Below, piece after piece: positions 1 through 43,472 of a stretch of DNA of 43,472 bases (positions within the stretch are counted from its first letter, which is position 1; each line of letters begins with the position of its first letter). The notes under the pieces were generated by a model, which was not told where the DNA came from, ran no database searches, and worked only from the letters and a program-made list of their open reading frames with translations. The translations under genes and the position numbers were made by a program. The stretch comes from an uncultured Pseudomonadota bacterium (GTDB taxonomy: Bacteria > Desulfobacterota > Desulfobacteria > Desulfobacterales > Desulfobacteraceae): assembly GCA_937880875.1 (NCBI GenBank), contig CALGRI010000080.1:1-43472 (forward strand). The letters are read 5' to 3'.

Positions 1-124
1 GAGCAGAAACACCAAGCTGGTATAAAAGCGTTTTGCTGGGTGCAATTAAAGCAAGTTACCGCAGTTATGAGTTACAGTGTTTAAAGTACTTGTAACATAA
101 AGATAAAAAAAATAACAATGTTGA

Positions 125-622
125 TCAAATAAATTTATTTATTTTATTTTTCAAAAATTGTTCTTCCTGTTCCCGCCAGTTTTGTCCCTGGAATTTCTTA
201 TCATAAAACCCGCCCAGCCTGTCTAACAGCCTTTCCCACGGATTTTTTTTCTTTTCTATTGCCTCAAGTACATCGGCAACAAAGAGTTCTATATCAAGCA
301 TCTTCTCTTTGGGAGCAAAGTAGGCAGCGCCGTCTTCGATAGATCTCTTAAGGCTTTCTTCTGTTAAAGCATGGGCTGTGAGCATAAGTGCGGGAATTCC
401 CTGGTTGTTCGCAACCTTAAGCAGATCAAATCCCTGTACCCCCATGATATCCAGGACAGCCATGTCATAATTCTGGTCTTCCAGCATCTTTCTACCCTCT
501 TCAAAAGAGGATGCCGTATCTATTTTACACAAACTTAAAAGTTCAATTAAAGATTCAAGCACATCTGGTTCATCATCCACGATGAGAATTTTTTTTCCTT
601 CAAGTAACTTTTTTGGTTTCAC
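125..622 (-). CDS. Stand-alone response regulator receiver (REC) domain protein with short C-terminal extension
   Basis: ORF 165 aa; ILIVDDEPDVLESL acidic start, YDMAVLDIMG phospho-Asp region, ALMLTAHA, AYFAPKE; GTG start preceded by AAGGAG on the - strand. Confidence 0.85.
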   Translation of the reverse strand: MKPKKLLEGKKILIVDDEPDVLESLIELLSLCKIDTASSFEEGRKMLEDQNYDMAVLDIMGVQGFDLLKVANNQGIPALMLTAHALTEESLKRSIEDGAAYFAPKEKMLDIELFVADVLEAIEKKKNPWERLLDRLGGFYDKKFQGQNWREQEEQFLKNKINKFI

Positions 623-740
623 TGGGTATCTATCTCCTTCTTATACTGAAAATTATAATTTTACAGTATAAGAAATTTATTCACTATTTAAAAGTGCAAA
701 ATCATAAAAGCACTATGATTAAAATTTTATTTGTGCAACT

Positions 741-2057
741 TTAATCTGCCAGTCTCATCATTAACTCGGGAAGCCACAAAGCAATCTGGGGAAACAACAT
801 GAGCAGACCCATGCCGACAACGAGAATCCCAATAAACGGCAGAACAGACTTGTAAATGTCTGATGTCGATATCTCCGGCGGCGCAACGGATTTGAGATAA
901 AACAGCTGATATCCAAAAGGTGGCGTAACATACCCCATTTGCATATTGATTACAAAAAGAATTCCAAACCATACCGGATCAAACCCCAGACTCTTGACAA
1001 TGGGAAAACAGATGGGGGCAAGAATAAAAATGATTGCAAAAGGATCAACAAACATTCCCATTAAAAAGGACAAGCCCATCATTGACAGGAGGACAAGCCA
1101 GCGGTTCATCCCCGCTCCCATCACCAGATCACCCAGAAAGACGGCCCCTCCGGCCCTTGCATATACGGCACTGAAAAACATGGCCCCGTAAAAAATCCAC
1201 ATGGTCAGACCGGTAATCCTGAAAGTCTCCACCGTGACTTCTTTTATCAGTTTCCAGTTAAAGCGTTTATGAATTGCAACAGAAATTAGAACCGCCACCA
1301 CACCAAGCGCGCCTGCTTCAGTGGGTGTTGCAATGCCGAAAAAAATTGATCCAAGAACCGACATGACAATCAACAAAGGAAGGATGACCATTTTAAGAGA
1401 CGCAAATTTCTCCTTAAGGGTAAATTTCTCAGGGTGGGCCGGGCATAAGTTGGGGTTTATCCATCCCCTTATACCGATATAGGCGATAAAAAGGCCGGCA
1501 AGAAGGATTCCCGGTCCGATCCCGGCCATGAATAACTTGCCCACGGAGATATTACCGACCATGGCCAGCAAAATACTGATAATACTGGGCGGGATCAATA
1601 TCCCAAGGGTCCCTGGGCCGGCTATGGATCCCAGTGCAATTCCCTTGTCATAGCCCCGTTTGAGCATAGCCGGAAGGGCGACGACTCCCATGGTCAGTGT
1701 TGCAGCAGCACTTACACCTGTCATTGCTGCAAAAAGCACACAGATAACAACCACCCCCATGGCAATGCCGCCTCTTAATGAACCCGACCAACGGTGTATG
1801 GTCTCAAAAAGGGCTTCGGCAATACCGGACTTCTCCATCAAAAGTCCCATGGCCATAAAAAGCGGGATCGCCACAAGGACAATGCTCCACATGCAGCCGA
1901 ATGTGTTGTAAACGACCATCATCAAACTGCCGGGTCCCCACAGGACAAAAGAAACCAGGACCGAAACACCCCCTAAACTCCAGGCAAGGGGTACTCCCAA
2001 TAGCAGACAAACAATCAGACCACCAAACATTATCAAAGTTACTAATTCAATACTCAT
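741..2057 (-). CDS. dctM: TRAP transporter large permease (DctM)
   Basis: 438 aa, multi-TM, GxxxGxLIPPS and ATPTEAGALG motifs typical of DctM; overlaps DctQ-type gene. Confidence 0.93.
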   Translation of the reverse strand: MSIELVTLIMFGGLIVCLLLGVPLAWSLGGVSVLVSFVLWGPGSLMMVVYNTFGCMWSIVLVAIPLFMAMGLLMEKSGIAEALFETIHRWSGSLRGGIAMGVVVICVLFAAMTGVSAAATLTMGVVALPAMLKRGYDKGIALGSIAGPGTLGILIPPSIISILLAMVGNISVGKLFMAGIGPGILLAGLFIAYIGIRGWINPNLCPAHPEKFTLKEKFASLKMVILPLLIVMSVLGSIFFGIATPTEAGALGVVAVLISVAIHKRFNWKLIKEVTVETFRITGLTMWIFYGAMFFSAVYARAGGAVFLGDLVMGAGMNRWLVLLSMMGLSFLMGMFVDPFAIIFILAPICFPIVKSLGFDPVWFGILFVINMQMGYVTPPFGYQLFYLKSVAPPEISTSDIYKSVLPFIGILVVGMGLLMLFPQIALWLPELMMRLAD

Positions 2058-2562
2058 ACTTTTTCCCTGTAATAACGATATAAAAACTGCGCCATAAATT
2101 CGCCAGTTCCTGGAGTATGATCAATAAAGCCCCTATGGGAATCATCATTTTAATCGGATAAAGGGGCGCACGAAACGGTGTATTGCACGGTTCTAACCGC
2201 ATCATGGATGACCAGGCATAACGGGACCCGTACCATAACAATGCGCCGCAGAAAAAAAAGAAAAACACAAACCCGATAATATCCAGCACCGCCTGTGTCC
2301 GCATGGAAAAGCGAGTGTAAATCAAGTCCATGGAGATATGGTCCCGGTTAAGGCTGACATATGCCCCGCATATAAAATAATAAATTGCAAAGATACGCTG
2401 AGTTGTCCCGTGGGCCCAGATGGTAGGGGCATCAAAAAAATGTCTTGCCACGATTTCATATACCAGTACCGCCACACCGGGCCATAAAAGGTAAGCAAAG
2501 ATTACCCCAGACCACTTACTGATGCCATCAATGATTTTAAACAAGCGTTTCATTATTCCCAT
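2047..2562 (-). CDS. dctQ: TRAP transporter small permease (DctQ)
   Basis: 171 aa, four predicted TM segments, position between DctM and DctP, overlapping the DctM start. Confidence 0.88.
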   Translation of the reverse strand: MGIMKRLFKIIDGISKWSGVIFAYLLWPGVAVLVYEIVARHFFDAPTIWAHGTTQRIFAIYYFICGAYVSLNRDHISMDLIYTRFSMRTQAVLDIIGFVFFFFFCGALLWYGSRYAWSSMMRLEPCNTPFRAPLYPIKMMIPIGALLIILQELANLWRSFYIVITGKKYEY

Positions 2563-2664
2563 CTGCTTTTATATTTTTAAGATCGGACCCAGGACAGGAA
2601 CGCGCTGTCCCTGCCCTGAGTCCGGATTGTTATGAAACAAGTATAACCTTTTTGAATAAAAGAA

Positions 2665-3705
2665 CTAATCTAAAAGTCCAAGGTCGGCCATGTATTTTTT
2701 GAGTATTTTTGTAGCTTCTGCAAAATCAGGATCTTTTGCAGAATACTTGTCAAGAACTGCCAACGAGTGCTTTCTCATTTCCAGTTGATCTGCTTCAGAC
2801 AACTTTGTAAAGGTGAAACCTTTTTTAGCGAGCTGTTCCCGGTACTGGACATCATGCACATAATAGGAGGCTGTGAAAATGTCTGATGCATAGGAAGTGC
2901 TCTGGATGAGTAGCTGCTGCAGGTCCTCGGGAAGGGCTTTCCAGGCATCCATGTTCACATGCAGACTCCAGGCATCCACCGGAGTTATCGGAGTTTCCAA
3001 GAGATACTTTGTGGGTTCATGGAACCCGGAATCAGCCTGGCTGCTTAAAGGCCCCGCAATAACGCCGTCGATCACACCCTTTTCCAATGATCCGTAAATC
3101 TCTCCCCAGGGGAAATAAACGGCAGACGCACCCGCCTGTGCTGCCACCTCGGCATAAACGCCTGTAGCTCTAAGCTTCTTGCCCTTGAAGTCTGCAGCGG
3201 TATTAAGGGGGAACTTGCTTAACAGGACTGCGTTATTTGAAGGAACAGCACCGACGTAAAAAATATTATGTTTTGCATAGGCCTTTCGAACAATATCTTT
3301 TAGTCCCAGCTCATTATAAAGGACCTTGAAATTCTCCAGGGTCGGTAAGGTGAAAGGCGGCAGGCCGCTGGCATAAATCGCCATGGGCAGCTTGCCTATC
3401 CAATATGGACCATAGCTGAAATCTATCTTCAGCGTTCCTGTGGAAACCGCATCAAATGTTTCCATTACCGGCATGATTTCCCCGCCGGCCATGGGGGTGA
3501 GGACAAGCCTTCCCCCGCTTGCTGTCTTAAGATCGGCACACCACTTTTCAAGGACCTTCCAATCCCAGGTCCCGCGGTAAAGCGGATATGTCATATCCCA
3601 CTTATATACCTTGTCTTTGTCACTGGCCTCAACAGTGTTAAATCCTGTAGTTAAGAAGACAACCATTACGGAAAACAATAAAGCAATTGTACAAAATTTC
3701 TTCAT
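2665..3705 (-). CDS. dctP: TRAP transporter solute-binding protein (DctP family)
   Basis: 346 aa with N-terminal signal peptide; GKKLRATGVYAEVAAQAGASAVYFPWGEIYGSLEKGVIDGVIAG is a typical DctP region. Confidence 0.9.
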   Translation of the reverse strand: MKKFCTIALLFSVMVVFLTTGFNTVEASDKDKVYKWDMTYPLYRGTWDWKVLEKWCADLKTASGGRLVLTPMAGGEIMPVMETFDAVSTGTLKIDFSYGPYWIGKLPMAIYASGLPPFTLPTLENFKVLYNELGLKDIVRKAYAKHNIFYVGAVPSNNAVLLSKFPLNTAADFKGKKLRATGVYAEVAAQAGASAVYFPWGEIYGSLEKGVIDGVIAGPLSSQADSGFHEPTKYLLETPITPVDAWSLHVNMDAWKALPEDLQQLLIQSTSYASDIFTASYYVHDVQYREQLAKKGFTFTKLSEADQLEMRKHSLAVLDKYSAKDPDFAEATKILKKYMADLGLLD

Positions 3706-3780
3706 TTTAAGCTCCCTTTAATTAATATTGATTATGTTTGAACTACCCCCTGACCCTAAAGTGTACAAAAAATATAAAAA

Positions 3781-3801
3781 AACAGCTTAAAAACAGCTGT
3801 T
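3781..3801 (-). terminator. Weak candidate intrinsic terminator after MttB1 (- strand)
   Basis: On the - strand AACAGC-(9 nt)-GCTGTT followed by a T-rich run; lies between the MttB gene and dctP. Confidence 0.4.
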
Positions 3802-3820
3802 CTCCATTTCTTAGTTTGGA

Positions 3821-5263
3821 TTAACCATCAGCATTTTCTACGATTTCCTGGATTTTTCTTTGGACATCCGGTTCAAGAGGCTTTGGCTTGTGTGTTGCCA
3901 GAATTTGCTTTAACCTGTCCTTTGCCTTTGCCTGAATATTCTTGGATCCTTCTTGCTCCCATGCTTCTCTTCTTATCCTGGTTCCCAGAGTCGCATCCCA
4001 TTGTTCACCCTTGAAATGTTTCATGGTATGGGGATGGGTAAGGAATTCTCCGCCTGCACCTACCTGTCTGATAACATCAAGGGCCAGGGTCTCCTTGTTT
4101 ACCTCGATACCCTTTAACAACCGGTTAATAAAACTGCATATTTCATTACCGATAATTGCCTGTTCAGGATATGAGGTTTCCGTGTTCTCCAAGGCTGAGG
4201 AGGTCGCTTCGATAACAATGTCAGTGCCGGACAATGCCGAAAACAGATTTAACATTCCGGTCTCATATCCCACCTGGGCATCCAAAGCATTGGACCGTGT
4301 TGTGGATCCATGGACTGCATGGGGAACACCGTATCCTTGAAGCATCTGGGCAAGAGCACTGGCCATTAATGCTGTTTCGGGTGAGGCAAATGTAAAATCA
4401 CCGGACCTCATATCCGAAGACCCGGCATATCCCATCAGCCTGACAGGTGCACCAGGATTGACGAGCTGGGTTAATACCAGTCCTGATAAAAGCTCTGCCA
4501 CTGAAAGTGCCAGGGTGCCGGCAAGGGTCACCGGAGCTGATGTGCCTGCTCCTGGTATCGTATAGATCTGGAAAGGGATGTTGGAACGGCACATTTCCAT
4601 CAAACAATCAATTCGAGCAGGTTCAAATACAAAGGGACTTATCATGCCGAAGCTACAGGTGAACATGGGTCTTGCCTTTAACGCTTCGCGGCTTCCGGCA
4701 ATGGCGATTCCCATCTGAATAAGATCCCTTGCGCCGGCGCCATCATAGGCGGTTGCAATAACGGGCTTCAGTGTGTTGTTCAGCAGCGCCTGGGATATGT
4801 GTCGGTCCAGTGATTTTTCAGGAACATCCCCGGGATAAATTTCAGGGTAAATCATATGGGAGTTCTCAAGGGCATCATGGATTAAAACATTGTTTTCCAG
4901 ATCCTTTTTTACAGCAGGTCTTCTTTTTCCAGTCTCAATATCCATGATAAAAGTGGCGCCGTGGCCACCGCTGTAATGAACACCGTTGAACGACTTAAAA
5001 TCATATTTAGGCTCCCTTCCGCACACCGTTATAAAACGGGGAGCACTATTCAGGGCCTTTTCCACAAGCGACATAGGGATCTGAACCATCTGTTTTTTAA
5101 AGTCCACGTCCGCACCGGCCTGCTGAAATATATTCAATGCTTCCTCATGCTGAACCTTAAGGCCTGGATCTTTCAGAATTTCCATGGCTGTCTCATCCAC
5201 CATCTGGATATCCTTTTTGCTTAGAACTTTAAGGGTTCTTCCTCCCAATGGCTTTATACCCAT
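3821..5263 (-). CDS. MttB-family (trimethylamine methyltransferase superfamily) corrinoid methyltransferase, non-pyrrolysine
   Basis: 480 aa; full-length without in-frame amber codon; YSGGHGATFIMDIETG..., GAGTSAPVTLAGTLALSVAELLSG..., family-typical blocks; RBS AGGAGATGAT. Confidence 0.85.
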   Translation of the reverse strand: MGIKPLGGRTLKVLSKKDIQMVDETAMEILKDPGLKVQHEEALNIFQQAGADVDFKKQMVQIPMSLVEKALNSAPRFITVCGREPKYDFKSFNGVHYSGGHGATFIMDIETGKRRPAVKKDLENNVLIHDALENSHMIYPEIYPGDVPEKSLDRHISQALLNNTLKPVIATAYDGAGARDLIQMGIAIAGSREALKARPMFTCSFGMISPFVFEPARIDCLMEMCRSNIPFQIYTIPGAGTSAPVTLAGTLALSVAELLSGLVLTQLVNPGAPVRLMGYAGSSDMRSGDFTFASPETALMASALAQMLQGYGVPHAVHGSTTRSNALDAQVGYETGMLNLFSALSGTDIVIEATSSALENTETSYPEQAIIGNEICSFINRLLKGIEVNKETLALDVIRQVGAGGEFLTHPHTMKHFKGEQWDATLGTRIRREAWEQEGSKNIQAKAKDRLKQILATHKPKPLEPDVQRKIQEIVENADG

Positions 5264-5384
5264 AATATCATCTCCTGTTTGTTTATATTTTAGTCCAACA
5301 ATAAAACATATTCATATAAATTCGGTTTAACGCTATTTGTCATTGTTTCGTGAAAATTAATTCTAACCGCCAGAACTAAATATA

Positions 5385-5400
5385 TGCAATTCTGATGCCA
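5385..5400 (-). promoter_or_regulatory. Sigma-54 promoter for MttB1 (TGGCATCAGAATTGCA)
   Basis: GG-N10-GC spacing exact; TGGCA and TTGCA elements; about 120 bp upstream of the MttB1 start. The identical 16-mer recurs at 38873-38888. Confidence 0.85.
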
Positions 5401-5472
5401 ATATCTTTGGAAATTGAAGCAGCTGTGAGATTTAGGGCTTTTCCTTTTTCGCCAAGGCCCGGTAGTGCAAAT

Positions 5473-5489
5473 TGTATATATAGTAAACA
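5473..5489. promoter_or_regulatory. Putative activator-binding site (proximal), TGTATA-TATAG-TAAACA
   Basis: 11/12 match to TGTTTA-N5-TAAACA; centre 82 bp upstream of the -24 GG of the 5385-5400 promoter. Confidence 0.65.
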
Positions 5490-5513
5490 GCTTTTAATGT
5501 TACATTTAATTTT

Positions 5514-5530
5514 AGTCTAATTATTAAACA
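5514..5530. promoter_or_regulatory. Putative activator-binding site (distal), AGTCTA-ATTAT-TAAACA
   Basis: 10/12 match to TGTTTA-N5-TAAACA; centre 123 bp upstream of the -24 GG of the 5385-5400 promoter. Confidence 0.6.
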
Positions 5531-5578
5531 AAACTTAAAAAATATCATGGATCATACTGCTGATCAATTCAATTTAGG

Positions 5579-6526
5579 TCAGTTTAGGGCAAAAGTATCG
5601 GGGAAATTGGAGGGCACAAAAGCATTCCTTGCTTTAAGCAGATGTCCTGACAATTCACGACCGGCAATCTTTTGTGCCAATTTGGCCGTTTCTGCAATTG
5701 CATCAATGTCGATACCGGTACTCACTCCAATTTGGTCGAACATGTAAACCAGGTCCTCTGTCGGCACATTCCAGGCACCGACTTCCATAACAGGCGCCCC
5801 GTAAGGCGTGCCGCTTAATCCGCTTATGGCTGTATCAAAAGTACGGATACCTGCTTCATAGGCGGCAAGACAGTTTACTAATCCCAACCCCATGGTGTTA
5901 TGAAAATGAACCGACAGATTTGTCTCAAGCTTGAGTTCCTGCAATGCAAAAACAGTCTCCTTAACCTGTTTGGGATTGACCCTTCCAGGTGTATCTATAA
6001 GAGAAATTTCATTAACTCCCAAAAAGGAAAGTTTGCTGACAAGCTCCACAAGGTTATTGATTGGAATTCTTCCTTCATATTGACACCAAAATGCAGAAGT
6101 TAGAAACGCTCTGACGGTCTTTCCTCTTTCCTTACAAGCCTGGATGATGGCCGGAATGGTTTTGAAAAGCGTTTTTTTAATAGTGGTACCCAGAAGGGCC
6201 ATGTTAAACGATTCGCTTCCGGCAATCATAACCCCGATTTCATCAACAGTGGTGTTTAATGCCCTACGGCAGGCAATTTCATTGGGCGTCATTCCAATAA
6301 GGGTGACCCCGGGCCTTTTGTCGATGGAATTGACAACCTTTTCAGCATCTGCATATTCAGGCCGGATACGGGGATGGGTAAAACCGACACAATCAATCTT
6401 AGTCACACCGCTTTCCATAAGGCTGTTTACAAGAGCGACTTTTTCGTGAGTACGTATTTTGGGCAACCCGACAGGTCCGTCTCTGGGACTGGTATCAACA
6501 ATTGTAACTTCTGCAATTGATTTCAA
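5579..6526 (-). CDS. HMG-CoA lyase-like DRE-TIM metallolyase (catalytic-loop Cys replaced)
   Basis: 315 aa; VDTSPRDG, HFHNTMGLGLVNCLAAYEAG, FDTAISGLSGTPYG...PTEDLVYM align with the HMGL family. Confidence 0.85.
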   Translation of the reverse strand: MKSIAEVTIVDTSPRDGPVGLPKIRTHEKVALVNSLMESGVTKIDCVGFTHPRIRPEYADAEKVVNSIDKRPGVTLIGMTPNEIACRRALNTTVDEIGVMIAGSESFNMALLGTTIKKTLFKTIPAIIQACKERGKTVRAFLTSAFWCQYEGRIPINNLVELVSKLSFLGVNEISLIDTPGRVNPKQVKETVFALQELKLETNLSVHFHNTMGLGLVNCLAAYEAGIRTFDTAISGLSGTPYGAPVMEVGAWNVPTEDLVYMFDQIGVSTGIDIDAIAETAKLAQKIAGRELSGHLLKARNAFVPSNFPDTFALN

Positions 6527-6603
6527 ATTATAACTCCGTTGAAAATAAATTTTTTATTAGAAATTTGTCTATATAATTTTTTACCTTTTAACTTTAATTT
6601 ATA

Positions 6604-6619
6604 AGCACAAATCGTGCCT
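6604..6619 (-). promoter_or_regulatory. Possible sigma-54-like promoter for the HMGL-like gene (AGGCACGATTTGTGCT)
   Basis: GG-N10-GC spacing exact with GGCACG -24 element; weaker -12 (GTGCT); no TGTTTA-N5-TAAACA palindrome found upstream. Confidence 0.4.
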
Positions 6620-6687
6620 ACCCCCCCCCTCAATATTTTTTACTTTTTTCCTTCCGAACCGGTCCTTAAATTTGATAAGGTAAGCGG

Positions 6688-8052
6688 TTACTCGATATTG
6701 TATAGTTTCAGTTTTGAATAAAATGTTCGGCGGCTGGTCCCAAGGATTTTGATGGCCTTGGATTTATTTTTTGCATGCTGCAATACATCCTTGATAATTT
6801 GTTTTTCCGCATATTGAACTGCTTTGATGAGCAGATCGGAATCATTTTCATCCTTGAAATAAAAGTACCGGGATCCGGTCTTTTCATGGACCGCCTCTTT
6901 TTGAGGCAGGAGGAAATCGGGAAAATGGTTCGGGGTTATCACCGTCCCCGATGCCATGGTTACCATATAGTCTATCACGCCTTTCAATTCACGGACGTTT
7001 CCGGGCCAATGATAAGATTTAAGACCTTCAAGGCAGTTGGCAGAAAATATTAAGGTTTGCTCCATTTTTTTGGAATGCATTCCCAGAAAAAAATTTGCCA
7101 GCAAAGGGATGTCCCCTGGGCGTTCCCGCAATGAAGGCAGGTTGATCGTAATCGTGTTCAACCGATAAATCAAGTCCTGGCGGAAATGATTTTCTTCTAT
7201 CATTTGTAAAAGATCCTTATTTGTTGCAGAAATAATCCGGACATCAACTTCAATATTTTTCATACTGCCAACCCGTTTGAAATGCCCTTCGTTCAATACT
7301 CTCAAAAGCTTTGCCTGTGTAGGTAAAGACGCATCCGCAATTTCATCCAAAAAAAGTGTTCCATGATTTGCTTCCACAAACAATCCATGGCGCCCGCCGG
7401 GCAATGCCCCTGTAAATGCCCCTTTTTCATAGCCGAACAATTCACTGTCGATGAGCTGGTCCGGAATAGCCGCGCAGTTGATGTCCACAAATTCTTTACT
7501 CCTGCGGCGGCTGGCATTGTGAATCGTGCTTGCCAGTATTTCTTTGCCCGTGCCACTCTCCCCGTTTATAAGTATGGGGTAGTCGCTTTGGGCGGCTTTT
7601 TGGGCCTTAAATAAAACTGCTTTAAATTTGAAATCTTCACCAATGAGCCGCGAAAATGCTGGTGAGAGTTCCACTTTGGGGGAGTTGTCGAAATCCACGG
7701 ACTGTCCAGGATTAAAGTATGGAAAATCTAGGACTGGCTCTTCCTGGTCAGCCACCAGGAGCAAGCTGTTCTCCTCGGATCCGGATTTGTTTAATAAGTA
7801 TACAATAATTTTTGTTTTTTTATGATTGGGAATCAGCCCTATCTGTTTTTGAATAACCTTTTTGTCTGACCGTATAAGCTCGGAACTCAACCGAGATAGT
7901 AATTGCCTGACTTTCTTTTTATCTTCTTTTTTTAAATGGTTATATAGTTTTTCAAAGGCAGTGTTGGCATAGATGATACTCCCATTGTTGAATAGGGCAA
8001 TGGGACTCGGGTCATTGCAGTTTAAGTTGAAGGGAAGAATATTTTCTTTCAT
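6688..8052 (-). CDS. Sigma-54-dependent transcriptional activator (PAS-like N-terminus, AAA+ domain, Fis-type HTH)
   Basis: 454 aa; Walker A GESGTGKE, GAFTGA loop, GTLFLDEIAD Walker B, WPGNVREL, C-terminal AIKILGTSRRTFYSKLKLY HTH. Confidence 0.95.
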   Translation of the reverse strand: MKENILPFNLNCNDPSPIALFNNGSIIYANTAFEKLYNHLKKEDKKKVRQLLSRLSSELIRSDKKVIQKQIGLIPNHKKTKIIVYLLNKSGSEENSLLLVADQEEPVLDFPYFNPGQSVDFDNSPKVELSPAFSRLIGEDFKFKAVLFKAQKAAQSDYPILINGESGTGKEILASTIHNASRRRSKEFVDINCAAIPDQLIDSELFGYEKGAFTGALPGGRHGLFVEANHGTLFLDEIADASLPTQAKLLRVLNEGHFKRVGSMKNIEVDVRIISATNKDLLQMIEENHFRQDLIYRLNTITINLPSLRERPGDIPLLANFFLGMHSKKMEQTLIFSANCLEGLKSYHWPGNVRELKGVIDYMVTMASGTVITPNHFPDFLLPQKEAVHEKTGSRYFYFKDENDSDLLIKAVQYAEKQIIKDVLQHAKNKSKAIKILGTSRRTFYSKLKLYNIE

Positions 8053-8086
8053 TGTTGACCGCTCCGCTGAAAAATTATCTTTTTTT

Positions 8087-8103
8087 TGTTTAATAACTAA
8101 ACA
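8087..8103. promoter_or_regulatory. Putative activator-binding site TGTTTA-ATAAC-TAAACA
   Basis: Perfect 6+6 palindrome; centre 83 bp upstream of the -24 GG of the 8177-8192 promoter and just upstream of the regulator's own start. Confidence 0.72.
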
Positions 8104-8138
8104 TATACAAGTGAAGAATTCAAGGGAAAAAACAAAAC

Positions 8139-8176
8139 TTATTGATTTTTATACTGATTTTCATAAAAATCAATAA
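8139..8176. repeat. 14-bp perfect inverted repeat abutting the -24 element
   Basis: TTATTGATTTTTAT (8139-8152) and ATAAAAATCAATAA (8163-8176), 10-nt spacer. Confidence 0.85.
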
Positions 8177-8192
8177 TGGCATAAGATTTGCA
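8177..8192 (+). promoter_or_regulatory. Sigma-54 promoter for the large catabolic operon (TGGCATAAGATTTGCA)
   Basis: TGGCA/TTGCA with exact GG-N10-GC; 105 bp upstream of the 8297 ATG, next to a divergent sigma-54 activator gene. Confidence 0.88.
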
Positions 8193-8296
8193 AACTTATT
8201 TTTACTGATTTTTAAGTCCGAATTAGTGTTACACTTTAAAAAGGTCAAAAATGAACTTTTTGTTGCAGGACGGAGCCATAAAACGGAGGGTACCTT

Positions 8297-10432
8297 ATGA
8301 CATCTGAGTTATCAAAATTATTAGCACCTGAATCTGTAGCGATTATCGGGGTTTCTGAAAGCCCGACACGAATTGGAGGACGGTTATTCAAGTATCTGGC
8401 CAAACATGGATATAAAGGGGAACTGGCCCTGGTGAATCCAAAATATCAAGAACTCAACAATGTTAAATGTTATCCAACTATTTCAGATGTCCCCATGAAA
8501 ATAGATTGTGCCCTTGTTGCAGTACCGGGCAAATTTGTTCTACCTGTATTAAATGAATGTGCCGATAACAATGTGGGTTCTGCTGTTATTTTCAGCTCCG
8601 GGTTTGCCGAAATGGGTCATGATGGGAAAAAAGCCCAGGATAAACTCAAAGAACTGGCCAAAACAAAAAATATGAGAATCTGCGGACCAAACTGCATCGG
8701 ACTGGTTAATTTCAATGATAATACAGTGCTTTCTTTTTCACAGTTTTTGGAAACTGACTCCCTCATTCCGGGGAATATAGGATTTATTTCCCAAAGCGGT
8801 GCTTTGGGCGGGTCAATGGCCAACCGTGCCCAGGATAACTCTATCGGGTTAAGCTATTTTATTTCCAGCGGTAATGAGGCAGACCTTGAAGTATCTGATT
8901 ATATAAAACACCTGGTACTCCATGACAAAAATACAACGGTTATAGCAGCCGTCATCGAAGGGTTCAAGGATGGTACAAAATTTATAGAAGCGGCTGAACT
9001 TGCCCTTGAGCATGGCAAACCCATCATTGTTTTAAAAATCGGAGAGACCGAAGTCGGTAAAAAAGCTGCTGCTTCCCATACAGGCTCCCTGGCCGGCTCT
9101 GATTCCGTTATTGATGCCGTGCTGAACCAGAAGGGTGTTATCCGGGTCCGAAACTACGATGAATTGTTTCAAACCGCGTCCCTGTTTTCGAAAAACCGGA
9201 TACCAAAAGGGAACAGGCTCGGTATCCTGAGCAGTTCCGGAGGGGCGGGTATAATCATGGCAGATCTTTATACCAAACTAGGGCTTACTGTACCTGAACC
9301 ATCGAAAAAAACCATAGAGCTTGCTTCAAAAGAAATGGCTTCCTTTGGGCAGGTGGCCAACCCCTTTGATCTGACCGGTCAAATCTTTAGTGATCCTGAA
9401 ATGTTTAAACGGTGTTTTAATTATTTTATCAATGATGAAAACTTTGATATTATCCAGATCAACATGTCCATGGTTGCGGGACAAGGAAGTGTTAACAGGG
9501 CATTGCAACTGCTTGAAGTAGTTAAAGACAGCAAAAAACCCGTGGTTGCCTGGTGGGCTGCCGGTAGCTTGTCCGATCCTGGAATACAAATATTGAATAA
9601 GAGCGAAGTTGCATCTTTTAAGTCTCCGGACAGGTGTGCCGCCGCCGTAAATGCGCTGGTTAAATACCATCTTACTGTCCAAAAAGCAGCCGAAGAAACC
9701 AAAGATTGCGATACGCCTAATTTGTCAATTGATCGAAAGCTCGCAAAGAAAATACTGGATACGGCCGATACAAGCCTTAGTGAGCACGATAGTAAAGCAT
9801 TATTGGAACTTTACGGCATCCCCGTAACCAAAGAAAAAATAGTTAATTCTGTGGAAGATGCAGTCAATTTTGCGGAACAAGTCGGTTTCCCAGTGGTATT
9901 GAAAATTGATTCCCCTGACATCCTGCACAAAACAGAGGCAGATGTAATCAGGCTTGGTATTAATTCCCCAAAGGATATTGCAAAATCCTATGAAGAAATA
10001 ATGGACAATGCCACCCGTTATAATCCCGAGGCCAGGATTAACGGGGTGGCTGTCCAGGAAATGGTTATTGGCGGCACAGAAGTTATTGCCGGCATGTCTC
10101 AGGACCCTCAATTCGGCCCAATCATTGCTTTCGGACTGGGAGGAATTTTTGTCGAAGTATTAAAAGACATCTCTTTGCGCATTATTCCGCTATCAAAATC
10201 AGAAGCCAAAAAAATGGTACAGCAGATAAAAGGGTATCCTATTTTAGAGGGTGTGCGCGGCAGGTCCCGCGCTGATATTGAAGCTGTTGAAGATCTATTA
10301 TCAAGACTTTCCCGATTAACCGAAGACTGGAAAGATTATATTGCTGAGATTGATATCAACCCCTTGATCGTCCTTGACCAGGGCCGTGGCGTAAAAGCCC
10401 TTGATGCCCTTGTTGTTCTCAAGAAAAAATAA
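8297..10432 (+). CDS. ADP-forming acyl-CoA (acetyl-CoA-type) synthetase, fused alpha-beta
   Basis: 711 aa; N-terminal CoA-binding domain (ESVAIIGVSESPTRIGGR), phospho-His region AAASHTGSLAGSD, C-terminal ATP-grasp domain (GFPVVLKIDSPDILHKTEADVIRLGI). Confidence 0.92.
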   Translation: MTSELSKLLAPESVAIIGVSESPTRIGGRLFKYLAKHGYKGELALVNPKYQELNNVKCYPTISDVPMKIDCALVAVPGKFVLPVLNECADNNVGSAVIFSSGFAEMGHDGKKAQDKLKELAKTKNMRICGPNCIGLVNFNDNTVLSFSQFLETDSLIPGNIGFISQSGALGGSMANRAQDNSIGLSYFISSGNEADLEVSDYIKHLVLHDKNTTVIAAVIEGFKDGTKFIEAAELALEHGKPIIVLKIGETEVGKKAAASHTGSLAGSDSVIDAVLNQKGVIRVRNYDELFQTASLFSKNRIPKGNRLGILSSSGGAGIIMADLYTKLGLTVPEPSKKTIELASKEMASFGQVANPFDLTGQIFSDPEMFKRCFNYFINDENFDIIQINMSMVAGQGSVNRALQLLEVVKDSKKPVVAWWAAGSLSDPGIQILNKSEVASFKSPDRCAAAVNALVKYHLTVQKAAEETKDCDTPNLSIDRKLAKKILDTADTSLSEHDSKALLELYGIPVTKEKIVNSVEDAVNFAEQVGFPVVLKIDSPDILHKTEADVIRLGINSPKDIAKSYEEIMDNATRYNPEARINGVAVQEMVIGGTEVIAGMSQDPQFGPIIAFGLGGIFVEVLKDISLRIIPLSKSEAKKMVQQIKGYPILEGVRGRSRADIEAVEDLLSRLSRLTEDWKDYIAEIDINPLIVLDQGRGVKALDALVVLKKK

Positions 10433-10443
10433 AAGGAGCCCTT

Positions 10444-10887
10444 ATGCTGATTTCAGAAACATTTAGTGTGGCCATACCAATAAAAATTTTATATGAATTT
10501 CTTCTTGATGCAAAACAAGTCGGGCTTTGTATCCCTGGATGTGAGAGTGTAGAAATTGTCGGGGAGAATGAATATGACAGTATTATAAAGGCAAAAGTGG
10601 GTATTATTTCAACAAAGTTTAAAGTCCGTACCTTGATAGAAGAAACCGTTCCAAATAGATTGATACGCACTGTCGGACACGGCAAGGAACAGAGGAACCT
10701 GGGACAATTTAAACAGAAAACCGAAATAAAGCTTAAAAGCTTGTCTGAAAATGAGACTGAAGTTTCCTACCAGTCAGAAGTTTCCATTGTGGGTCGTCTG
10801 GCAACCTTTGGAGACAGAATCATGAAATCAAAAGCAAAAACATTGGGTAAGGAATTTGCCGATGCAGTTAAATCCAAGTTAAAGTGA
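10444..10887 (+). CDS. CoxG/SRPBCC-family protein
   Basis: 147 aa; LLDAKQVGLCIPGCESVEIVGENEY resembles the CoxG N-terminus; located just before Mo-hydroxylase genes. Confidence 0.8.
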   Translation: MLISETFSVAIPIKILYEFLLDAKQVGLCIPGCESVEIVGENEYDSIIKAKVGIISTKFKVRTLIEETVPNRLIRTVGHGKEQRNLGQFKQKTEIKLKSLSENETEVSYQSEVSIVGRLATFGDRIMKSKAKTLGKEFADAVKSKLK

Positions 10888-10936
10888 ACCAAGTTATATT
10901 AAAATAGGACCCGAAACGTGTAAGGAATATAATTTT

Positions 10937-11812
10937 ATGAATAACTTTGAATACTTTGCAGCAAGTGATGTAAAGGAAGCCTGTTCTTTACTCTCCCGGT
11001 ACGGAGAAGAAGCCAAGGTTCTCGCAGGAGGCCAATCCCTGGTCAGTATGATGAAACAAAGATTGGTCATGCCATCATACCTCATCGATGTAAAAGGAAT
11101 TTTGGAACTTGACTATATCCGGTACGATGAAAAGGAAGGGTTGAAAATCGGAGCATCGACCACACACCGGTCCATTGAAAAATCCCCCCTTATCAGGGAA
11201 AAATTTCCCATGTTGTCGGATATGGAACTCAATCTGGCATCAATGGCAGTAAGGAATTGGGCGACTGTTGGCGGTAACCTGTGCGGTGCTGATCCGGCCT
11301 CGGATCTTGCTCCTTGCCTCATGGCACTAGGAGCCCAGGTTACACTGGCCTGCGCAAGCGGGGAACGGATGGTATTGCTTGAGGATTTTATATTTGATTC
11401 CTTTGAAACTATGCTCAGGGAAGATGAAATAATGACTCAAATCCAGGTGCCGGCCAAAGCAGCCAGAAGCGGTGGGATCTACACAAAGTTTGCCCGGCGG
11501 GCCACGGATCTGGGTATTGCAAGTGTGGCAGCGCATCTAACCCTGGATGAGTCAGACCCGGACATGTGTAAAGATATTCGTATTGTTTTAGGGGCAGTTG
11601 ATACATATCCCCATCGATATAAACGAGCCGAGGATCTTATCAAAAAAAAGAAAATCAATGACGCTGTTATTGAAAAAGCGGCCCAGGCTGTTTTTGAAGA
11701 TTGCCAACCGACTTCTGATACAAACGGTACTGAGGAGTACAAGCGGGAAATAGCTCGTGTTCTGGTAATAAGGAATATCAAAGAAGCGATTGCCCGGGCC
11801 AGGTCTCTTTGA
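10937..11812 (+). CDS. Xanthine dehydrogenase family, FAD-binding subunit (set 1)
   Basis: 291 aa; VLAGGQSLVSMMKQRL, ATVGGNLCGADPASDLAPCLMALGA. Confidence 0.92.
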   Translation: MNNFEYFAASDVKEACSLLSRYGEEAKVLAGGQSLVSMMKQRLVMPSYLIDVKGILELDYIRYDEKEGLKIGASTTHRSIEKSPLIREKFPMLSDMELNLASMAVRNWATVGGNLCGADPASDLAPCLMALGAQVTLACASGERMVLLEDFIFDSFETMLREDEIMTQIQVPAKAARSGGIYTKFARRATDLGIASVAAHLTLDESDPDMCKDIRIVLGAVDTYPHRYKRAEDLIKKKKINDAVIEKAAQAVFEDCQPTSDTNGTEEYKREIARVLVIRNIKEAIARARSL

Positions 11813-11906
11813 TTACAGAGCGCGGTTGCAGGATCATGTTTGACAAAAAAGATTAATTTTTTGATATTTTCTGAAAATTACAATACGGCAAAAGAGGAGA
11901 TTTAAT

Positions 11907-12383
11907 ATGGAGCGTATGAGTTTAACCGTCAATGGCGAGACCATTGAAACCCAAATTAATCCAGGAACAACACTGCAAAAATTTTTACACGATACCCTGG
12001 GATTAACAGGTACCAAAGAAGGCTGCGGCGAAGGATTGTGCGGATGCTGCACCGTGCGGGTAGACGGAAAAGCTGTTAAATCATGTATTATTCTTGCACT
12101 TCAAGTGAATGGGAAGAGTGTTCAAACAATAGAAGGGCTTGCCAAGGGAGAAACACTGGATCCGGTTCAAGAGGCATTTCTTGATCATGGTGCGTTTCAA
12201 TGCGGGTATTGCACACCCGGTATGATTATGACCAGCAGATCATTCCTGGATGAAAATCCCGCTCCATCAGAAAAAGAAATCAGATACGCCCTTTCAGGAA
12301 ACCTTTGCCGTTGCACCGGATACCATAAAATTGTAAAGGCTGTCCTCAGTGTTGACCCTAAAAAAGAAATAGTTGCCAAATAA
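11907..12383 (+). CDS. Xanthine dehydrogenase family, 2x[2Fe-2S] subunit (set 1)
   Basis: 158 aa; GCGEGLCGCCTV, QCGYCTPGM, GNLCRCTGY. Confidence 0.94.
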   Translation: MERMSLTVNGETIETQINPGTTLQKFLHDTLGLTGTKEGCGEGLCGCCTVRVDGKAVKSCIILALQVNGKSVQTIEGLAKGETLDPVQEAFLDHGAFQCGYCTPGMIMTSRSFLDENPAPSEKEIRYALSGNLCRCTGYHKIVKAVLSVDPKKEIVAK

Positions 12384-12396
12384 GGAGTTCTCACAC

Positions 12397-14838
12397 ATGA
12401 AAGTAAAAAATGAACATGAGTATAATAATGATTATGAATATATCGGAAAGCCTGAACGTAATGTAAACGGTGTGGAAAAAGTCACAGGAGCAGCAAAATT
12501 CTGTTCAGATATAGAGCGTTCCAGGATGCTTTACGGTAAAGTTAAACGAAGCCCCTACCCCCATGCCAGGATTATTTCCATTGATACCTCTAAAGCAAAA
12601 GTACTGCCGGGTGTCAAGGTGGTTATCGTGGGTGACGAAGAAACCGCCCCCCTTCGTTTTGGGGCCGGTGTTGCCGATGAATATGTTCTTGCCCGGGGTA
12701 AAGTGCTATATGTCGGGGATGCCGTTGCGGCTGTTGCTGCAGAAACCGAGGAGATTGCTGAGGCGGCTGTGGACCTCATAGAGGTGGAATACGAGGAACT
12801 TACCCCTGTGTTTGACGGTGATGAGGCTTTCAGCCAAAATCCGCCTGCTATTCTTCATGAAGATTTGAAAAATTATACCACGATTCGATCAGTCCCGCCA
12901 AGGTATGCAGACAAGCGTCCCAATGTTTTTAACTACTTCAGGATCAGACGGGATTACGACAAAAATGCATTCAAAGATGCAGACATTGTTCTGGAGAACC
13001 GGTTTGAAGTGGCCATGATCCATCATGTCCAGATGGAACCGCATTGCGGGGTTGCCGAAATTGACGGGACAGGAAGACTCACGGTAACAGGAACAACGTC
13101 AAAACCTTATGGCATGCACCGGGATATTTCCGAATCAAGAAGGATGCCGTCATCCACTGTAAGAGTCATTGTTCCCACCCATGTGGGCGGCAGCTTTGGG
13201 GGCCGCGAGCCAAAGGCGGAACAGATTGCTGCCTCACTGGCTCTTGCCCAGAAAGGGTTTCCCAAACGGCCTGTTAAAATGTGGCTTACAAGAGAGGAGC
13301 AGCTGATGACCAGCACAACCCGGGCGAGATATATTGTAGAAATCAAGACCGGTGCCAAAAAAGACGGGACATTGGTGGCCAATGAAATGACAACCATTCT
13401 TGTGGGCGGGGCATACGCAGGGACTGGCTATCTGACCGCAAGAAACGGCTCTTTTGGACCTGCTGCAAATTATAAAATCCCTCATTTTAAACTGGATGCC
13501 TACGGCGTTTATACCAATCAGCGAATGGCAGGTGCATTCCGTGGGTTTGGAAATGCTGAAACGCTTTGGGGTATGGAATGTAATATGGACATGATCGCCG
13601 AAAAATTAAACATAGACCCTTTAGAATTCAGACTCATGAACTGTACTGATGAGGGGGATTTGAATGCTTTTCAGGAAAAAATGCACAGCGTTGGCGCAAA
13701 AGAATGTCTTCAGGCTGCGGCCCGGGACATTGAATGGGGAAAGAAACCTGAAAGCCCAAAAGAACCCTACTTAAAAATGGGTAAAGGCATAGCCCTTGGT
13801 AACAAATATAGTCTTGTACCGACTGCCTCGGCATGCTTTGTTAAAGTGCACCCGGACGGAAGGGTAGAATTAAGGACCAGTACTGTAGAGCTCGGCCAGG
13901 GATCAAATACCATCTTTTCCCAGATGATTTCGGAAGAATTCAAAATCCCGGTTTCAAAAGTTAGGGTCTTGAATCCAGATACTGATTGTACACCATTTGA
14001 CCTGGGTACTGCCTCGAGCCGCTCTACATTTAATATGGGCAATGCCATCCGCAAGGCATGTGCAGATGCAAAAAAACAATTGTTTGAAATTGCAGCCAAG
14101 GAACTTGATGTTTCTGTAGATCTTCTTGTAACTGCCCAATCCAGAGTTTTTGTAAAAGATGATCCGGAAAAAAGCCTTGATATCAGTGAATTATTCATTC
14201 CCATGGTTATCGGCGGTTATACCTTAAAAGAAGGTGGAGAAATCCTTGGTAAAGCAACTTATTACCTTCCCGGGGTCATGCCTGACCCCGAGACAGGCAA
14301 ATCATCAAGGCCGGCATCATTTTATATGTTTGTTGCCCAGGCTGCTGAGGTTGAAGTCGATATCCAGACCGGTAAAATCAAGGTAACAAAGATGGTAACG
14401 GCAAATGACTGCGGAAAAGCCATGAACCCGATAATGGTTGAGGGTCAACAGGATGGCGGAGTTCTCAGCATGGGAATCGGAAGCGCCTTGCTTGAGGAGG
14501 TTATTGTAGATAACGGTGTCATGCTAAACCCACAGTTTGCTGATTACAAAATTCCCACAACACTGGACTGCCCAGATTGTGACAATTATAAGTCTGCCAT
14601 TATCGAAACAGCCCATAGGGAAGGCCCTTGGGGGGCTAAAGGTGTTGGAGAAGGTACAATGGTATCAAGTGCACCTGCTATTGCCAATGCTATCTACGAT
14701 GCCATTGGTATCAGGTTCCATGAGATCCCCATTACCCCTGAAAAAGTTCTTGCAGCATTAAAGGAAAAAGAAAAATCAGGGAGGGCTACATTCGGAGGAA
14801 ACCATGATAAACGACTTTCAGATATGGAAAACAAATAA
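12397..14838 (+). CDS. Xanthine dehydrogenase family, molybdenum cofactor-binding subunit (set 1)
   Basis: ATG at 12397 follows AAGGAG, so it is preferred over the TTG at 12373; VGGSFGGRE, AGAFRGFG, ELGQGSNT, GPWGAKGVGEG. Confidence 0.93.
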   Translation: MKVKNEHEYNNDYEYIGKPERNVNGVEKVTGAAKFCSDIERSRMLYGKVKRSPYPHARIISIDTSKAKVLPGVKVVIVGDEETAPLRFGAGVADEYVLARGKVLYVGDAVAAVAAETEEIAEAAVDLIEVEYEELTPVFDGDEAFSQNPPAILHEDLKNYTTIRSVPPRYADKRPNVFNYFRIRRDYDKNAFKDADIVLENRFEVAMIHHVQMEPHCGVAEIDGTGRLTVTGTTSKPYGMHRDISESRRMPSSTVRVIVPTHVGGSFGGREPKAEQIAASLALAQKGFPKRPVKMWLTREEQLMTSTTRARYIVEIKTGAKKDGTLVANEMTTILVGGAYAGTGYLTARNGSFGPAANYKIPHFKLDAYGVYTNQRMAGAFRGFGNAETLWGMECNMDMIAEKLNIDPLEFRLMNCTDEGDLNAFQEKMHSVGAKECLQAAARDIEWGKKPESPKEPYLKMGKGIALGNKYSLVPTASACFVKVHPDGRVELRTSTVELGQGSNTIFSQMISEEFKIPVSKVRVLNPDTDCTPFDLGTASSRSTFNMGNAIRKACADAKKQLFEIAAKELDVSVDLLVTAQSRVFVKDDPEKSLDISELFIPMVIGGYTLKEGGEILGKATYYLPGVMPDPETGKSSRPASFYMFVAQAAEVEVDIQTGKIKVTKMVTANDCGKAMNPIMVEGQQDGGVLSMGIGSALLEEVIVDNGVMLNPQFADYKIPTTLDCPDCDNYKSAIIETAHREGPWGAKGVGEGTMVSSAPAIANAIYDAIGIRFHEIPITPEKVLAALKEKEKSGRATFGGNHDKRLSDMENK

Positions 14839-14855
14839 TCGATAAGGACCAGGTA

Positions 14856-15743
14856 ATGGCATACCAGGAAACAGTCTCAGTCGCCTGTGTTAATTTTTGC
14901 CCCGAATGGGGAGACAAGGCAGCTAATTTGTCAAAAATTAAGGCCTTTTCAAAACAGGCGGCAGATCAGGGCAATAATATTATCATTTTCCCGGAACTTG
15001 CCCTTACCGGCTATGAATGCGGTGAGATGACTGATCCAGATGGCAAATCCTGTGGTATGCATAAAAAAATGGCTGAGACGATTCCAGGACCTAGCACTTG
15101 CGAGATCAAAGACCTGGCCCGAAAACTGGATGTTTATATTATTTTTGGAATGCCGGAAAAAGATATAACCCACCCGGACATCCTTTATATTTCATCGGTT
15201 ATTGTTGGTCCTGAAGGGCTGTTGGGCACCTATAGAAAACTGCACCTTGCCCCTCTGCCCCGGTTTACAGAGAGTCTTTGCTTTACACCGGGAAATGAAA
15301 TCCCGGTCTTTGAAACCCGGTACGGGACCATTGGTATTCTCATCTGTTTTGATTTTTACTTTTACCCTGAACTGGCACGGATTATGGCCCTGAAAGGGGC
15401 TGATTTGCTTGTAAATACCTCGGCCAGCGCCACAGGTCCCGGCAAACCTTACTTCATCGTACAGCAGACCGGAAGCCGGGCAACGGAAAACTGTGTCTAT
15501 GCCGCCAGTGCAAACCTGGTCGGAAAGGAGCGGTCAAACTCTTATTATGGACACAGCGTTATTGCAGGCCCCCTCACCCCCAGGCCGGCCTTCATTTTTG
15601 CCGAGGGGGGGGAAACCGAAGAAATCGTCAGTGCCACACTCAGTTTAAAAAAACTTCGTGTCCGAAAAGAACAGCTCAATTGGCAAAAAGACCGTCAAAC
15701 TGAATTGATTAACGCAGAACTTGCCCGTTTAAAGAATAATTGA
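14856..15743 (+). CDS. Carbon-nitrogen hydrolase (nitrilase superfamily)
   Basis: 295 aa; Glu (FPELALTGYECG), Lys (YRKLHLAP) and Cys (GILICFDFYFPE-like ILICFDFYFYPE) triad regions present. Confidence 0.9.
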   Translation: MAYQETVSVACVNFCPEWGDKAANLSKIKAFSKQAADQGNNIIIFPELALTGYECGEMTDPDGKSCGMHKKMAETIPGPSTCEIKDLARKLDVYIIFGMPEKDITHPDILYISSVIVGPEGLLGTYRKLHLAPLPRFTESLCFTPGNEIPVFETRYGTIGILICFDFYFYPELARIMALKGADLLVNTSASATGPGKPYFIVQQTGSRATENCVYAASANLVGKERSNSYYGHSVIAGPLTPRPAFIFAEGGETEEIVSATLSLKKLRVRKEQLNWQKDRQTELINAELARLKNN

Positions 15744-15828
15744 ATTGGTTTAATTGATTTTGAAACCTTGGAACGCTTATCAAAGATAAAATGACATAGT
15801 AACCGTCATAAATAAAGGTTGTTTAAAC

Positions 15829-17538
15829 ATGAAAAACAAAGTTGTCAGTATACGCCAGGCGATTGAGGAACATATAAAGCCGGGAATGGCCCTGTACATA
15901 GGTCTTGAGGCCGGAGCCGCAGCCCGGGAGCTTGCCAGAACATTCTGGGGCAAAAAAGCAGACTTCACACTGATCATGAACATGATAGGCGGACACCACG
16001 CCCTAAGCCTGATTCATGGCCAACTCGTGAAAAAACTGATTTTTACCAACTGTGCCGATATTTTTCCAAGACCCTATCCCAATCCTGTTATCCAAAGGGC
16101 TTTTAAAGAAAAAACCATTGAACTTGAAAACTGGTCCATGCTCTCTTTGATCCAGGCTTTGCAGGCTGGTGCTTTAAATCTTCCCTATGCAGTGACACGT
16201 TCAATTATCGGCAGCAGCCTGGCCCAGGAGAACTCTGATTCCTTTAAGATTGCCGACGACCCTTTTGGAACGGGTGAAAAAATAGGCCTTATTAAAGCTT
16301 TGAACCCGGACATTTCTATCATTCACGGATGGGCTGCAGACCCCCAGGGTAATTTGATCATGGCGGCTCCACCCAGGGATGCATGGGGGGCTAAGGCAAG
16401 CCGCAAAGGTATCATCGTCACTGTGGAAAAACTGGTGTCCGAGGATTTCATCAGAAAACATTCCATGCTGGTCAAAATCCCGGGTAGCCTTGTCAATGCT
16501 GTGTGCGTAGCTCCCAGGGGAGCTCATCCCCAAAACCTGAATGCTCAGAGCCTGCCTGAATTTGAAGGGTATGGCCTGGACAAAGAATTTCTTAAAACGC
16601 TTAGAAAGGCAAGTGAAAATGCAGAAACTCTGGAGCAATGGGTGCAAGAGTGGGTCCTTGAAGGAGGCACCCATGAAGAATACCTGGCCAAGCTGGGATT
16701 GCAGACCAATAGTTCACCACCCAATTCTCTTAAGGACAATCCGGCCATGGTGATTGAAACCAATGGAATAATTGAAAACAGGGAAGAAAACCCTCCCACA
16801 CCCAGCGAGCATGCAATTATTGCAGGGGCTCGGGAAATCAGGGATTTGATCTTAAAAAACAATTATAAAACCATGTTTGCCGGGATAGGTATATCAGGTC
16901 TGGCAGGCTGGTGTGCCTATTATTTATTAAAAGAACAAGACTACCACATTGATCTGATTGCAGGCGGTATCGGCTATCAGCCTTGTCCGGGAGATCCCCT
17001 GCTCATCAGTCCTGCCAACATGGCCACCGCAAAAATGATTTCCGACAGTTTTGACGTGCACGGTGTCAGTGCCGGCGGAATCAACAGCGGCTGCATTGGC
17101 GTCCTGGGGGCCGGGCAACTGGACAAAGAAGGCAATATCAATTCCACAGTTATCAGAAACACGTCCAAGGGGGATATTTATCTTTCAGGCGCAGGTGGAG
17201 GTAATGACATTGCAAGCGTAACCAGGGAAGTCGTGATCGTCGCTGTCCAGAGGGCCAACCGCCTGGTTGAAAAGGTGTCTTATATCACCTGTCCGGGTAC
17301 GCGGGTTGGCACCCTTGTTACCAATGAAGGCGTTTATGTAAAAAATGGCACGGATTTTGTGCTTAAGGGATATTTTCCAACACCAGACTCTTCTTTTGAA
17401 GAAAGAATCAATGAAATTAAAGAAACCTGCGGATGGGCGCTTCGAACCTTACCGCGAATGGAAATACTGGCTTCTCCGACCCAGGAGGAACTGAACCTGG
17501 TACGATCTTTTGATCCTGAAAAAGTGTTTATCAAATAA
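15829..17538 (+). CDS. Fused alpha/beta family-I CoA-transferase-like protein (canonical beta-subunit Glu apparently absent)
   Basis: 569 aa; N-half GctA-like, C-half with GAGQLDKEGNINSTVI, SGAGGGNDIA, TCPGTRVG typical of GctB. Confidence 0.82.
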   Translation: MKNKVVSIRQAIEEHIKPGMALYIGLEAGAAARELARTFWGKKADFTLIMNMIGGHHALSLIHGQLVKKLIFTNCADIFPRPYPNPVIQRAFKEKTIELENWSMLSLIQALQAGALNLPYAVTRSIIGSSLAQENSDSFKIADDPFGTGEKIGLIKALNPDISIIHGWAADPQGNLIMAAPPRDAWGAKASRKGIIVTVEKLVSEDFIRKHSMLVKIPGSLVNAVCVAPRGAHPQNLNAQSLPEFEGYGLDKEFLKTLRKASENAETLEQWVQEWVLEGGTHEEYLAKLGLQTNSSPPNSLKDNPAMVIETNGIIENREENPPTPSEHAIIAGAREIRDLILKNNYKTMFAGIGISGLAGWCAYYLLKEQDYHIDLIAGGIGYQPCPGDPLLISPANMATAKMISDSFDVHGVSAGGINSGCIGVLGAGQLDKEGNINSTVIRNTSKGDIYLSGAGGGNDIASVTREVVIVAVQRANRLVEKVSYITCPGTRVGTLVTNEGVYVKNGTDFVLKGYFPTPDSSFEERINEIKETCGWALRTLPRMEILASPTQEELNLVRSFDPEKVFIK

Positions 17539-17552
17539 TTAAGGAGACCTAC

Positions 17553-19508
17553 ATGTCAAAGACACACTTCCCACATCTTTTTAAAAAAGGGAAAATAGGA
17601 AACTTTACCACAAAAAACCGTATCGTCATGCTTCCCATGGCCAGACAGTTCCAAGGTATGAATGGTGAAGTCACCCAGAAAACCATTGATTATTTTGCTG
17701 AAAGGGCCAAGGGAGGCGTGGGATTGATCATCATTGGTTCCACAAGGATTTTCCCCCCGGGACATAAATTCTATACTCCAGCCTCCTTAAATTTGAGTGC
17801 CCCCCAGTTTATTCCCGGTCATTGTGAGCTTGTCCAGGCCCTGCATGCCCATGGAGCTAAAGTCAGCATCCAGTTCGGCCATATCGGCGGGCAGACACAT
17901 ATGCAGAGTGTGGCGGCTTCCAATGTTCAGCAGTTATTTTGTGACGGGACCCCATATACCAAACCCATTCCCATTACAAGAAGTGAGATCTGGGACACCA
18001 TTGATCTGTTTGCCAAAGGTGCTGTCATGGCAAAAACAGCCGGCTATGACATGGTTGAAATCCATGCAGCCCACGGATATCTGCTTGGCAGCTTCCTTTC
18101 CCCCTTTCTCAATACCCGGAAAGATGAATTTGGTGGATCCCTTGAAAACCGAACCCGGTTCCATGTAGAAATGCTAAAGGCGATTAAAACCCAGGCCGGT
18201 GATGATTTCCCTGTTACCGTTCGCATCAGTGCCCTTGATTACCTTGACAATAGTATTAACCTGGCTGAATCCTGCCAGGTTGCAAAAATCCTGGAAGCTG
18301 CCGGGGCAGATGTTATCAGTGTTTCTGCAGGATGTCATGAAACACAGCATCTATCCAACGACACCATGCGAATGGAAGAAGATTTTAAACGGCCGCTTTT
18401 TGAAGCCATTAAAAAAGCGGTAAAAATTCCTATTATCGTTGCCGGTGGATATCGAAACCCGGACGTAAGTGAGAAAATTGTCTCTGACGGGATAGCTGAT
18501 TTCCTTGGAATAGCAAGACCCCTTCTGGCTGATCCCCAATGGCCCCAAAAAGCAGCTCAGGGCAAAGTGGATGACATCAGGAAATGCCTGTCATGCGGAG
18601 AGTGTCTGTACATCAGAGGAGGTGCCTTTAATTATCCCCAGAGCTGTGCCGTCAATGCAGTTTTTGGCAGGGAGAAGGACTGGACCGAGATTGTACCTGC
18701 ACAGAGAAAAAAGAAAGTCATGGTTATCGGCGGTGGTCCGGCCGGCATGGAAGCGGCAAGGGTGGCATCTTTGAGGGGGCATTCCGTATCCTTATATGAA
18801 AAGGGAGGGGAACTTGGCGGACAGCTCCTGCTGGCATCAAAGCCTCCCGGAAAAAAGAGAATGCTCTGGCTGCGGGACTATCTTGCAAACCAGATTGAAA
18901 AAACAGGCGTGAACATCAAGTTCGGTGTCGAAGTCACACAAGAACTCATTGCCGCTGAGAACCCTGATGAAATTATCATGGCTACAGGTGCCATCCCCAA
19001 ACAGATCGACATACCCGGAAGCGAGACCAACAATATTGTGCTTGCCTGGGATGTTCTTCGTGGGGAAGTCCCTCTGAAAAACCAGAAGGTCGCTGTTATC
19101 GGAGGCAGTATGCTTGCCTGTGAAACAGCTGAACTTATCGCATCCTGGGACAATGAAGTGGCTGTGGTCAAAATGCGCCCCGGATCTTATATGGCAGAAG
19201 ACTGTGAGCCTACCAACAGAAGGGGCATAATGGAATTTATGCAGGAGCATAAGGTCAGGGAGATTACCGATCATAAACTTGAAAAAATTACCGGCACGGG
19301 TGTTGACCTTATAGATAATGAATCGGGTAAAACTGTTTGTGTTAAAGCTGAGGTCATCGTTCTGGCCCTTGGTTCAACACCTGTACAGGGTCTTGCAGAT
19401 GTCTTGGAAAAACAAGAGATACCCTTCACCATGATCGGTGACTGCACCACGCCTAAAAATATTAAACAGGCGATTTATCAAGGAGCACTTATCGGACGTC
19501 AGGTATGA
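17553..19508 (+). CDS. NADH:flavin oxidoreductase / 2,4-dienoyl-CoA reductase-like ene-reductase (FMN, 4Fe-4S, FAD)
   Basis: 651 aa; OYE barrel (EIHAAHGYLLGSFLSPFLN), CLSCGEC-x13-C cluster, GGGPAGMEAARVA dinucleotide-binding motif. Confidence 0.92.
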   Translation: MSKTHFPHLFKKGKIGNFTTKNRIVMLPMARQFQGMNGEVTQKTIDYFAERAKGGVGLIIIGSTRIFPPGHKFYTPASLNLSAPQFIPGHCELVQALHAHGAKVSIQFGHIGGQTHMQSVAASNVQQLFCDGTPYTKPIPITRSEIWDTIDLFAKGAVMAKTAGYDMVEIHAAHGYLLGSFLSPFLNTRKDEFGGSLENRTRFHVEMLKAIKTQAGDDFPVTVRISALDYLDNSINLAESCQVAKILEAAGADVISVSAGCHETQHLSNDTMRMEEDFKRPLFEAIKKAVKIPIIVAGGYRNPDVSEKIVSDGIADFLGIARPLLADPQWPQKAAQGKVDDIRKCLSCGECLYIRGGAFNYPQSCAVNAVFGREKDWTEIVPAQRKKKVMVIGGGPAGMEAARVASLRGHSVSLYEKGGELGGQLLLASKPPGKKRMLWLRDYLANQIEKTGVNIKFGVEVTQELIAAENPDEIIMATGAIPKQIDIPGSETNNIVLAWDVLRGEVPLKNQKVAVIGGSMLACETAELIASWDNEVAVVKMRPGSYMAEDCEPTNRRGIMEFMQEHKVREITDHKLEKITGTGVDLIDNESGKTVCVKAEVIVLALGSTPVQGLADVLEKQEIPFTMIGDCTTPKNIKQAIYQGALIGRQV

Positions 19509-19531
19509 TGTTTAACAACGACTGACTGCCG

Positions 19532-19579
19532 CTATTGAAAATAAAAAACAATAGTCGGGGGGAAAAGCATGTTTCCCCC
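19532..19579 (+). other. Two tandem stem-loops in an intra-operonic gap
   Basis: CTATTG/CAATAG (19532-19537, 19549-19554) and GGGGGAAA/TTTCCCCC (19558-19565, 19572-19579); no T-tract afterwards. Confidence 0.6.
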
Positions 19580-19614
19580 GGCCAAAAAAGACAAGACATT
19601 ATTGGAGATAAATT

Positions 19615-20823
19615 ATGGGTGACTTACCACTTGAAGGATACCGGGTAATTGATTTTGGCTGGGCTGCTGCCGCACCACGGGCAACCTGTCTCTTGGCAGA
19701 CATGGGCGCCCAGGTTATTAAGGTGGAAACACGCAAGCGCCTTGACCCTGTCAGGTTCGGCCCCGACAATATCGAACGGGACCCGGAAAAGGACCCGCTG
19801 TTTCATAGTATAAACAGGAATAAACTGGGCATCCTTTTAGACCTGACCCGGCCTGAAGGCAAAACACTCATCCGGGACTTGATAAAAAAAAGTGATGTCG
19901 TGGTAGAAAACTTCTCCCCGGGCGTGATGAAAAGACTCTCTTTAGATTATGATGAATTAAAGAAACTGAAAAAAGATATTATCATGATTTCTTTTCCAGG
20001 CGTGGGCAGCGAGGGGCCTTTGTCGGATGTGGTCACCTACGGCCCGTCACTTGCTGCACTTTCAGGGCTGGACAATCTGATCGGATATGAAGGCGAACGG
20101 GTCTTAGGAATGCAGCAGGCCTATGCTGATATTAATTCCTCCCTTTTCGGTGCTTTTGCCGTTCAAATTGCATTATACCATCGTGAAAAATATAAAGAAG
20201 GCCAGCACATAGAGGTTGCCCAGATGGAATCCTTGTTGAGCACCATGCCGGAACCGATGATGGAATACAGTTTTAATAATCGCAATTTAACCTCCGTGGG
20301 CAATAACAACACTATGATGGCTGTTCACAACAATTACCCCTGCATGGGAGAAGACAAGTGGGTATCCATCGCCATTCTGACGGATGTGGAATGGAAATCT
20401 TTTTGTTCGGCCTTAGGAGATCCCTCCTGGACACAGGAAGATGAGTTTGCAGATAACCACAAAAGAAGAGTGAACCGCAAAAAACTCGATCAACTCATTG
20501 GCGAATGGACCCTGACAAAGACGTCTTATGAAGTCATGGGAATTCTTCAGAATGCAGGTGTTGCCGCAACTCCATGTGCCGATACCGAAGACCGGTTTTC
20601 AGACCCTCATCTTCAGGAACGTCAGAATATTGTCAATATTGAACACCCCGTAACAGGACTTGACTTTGTTCCCAATGTTGTCTGCAATTTGAGTGAAACA
20701 CCCGGTCAAATCAGAAGACCGGCACCCATGTTAGGCGAGCATAATCATTATGTTTACGGAGAAATTTTGGGACTGCCTAGAGAAAAAATCGAACACTATA
20801 TAGAAGAAAAAATTATTTATTAA
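19615..20823 (+). CDS. CaiB/BaiF family-III CoA-transferase
   Basis: 402 aa; YRVIDFGWAAAAPRATCLLADMGAQVIKVE, NRNKLGILLDL, catalytic-Asp region YADINSSLFGAF. Confidence 0.92.
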   Translation: MGDLPLEGYRVIDFGWAAAAPRATCLLADMGAQVIKVETRKRLDPVRFGPDNIERDPEKDPLFHSINRNKLGILLDLTRPEGKTLIRDLIKKSDVVVENFSPGVMKRLSLDYDELKKLKKDIIMISFPGVGSEGPLSDVVTYGPSLAALSGLDNLIGYEGERVLGMQQAYADINSSLFGAFAVQIALYHREKYKEGQHIEVAQMESLLSTMPEPMMEYSFNNRNLTSVGNNNTMMAVHNNYPCMGEDKWVSIAILTDVEWKSFCSALGDPSWTQEDEFADNHKRRVNRKKLDQLIGEWTLTKTSYEVMGILQNAGVAATPCADTEDRFSDPHLQERQNIVNIEHPVTGLDFVPNVVCNLSETPGQIRRPAPMLGEHNHYVYGEILGLPREKIEHYIEEKIIY

Positions 20824-20839
20824 AAAACAAGAGGGCCTG

Positions 20840-22207
20840 ATGCAAGTTGATACGATTATAAAAAACTGTAAAATTGTCAGGCATGACGGAATTCTGGATG
20901 CCGGATTGGCCATTGAACGTGGGAAAATAGTTGCCCTGGCAAAGGAATCCGAACTGCCGGATGCCAAAACTATTATAGATGGCAAGGGAAACTTTGTCAT
21001 TCCCGGGATCGTGGATGCCCATGTTCATCTTCAGTATCCACCGGGTATTGATCCTGAATCAAATATCCGGGCTGAAACCCGGGCCTGTGCGGCAGGCGGA
21101 TGCACCACCCTGATACACTTGCTGGCGCCGGCAGACAATATTAAAGACCAGGCAAAGGAATTTGTCGGACTCTATGAAAAAAATGCCTATGTCGACCTTG
21201 CTTTAAGTGCACGGATTTATACCCGAGAAAATATAAGTCAAATCAGTGAGATATATGATTACGGGATTAACAGTGTCAAACTTTTGCTCCCTTACAAGGG
21301 AAGTGAAGCCGTCTGGAAAGGACGTTCCGGAGGTATAGATGACGGCATTGTTTATCTGACCTTTAAAGAGGTCGCAAGGCTGGCCAGACAGGGGCGTGAC
21401 ATATTTGTCAGAGTCCACTGTGAAAACGTGGAAATCTTTCTTGGGATAAAGAATGAATTTTTAGAACAGGGATTGGAGCCAGGCTCCTGGAATGAGGTAA
21501 GAACAAGGGTTTGTGAACAGGAATCCATGCAGAAATGCCTCTATCTGGCCGAAATAACCGGATGCCCTATCTATGTTGTCCATATGACCATTAAAGAAGG
21601 CCTGCAGCTTTTGACAAAAGCCAAAGCCCAGGGCGTAAATGTGATGACTGAAACCTGTGTCCAATATTTAACGCAGAACACGGATAATGTTGATCCGATC
21701 CTTTCCAAGGTCAACCCGCCCATCCGTGAGTCCGAAGATAACGAAAAACTCTGGGAAGCATTAAGAAACGGCAGCATTGATGTGGTTGCCACAGACCACG
21801 CCCCGGTCCCAAAATCAATGAAGCAAAATTTCTGGGATGCCACACCCGGCATGCCCGGCTCAGAAACCTTTTTGCCCCTGATGCTCAGTGAAGGGGTAAA
21901 CAAAGGACGAATTTCTCTGGAACGACTCGTTGATGTCTGCTGCTACAGCCCGGCTCGAAAATTCGGCCTTGCCCCCCGAAAAGGAGTTCTGGATATCGGT
22001 TCTGATGCAGATCTGGTGTTAATTGATCTTGAAAAAGAGGATATTGCACTGGAAAATCCAATGTATTCCAACAGCGATTTTTCAACCGTGGCAGGGAAAA
22101 AAATCAAAGGGTGGCCGACTCTGACCATGCTGAGGGGAAAAATTGTTGTCAAGGATCAAAAAGTAACCGGTGAAAGCGGATATGGCAGGTATGTACCGGG
22201 CCAATAG
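20840..22207 (+). CDS. Dihydropyrimidinase/dihydroorotase-like cyclic amidohydrolase
   Basis: 455 aa; VDAHVHL, candidate carbamylated Lys in VKLLLPYKG, HCEN, VHMT, ATDHAP. Confidence 0.9.
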   Translation: MQVDTIIKNCKIVRHDGILDAGLAIERGKIVALAKESELPDAKTIIDGKGNFVIPGIVDAHVHLQYPPGIDPESNIRAETRACAAGGCTTLIHLLAPADNIKDQAKEFVGLYEKNAYVDLALSARIYTRENISQISEIYDYGINSVKLLLPYKGSEAVWKGRSGGIDDGIVYLTFKEVARLARQGRDIFVRVHCENVEIFLGIKNEFLEQGLEPGSWNEVRTRVCEQESMQKCLYLAEITGCPIYVVHMTIKEGLQLLTKAKAQGVNVMTETCVQYLTQNTDNVDPILSKVNPPIRESEDNEKLWEALRNGSIDVVATDHAPVPKSMKQNFWDATPGMPGSETFLPLMLSEGVNKGRISLERLVDVCCYSPARKFGLAPRKGVLDIGSDADLVLIDLEKEDIALENPMYSNSDFSTVAGKKIKGWPTLTMLRGKIVVKDQKVTGESGYGRYVPGQ

Positions 22208-22290
22208 AAAAGACCATACCCTGTTAATTTAGATAACTATGAATAATAAATGTTTTAGATCATTAATAAGATAAACCTAAGGAGATAGTG

Positions 22291-23187
22291 ATGAGTTCAG
22301 ACACAATTACGTCAGAAACACTGATTTATGAAAAAAAAGATTATGAAGAGGGGTCAGTTGCTACCCTGCAATTTAACAAACCGCATACCATGAATGCATT
22401 GAATATTGAATTCAGCAAGGAAATCGATGCTGCCCTGGATCAAATTGAACAGGATGACGATGTAAAGGCCGTCGTTTTTAAAGGCTCTGGAAATGCATTC
22501 TCTTCCGGATATGATCTTGGGCGTGTCTATTTTGTTTACGGTGGTGGCTCGGGAAAACCCAAAGACGACACCCGGCGCCCCAGCCAGAGAGCCCGGCTGG
22601 CATATGACAAATGGCGTGCGGAAAGCCTTCGCAGAATATTCTTCATGGACAAGATCACCATTGCACAGGTTCATGGATATTGTATCGGCGGCGGTCTATA
22701 CATGTCCCTTTGCTGTGATATGACAGTCTGTTCCGAAGATGCCAAGATCGGCCATGCTGAACAGAGACTCGGTTTTGCAGGGTCCATGTATGTATTTCCG
22801 ATTCTCATGAGCCTGATCGGCCAGAAAAAAGCAAGGGAAATGCTGCTCACCGGAAAACTGCTGGACGGGATAGAAGCGGAAAGAATCGGTCTTGTTAATA
22901 CAGTTGTACCGCTGGACCAGCTTGACGAGGAGGTCAGAAAACTGGCTGAATCCATGACCCTTCTCCCCCGTGACGGTATTGCCATAGGCAAGGCCTGTGC
23001 GAGACTGGCATATGATTCCATGGGACTGACCTCCGCCTTTGGACAGGGATATCTTGGACATACCATGTTCACCAACACAAGATTTGAGGAAGGCGAGTAC
23101 AATTTCCTCAGACGACGAAGGGATGTCGGAGTGAAAGAGGCCATCAAGGAAAGGGACGCTCGTTATAATAGAATTTTTGATAAATAG
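22291..23187 (+). CDS. Enoyl-CoA hydratase/isomerase (crotonase) family protein, atypical active site
   Basis: ATG at 22291 after AAGGAG; FSSGYDLG, GYCIGGGLYMSLCCDM, IGHAEQRLGF. Confidence 0.85.
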   Translation: MSSDTITSETLIYEKKDYEEGSVATLQFNKPHTMNALNIEFSKEIDAALDQIEQDDDVKAVVFKGSGNAFSSGYDLGRVYFVYGGGSGKPKDDTRRPSQRARLAYDKWRAESLRRIFFMDKITIAQVHGYCIGGGLYMSLCCDMTVCSEDAKIGHAEQRLGFAGSMYVFPILMSLIGQKKAREMLLTGKLLDGIEAERIGLVNTVVPLDQLDEEVRKLAESMTLLPRDGIAIGKACARLAYDSMGLTSAFGQGYLGHTMFTNTRFEEGEYNFLRRRRDVGVKEAIKERDARYNRIFDK

Positions 23188-23322
23188 TGTTTAAACGAAA
23201 ACTCACCCATCTACTGCGTTGCTGCAAAATCCTGGAACGAAAGAATCTCCAGGCTTGTTAATAAAACTTAAGGCAAGGGCTATAAAGGCAGACCCTGAAA
23301 CTAAATAATTAGGAGAAGGTTA

Positions 23323-24180
23323 ATGGAAACTTTTGAATATATCAAACCCAAAAGTATGGATGATGCCATAAATGCGTTGAATACATATGAAAATGCCTTT
23401 TTGCTGGCCGGAGGAACTGATCTTTTGGTGGGCATGAAGTACAATTCCATTAAACCTGAGTGCATCGTAGACATAAAAGAAATACCCCGGATGAATACGT
23501 TTGAATTCATTGACGGGTGGCGGTTTGGGGCTTTGGTTACCGTCCGGGATATTGAGGTCTCAGACAGGCTCAAACAAACAATGCCCTTTCTTAACCAGAC
23601 TGCAAAAGCGCTGGGGTCAATTCAAATCAGAAACAGAGCCACCATTGGTGGAAACCTGTCCAATGCGTCTCCCTGTTCAAATTTCGGAGCAATGTTCCTG
23701 GCAATGGATGCAATGCTCAAAATTATTTCAAAAAATGGGGAACGGCAGATAGCTTTACAGGACTTTTTTTGCGGACCGAACCAGACAGTCTTGAAAAAAG
23801 GTGAAATATTGACTGAGATCAGGGTCCCGGAAGATGCAGGTCGGGCTGAAGGAATATTTTTAAAACATTCTGCAGGCAAATCCAATGATTTGGGCCTGGT
23901 GAATATTGCCATTACCCTGCACAGAGAGCCTATCACTAACTTGTGTAAGAAAATAGCCATTGCAATGGGAGCTGTTGCTCCGACCCCCATCCGGGCAAAA
24001 AAGGCTGAAGCAATTTTGAACAATAATATTTTGACACCTGATTTGATTGTAAGAGCAGCAAAAAAAGCATCAAACGAGGCAACTCCCATTTCAGATTTCA
24101 GAGCTTCGGCAGACTATAGAAGATCTTTGATTGCAACAATGGTTGCAAAGGGAATCAATACGCTTATTAAAGCTTCGTGA
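23323..24180 (+). CDS. Xanthine dehydrogenase family, FAD-binding subunit (set 2)
   Basis: 285 aa; LLAGGTDLLVGMK, ATIGGNLSNASPCSNFGAMFLAMDA. Confidence 0.92.
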   Translation: METFEYIKPKSMDDAINALNTYENAFLLAGGTDLLVGMKYNSIKPECIVDIKEIPRMNTFEFIDGWRFGALVTVRDIEVSDRLKQTMPFLNQTAKALGSIQIRNRATIGGNLSNASPCSNFGAMFLAMDAMLKIISKNGERQIALQDFFCGPNQTVLKKGEILTEIRVPEDAGRAEGIFLKHSAGKSNDLGLVNIAITLHREPITNLCKKIAIAMGAVAPTPIRAKKAEAILNNNILTPDLIVRAAKKASNEATPISDFRASADYRRSLIATMVAKGINTLIKAS

Positions 24181-24234
24181 TGTATTGAGATTTAAAACGA
24201 ACTCAATTATTGCAAATAAAGGGAGAACTTTAAC

Positions 24235-24714
24235 ATGATAAAAAAATATCCGGTTCGGGTCAATGTAAACGGTGACGATTATGAAGTTCTGGTTGACCCG
24301 AGAACGACATTGCTCCAATTTTTACGGGAAGACCTTGATTTAACAGGAACCAAGGAAGGATGTGATGAAGGAGATTGCGGAGCCTGTTCCGTCATCCTCA
24401 ATGATAAGGTCATAAGTTCCTGCCTGGTTTTGGCCGTGGAAGTTGATAATGCCGTAATCGAGACCATTGAAGGGGTAAAAACAGGGGAAGAACTGCATCC
24501 GGTCCAGCAGGCCTTTGTGGACAGCGGGGCCATCCAATGCGGTTTTTGTACACCCGGAATGGTCATCACAACAAAAGCCATGCTCCAGGAGATGCCGAAT
24601 CCCTCAACCCGGGAGGTTAAAGAGTATTTAGCAGGAAACCTGTGCCGGTGCACCGGCTATGTTAAAATTCTTGATGCCGTTGAAAACGCCAAAGAAAAAT
24701 TAAAAAATGGATAA
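24235..24714 (+). CDS. Xanthine dehydrogenase family, 2x[2Fe-2S] subunit (set 2)
   Basis: 159 aa; GCDEGDCGACSV, QCGFCTPGM, GNLCRCTGY. Confidence 0.94.
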   Translation: MIKKYPVRVNVNGDDYEVLVDPRTTLLQFLREDLDLTGTKEGCDEGDCGACSVILNDKVISSCLVLAVEVDNAVIETIEGVKTGEELHPVQQAFVDSGAIQCGFCTPGMVITTKAMLQEMPNPSTREVKEYLAGNLCRCTGYVKILDAVENAKEKLKNG

Positions 24715-24730
24715 GAAGGGGGCACTTACA

Positions 24731-27003
24731 ATGAACAATTACTCTGTGATCGGAAAACGGATCAAAAACATGGATGCCGTGACCAAGGTTACAGGCAAGG
24801 CTGTTTTTGCTGCAGATATAAAGTTAAAAGGAATGCTCTACGGCAAAATTCTCAGATCCAAGGTGGCCCATGCCAGAATCTTGAGCATTGATGTTTCAAA
24901 GGCCCGGCAACTTAAAGGTGTAAAGGCGGTTATCACCTGTGAAGATACCCCCTTGATAAAATACAGCATTCATCCTTTAATGGCTGACAAACTTGCATTT
25001 GAAGATAAGAAAGTCAGACATGTAGGTGATGAAATAGCAGCGGTAGCTGCCATTGATGAAGAGACTGCTGCCAAGGCAATCTCTTTGATTAAAGTTGAAC
25101 TGGAAGAACTTGAAAGCGTCTTTGACCCAGTCGAAGCAATGAAAGCAGGGGCGCCTGATATCCATGATCATGTTGAAAATAATATCTCCAAACATTTTAA
25201 GATGGATTGCGGCGATATTGAACAGGGATTTGCAAAATCAGAATTTATAATAGAAAAAACATTTACCACCCATGCCCAGTCCCATTCCAGCATTGAAACT
25301 CATGTCTGTGTGGCAGATTACAACCCGGACCATCAGGTCACGGTGTGGGTCAATACCCAGGCACCTCACCCATTAAAGCATAGAATCTCCCAGGTCCTTG
25401 CCATTGAACCGGAAAAGATTCGTGTTATTCCGCCTTATATCGGTGGGGCTTTCGGTAGTAAAATTGATCTGGATACCACCCATGTTGCCTGCGTGCTGCT
25501 GTCAAAAAAAACGGGTCGACCGGTTAAAATAATCAACACACGTGAAGAGCAGTTCGCTGCAACAAGGATGCGACACCCATCCATTACTGAATTAAAGTTC
25601 GGGTTCAACCATGACGGGACCATAGTTGTAAAACAGGCAAAAGCAATCATTGACAATGGTGCCTATAACAGCCATGGCCCATCCGTCATGGGCTATCATA
25701 ACGTCATGTTTTCTTCACTTTATCGTGTTGAAAACATATCATATGAAGGTTTTCTTGTTTATACAAACAAGAATTACGGAGGAGCATGCCGGGGCTATGG
25801 CGATCCCCAGGCAACATTTGCCCAGGAAACAATGATGGACATGATTGCCGAAAAATTGAATATGGACCCCATAGAATTAAGACTGAAAAATGCTAATCAT
25901 CCGGATGAAAAGACGGCAAACGCCGTAGAAATAACAAGCTGCGGCCTGAAGGAAACCCTTGAAGCTGTTAAAAAAGCGTCCAACTGGTCCGAAAAAAAGA
26001 AGACCAAGCAAAAATATAGGGGCCTTGGCGTTGCATCCATGATCTATACCGGCGGCGGCAGCAGGGGGTCCGGGTTTAATTACTCTGGAGCCACTATGAA
26101 AATGGATGCTTCCGGAACTATCTTTTTGAACACGGGTGCCACGGATATCGGCCAAGGGTCAAATACCACGCTTACCATGATAGCTGCTGAAATACTCGGG
26201 ATGGAGCCGGAACAGATCCGGCTTATCACCTCTGATACAGATACCACATTGCCCTGCATGGGCACCTTTGGTTCCCGGGTGACGTTCTGTGCTGGAAATG
26301 CAGTGTCCCAGGCCGCCCTTAATCTCAAAGAAAAATTATATCCCAGGCCGCCGATATATTGGGGGAACCGGTTGAGCGCCTGGAGATCAAAGCGCGTAAT
26401 GTCTGTGTCGCACAAGAACCCGAAAAAGGGGTAGCTTTTTCTCAGATTGGTGCTGTTTCTTATTCCCAAAAGCAAGAGGTATTGACAGGGGCAGGATATT
26501 ATGACGGACCCGAGATCGCCAAGAATTTTGATCCGAAAAGCTATTATGCCTATCCAGGACCTGCCATGTCCTTTGCCACCCACCTGGCCGAAGTAGAAGT
26601 TGATCCTGAAAGCGGCCGGGTGGAATTAATCAATTTTTATGCGGCCCATGATTCAGGCAAAGTTATCAACCCGCTTTTGGCAGAAGGACAGATAGAAGGC
26701 GGTGCAGTCATGGGTTTTGGCTGGGCCTTAACCGAAGAGTTAAAATTTGACAACGGCAGAATACTGAACCCGAATTTTCATGATTATAAGCTTTTTTCCA
26801 TCAAGGACATCCCACAGATTACCCCGATACTGGTGGAAACCTGCGATCCTAACGGTCCTTTCGGGGCAAAAGGGTTGGGAGAATGTGCCATGGTTCCCAC
26901 AGCACCGGCAATTTTAAATGCCATTTACGACGCTGTGGGGGTAAGGATTTGTGACCTTCCTGCCACGTCAGAAAAAGTTTTTAACCATATTAAATCGAAA
27001 TAA
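24731..27003 (+). CDS. Xanthine dehydrogenase family, molybdenum cofactor-binding subunit (set 2), interrupted by a frameshift near 26340
   Basis: N-part in frame from 24731 (GGAFGSKID, GGACRGYGDPQ, DIGQGSNTT); C-part continues in another frame as SQAADILGEPVERLEIKA...GPFGAKGLGECAMVPTAPA. Together they form one full-length homologue. Confidence 0.85.
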
Positions 27004-27063
27004 ACCCGAATGAAACAGCCTGTCCAACCGCTGTAAATTATAGTGAAGTTTAGGAGAATAACC

Positions 27064-28284
27064 ATGAACAAAACACTGGGAAACATTAAAGTCATCGAAC
27101 TGGCCCAATATATTTCAGGGCCTTTCTGCGGGATGCTTCTTGCAGGCCTGGGTGCAAACGTAACAAAAATCGAATCTCCTGAAAAAGGAGATATCTCCAG
27201 GAGATGCGGCCCTTTTCCCGATGACATTCCCCATACGGACAGGAGTGGATTATTTCACTATTTAAACCGGAATAAAAAAGGTATTACCCTTGATGTCCTG
27301 AAATCGACAGGCAGACAAATTTTCATAGAACTGCTCAAGGATGCCGATGTTTTGATAGAGGATCTGCCACCTCACCTGGCAAAAGAGCTGAAACTTGATT
27401 TCGCAACCCTGCGTGAAATCAACCCGAAACTAAACGTAATTTCCATCACGCCCTTTGGCCAGACAGGTCCCTACAGGGACTATAAGGCTTATGCAATCAA
27501 TGCCAGTGCCATGGGCGGAATGAGTTCCATTGTGGGTGATCCTAAAAGAGAACCTTTAACCCCGCCTTTCTCAATGGGTAATTTCCAGACCGGGGTCATT
27601 GCATCCAATGCCATCATGTCTGCCCTGATGGCCGACATAAAAATAAACAGGGGCCAGCACATTGATATTTCAGAGGCAGAGTCCTGGTCTATTTTTCATA
27701 CGGGCAACGTGGTTTCCGCGTTTGTATATGGAGGGCGGAAAAGAACCCGGTCCGGCCACAGAACATTTGCCCCTTACCCCTATACTTTGCTTCCCTGCAA
27801 GGACGGCTATATTTCCATGATTGCCCTTCGGGGATCTGAATGGAAAAGGTTTCTGGAGATTATGGGAGACGGAAAGATACCGGAATGGTATGCATCTGAC
27901 GAGCGGTTCAAGGACAGGGCCAAGGCAGGAAGAGAACACAGTGAAGTCCTTGACAATCTTTTGTCCCCCTGGCTCATGTCTCATACACGGGAAGAGATTT
28001 TCAACAAATGCCGGGAAAAACATGTACCGTTTATGCCGGTAAGAAACATGGATGAAGTTGTTAATTGTGAGCACTTAAATAAACGGGAATACTTTGATAC
28101 CATAAAATTGACCGGCACCAACGGGTTTAAATGTCCGGGCGCCCCCGTGAGATTTTCCCAAAGCCACTGGGAATTGAATGATACAGCCCCCGCTTTATCA
28201 GCGCACAACCATGAGGTATTTTGCGAAGAATTAGGATACTCAAAAGAGGAACTGGTGCAACTGAGAAGGACCGGTACTATTTAG
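27064..28284 (+). CDS. CaiB/BaiF family protein (catalytic Asp apparently Asn)
   Basis: ATG 27064 after AGGAG; VIELAQYISGPFCGMLLAGLGANVTKIE, NRNKKGITLDV, GNFQTGVIASNAIMSAL. Confidence 0.9.
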   Translation: MNKTLGNIKVIELAQYISGPFCGMLLAGLGANVTKIESPEKGDISRRCGPFPDDIPHTDRSGLFHYLNRNKKGITLDVLKSTGRQIFIELLKDADVLIEDLPPHLAKELKLDFATLREINPKLNVISITPFGQTGPYRDYKAYAINASAMGGMSSIVGDPKREPLTPPFSMGNFQTGVIASNAIMSALMADIKINRGQHIDISEAESWSIFHTGNVVSAFVYGGRKRTRSGHRTFAPYPYTLLPCKDGYISMIALRGSEWKRFLEIMGDGKIPEWYASDERFKDRAKAGREHSEVLDNLLSPWLMSHTREEIFNKCREKHVPFMPVRNMDEVVNCEHLNKREYFDTIKLTGTNGFKCPGAPVRFSQSHWELNDTAPALSAHNHEVFCEELGYSKEELVQLRRTGTI

Positions 28285-28316
28285 GGGGCTAAACCATAAA
28301 ACCAGGAGCATGAACA

Positions 28317-29084
28317 ATGCGTTATGAGATTTTGTCATTTCACAGGGAAAACCGGGTGATGGTAATCCAGTTGCATGGCAATGGAACCTGTTATGAGGAC
28401 CCGGTCCAAGTAGCCAACGAACTCAATGAACTTTGCCATACCATCTATCCGGACCCGGAAATACAGGTGGTTATCATCAATCTGGAACAGACCGGATGGC
28501 CGAATAAACTTACTTTGAGTCAAACCATTTTGAACACTGATCCGGCAAGAGATAACCCCATGTCCTGGGCTGGGCCTGTGTCAAAACTTGAAATCCCGGT
28601 TATCATGTCCATCAACGGATATGCCCTGGGCCAGGCCCTGGAGCTGGCTCTTGCCTGTGACATGAGAGTTGCCTCCCCTGCTTCTTTTTTCGGGCTGCCC
28701 CATATCAATGACGGCATAATCCCATGGGACGGGGGTACACAGCGGTTATCCAGGTTGATTGGAAAAAGCAATGCCATGGAAATGCTTTTTACCGGACACA
28801 CCATAAACGGGGAAGAGGCCCTTCGAATGGGACTGGTAAATCAGCTTATTGACGGCAAGGCGCTTTTATCCAAGGTCATGGAAACAGCACAGAAAATAGC
28901 CGGCAAAGGCCCCATTGCCTTGAAATATACAAAGGAAGTGGTCAGCAAAGGGATGGATTTAACCATGAACCAGGCCCTGAGTCTGGAAGCCGACCTTTAT
29001 TTTTTACTGCACACCAGCCATGACCGGACCGAGGGAATCAAAGCATTCCAGGAAAAGAGAAAAGCCCGGTTCAGTGGTGAATAA
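28317..29084 (+). CDS. Enoyl-CoA hydratase/isomerase family protein (second Glu position replaced by His)
   Basis: 255 aa; INGYALGQALELALACDMRVAS, FGLPHINDGIIPWDGGTQRL. Confidence 0.88.
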   Translation: MRYEILSFHRENRVMVIQLHGNGTCYEDPVQVANELNELCHTIYPDPEIQVVIINLEQTGWPNKLTLSQTILNTDPARDNPMSWAGPVSKLEIPVIMSINGYALGQALELALACDMRVASPASFFGLPHINDGIIPWDGGTQRLSRLIGKSNAMEMLFTGHTINGEEALRMGLVNQLIDGKALLSKVMETAQKIAGKGPIALKYTKEVVSKGMDLTMNQALSLEADLYFLLHTSHDRTEGIKAFQEKRKARFSGE

Positions 29085-29095
29085 AGGGGGAGCAT

Positions 29096-29833
29096 ATGGG
29101 TGGATTTGAGACATTAATCTATGAAAAAACAGACAAGATAGCCTATGTGACAATTAACCGTCCCAAGGCAATGAATGCATATAATATACAGATGCGTGAT
29201 GATCTCTACCAAATTTTGAGCGCCATCAAGGATGACCCGGACGTATATGTCGTTATTTTTAAAGGAGCCGGAGAAAAGGCCTTTTGCGCAGGTGCGGATT
29301 TAAGTGAGTTTCTCACTGCCCCCTCTCCCATTGCAGCCCGTAAGGTTCGCTTCGAAAGAGATGTCTGGGGGCTTTTTTTAAGCATGCCCCAGCCTATAAT
29401 AGCCGCCCTTCACGGCTATGTCCTCGGTTCCGGAATCGAGATTGCCCTGTGCTGTGACATTCGAATCGCTTCAAGAAATGCCAGATTTGGTCTTCCTGAG
29501 GTTGGCTTAGGGATGATTCCTGCTGCCGGCGGAACCCAGACCCTTCCGCGTACTGTGGGGAAATCAAAGGCCCTTGAAATGCTTCTCATCGACGAGTGGA
29601 TTGACGGGGAGGAAGCCTTCAGGATCGGGCTGGTTAACCATGTGGTATCTGATGATACACTTTATGACCATGCAAATGAGATGGCCCGAAAGATTGCTTC
29701 CCATGATCCGGCTGCTGTCAGGGCAGCCAAACAAGCAGTGGTCAGGGGGATGGATGTCAGGCTTTCAGAAGGCCTTTACCTTGAAAAGAGTCTTGCTTCG
29801 CATCTTTCAGCAAGTAAAAACAAACAACCTTAA
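29096..29833 (+). CDS. Enoyl-CoA hydratase (both catalytic Glu retained)
   Basis: 245 aa; FCAGADLSEF, GYVLGSGIEIALCCDIRIAS, FGLPEVGLGMIPAAGGTQ. Confidence 0.92.
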   Translation: MGGFETLIYEKTDKIAYVTINRPKAMNAYNIQMRDDLYQILSAIKDDPDVYVVIFKGAGEKAFCAGADLSEFLTAPSPIAARKVRFERDVWGLFLSMPQPIIAALHGYVLGSGIEIALCCDIRIASRNARFGLPEVGLGMIPAAGGTQTLPRTVGKSKALEMLLIDEWIDGEEAFRIGLVNHVVSDDTLYDHANEMARKIASHDPAAVRAAKQAVVRGMDVRLSEGLYLEKSLASHLSASKNKQP

Positions 29834-29858
29834 ATATTAATATCCAGATGAGGTAACC

Positions 29859-31424
29859 ATGAACACAACCGTTTTTCTAAATATTGCCACCGCAATCTGT
29901 CCGGACCGGGACATAATCTCCTTTGAAGGGAAGCATTATAGTTTCGCCCTGCTGAACGAACGAAGCAACAGACTGGCCAATGCTTTGGCAGGGTTAGGCG
30001 TGAAGCCTGGTGACCGGGTCGGCATGCTGGAGGTGAACTGCAACCAGCATATCGAAGTTTATTTTGCAACGGCCAAACTGGGGGCTATCTTTGTTCCCAT
30101 CAATTTCAGGGCCAAGGCAGATGAGGTTTCCTACATGCTTGATAATGCGAAGATAAAGGTATTGTTTGCCGGAAGCCGTTATATCCAGATGCTGGACACC
30201 ATCCTGCCAAAGCTTTCCTTTATTGAAAACTGCGTATCAACAGACAAAAAACTTGACGGAACACTCGACTATGAGACACTGGTCAGCTCTTCTGTACCCG
30301 ATGAAGTTGTTGCCGACATCGGGGATGAAGATATCACCATTTTAATGTATACAGCAGGGACTACGGGGCGTCCGAAAGGTGTGCCGTTAAGGCATAGTGC
30401 TTTTGCCGGCTATGTGATGGGCAATGTAGAGCCTGCTAACCCGATTGTTGAAGAACGGAATTTGCTCAGCGTACCCCTGTACCATATTGCAGGTATTCAG
30501 GCCATGCTGGCGGCTGTTTACGGAGGGCGAACCCTGGTTCTCATGCGCCAGTTTGAAGTCAAAGAATGGATGAGAATTATTCAGGAAGAAAAGGTCTCCC
30601 GGACCATGCTCGTCCCGACCATGTTAAAATGGGTACTGGATGATCCGGATTTTGATCATGCCAACCTGTCCAGTCTTAAAGTTATCACTTACGGCTCGGC
30701 TTCCATGCCTTTCGCGGTCATCAAATCCGCCATTGAAAAAATGCCCTGGGTCAAATTTATCAATGCTTTTGGCCAGACCGAAACCGCCTCTACCATAACG
30801 GTCCTGGGCCCGGATGACCATGTAATAGAAGGCACTAAAGAAGAAAAGGAAAAAAAACTCAAACGGCTGTCGGCATCCATAGGAAAGCCGCTGCCTGATG
30901 TAGAAATAAAGATTGTTGATGAAAGCGGCCAATCCCTGCCTTACAATGCGGTCGGTGAAATTTTGGCAAAAGGTGCCAGGATTATGTCCGGGTACTGGAA
31001 GGATGATGAAAAAACAGCCCGGGCCAAGACCAAAGACGGCTGGTTGAAAACAGGAGACAAAGGCTGGGTTGACGAGGACGGTTATGTCTTTCTTGCCGGC
31101 CGGGGTGATGACATGATCATCCGGGGCGGGGAGAACATTTCCCCTGAAGAAGTGGAGGATGTACTGCATTCCCACCCTGATATAGAGGAAGCAGCCGTCA
31201 TCGGGATCCCTGACCCTGAATGGGGACAAGAGCCCTGTGCCGTGGTTGTTCTGAAAAAAGAAAAGACAACCACAGCCGAAGAGATCATGGAATATTGCCA
31301 TTCAAGGCTGGCCGGGTTTAAACGGCCCAGACAAGTAATTTTTGTGGAATGTCTGCCCCGCAATACCATGGGAAAGGTACTTAGGAAAGAACTTAGAACT
31401 AATTATGAACAACTATCAAAATAG
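29859..31424 (+). CDS. Acyl-CoA synthetase (AMP-forming, ANL superfamily)
   Basis: 521 aa; YTAGTTGRPKGVPL, FGQTETAS, GWLKTGDKGWVDEDGYVFLAGRGDDMIIRGGENISPEE, PRNTMGKVLRKEL. Confidence 0.94.
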   Translation: MNTTVFLNIATAICPDRDIISFEGKHYSFALLNERSNRLANALAGLGVKPGDRVGMLEVNCNQHIEVYFATAKLGAIFVPINFRAKADEVSYMLDNAKIKVLFAGSRYIQMLDTILPKLSFIENCVSTDKKLDGTLDYETLVSSSVPDEVVADIGDEDITILMYTAGTTGRPKGVPLRHSAFAGYVMGNVEPANPIVEERNLLSVPLYHIAGIQAMLAAVYGGRTLVLMRQFEVKEWMRIIQEEKVSRTMLVPTMLKWVLDDPDFDHANLSSLKVITYGSASMPFAVIKSAIEKMPWVKFINAFGQTETASTITVLGPDDHVIEGTKEEKEKKLKRLSASIGKPLPDVEIKIVDESGQSLPYNAVGEILAKGARIMSGYWKDDEKTARAKTKDGWLKTGDKGWVDEDGYVFLAGRGDDMIIRGGENISPEEVEDVLHSHPDIEEAAVIGIPDPEWGQEPCAVVVLKKEKTTTAEEIMEYCHSRLAGFKRPRQVIFVECLPRNTMGKVLRKELRTNYEQLSK

Positions 31425-31440
31425 TGAAGGAGTGTTAAAA

Positions 31441-31557
31441 ATGGCAAACGAGATCGGAAAACAATACACCTGTAAAAAATGTGGCATCGTGCTTGTTGTT
31501 ACCAAGGGCGGTAAAGGCCAGATAATTTGCTGTGGCCAACCAATGGAAACAAAATAA
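31441..31557 (+). CDS. Desulforedoxin-like protein (38 aa)
   Basis: MANEIGKQYTCKKCGIVLVVTKGGKGQIICCGQPMETK: CxxC...CC arrangement and length of desulforedoxin. Confidence 0.88.
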   Translation: MANEIGKQYTCKKCGIVLVVTKGGKGQIICCGQPMETK

Positions 31558-31576
31558 TTAAAGAAAGGAATGACAA

Positions 31577-31717
31577 ATGGTCCAAATGGGAAAAAGATAT
31601 AAATGTGAGGAATGTGGTACGGAAGCACTGTGTACAAAAGTTGGCGAAGGTCAACCAATCTGCTGTGAAAAGGAAATGGAGCTTATAGAGCCAAAAGCTC
31701 TCCCCTCTTCTGACTGA
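31577..31717 (+). CDS. Second desulforedoxin-like protein (46 aa; absent from the supplied ORF track)
   Basis: Translated by hand: MVQMGKRYKCEECGTEALCTKVGEGQPICCEKEMELIEPKALPSSD; CxxCG...CC; RBS-like AAGAAAGGAA upstream. Confidence 0.82.
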   Translation: MVQMGKRYKCEECGTEALCTKVGEGQPICCEKEMELIEPKALPSSD

Positions 31718-31881
31718 TAAACAGATATCAATTCATAACTCAAGAAGAGTGGGATCTTTGGATTAACAGATTTTGTTAAACCTGAACTGTTTGTAAGGAG
31801 GTGATAGCGGATTAGAGATCCATCGCAATGGGCCATGGGAAAATAGAATGTAGTATAATTTATTATTTAAAGGAGTTCACC

Positions 31882-32019
31882 ATGAGAAACAATCGATTTG
31901 TGATCCTCCCCCAAAAAACTGTAATCGAAGTTAAGCTACTTTTTTGGGAAAATGTCCAACAATCAAAATGCACCAGGAATTACATCATTATCCAAATGCA
32001 AAAAACAAGAAACTTATGA
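31882..32019 (+). CDS. Candidate 45-aa small ORF translationally coupled to the EamA gene
   Basis: AAAGGAG then ATG 31882 (MRNNRFVILPQKTVIEVK...); stop overlaps the downstream ATG (ATGA at 32016-32019). No recognised family. Confidence 0.35.
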   Translation: MRNNRFVILPQKTVIEVKLLFWENVQQSKCTRNYIIIQMQKTRNL

Positions 32020-32927
32020 ATAAGAAATTAAAAACTCAAGTTATTGCAGAACCGGACCGCACACAGACATTCAGAGGAATTGGAATCCTGCTCCTTTCCG
32101 GATTAGGGTTTACCATAAGCATGCTAATTGCAAATATGGCTTTTAAGGATGGGGTTGATCTGAATACGTCCAATGCAATGCGCCACTGTGCGGCAACTGT
32201 TATTCTGATTATTTATCAGAAAGCCCGTTCCAAAGGAATAGGCTTACTTCCCAGGGAACGGTATATCAGTCTGGCACTCGGTATTTCTGTTTTTATGATG
32301 GGGGTTGGTTATCTGGGAGCCACACAATATATTCCAATAAGTCTGGCTGTTCTTATCTTTTATACCTGCCCTTTTTTTGTTGCAATCATATCCAAATTTA
32401 CAGAAAATGAGTCCATTACACCAGTACGCCTGACAGCCATCATCCTTGCTTTTATCGGCCTTTCTCTTGCTTTGAAAGTTCAAACAACAGGGGGTCTGCA
32501 AATCATTGGAATTATGTACGCTATGATGGCAGCCATTGGTTTTGCCATTTTTGTTACTGTGAGCAGCCTGATGCTCAAAAAGGCTGATCGACAGGCAGTA
32601 CTCCTCCACAGCCTGGCAGCCGGCACCCTGTTATTTGTGCTGTTCTTTGTATTAACCAATGGTGTAGAGATTATCGGTACCCGGGCGGGTTGGCTAAAGG
32701 TGAGTGGATCAGGCATAGTGGTTGCTTTCGCCTATATAGCATTTTTTGCAGGTATGAAAATCATAGGGCCGGTCAAAGCTTCGATGGTTATGAATATTGA
32801 GCCGGTCTTAACCATCTGTTTAGCAGCAATATTGCTTGGGGAACGCCTCTCAAATATTCAGATTTCCGGCGCTGCACTGGTGATTGTGGGAATAATTTTG
32901 ATTACCTGCACTCCAAAAACCGGGTAA
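32016..32927 (+). CDS. EamA/DMT-family transporter
   Basis: Hydrophobic multi-TM; LGATQYIPISLAVLIFYTCPFFVAIIS and C-terminal VKASMVMNIEPVLTICLAAILLGERLS typical of EamA. Confidence 0.88.
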   Translation: MNKKLKTQVIAEPDRTQTFRGIGILLLSGLGFTISMLIANMAFKDGVDLNTSNAMRHCAATVILIIYQKARSKGIGLLPRERYISLALGISVFMMGVGYLGATQYIPISLAVLIFYTCPFFVAIISKFTENESITPVRLTAIILAFIGLSLALKVQTTGGLQIIGIMYAMMAAIGFAIFVTVSSLMLKKADRQAVLLHSLAAGTLLFVLFFVLTNGVEIIGTRAGWLKVSGSGIVVAFAYIAFFAGMKIIGPVKASMVMNIEPVLTICLAAILLGERLSNIQISGAALVIVGIILITCTPKTG

Positions 32928-33000
32928 TCCATATATAAAAATGAGCACTTGATCTCCATTTGGAGCGTTTGATAATAAATAAAGGGAAAATGAAAAAACA

Positions 33001-34188
33001 ATGCTTCTTACGGGATTAAGGGTTTTAGATCTGACAGACCAAAAGGCTGCCTTTTGCTCAAAACTTCTGACTGACATGGGCGCTTTTGTCATAAAAGTGG
33101 AAAGACCTGGTGGGGATGCTTCCCGGAATGCAGGCCCTTTTATGGGAAATGAACCCCATCCTGAAAAAAGCCTCTCTTTTTTTTATAACAACACCGGTAA
33201 ATCCGGAATCACACTCAATATAGAGCACAAAGAAGGAAAAAAAATCTTTCTTGAGCTGGTTAAAAAAAATGATGTGATCGTGGAAAGCTTTTCACCGGGT
33301 TACCTGGATAAGCTGGGTTTGGGTTTTGAAAGCCTGAGCCGGATAAATCCTAAAATTATTCTGGCCTCTGTGACCGGTTTTGGCCAGACTGGGCCCAGAA
33401 AGGACTATAAAACCTGCGATTTGGTGGCATCGGCCTTTGGCGGGCAGATGTCTGTCACAGGTTCTTTTAAACCCCTGAAGCATTATGGAGAACAATCCTA
33501 TTTAACGGCATCCCTTTTTGCTGCCACAGGTATTATGCTTGCTGTTAGAAAACGGCGCATGACCGGAAAAGGAGAGCATTTGGATATCTCGATCCAGGAA
33601 GCTGTGGCCTCTACCCTTGAGCATGTCATGGTCCGATACTTTTATGAAAATATTATTCCTGAAAGAAAAGGAAGCCTCCATTGGGACAATCTCTTTCATA
33701 TTTTCAAGTGCAAAGACGGTTTCATCCAGATAACACTTTTTGACAAATGGGAAACATTTGTGGAATGGATGGAAAGCGAAGGGCTGGCACAAGACCTGAT
33801 AAAGAAGGATTATCTTGACAAAACCTATCGGATAAGCCGTCTTGATCACATCATTAAGACCGTTGAGAACTGGACAAAAACCCACACGGTAAAAGAGCTT
33901 TTCGAGTTAGGGCAGCTCATGCAGTTTCCCTGGGCACCGGTTGATTCGCCCCAAAAAATTGTTAAAAGCCCCCAGTTAAAAGCAAGAGGATTTTTCAAAA
34001 ATGTCTGCCCCGCCAGGAATGATATCATAAAAAAATGCCCGGGGCTTCCCTATCAATTTGGCTCGAAACCCAACCAGTCTGTGGCCAGAGCCCCTTTAAC
34101 CGGTGAAGATAATCTTAACCTGTATGGAAAAGAACTGGGATTTTCTAAGAAAAAACTTGAAGAACTTTCCTCCATGGGAATCATTTAG
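33001..34188 (+). CDS. CaiB/BaiF family protein (catalytic Asp absent)
   Basis: 395 aa; LRVLDLTDQKAAFCSKLLTDMGAFVIKVERPGGD, GFGQTGPRKDYK; GEQSYLTASLFAATGIMLAV lacks Asp. Confidence 0.88.
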   Translation: MLLTGLRVLDLTDQKAAFCSKLLTDMGAFVIKVERPGGDASRNAGPFMGNEPHPEKSLSFFYNNTGKSGITLNIEHKEGKKIFLELVKKNDVIVESFSPGYLDKLGLGFESLSRINPKIILASVTGFGQTGPRKDYKTCDLVASAFGGQMSVTGSFKPLKHYGEQSYLTASLFAATGIMLAVRKRRMTGKGEHLDISIQEAVASTLEHVMVRYFYENIIPERKGSLHWDNLFHIFKCKDGFIQITLFDKWETFVEWMESEGLAQDLIKKDYLDKTYRISRLDHIIKTVENWTKTHTVKELFELGQLMQFPWAPVDSPQKIVKSPQLKARGFFKNVCPARNDIIKKCPGLPYQFGSKPNQSVARAPLTGEDNLNLYGKELGFSKKKLEELSSMGII

Positions 34189-34200
34189 GTTGGTGAAATA

Positions 34201-35400
34201 ATGGAAAATATCCTTTCGGGAATAAGGGTACTTGATTTTACCAGGGTTTTGTCAGGTCCTTATGCTACAAGAATCCTTGCTGATTTCGGTGCCCAAGTCA
34301 TTAAAGTTCAATCGAAAAAAATAGAGGGGACTGAGCCTGATGCCGGAGGATATTTTGATACATGGAATCGAAATAAACGAAGTATTACATTGGATATGAG
34401 CCATTCTGAGGCCCATAAGATAGCGTTGAGGCTGGTTTCTTTATGTGATGTGGTAATAGAGAATTTTTCTCCCCGGGTCATGTCCAACTGGGGAATGGAT
34501 TTTCCAAAACTTAAAGACGTCCGACCGGATATCATCATGCTGAGTATGTCCGGAATGGGCCAGACAGGACCATGGAAGGACCATGTGGCTTTCGGGCCAA
34601 CCGTTCAGTCCCTTGGCGGACTTACTTATCTTTCCTCTTTTGAAAAAGATGCTCCCGTGGGGCCGGGGTATGCACTGGCAGATCATATTTCAGGGCTCTA
34701 TGGCGCCTTTGCTGTTTTAGCCGCCCTGGAAAACAGGGATCGGACCGGCCAGGGTAGCTATATTGATCTTTCCCAATATGAAGTGGTCGCGGGTATGATC
34801 GGACCTGCCCTCCTGGATGTGATTACCAATGGCAAAGAGGCTATTCCACAAGGCAATCAAACTGATTATGAAATGGCCGCCCCCCATGGATGTTATCAAT
34901 GCCTGGGGGATGACAGATGGTGCGTCATCGGTGTCTTTAACGAAACAGAATGGCATGCCCTTATCAGAGTCATGGGACATCCCGGCTGGGCATCTGAAAA
35001 GAAATTTTCAACCCTTTCTGCAAGAAAGACCCATTTCAAACCATTGGATGAAAGGCTCAATCTTTGGACGCGCAAACATGATGCCCCAAAATTGGTCGAA
35101 CTTCTCCAGGAAGCTGGAATCCGGGCAGGTGTGGTTCAAAATGCAAAAGATCTGGCAAATGATCCCCATCTTTTAGATCAAAATTATTTTGTTCAAACCC
35201 AACACCCCTTACTTGGAGAAACCATTTCAGACAGATCCCCCATAAGATTTATGCAGGATTCTTCAACACATCCATATTCAGATGTGGATTTAAAATCCTC
35301 CCCCCTTTTGGGTGAAGCAAATAAATATGTTTATATGGACCTGCTCAAGCTGACAGAAGCAGAATATACATATTATATTCAAAAAGGTATTATTGCTTAA
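34201..35400 (+). CDS. CaiB/BaiF family-III CoA-transferase (catalytic Asp present)
   Basis: 399 aa; IRVLDFTRVLSGPYATRILADFGAQVIKVQ, ALADHISGLYGAFAVLAALE. Confidence 0.92.
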   Translation: MENILSGIRVLDFTRVLSGPYATRILADFGAQVIKVQSKKIEGTEPDAGGYFDTWNRNKRSITLDMSHSEAHKIALRLVSLCDVVIENFSPRVMSNWGMDFPKLKDVRPDIIMLSMSGMGQTGPWKDHVAFGPTVQSLGGLTYLSSFEKDAPVGPGYALADHISGLYGAFAVLAALENRDRTGQGSYIDLSQYEVVAGMIGPALLDVITNGKEAIPQGNQTDYEMAAPHGCYQCLGDDRWCVIGVFNETEWHALIRVMGHPGWASEKKFSTLSARKTHFKPLDERLNLWTRKHDAPKLVELLQEAGIRAGVVQNAKDLANDPHLLDQNYFVQTQHPLLGETISDRSPIRFMQDSSTHPYSDVDLKSSPLLGEANKYVYMDLLKLTEAEYTYYIQKGIIA

Positions 35401-35426
35401 AAATTAAAAAAGGAAAAACTTTGAAA

Positions 35427-36086
35427 ATGAATGTATGGGAAGCAATTGAAACCAGAAGAAGTTATCGCGTATTTAAACAAGACCCAGTCGCCAGAACTCT
35501 TATTGAAAATATATTAACCGCAGGCGCGCAGGCACCTTCTTCGGCCAATATGCAGCCATGGGAATTTGTAGTGGTTGCAGGACAAAAAAGAGATGAATTG
35601 AGCCAAATGATGTTAAGCTCTTTTATAGATCAAAAGAAAAATTATGATATCCTGGGTAAAGATAGTTTTTTTCCTCAACAACTTTTGGATCGAAGAAAGA
35701 AATTTTTTGCAGATATATTTAAAAAATTATCCAAGCATAATGAATCTCCCATGAAATATGTGATGGAAGGATCGCTTCGCTTTTATAATGCTCCCATCAT
35801 TATATTCGTGTTTATTGATAAGAGAATTGCAAAAAGATTTTTATTTGATATCGGGGCATGTGTACAGAATGTTGTATTAGCTGCCCAGTCAGAGGGGTTA
35901 GGTACACATCTTCTTGGCCTGGTTCTAAAATATCAGGATGCTGTTAAAAAAACGCTTCATATTTCCGAAGACAAGGAGATGGTAGTTGGAATCTGTCTGG
36001 GTTACCCAGATATGGAGAATCGGGTCAATGATTTTACGCCAGGCCGGGCAGATCTTGATCAATTCGTGAAATGGTTTGGCATTTAA
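35427..36086 (+). CDS. Nitroreductase family protein
   Basis: MNVWEAIETRRSYRVFK, SSANMQPWEFVVV, DIGACVQNVVLAAQSEGLGTHLLG. Confidence 0.9.
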   Translation: MNVWEAIETRRSYRVFKQDPVARTLIENILTAGAQAPSSANMQPWEFVVVAGQKRDELSQMMLSSFIDQKKNYDILGKDSFFPQQLLDRRKKFFADIFKKLSKHNESPMKYVMEGSLRFYNAPIIIFVFIDKRIAKRFLFDIGACVQNVVLAAQSEGLGTHLLGLVLKYQDAVKKTLHISEDKEMVVGICLGYPDMENRVNDFTPGRADLDQFVKWFGI

Positions 36087-36097
36087 TGGATTGATAT

Positions 36098-37639
36098 TTA
36101 ATCATGGGATTCCCAAACAATCTTTCCATCTATAATCGTCATCACAACCTTAATATCCTTTATCTCTTCAGAAGAAAGCCTTGTCACATCCTTGCTTAAA
36201 AGCACCATGTCAGCCAGTTTTCCCGGTGTGATAGATCCTTTCAGATCTTCATCGAAAAAAACTTTTGCAGCATTTAAGGTAAACATCTGAATGGCACTTA
36301 ATATATCTATACCCTCTTTTGCTGCAATAGTTTTACCTGTTTTTGCCATACGGGAAATCGCAGAATATATACCGGTTATGGGATTGGGTTCAACAATGGG
36401 ACTGTCAGAACTTCCAGCAACCAATACCCCGGATTGTTGAAGGGTGGCAAAGGGATATAAATGAGCAATATCCTCTTTTGCAATAGTTTTAAGGTATCGA
36501 TCCCCGTTGTAGTGAATAAATGAGGGTTGTGTGACCACAATAATTTTTAACGCTGCCAGGCGTTTTGCCAGGGGTGGTGAGCATAGCGAGCAGTGCTCTA
36601 TTCGATGCCGGTGATTCTCGTTTGGTATTTTATCTAAGGCATTTTCAATGGCATTACAGGCAGATTCAACAGCACTCTGTTCAATGGCATGGATGGAGGC
36701 CTGCATCCCTGCCTGATGAATCGCCAGAACAGAACGATCCAGTTCTTTTTGGGAAGGATAAAGCCGGCCCGTGGTTTGGTCCAGTATAATTTTAACGCTG
36801 CTGATCTTAAGCTGTTCCCCGTCAACAGGACATGAATACAGATGCTTTTTTTCAAATTCTTTCATCCCTATTGCCATAGTTATCCTGGGGGAAAAATCTT
36901 TTTTTGTCTTAATGGAACATAATGACTCCCATTCTTTGAGCCCATTAATGAACGAAGCTTCATGAATGGAGGTAATGCCTAAGGAAAGCAGTTTTTGATT
37001 TAACGAGGCAAGACCCAGATTGAATTCCTTGTCACTGATCCAGGGTACACGCTCCGATAAAAAATCACTCATTTCAAACAGGACCCCATTGGGCTCGCCC
37101 GTGTCCGTATATCGGTCAATAAGACCTCCCGGGGGTTCAGGGGTAAACCTGGAAATACCCACCTGCTTTAAGGCCAGGCTGTTTAAAACATGTGCATGGT
37201 GGGACCGGTGGGTGAGTTTAACAGGGTGGTCCGGTGCAGCCTTATCCAGATCCCGACAGGTTGGGTGCTGTTTTTCAGCCAGGTAAAACTCGTTATACCT
37301 CGATGCCCTGATCCAGGACCCCGGGGCAATGGTCTTTGAATACTCACGAATTTTTTTCAGTATATCTGTAATTGAGGACACATTGGCTTGTGGAGATAAG
37401 TCAAGAGTCATTAAGTGAGATACAGATGCCCACAGGTGAAAATGGGCATCACAAAATCCAGGCAAAAGGGTCTTGCCCCCACAATCCACCAGCCGGGTCT
37501 GTTTTTGATTCAAATCCCTTAACGCATCATTTGATAATACTGCCTGTATCCTGCCATTTTTGACTGCGACCAGATTAGCTTTTTTTATGGCAGGGTCCAG
37601 GGTAATTACATTTGCATTAAAAAAAATTAGATCCGTCAT
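36098..37639 (-). CDS. YtcJ-type metal-dependent amidohydrolase
   Basis: 513 aa; LLPGFCDAHFHLWA, HRHRIEHC, AGSSDSPIVEPNPITGIYSAISR, GKLADMVLLS. Confidence 0.9.
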   Translation of the reverse strand: MTDLIFFNANVITLDPAIKKANLVAVKNGRIQAVLSNDALRDLNQKQTRLVDCGGKTLLPGFCDAHFHLWASVSHLMTLDLSPQANVSSITDILKKIREYSKTIAPGSWIRASRYNEFYLAEKQHPTCRDLDKAAPDHPVKLTHRSHHAHVLNSLALKQVGISRFTPEPPGGLIDRYTDTGEPNGVLFEMSDFLSERVPWISDKEFNLGLASLNQKLLSLGITSIHEASFINGLKEWESLCSIKTKKDFSPRITMAIGMKEFEKKHLYSCPVDGEQLKISSVKIILDQTTGRLYPSQKELDRSVLAIHQAGMQASIHAIEQSAVESACNAIENALDKIPNENHRHRIEHCSLCSPPLAKRLAALKIIVVTQPSFIHYNGDRYLKTIAKEDIAHLYPFATLQQSGVLVAGSSDSPIVEPNPITGIYSAISRMAKTGKTIAAKEGIDILSAIQMFTLNAAKVFFDEDLKGSITPGKLADMVLLSKDVTRLSSEEIKDIKVVMTIIDGKIVWESHD

Positions 37640-37657
37640 AGGATGTTGTCATTTTTT

Positions 37658-38800
37658 TTACTTTAGTAATTCATAGGCAATTCTATTTAGACAGACCTGG
37701 GTAGTACCGCCGCCCATGGACCATCCTCTGACATCCCTGTAATACCGTTCCACCTCATAGTCTGTGGAATACCCATAGGCGCCATGTAATTGAATGGCCT
37801 GATCACAGACCCAGACTGCCATTTCATTTGCAGCCTTTTTTGCCATAGAGGCCTCTTTGGCAATCATTTTTCCCTTTTTTTCCTTGAACAATGCGTCGTA
37901 AACCAAAAGCCGGGACTGCTGGATTTTGATGGCCATTTCAGCTAAGTTCCAGCTAATTCCCTGGAACTGGGCAATTGGTTTTCCAAACTGGACCCTTTCT
38001 TTGCAGTGTTTCAATGTCCGCTCATAGGCTCCCTGGGCAAACCCCACACAAAAAGATGAATTTCCGCATCTCTCGGAATTAAATTCTTTCATTATCTCCT
38101 TAAATCCCTTGCCTCCTGCGGGGATCAGCAAATTTTCCTTTGGAACCTGTACATCCTTAAAAATAATTTCATCAAGGCTGGAGCAGTTCCGCCCCATCAT
38201 TTTTTCCGATCTGCCAATGGAAACCCCGGGAGTATCACTGTCAACGATGAACATGGCAATTCCCTTGGACGGTTTTTCAGGGACGATTTTTGTTTTTGCC
38301 AATACGATTAACACACTTGCAATTTTTGCATTGGAAATAAATATTTTTTCCCCGTTGAGCAGGTAATGGGTCTCTTTTTCTTCGGCAAAACTGGACATGT
38401 TCCCGGCATCTGATCCGGCATTGGCCTCTGTCTGGCAGTAAGCACCTATCTTTTTACCCGAAGCCATATCCGGCAGATATTTTTTTTTCTGATCCTCATT
38501 TCCCAGGTGTGCAATGGATCTGCAACAGGCAGAAACATGGGTCAATGGAATTGAAACTCCTACCCTGCCCATCTCTTCACATAAAATGGCCAGGTCAATC
38601 ATGGAACCACCCTCTCCGCCATACTCTTCAGGTACTAAAAGCCCCATAAATCCCATTTCTGAAATTTTTTTATAATAGCTGTCAGGATATTTACCTTCTT
38701 TCTCCCAGGTTTTTACATTGGGTGCAATCTCCCTGTTGGCAAATCGCCTGACTTCGTCACGAAACCTTTTATTCTCATTGCTCAATAAACTGTCTATCAT
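37658..38800 (-). CDS. Acyl-CoA dehydrogenase
   Basis: 380 aa; GLLVPEEYGGEGG, CQTEANAGSDAGNM, ERVQFGKPIAQFQ, C-terminal GGTTQVCLNRIAYELL. Confidence 0.93.
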   Translation of the reverse strand: MIDSLLSNENKRFRDEVRRFANREIAPNVKTWEKEGKYPDSYYKKISEMGFMGLLVPEEYGGEGGSMIDLAILCEEMGRVGVSIPLTHVSACCRSIAHLGNEDQKKKYLPDMASGKKIGAYCQTEANAGSDAGNMSSFAEEKETHYLLNGEKIFISNAKIASVLIVLAKTKIVPEKPSKGIAMFIVDSDTPGVSIGRSEKMMGRNCSSLDEIIFKDVQVPKENLLIPAGGKGFKEIMKEFNSERCGNSSFCVGFAQGAYERTLKHCKERVQFGKPIAQFQGISWNLAEMAIKIQQSRLLVYDALFKEKKGKMIAKEASMAKKAANEMAVWVCDQAIQLHGAYGYSTDYEVERYYRDVRGWSMGGGTTQVCLNRIAYELLK

Positions 38801-38872
38801 AATTTCTCTCCTAATAAGTGAAACATTTAAAAATGTCCAAGTGCAGATTTAAAAAGAATTAAGACAAATATT

Positions 38873-38888
38873 TGCAATTCTGATGCCA
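38873..38888 (-). promoter_or_regulatory. Sigma-54 promoter for the acyl-CoA dehydrogenase/amidohydrolase operon (TGGCATCAGAATTGCA)
   Basis: Exact GG-N10-GC; identical to 5385-5400; about 73 bp upstream of the 38800 start. Confidence 0.87.
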
Positions 38889-38962
38889 GCAACATTGCTG
38901 GCGTTAACAAAGTGGAATTGCAATATATTCAATAGCCTTAAAATAAAAACAACAATTATTTT

Positions 38963-38979
38963 TGTTTAATTATTAAACA
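38963..38979. promoter_or_regulatory. Putative activator-binding site (proximal) TGTTTA-ATTAT-TAAACA
   Basis: Perfect 6+6 palindrome; centre 84 bp upstream of the -24 GG at 38887. Confidence 0.78.
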
Positions 38980-38985
38980 AAAATT

Positions 38986-39036
38986 ATTTTACTGTTGTAA
39001 GTTGTTTAATAGTTAAACAACTTACAACAGTAAAAT
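38986..39036. repeat. 24-bp perfect inverted repeat with 3-nt spacer
   Basis: ATTTTACTGTTGTAAGTTGTTTAA-TAG-TTAAACAACTTACAACAGTAAAAT; contains the distal activator-site palindrome at its centre. Confidence 0.93.
39003..39019. promoter_or_regulatory. Putative activator-binding site (distal) TGTTTA-ATAGT-TAAACA
   Basis: Perfect 6+6 palindrome; centre 124 bp upstream of the -24 GG at 38887. Confidence 0.78.
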
Positions 39037-39113
39037 CCCGAGCGTATACTTTCGATATCAGACAAATCCTTTTTTCCATTGACCCCGGCTGATACCAGGA
39101 TAAAATCCTAAAT

Positions 39114-40559
39114 TCATCTGCCTATAATATCGGCATCAGCTTTCTTTACAATGGATGCCATTTCCCTTATCTGATCTTCGGACATGGTTGTTTCCCGTTG
39201 CTTTTCAAGCAATAGGAAATATCTTTCCCTGCCCCTTTCAAGCAGATCCTTTTTGCCCTGCTTTGACCAGGCTTCCCCTGTCATCCGGGTAAAGGCCTTT
39301 GGTTTGAAACCTTCCCTGCAGTGCTTAAACGTATGATCGCACGATAAAAACTGCATCCCCGGCTCAGCCTGACTCAACAGATCCCAGGCCATGGTGTCTT
39401 CATTTACCACTGGTTTGGAGAGGATTTTTTGAACCATTCCGTTCATTTCATCGTCAATGACCAGTTGAACCGGACTTATGGTGGTTGCCACCTGAAGGTT
39501 AGCACAATTGCCCAGCACGTCCACACCGGAAACACCTATGAGCATGGTATGGATTGTTCTTTCAATCATGGATTGCCCGTCATGCCAGGGGGAATCGCAT
39601 CCGCAGCCCGTGGCGTTTGTTGGAAGGTTAAACGCCCGCTTGATAAACTGGTTAACAAGGGCCCCGCCCTGGGCCGCCTCAGCCGAGGACTGCATGGTCC
39701 TTCCACTGGCCATGTCAAGGGCATAAATCAGCGGGGTAGGTATTACCGGCGCACCGGGATTTATGACCTGAGCCGTGATGAGAATTGAAAGAGTCTCCGC
39801 AGCAGATAAAATTGCAACACCCGGCATGGTTATAGGGGCAGTTGCTCCTGCGCTTGGCAGGCTGCATGCAAAAATAGTAAGGCCCTTGGCAGCCGCCTGT
39901 AAAATAATCTCTGCATCCATGAATTTGAGTTCCAGCGGGCTTAAGGCACATGAGATAATGCTCGCCGCAGAATTCTCTTTTGTCTCCTGCTCACCCCCTG
40001 AAGCCACCTGGGTAAGCAGAGTAAGATATTCAACGCTCTTTTCACTGTAAGGCTGGATCCAGACATTTTTATGGATATGTTGAAGTGCCGCACTGACCGC
40101 ATGCACATCCGCCGATTGCGCAGGCACATCAGACGGGGTGGGAACGGACAAAATATCTACATGGTCCAGGGTATCTGCAAGGCCTGCCAGTGAAATAACA
40201 TCAGCCAGCGTCACAGGCCTGAACTCATCTGTTTCAGGGTCGATGATGGTCTGGGCTCCGGTCCCTGTCCGGACATGGTATGTGCCGTCAGCTTTGGGGA
40301 TCTTAAGCCTGTTCTCCTTATTTCTTGCCCCAATGAAAAATTCCCTTGGAGCGAGCAGCAGCTTTTCTTCTATAAAACTTTTGGGAAGACGGACTATCCC
40401 GGTATTCAAATCAACAACAGCTCCGGCCTTATCCAAAAGTTTCAGCACTTGTGGATGCTCCATCTTGAAACCTCGTGTCTCAAGCAGGGTAAAGACCTTC
40501 TCTTTCATTAACTCAATGTCGTCCTCGGAAAAAAATGATACTCTTGAATTACCTAACAT
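39114..40559 (-). CDS. Second MttB-family methyltransferase, non-pyrrolysine
   Basis: About 481 aa from ATG at 40559 (GGAGG SD upstream); YHVRTGTGAQTIIDPETDEFRPVTLADV, LPSAGATAPITMPGVAILSAAETLS; no in-frame amber. Confidence 0.87.
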   Translation of the reverse strand: MLGNSRVSFFSEDDIELMKEKVFTLLETRGFKMEHPQVLKLLDKAGAVVDLNTGIVRLPKSFIEEKLLLAPREFFIGARNKENRLKIPKADGTYHVRTGTGAQTIIDPETDEFRPVTLADVISLAGLADTLDHVDILSVPTPSDVPAQSADVHAVSAALQHIHKNVWIQPYSEKSVEYLTLLTQVASGGEQETKENSAASIISCALSPLELKFMDAEIILQAAAKGLTIFACSLPSAGATAPITMPGVAILSAAETLSILITAQVINPGAPVIPTPLIYALDMASGRTMQSSAEAAQGGALVNQFIKRAFNLPTNATGCGCDSPWHDGQSMIERTIHTMLIGVSGVDVLGNCANLQVATTISPVQLVIDDEMNGMVQKILSKPVVNEDTMAWDLLSQAEPGMQFLSCDHTFKHCREGFKPKAFTRMTGEAWSKQGKKDLLERGRERYFLLLEKQRETTMSEDQIREMASIVKKADADIIGR

Positions 40560-40705
40560 AATTATCGCCTCCATGAGTGTTGATCATAATTATTCATGCT
40601 TTCAATGAAATTTAGTTTTAATCCTGAATCTTCAAACAGTTTTCAATAAAACTACATAGCAAATCAGGCATCAGGCCATTGTTATTGGATATTGAACTGA
40701 ATAGG

Positions 40706-40721
40706 TGCAATTTAGATGCCA
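40706..40721 (-). promoter_or_regulatory. Sigma-54 promoter for the second MttB gene (TGGCATCTAAATTGCA)
   Basis: TGGCA/TTGCA with exact GG-N10-GC, about 150 bp upstream of the MttB2 start. Confidence 0.85.
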
Positions 40722-40836
40722 ATTTTAAATTTGGTATGATTATTGTATATTTATTGTATAATCATAGGAAGTCCTGTACTTTATAGATGAATTTTATATA
40801 TTTACCACAAAAATCAAAGAATGAATCACTTGCTAT

Positions 40837-40853
40837 TGTTTAATAAATAAACA
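40837..40853. promoter_or_regulatory. Putative activator-binding site TGTTTA-ATAAA-TAAACA
   Basis: Perfect 6+6 palindrome; centre 125 bp upstream of the -24 GG at 40720. Confidence 0.72.
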
Positions 40854-40908
40854 GGTTCAAAAAGAAATTAAAGACAACCCCGAAAACAAACTATTCTGGA
40901 GAAGGTCA

Positions 40909-41754
40909 ATGAAAACTGTTTTTATAGTCGGGTCGGGAATAATGGGAAGCGGTATAGCCCAGCTCTGCAGTCAGGCAGGGTATGAGGTCTGCCTCATGGA
41001 CAATGATCAGAAAATGCTTGGAAAAGCATTCAAAAAGATAGAATGGTCATTGAACAAACTAGAGGAGAAAAGCCTGTTAAAGGAAAATGCCGGGGATATT
41101 CTGACCAGGATCAAAATTGAAAATACTTTTGAAAATGCCCGTAATACTGATATTGTAATAGAGGCTGCATTTGAAAACTTAAAAACAAAGCATGCAATTT
41201 TTAAAGAACTTGAGCATGTTTGCCGGCCAGATGCAATTTTTGGTACAAATACTTCTTCAATACCCATTACCGAGATTGCATCAGTACTGAAAAATCCTCA
41301 AAGATTTGTCGGGATACATTTTTTCAATCCAGTCCACAAAATGAAGCTTGTAGAAATTATAAAGGGTTTTGCAACTTCAGATGATACTGCCCAGAAGACA
41401 AAAGAATTTGTTTTTTCGATAGGCAAGGAACCTGTTATGGTTAATTGTGACAATGCCGGATTTATTGTTAACAGGATAAATGGGATGGCATTTTTAGAAG
41501 CATTGCAACTTCTTGAAAAAGGAGTTGCAAGCGTTGAGGACATTGACAAGGCAATGCGTCTTGGATTGGGAAATCCTATGGGGCCTTTTGAACTCATGGA
41601 CCTTGTGGGACTTGATGTCGTTTTGAATGCCAGAATGGGAATTTATAATGAAACAAGACAGCCGAATCACTTCCCTCCAGGCATATTAAAAAATATGGTG
41701 AAGGCGGGTTGTCTGGGCCGAAAGACAGGAAAAGGATTTTATGAATATAAATAA
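40909..41754 (+). CDS. 3-hydroxyacyl-CoA (3-hydroxybutyryl-CoA) dehydrogenase
   Basis: 281 aa; FIVGSGIMGSGIAQLCSQAGYEV, GTNTSSIPITEIA, RFVGIHFFNPVHKMKLVEII, GNPMGPFELMDLVGLD. Confidence 0.94.
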   Translation: MKTVFIVGSGIMGSGIAQLCSQAGYEVCLMDNDQKMLGKAFKKIEWSLNKLEEKSLLKENAGDILTRIKIENTFENARNTDIVIEAAFENLKTKHAIFKELEHVCRPDAIFGTNTSSIPITEIASVLKNPQRFVGIHFFNPVHKMKLVEIIKGFATSDDTAQKTKEFVFSIGKEPVMVNCDNAGFIVNRINGMAFLEALQLLEKGVASVEDIDKAMRLGLGNPMGPFELMDLVGLDVVLNARMGIYNETRQPNHFPPGILKNMVKAGCLGRKTGKGFYEYK

Positions 41755-41771
41755 AAAGGGATTATTATATT

Positions 41772-42536
41772 GTGGGATATATAAAGCTTGAAAAAAAAGA
41801 CAAAATAGCCGTCATCACCATGAATCGTCCTGAAAAAAGGAATGCCCTGAACTCAGAGGTCCGCCAGGAGTTATACACTGTTTTAAAACAAATAGACTCA
41901 GATAAAAATATCAGATCTGTAATAATTACCGGTGCCGGAGAGGCTTTTGTGGCCGGAGCAGATATTCAGGCAATGAAAAATTATACTGTTGAAGAAGCCA
42001 TTGAATCTTCCAGAACGGGGAGTCAAATTTTTTCATATATAGAAGCGTTGAGACCTCCTGTTATTGCAGCGATCAATGGCTGGGCCCTTGGTGGAGGCCT
42101 TGAGCTTGCATTGGCATGTGATATTCGCATTTGCAGTGAAAATGCACAATTTGGCCAGCCAGAAGTTAAGATCGGATTACTCCCGGGTTATGGTGCAGGC
42201 ATCAGACTGCCACGTATTATAGGCATCGCAAAAGCAAAAGAAATGATTTATTTTGGAAAAATAATCACAGCCCATGAAGCTCAAAAAGTTGGCCTTGTTA
42301 CCCTTGTTACATCGACTTCAGACCTCTTGTTAAAAGCCATGGAATTAGCACAGAAACTGGTTCAGGGGCCGGCCGCTATATCACTGGCAAAACAGGCAAT
42401 CAACTCGGCCTTTGATGTTAGCGAAGCGCTTGAAGTGTCATCAAAGCTGTATGGGGCTGCATACAAAACCAATGATGCAAGAGAAGGAATTCTGGCCTAC
42501 CTTGAAAAAAGGGAACCGATATTTAAAGGGAATTAG
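41772..42536 (+). CDS. Enoyl-CoA hydratase (both catalytic Glu retained; GTG start)
   Basis: 254 aa; FVAGADIQAM, GWALGGGLELALACDIRICSENAQFGQPEVKIGLLPG. Confidence 0.93.
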   Translation: MGYIKLEKKDKIAVITMNRPEKRNALNSEVRQELYTVLKQIDSDKNIRSVIITGAGEAFVAGADIQAMKNYTVEEAIESSRTGSQIFSYIEALRPPVIAAINGWALGGGLELALACDIRICSENAQFGQPEVKIGLLPGYGAGIRLPRIIGIAKAKEMIYFGKIITAHEAQKVGLVTLVTSTSDLLLKAMELAQKLVQGPAAISLAKQAINSAFDVSEALEVSSKLYGAAYKTNDAREGILAYLEKREPIFKGN

Positions 42537-42704
42537 GCAAATCAGGCCACAAATTATTGTAAATAAAATCCTGTTCATAAAATCCTGTTCACTCTTTCCA
42601 ATAAAAATTCTTTTTTTTAAAATATAAAATCTGTGATAGGCTGGCAGAAAACAGGAAATATGATTTATTAATTATTTTAATTAGATTTATGGGATCAATC
42701 ATCG

Positions 42705-43274
42705 ATGTTAAAAGATATAATAAAAGACAAAAAAAAGATCCATACAAGGGATATAAGCCTTTCCACATACCCCCTTAGTAAAAAAGAAATAATAGTTGAA
42801 GGAATTCTTATCGACAAAAGTTATCATAAAATATTTACTATTGCCGGAAAAGTAAAAGAACCGGGTATCATCCACCACATTGCCATCAGACTTTTAATCA
42901 AGGCAGATCCTTTAACAATAATTGATTCAGAAGCGGAAATGCTTAAAGTCCCTGTTGAAGAATGCAAAACCACCCTTGACACGCTGTCTAAGATCAAAGG
43001 TGTTGAAATAAAATCGGGTTTTTCAAATTTAATACGAAAAACCATGGGGGATAAAAAAGGTTGCGCGCATCTTGCACATCTGGTAATCGTCATGGGCCAG
43101 GAAGTGGTACATGGCTGGTTTACCCATAAAAGAAAAACCAAATCCCCGGTGCCTGAAAATATTGAGACCTTTCAAGGAAAAGAGTTTATTTTAAACTCCT
43201 GCAGAATGTGGGCAAAAAATGGTCCCAGAATGAAACGTCTTGAACACTCCTTTCAAAAAAACAACCATGATTGA
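42705..43274 (+). CDS. DUF2889-family protein
   Basis: 189 aa; HTRDISLSTYP, EGILIDKSYH, KGCAHLAHLVIVMGQ pattern. Confidence 0.75.
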   Translation: MLKDIIKDKKKIHTRDISLSTYPLSKKEIIVEGILIDKSYHKIFTIAGKVKEPGIIHHIAIRLLIKADPLTIIDSEAEMLKVPVEECKTTLDTLSKIKGVEIKSGFSNLIRKTMGDKKGCAHLAHLVIVMGQEVVHGWFTHKRKTKSPVPENIETFQGKEFILNSCRMWAKNGPRMKRLEHSFQKNNHD

Positions 43275-43282
43275 ATTAAACA

Positions 43283-43472
43283 ATGAATAAAGACAAATAC
43301 ATCAACACCATTCGATCCGCCGTCCAAAAAGGATCTCACCCCGGTCCCCCGGAAAAGGATCTGTTTCAACCAACCAGTGTGATAGCGCTTTTTGCCATTA
43401 ATCAGGAGGTTGAACTGCTGTTTATCCAGAAAGCAGATGTGGAAGGATATCCCTGGGCCAACCAGATGGCTT
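43283..43472 (+). CDS. NUDIX-family hydrolase, N-terminal part, truncated by window end
   Basis: Hand translation MNKDKYINTIRSAVQKGSHPGPPEKDLFQPTSVIALFAINQEVELLFIQKADVEGYPWANQMA; open to the window edge. Confidence 0.65.
   Translation, partial: MNKDKYINTIRSAVQKGSHPGPPEKDLFQPTSVIALFAINQEVELLFIQKADVEGYPWANQMA

Follow-up and report, generated by a model that had tools for sequence, protein, structure and literature searches.

A single-chain GctA-GctB-like protein without the catalytic glutamate in a putative ring-degradation operon of an uncultured Desulfobacteraceae bacterium

Positions 15829-17538 of the 43,472-nucleotide stretch of DNA analysed here (contig CALGRI010000080.1, from an anaerobic marine lineage of sulfate reducers, and referred to as the window) encode a protein that, by its sequence matches, is a one-piece relative of glutaconate CoA-transferase (GCT) and belongs to a known fold family. 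Alignments and trees show that the ancestor of this fused family had the catalytic Glu, that one lineage lost it, and that the resulting Glu-less branch keeps a conserved, remodelled protein. The gene has been kept intact by selection despite the loss of the Glu, so the protein probably catalyzes a different reaction on CoA-bound intermediates of ring degradation.

The missing glutamate

The reading frame on the forward strand is real and complete, starts with ATG and specifies 569 amino acids. The Pfam model CoA_trans spans both halves of the protein in two stretches (4e-25). PDB matches connected residues 111-291 with GctA and residues 422-491 with GctB of Acidaminococcus GCT, and the family profile stretched both matches across the entire halves (Table 1). 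In the domain test for the GctAB family a GctA-like and a GctB-like domain were both present. With profiles of the fused family, GctAB chains scored far above chains of the acetyl-CoA hydrolase type (ThnP itself, discussed below, was outside this comparison). These matches bear out the fused GctA-GctB assignment made in a preliminary description of this DNA. With family profiles the best PDB match for both halves was GctAB of Acidaminococcus fermentans (PDB 1poi), which is similar in domain order and glycine loops but is composed of two subunits and has Glu54, whereas the window protein is a single chain without it. The unfused GctAB pairs encoded in the same genome (L002/L005 and L003/L004), which are 31-35% identical to the halves of the window protein, also differ from it in retaining the Glu (IIFEAGG and IFFETGA). 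A structure predicted from seven near relatives had a pLDDT of 48, too poor for inspection of the pocket, and was set aside.

Table 1. Features of the window discussed in the text (aa, amino acids)
Feature	Position	Strand	Basis or remark
ADP-forming acyl-CoA synthetase, head of conserved cluster	8297..10432	+
Molybdenum hydroxylase 1 (FAD, 2Fe-2S and Mo subunits)	10937..14838	+
Nitrilase-superfamily amidase, Glu-Lys-Cys kept	14856..15743	+	Linked with fused gene in L006, L007, L009, L011
Fused GctA-GctB-like protein without catalytic Glu	15829..17538	+	569 aa; ORF, Pfam, PDB and profile matches
GctA-like half, residues 1-295	15829..16713	+	Family-profile match to 1poi_A, E 1.6e-44; AibA, 3.7e-21; IpdA, 2.2e-20
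Met104, aligned with IpdA residue (E in 6co6_A, A in 6coj_A)	16138..16140	+	PDB match and alignment
Lys189	16393..16395	+	Lys/Arg in 12/12 Glu-less proteins; mostly Met/Leu/Trp in Glu-bearing proteins
GctB-like half, residues 324-569	16798..17535	+	Family-profile match to 1poi_B, E 5.5e-24
HIDLIAGG, residues 373-380, site of lost catalytic Glu	16945..16968	+	Profile and multiple alignments
His411, candidate new functional residue	17059..17061	+	His in 7/7 of deletion branch, Tyr in 5/5 of Gly branch, Leu/Met in 41/41 Glu-bearing proteins
Enoate reductase, BaiCD/FadH type (old yellow enzyme), directly downstream of fused gene	17553..19508	+
Class III (CaiB-type) CoA-transferase, conserved neighbour	19615..20823	+
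Cyclic amidohydrolase, dihydropyrimidinase/hydantoinase type, presumed ring-opening enzyme	20840..22207	+	Metal-ligand motifs intact
Crotonase-family protein, conserved neighbour	22288..23187	+
Molybdenum hydroxylase 2	23323..27003	+	Mo-subunit ORF in two frames in this assembly

The site of the catalytic residue was located by profile alignment, one column of which holds GctB Glu54, the Glu of the SCOT-type SEN motif and the Glu of the fused relatives. When a GctB profile of the genome's own two Glu-keeping proteins was aligned with AibB, the Glu column coincided with Cys56, a column marked by the deposited AibB variants 5n00-5n03 (A/N/S/V). The window protein has no Glu in this column, which contains the catalytic residue of family I CoA-transferases of the GctAB type; the preliminary description was thus right that the Glu is missing. 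It had also read HIDLIAGG as a replacement of Glu by Ile, and an ungapped match to GctB does put Ile377 in this place. Within the fused family, where most proteins have (A/V)E(I/L/V)G at the site, the best alignment with the fused relatives (LMAEIGMYGYLP) gives the window protein instead a two-residue deletion, LIA--GGIGYQP. In these alignments the loss is therefore best read as a deletion, and a clean Glu-to-Ile substitution, possible against GctB alone, is the poorer fit; the carboxylate is missing under both readings. LIA--GGIGYQP or its equivalent is present in the window protein and in six relatives (L006-L009, L011 and L015), and five other proteins carry Gly. Sequencing error or chance was ruled out, because the state is common to seven sequences from several independent assemblies and genera. 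Lacking the Glu, the window protein should be unable to form the enzyme-glutamyl-CoA intermediate through which family I enzymes classically transfer CoA.

History of the fused family

The fused family is widespread in Desulfobacterota. Matches at 1e-60 or better, the threshold for which the counts are valid, were found in 18 of 292 genomes of the order, 24 of 395 of the phylum and 26 of 390 of the class, samples that overlap and include the genome studied here. Among the listed genomes of its own genus only two others hold the fused gene (94% identity), indicating that the cluster is accessory in the genus.

In a tree of 53 fused proteins, computed with the trait columns removed, 41 keep the Glu and 12 do not. 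The latter form a single clade (98/93) with the Glu-bearing proteins outside, and split into a deletion branch of seven proteins (100/99) and a Gly branch of five (96/86). A tree of the A half only also supported the deletion branch (100/97), and left the Gly branch unresolved. A single loss would be the simplest history. In the A-half tree the one-chain GctA-GctB proteins were monophyletic and separate from split GctA, AibA and IpdA (100/100); AibA fell outside them at the end of a long branch. Grouping of IpdA with the Glu-less fused proteins was rejected (AU p 0.0005, for the A half only and with long branches). Taking into account this rejection and the separation of the fused family from IpdA, the Glu was most likely lost in this clade independently of the loss in IpdAB. 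Genome G087 encodes two fused proteins, one of the Gly branch and one of the deletion branch, at a distance of about 8 kb (L057, 4214-5989 and 13664-15394), each near a pair of CaiB-type genes.

Comparison of the window gene with its 94%-identical relatives L006 and L007 gave a dN/dS of about 0.12, a sign of purifying selection. Loss of the Glu inside a Glu-bearing family, combined with this value, makes classical ping-pong CoA transfer by the window protein unlikely. It also bears on the idea of a non-catalytic or structural remnant: the catalytic residue is indeed lost, but the protein is of full length and under selection, its operon position is conserved across genera, and its glycine loops and invariant residues are retained, all of which makes a remnant very improbable.

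Several residues change with the Glu. Column 76 is Gly in all 41 Glu-bearing fused proteins and in none of the 12 Glu-less ones, and positions 76 and 411 switch together with the Glu without exception (for His411 and Lys189 see Table 1). Column 186 is Trp throughout the Glu-less clade. These changes are correlations inside one clade and do not represent independent events. Most of the fold is kept, together with the glycine-rich loop and the GAQxD..GN.N loop, as would be expected if the protein were an ordinary CoA-transferase or thioesterase using another carboxylate in place of Glu54. However, no acidic residue is found at or next to the lost-Glu site, no gain of one throughout the deletion branch was seen that could replace it, and the GSGGAN loop has turned into GAGGGN; we consider such an enzyme quite unlikely.

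In the preliminary description a hydrolase rather than a CoA-transferase was proposed, with IpdAB as the model. The RHA1 IpdA chains read REMDEGMV in 6co6_A and REMDAGMV in 6coj_A, and we take the Glu/Ala position to be the catalytic Glu105 of IpdA. In the inspected fused proteins this column is mostly hydrophobic, with a few polar residues (Ser, Gln, Asn), and never acidic. Since the window protein has Met104 there, an IpdAB mechanism dependent on that residue is excluded. IpdAB (PDB 6co6, 6con) is nevertheless, as had been stated, an enzyme of the same fold that does not use the GCT Glu: Gly57 of IpdB occupies the column and no CoA-transferase activity was seen (PMC5380842). It differs from the window protein in its split subunits and in the IpdA residue aligned with Met104, and is not sister to the Glu-less clade. 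Of the original proposal, the part directed against CoA transfer is supported by the lost Glu, the purifying selection and the co-changed residues, whereas Met104 and the AU test leave the IpdAB-like part without specific support.

The surrounding operon

L007 and L011 share with the window the order nitrilase - fused protein - enoate reductase - CaiB - cyclic amidohydrolase - crotonase - molybdenum hydroxylase 2 - CaiB. It is partly kept in L006, L008 and L009, which are interrupted by contig ends or by missing or masked genes. The cyclic amidohydrolase is closest to hydantoinases (1gkr, 3.7e-73), and the Mo subunits of both molybdenum hydroxylases keep the GxGE motif. An aerobic CO dehydrogenase is not indicated for these cox-like genes; for both Mo subunits the top-scoring NCBIfam models were those of 4-hydroxybenzoyl-CoA reductase and xanthine dehydrogenase, with every score below the cut-off. 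The Mo subunit of hydroxylase 2 lies in two overlapping frames (24707-27003; 575 and 214 aa) and its L007/L090 counterpart is one ORF of 765 aa; the gene is either truly disrupted or misassembled at this point.

The operon probably opens the ring with C-N hydrolases (dihydropyrimidinase-like and nitrilase-like) after the action of the two molybdenum hydroxylases and the enoate reductase. Because the conserved operon holds both C-N hydrolases and CaiB, C-N ring opening and CoA activation would have enzymes of their own. In the pathway that these genes suggest, an N-heteroaromatic ring would be hydroxylated to a lactam or imide, reduced and opened at a C-N bond with release of ammonia, and CoA activation and beta-oxidation-like steps would follow. 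A comparable scheme operates in nicotinate degradation by Aspergillus, where an OYE-type reductase, cyclic imidase and amidase take part, although the latter two belong to other families than the enzymes of the window (PMC9304392). Literature searches for anaerobic degradation of nicotinate, homarine or cyclic imides by sulfate reducers yielded no direct report. L015, a distant member of the deletion branch, has its fused gene amid CaiB, crotonase and acyl-CoA ligase genes, and no homologs of the Mo hydroxylase, amidohydrolase or nitrilase were recognised near it in the 53 kb of contig covered, which suggests that the fused protein acts in that section of the pathway where CoA esters are handled.

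This assignment also speaks against the earlier suggestion that the fused protein itself opens a ring by hydrolysis, a step better attributed to the C-N hydrolases; none of the window genes was recognised as encoding a carbocyclic-ring reductase. An IpdAB-like hydrolase could still work with a base other than IpdA Glu105, such as His411, and use water to split a C-C bond in a cyclic or beta-oxo acyl-CoA by a retro-Claisen reaction. The strict conservation of His411 in the deletion branch and the crotonases of the BadI/MenB superfamily near the fused gene would fit such a reaction, as would the Glu loss in IpdB; weighed against Met104, the tree and the C-N ring opening, it is an unlikely explanation, though one to be taken seriously.

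CoA might also be moved intramolecularly and without the Glu. In a dicarboxylyl-CoA, the free carboxylate would attack the thioester of the same molecule to form a cyclic anhydride, and CoA would return to the other carboxyl. This has been proposed for ThnP, a family I enzyme with Gly in place of the Glu that shifts CoA intramolecularly and is encoded in an anaerobic ring-degradation operon of the naphthalene-degrading sulfate-reducing culture N47 (PMC11659651). In favour of such a reaction, dicarboxylates would arise in the predicted pathway, and CoA transfer is the background of the family. But ThnP is of the Cat1 subgroup and not of the GctAB type, its Glu-free mechanism is itself still a proposal, and the step could fall to any of the four CaiB-type CoA-transferases encoded in the window. 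We regard intramolecular transfer by the fused protein as rather unlikely.

Genes further out were also inspected. MttB-family methyltransferase homologs without internal stop (TIGR02369, below cut-off; 3821-5263 and 39114-40574, both on the minus strand) flank the ring-degradation genes, and a TRAP transporter is encoded at 741-3705. Speculatively, the growth substrate could be a pyridinium betaine or another compound with a quaternary N-methyl group. A second TRAP transporter follows the acyl-CoA ligase in L090 (15298-18236); at the corresponding place (31944-35400) the window encodes an EamA-family transporter and a further two CaiB-type proteins. An HMG-CoA-lyase-like gene (5579-6526, minus strand; 232.7 bits against a cut-off of 246) is divergent from the operon and conserved in L089.

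C-C bond cleavage as the favoured reaction

The reading that we favour, tentatively, is that the Glu-less fused protein is a CoA-ester enzyme that breaks a C-C bond in a carboxylated acyl-CoA, with AibAB-like decarboxylation as the likeliest reaction. Judged from the operon, it would act downstream of hydroxylation, reduction and C-N opening of the N-heteroaromatic compound, on an acyl-CoA that is supplied by the neighbouring CaiB-type CoA-transferase or by the acyl-CoA synthetases and that it would still bind. The C-C bond would then be cleaved, with the CoA-enolate stabilised in the old transferase pocket.

Decarboxylation is preferred because the N-ring is probably opened by other enzymes, because Gly-branch genes adjoin genes of the methylmalonyl-CoA mutase type, and because AibAB, the 3-methylglutaconyl-CoA decarboxylase of Myxococcus xanthus (5mzw), decarboxylates a carboxylated acyl-CoA on the same fold without the Glu and even tolerates the loss of Cys56 (PMC7756340). 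Mutase-type genes are located beside three of the five Gly-branch genes (L058, 5736-7400; L060, 2574-4752; L061, 9204-11290) whereas of 14 Glu-bearing regions a single one has them nearby; the gene of the mutase small subunit directly adjoins the fused gene in L060 and L061. Products of such enzymes are commonly decarboxylated. Counting against a decarboxylase, the mutase link is in the sister (Gly) branch and not in the window, and the window protein has no AibB-type Cys at the lost-Glu site. AibAB differs further in its split subunits and, for the A half, in its place outside the fused family. Moreover, the same genes would fit intramolecular CoA transfer or hydrolysis too, and the case for each of the three reactions is indirect.

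A broader proposal, which we hold to be unlikely, is that the Glu-less branch represents a new class of C-C-cleaving acyl-CoA enzymes that descends from a fused CoA-transferase and has an origin separate from those of IpdAB and AibAB. It would serve an undescribed anaerobic N-heteroaromatic pathway of sulfate reducers, in which the ring is doubly hydroxylated to a cyclic imide, reduced and opened at C-N bonds by imidase- and amidase-type enzymes; CoA activation would come next, and the Glu-less protein would then decarboxylate the product.

Those enzymes of the GCT fold that lack the Glu and have a known function carry out differing chemistry, namely hydrolysis, decarboxylation and the proposed anhydride-based CoA transfer. 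Here the tree places the loss within a family that otherwise bears the Glu, and many of its members can serve as controls, so that the step from CoA-transferase to another reaction is directly testable on tree neighbours; caution is also advisable where these genes are automatically annotated as CoA-transferases. Beside one of the Glu-bearing fused proteins (L072, 9786-12989), ORFs were noticed by eye that resemble a carboxylase and 4-hydroxybutyryl-CoA dehydratase.
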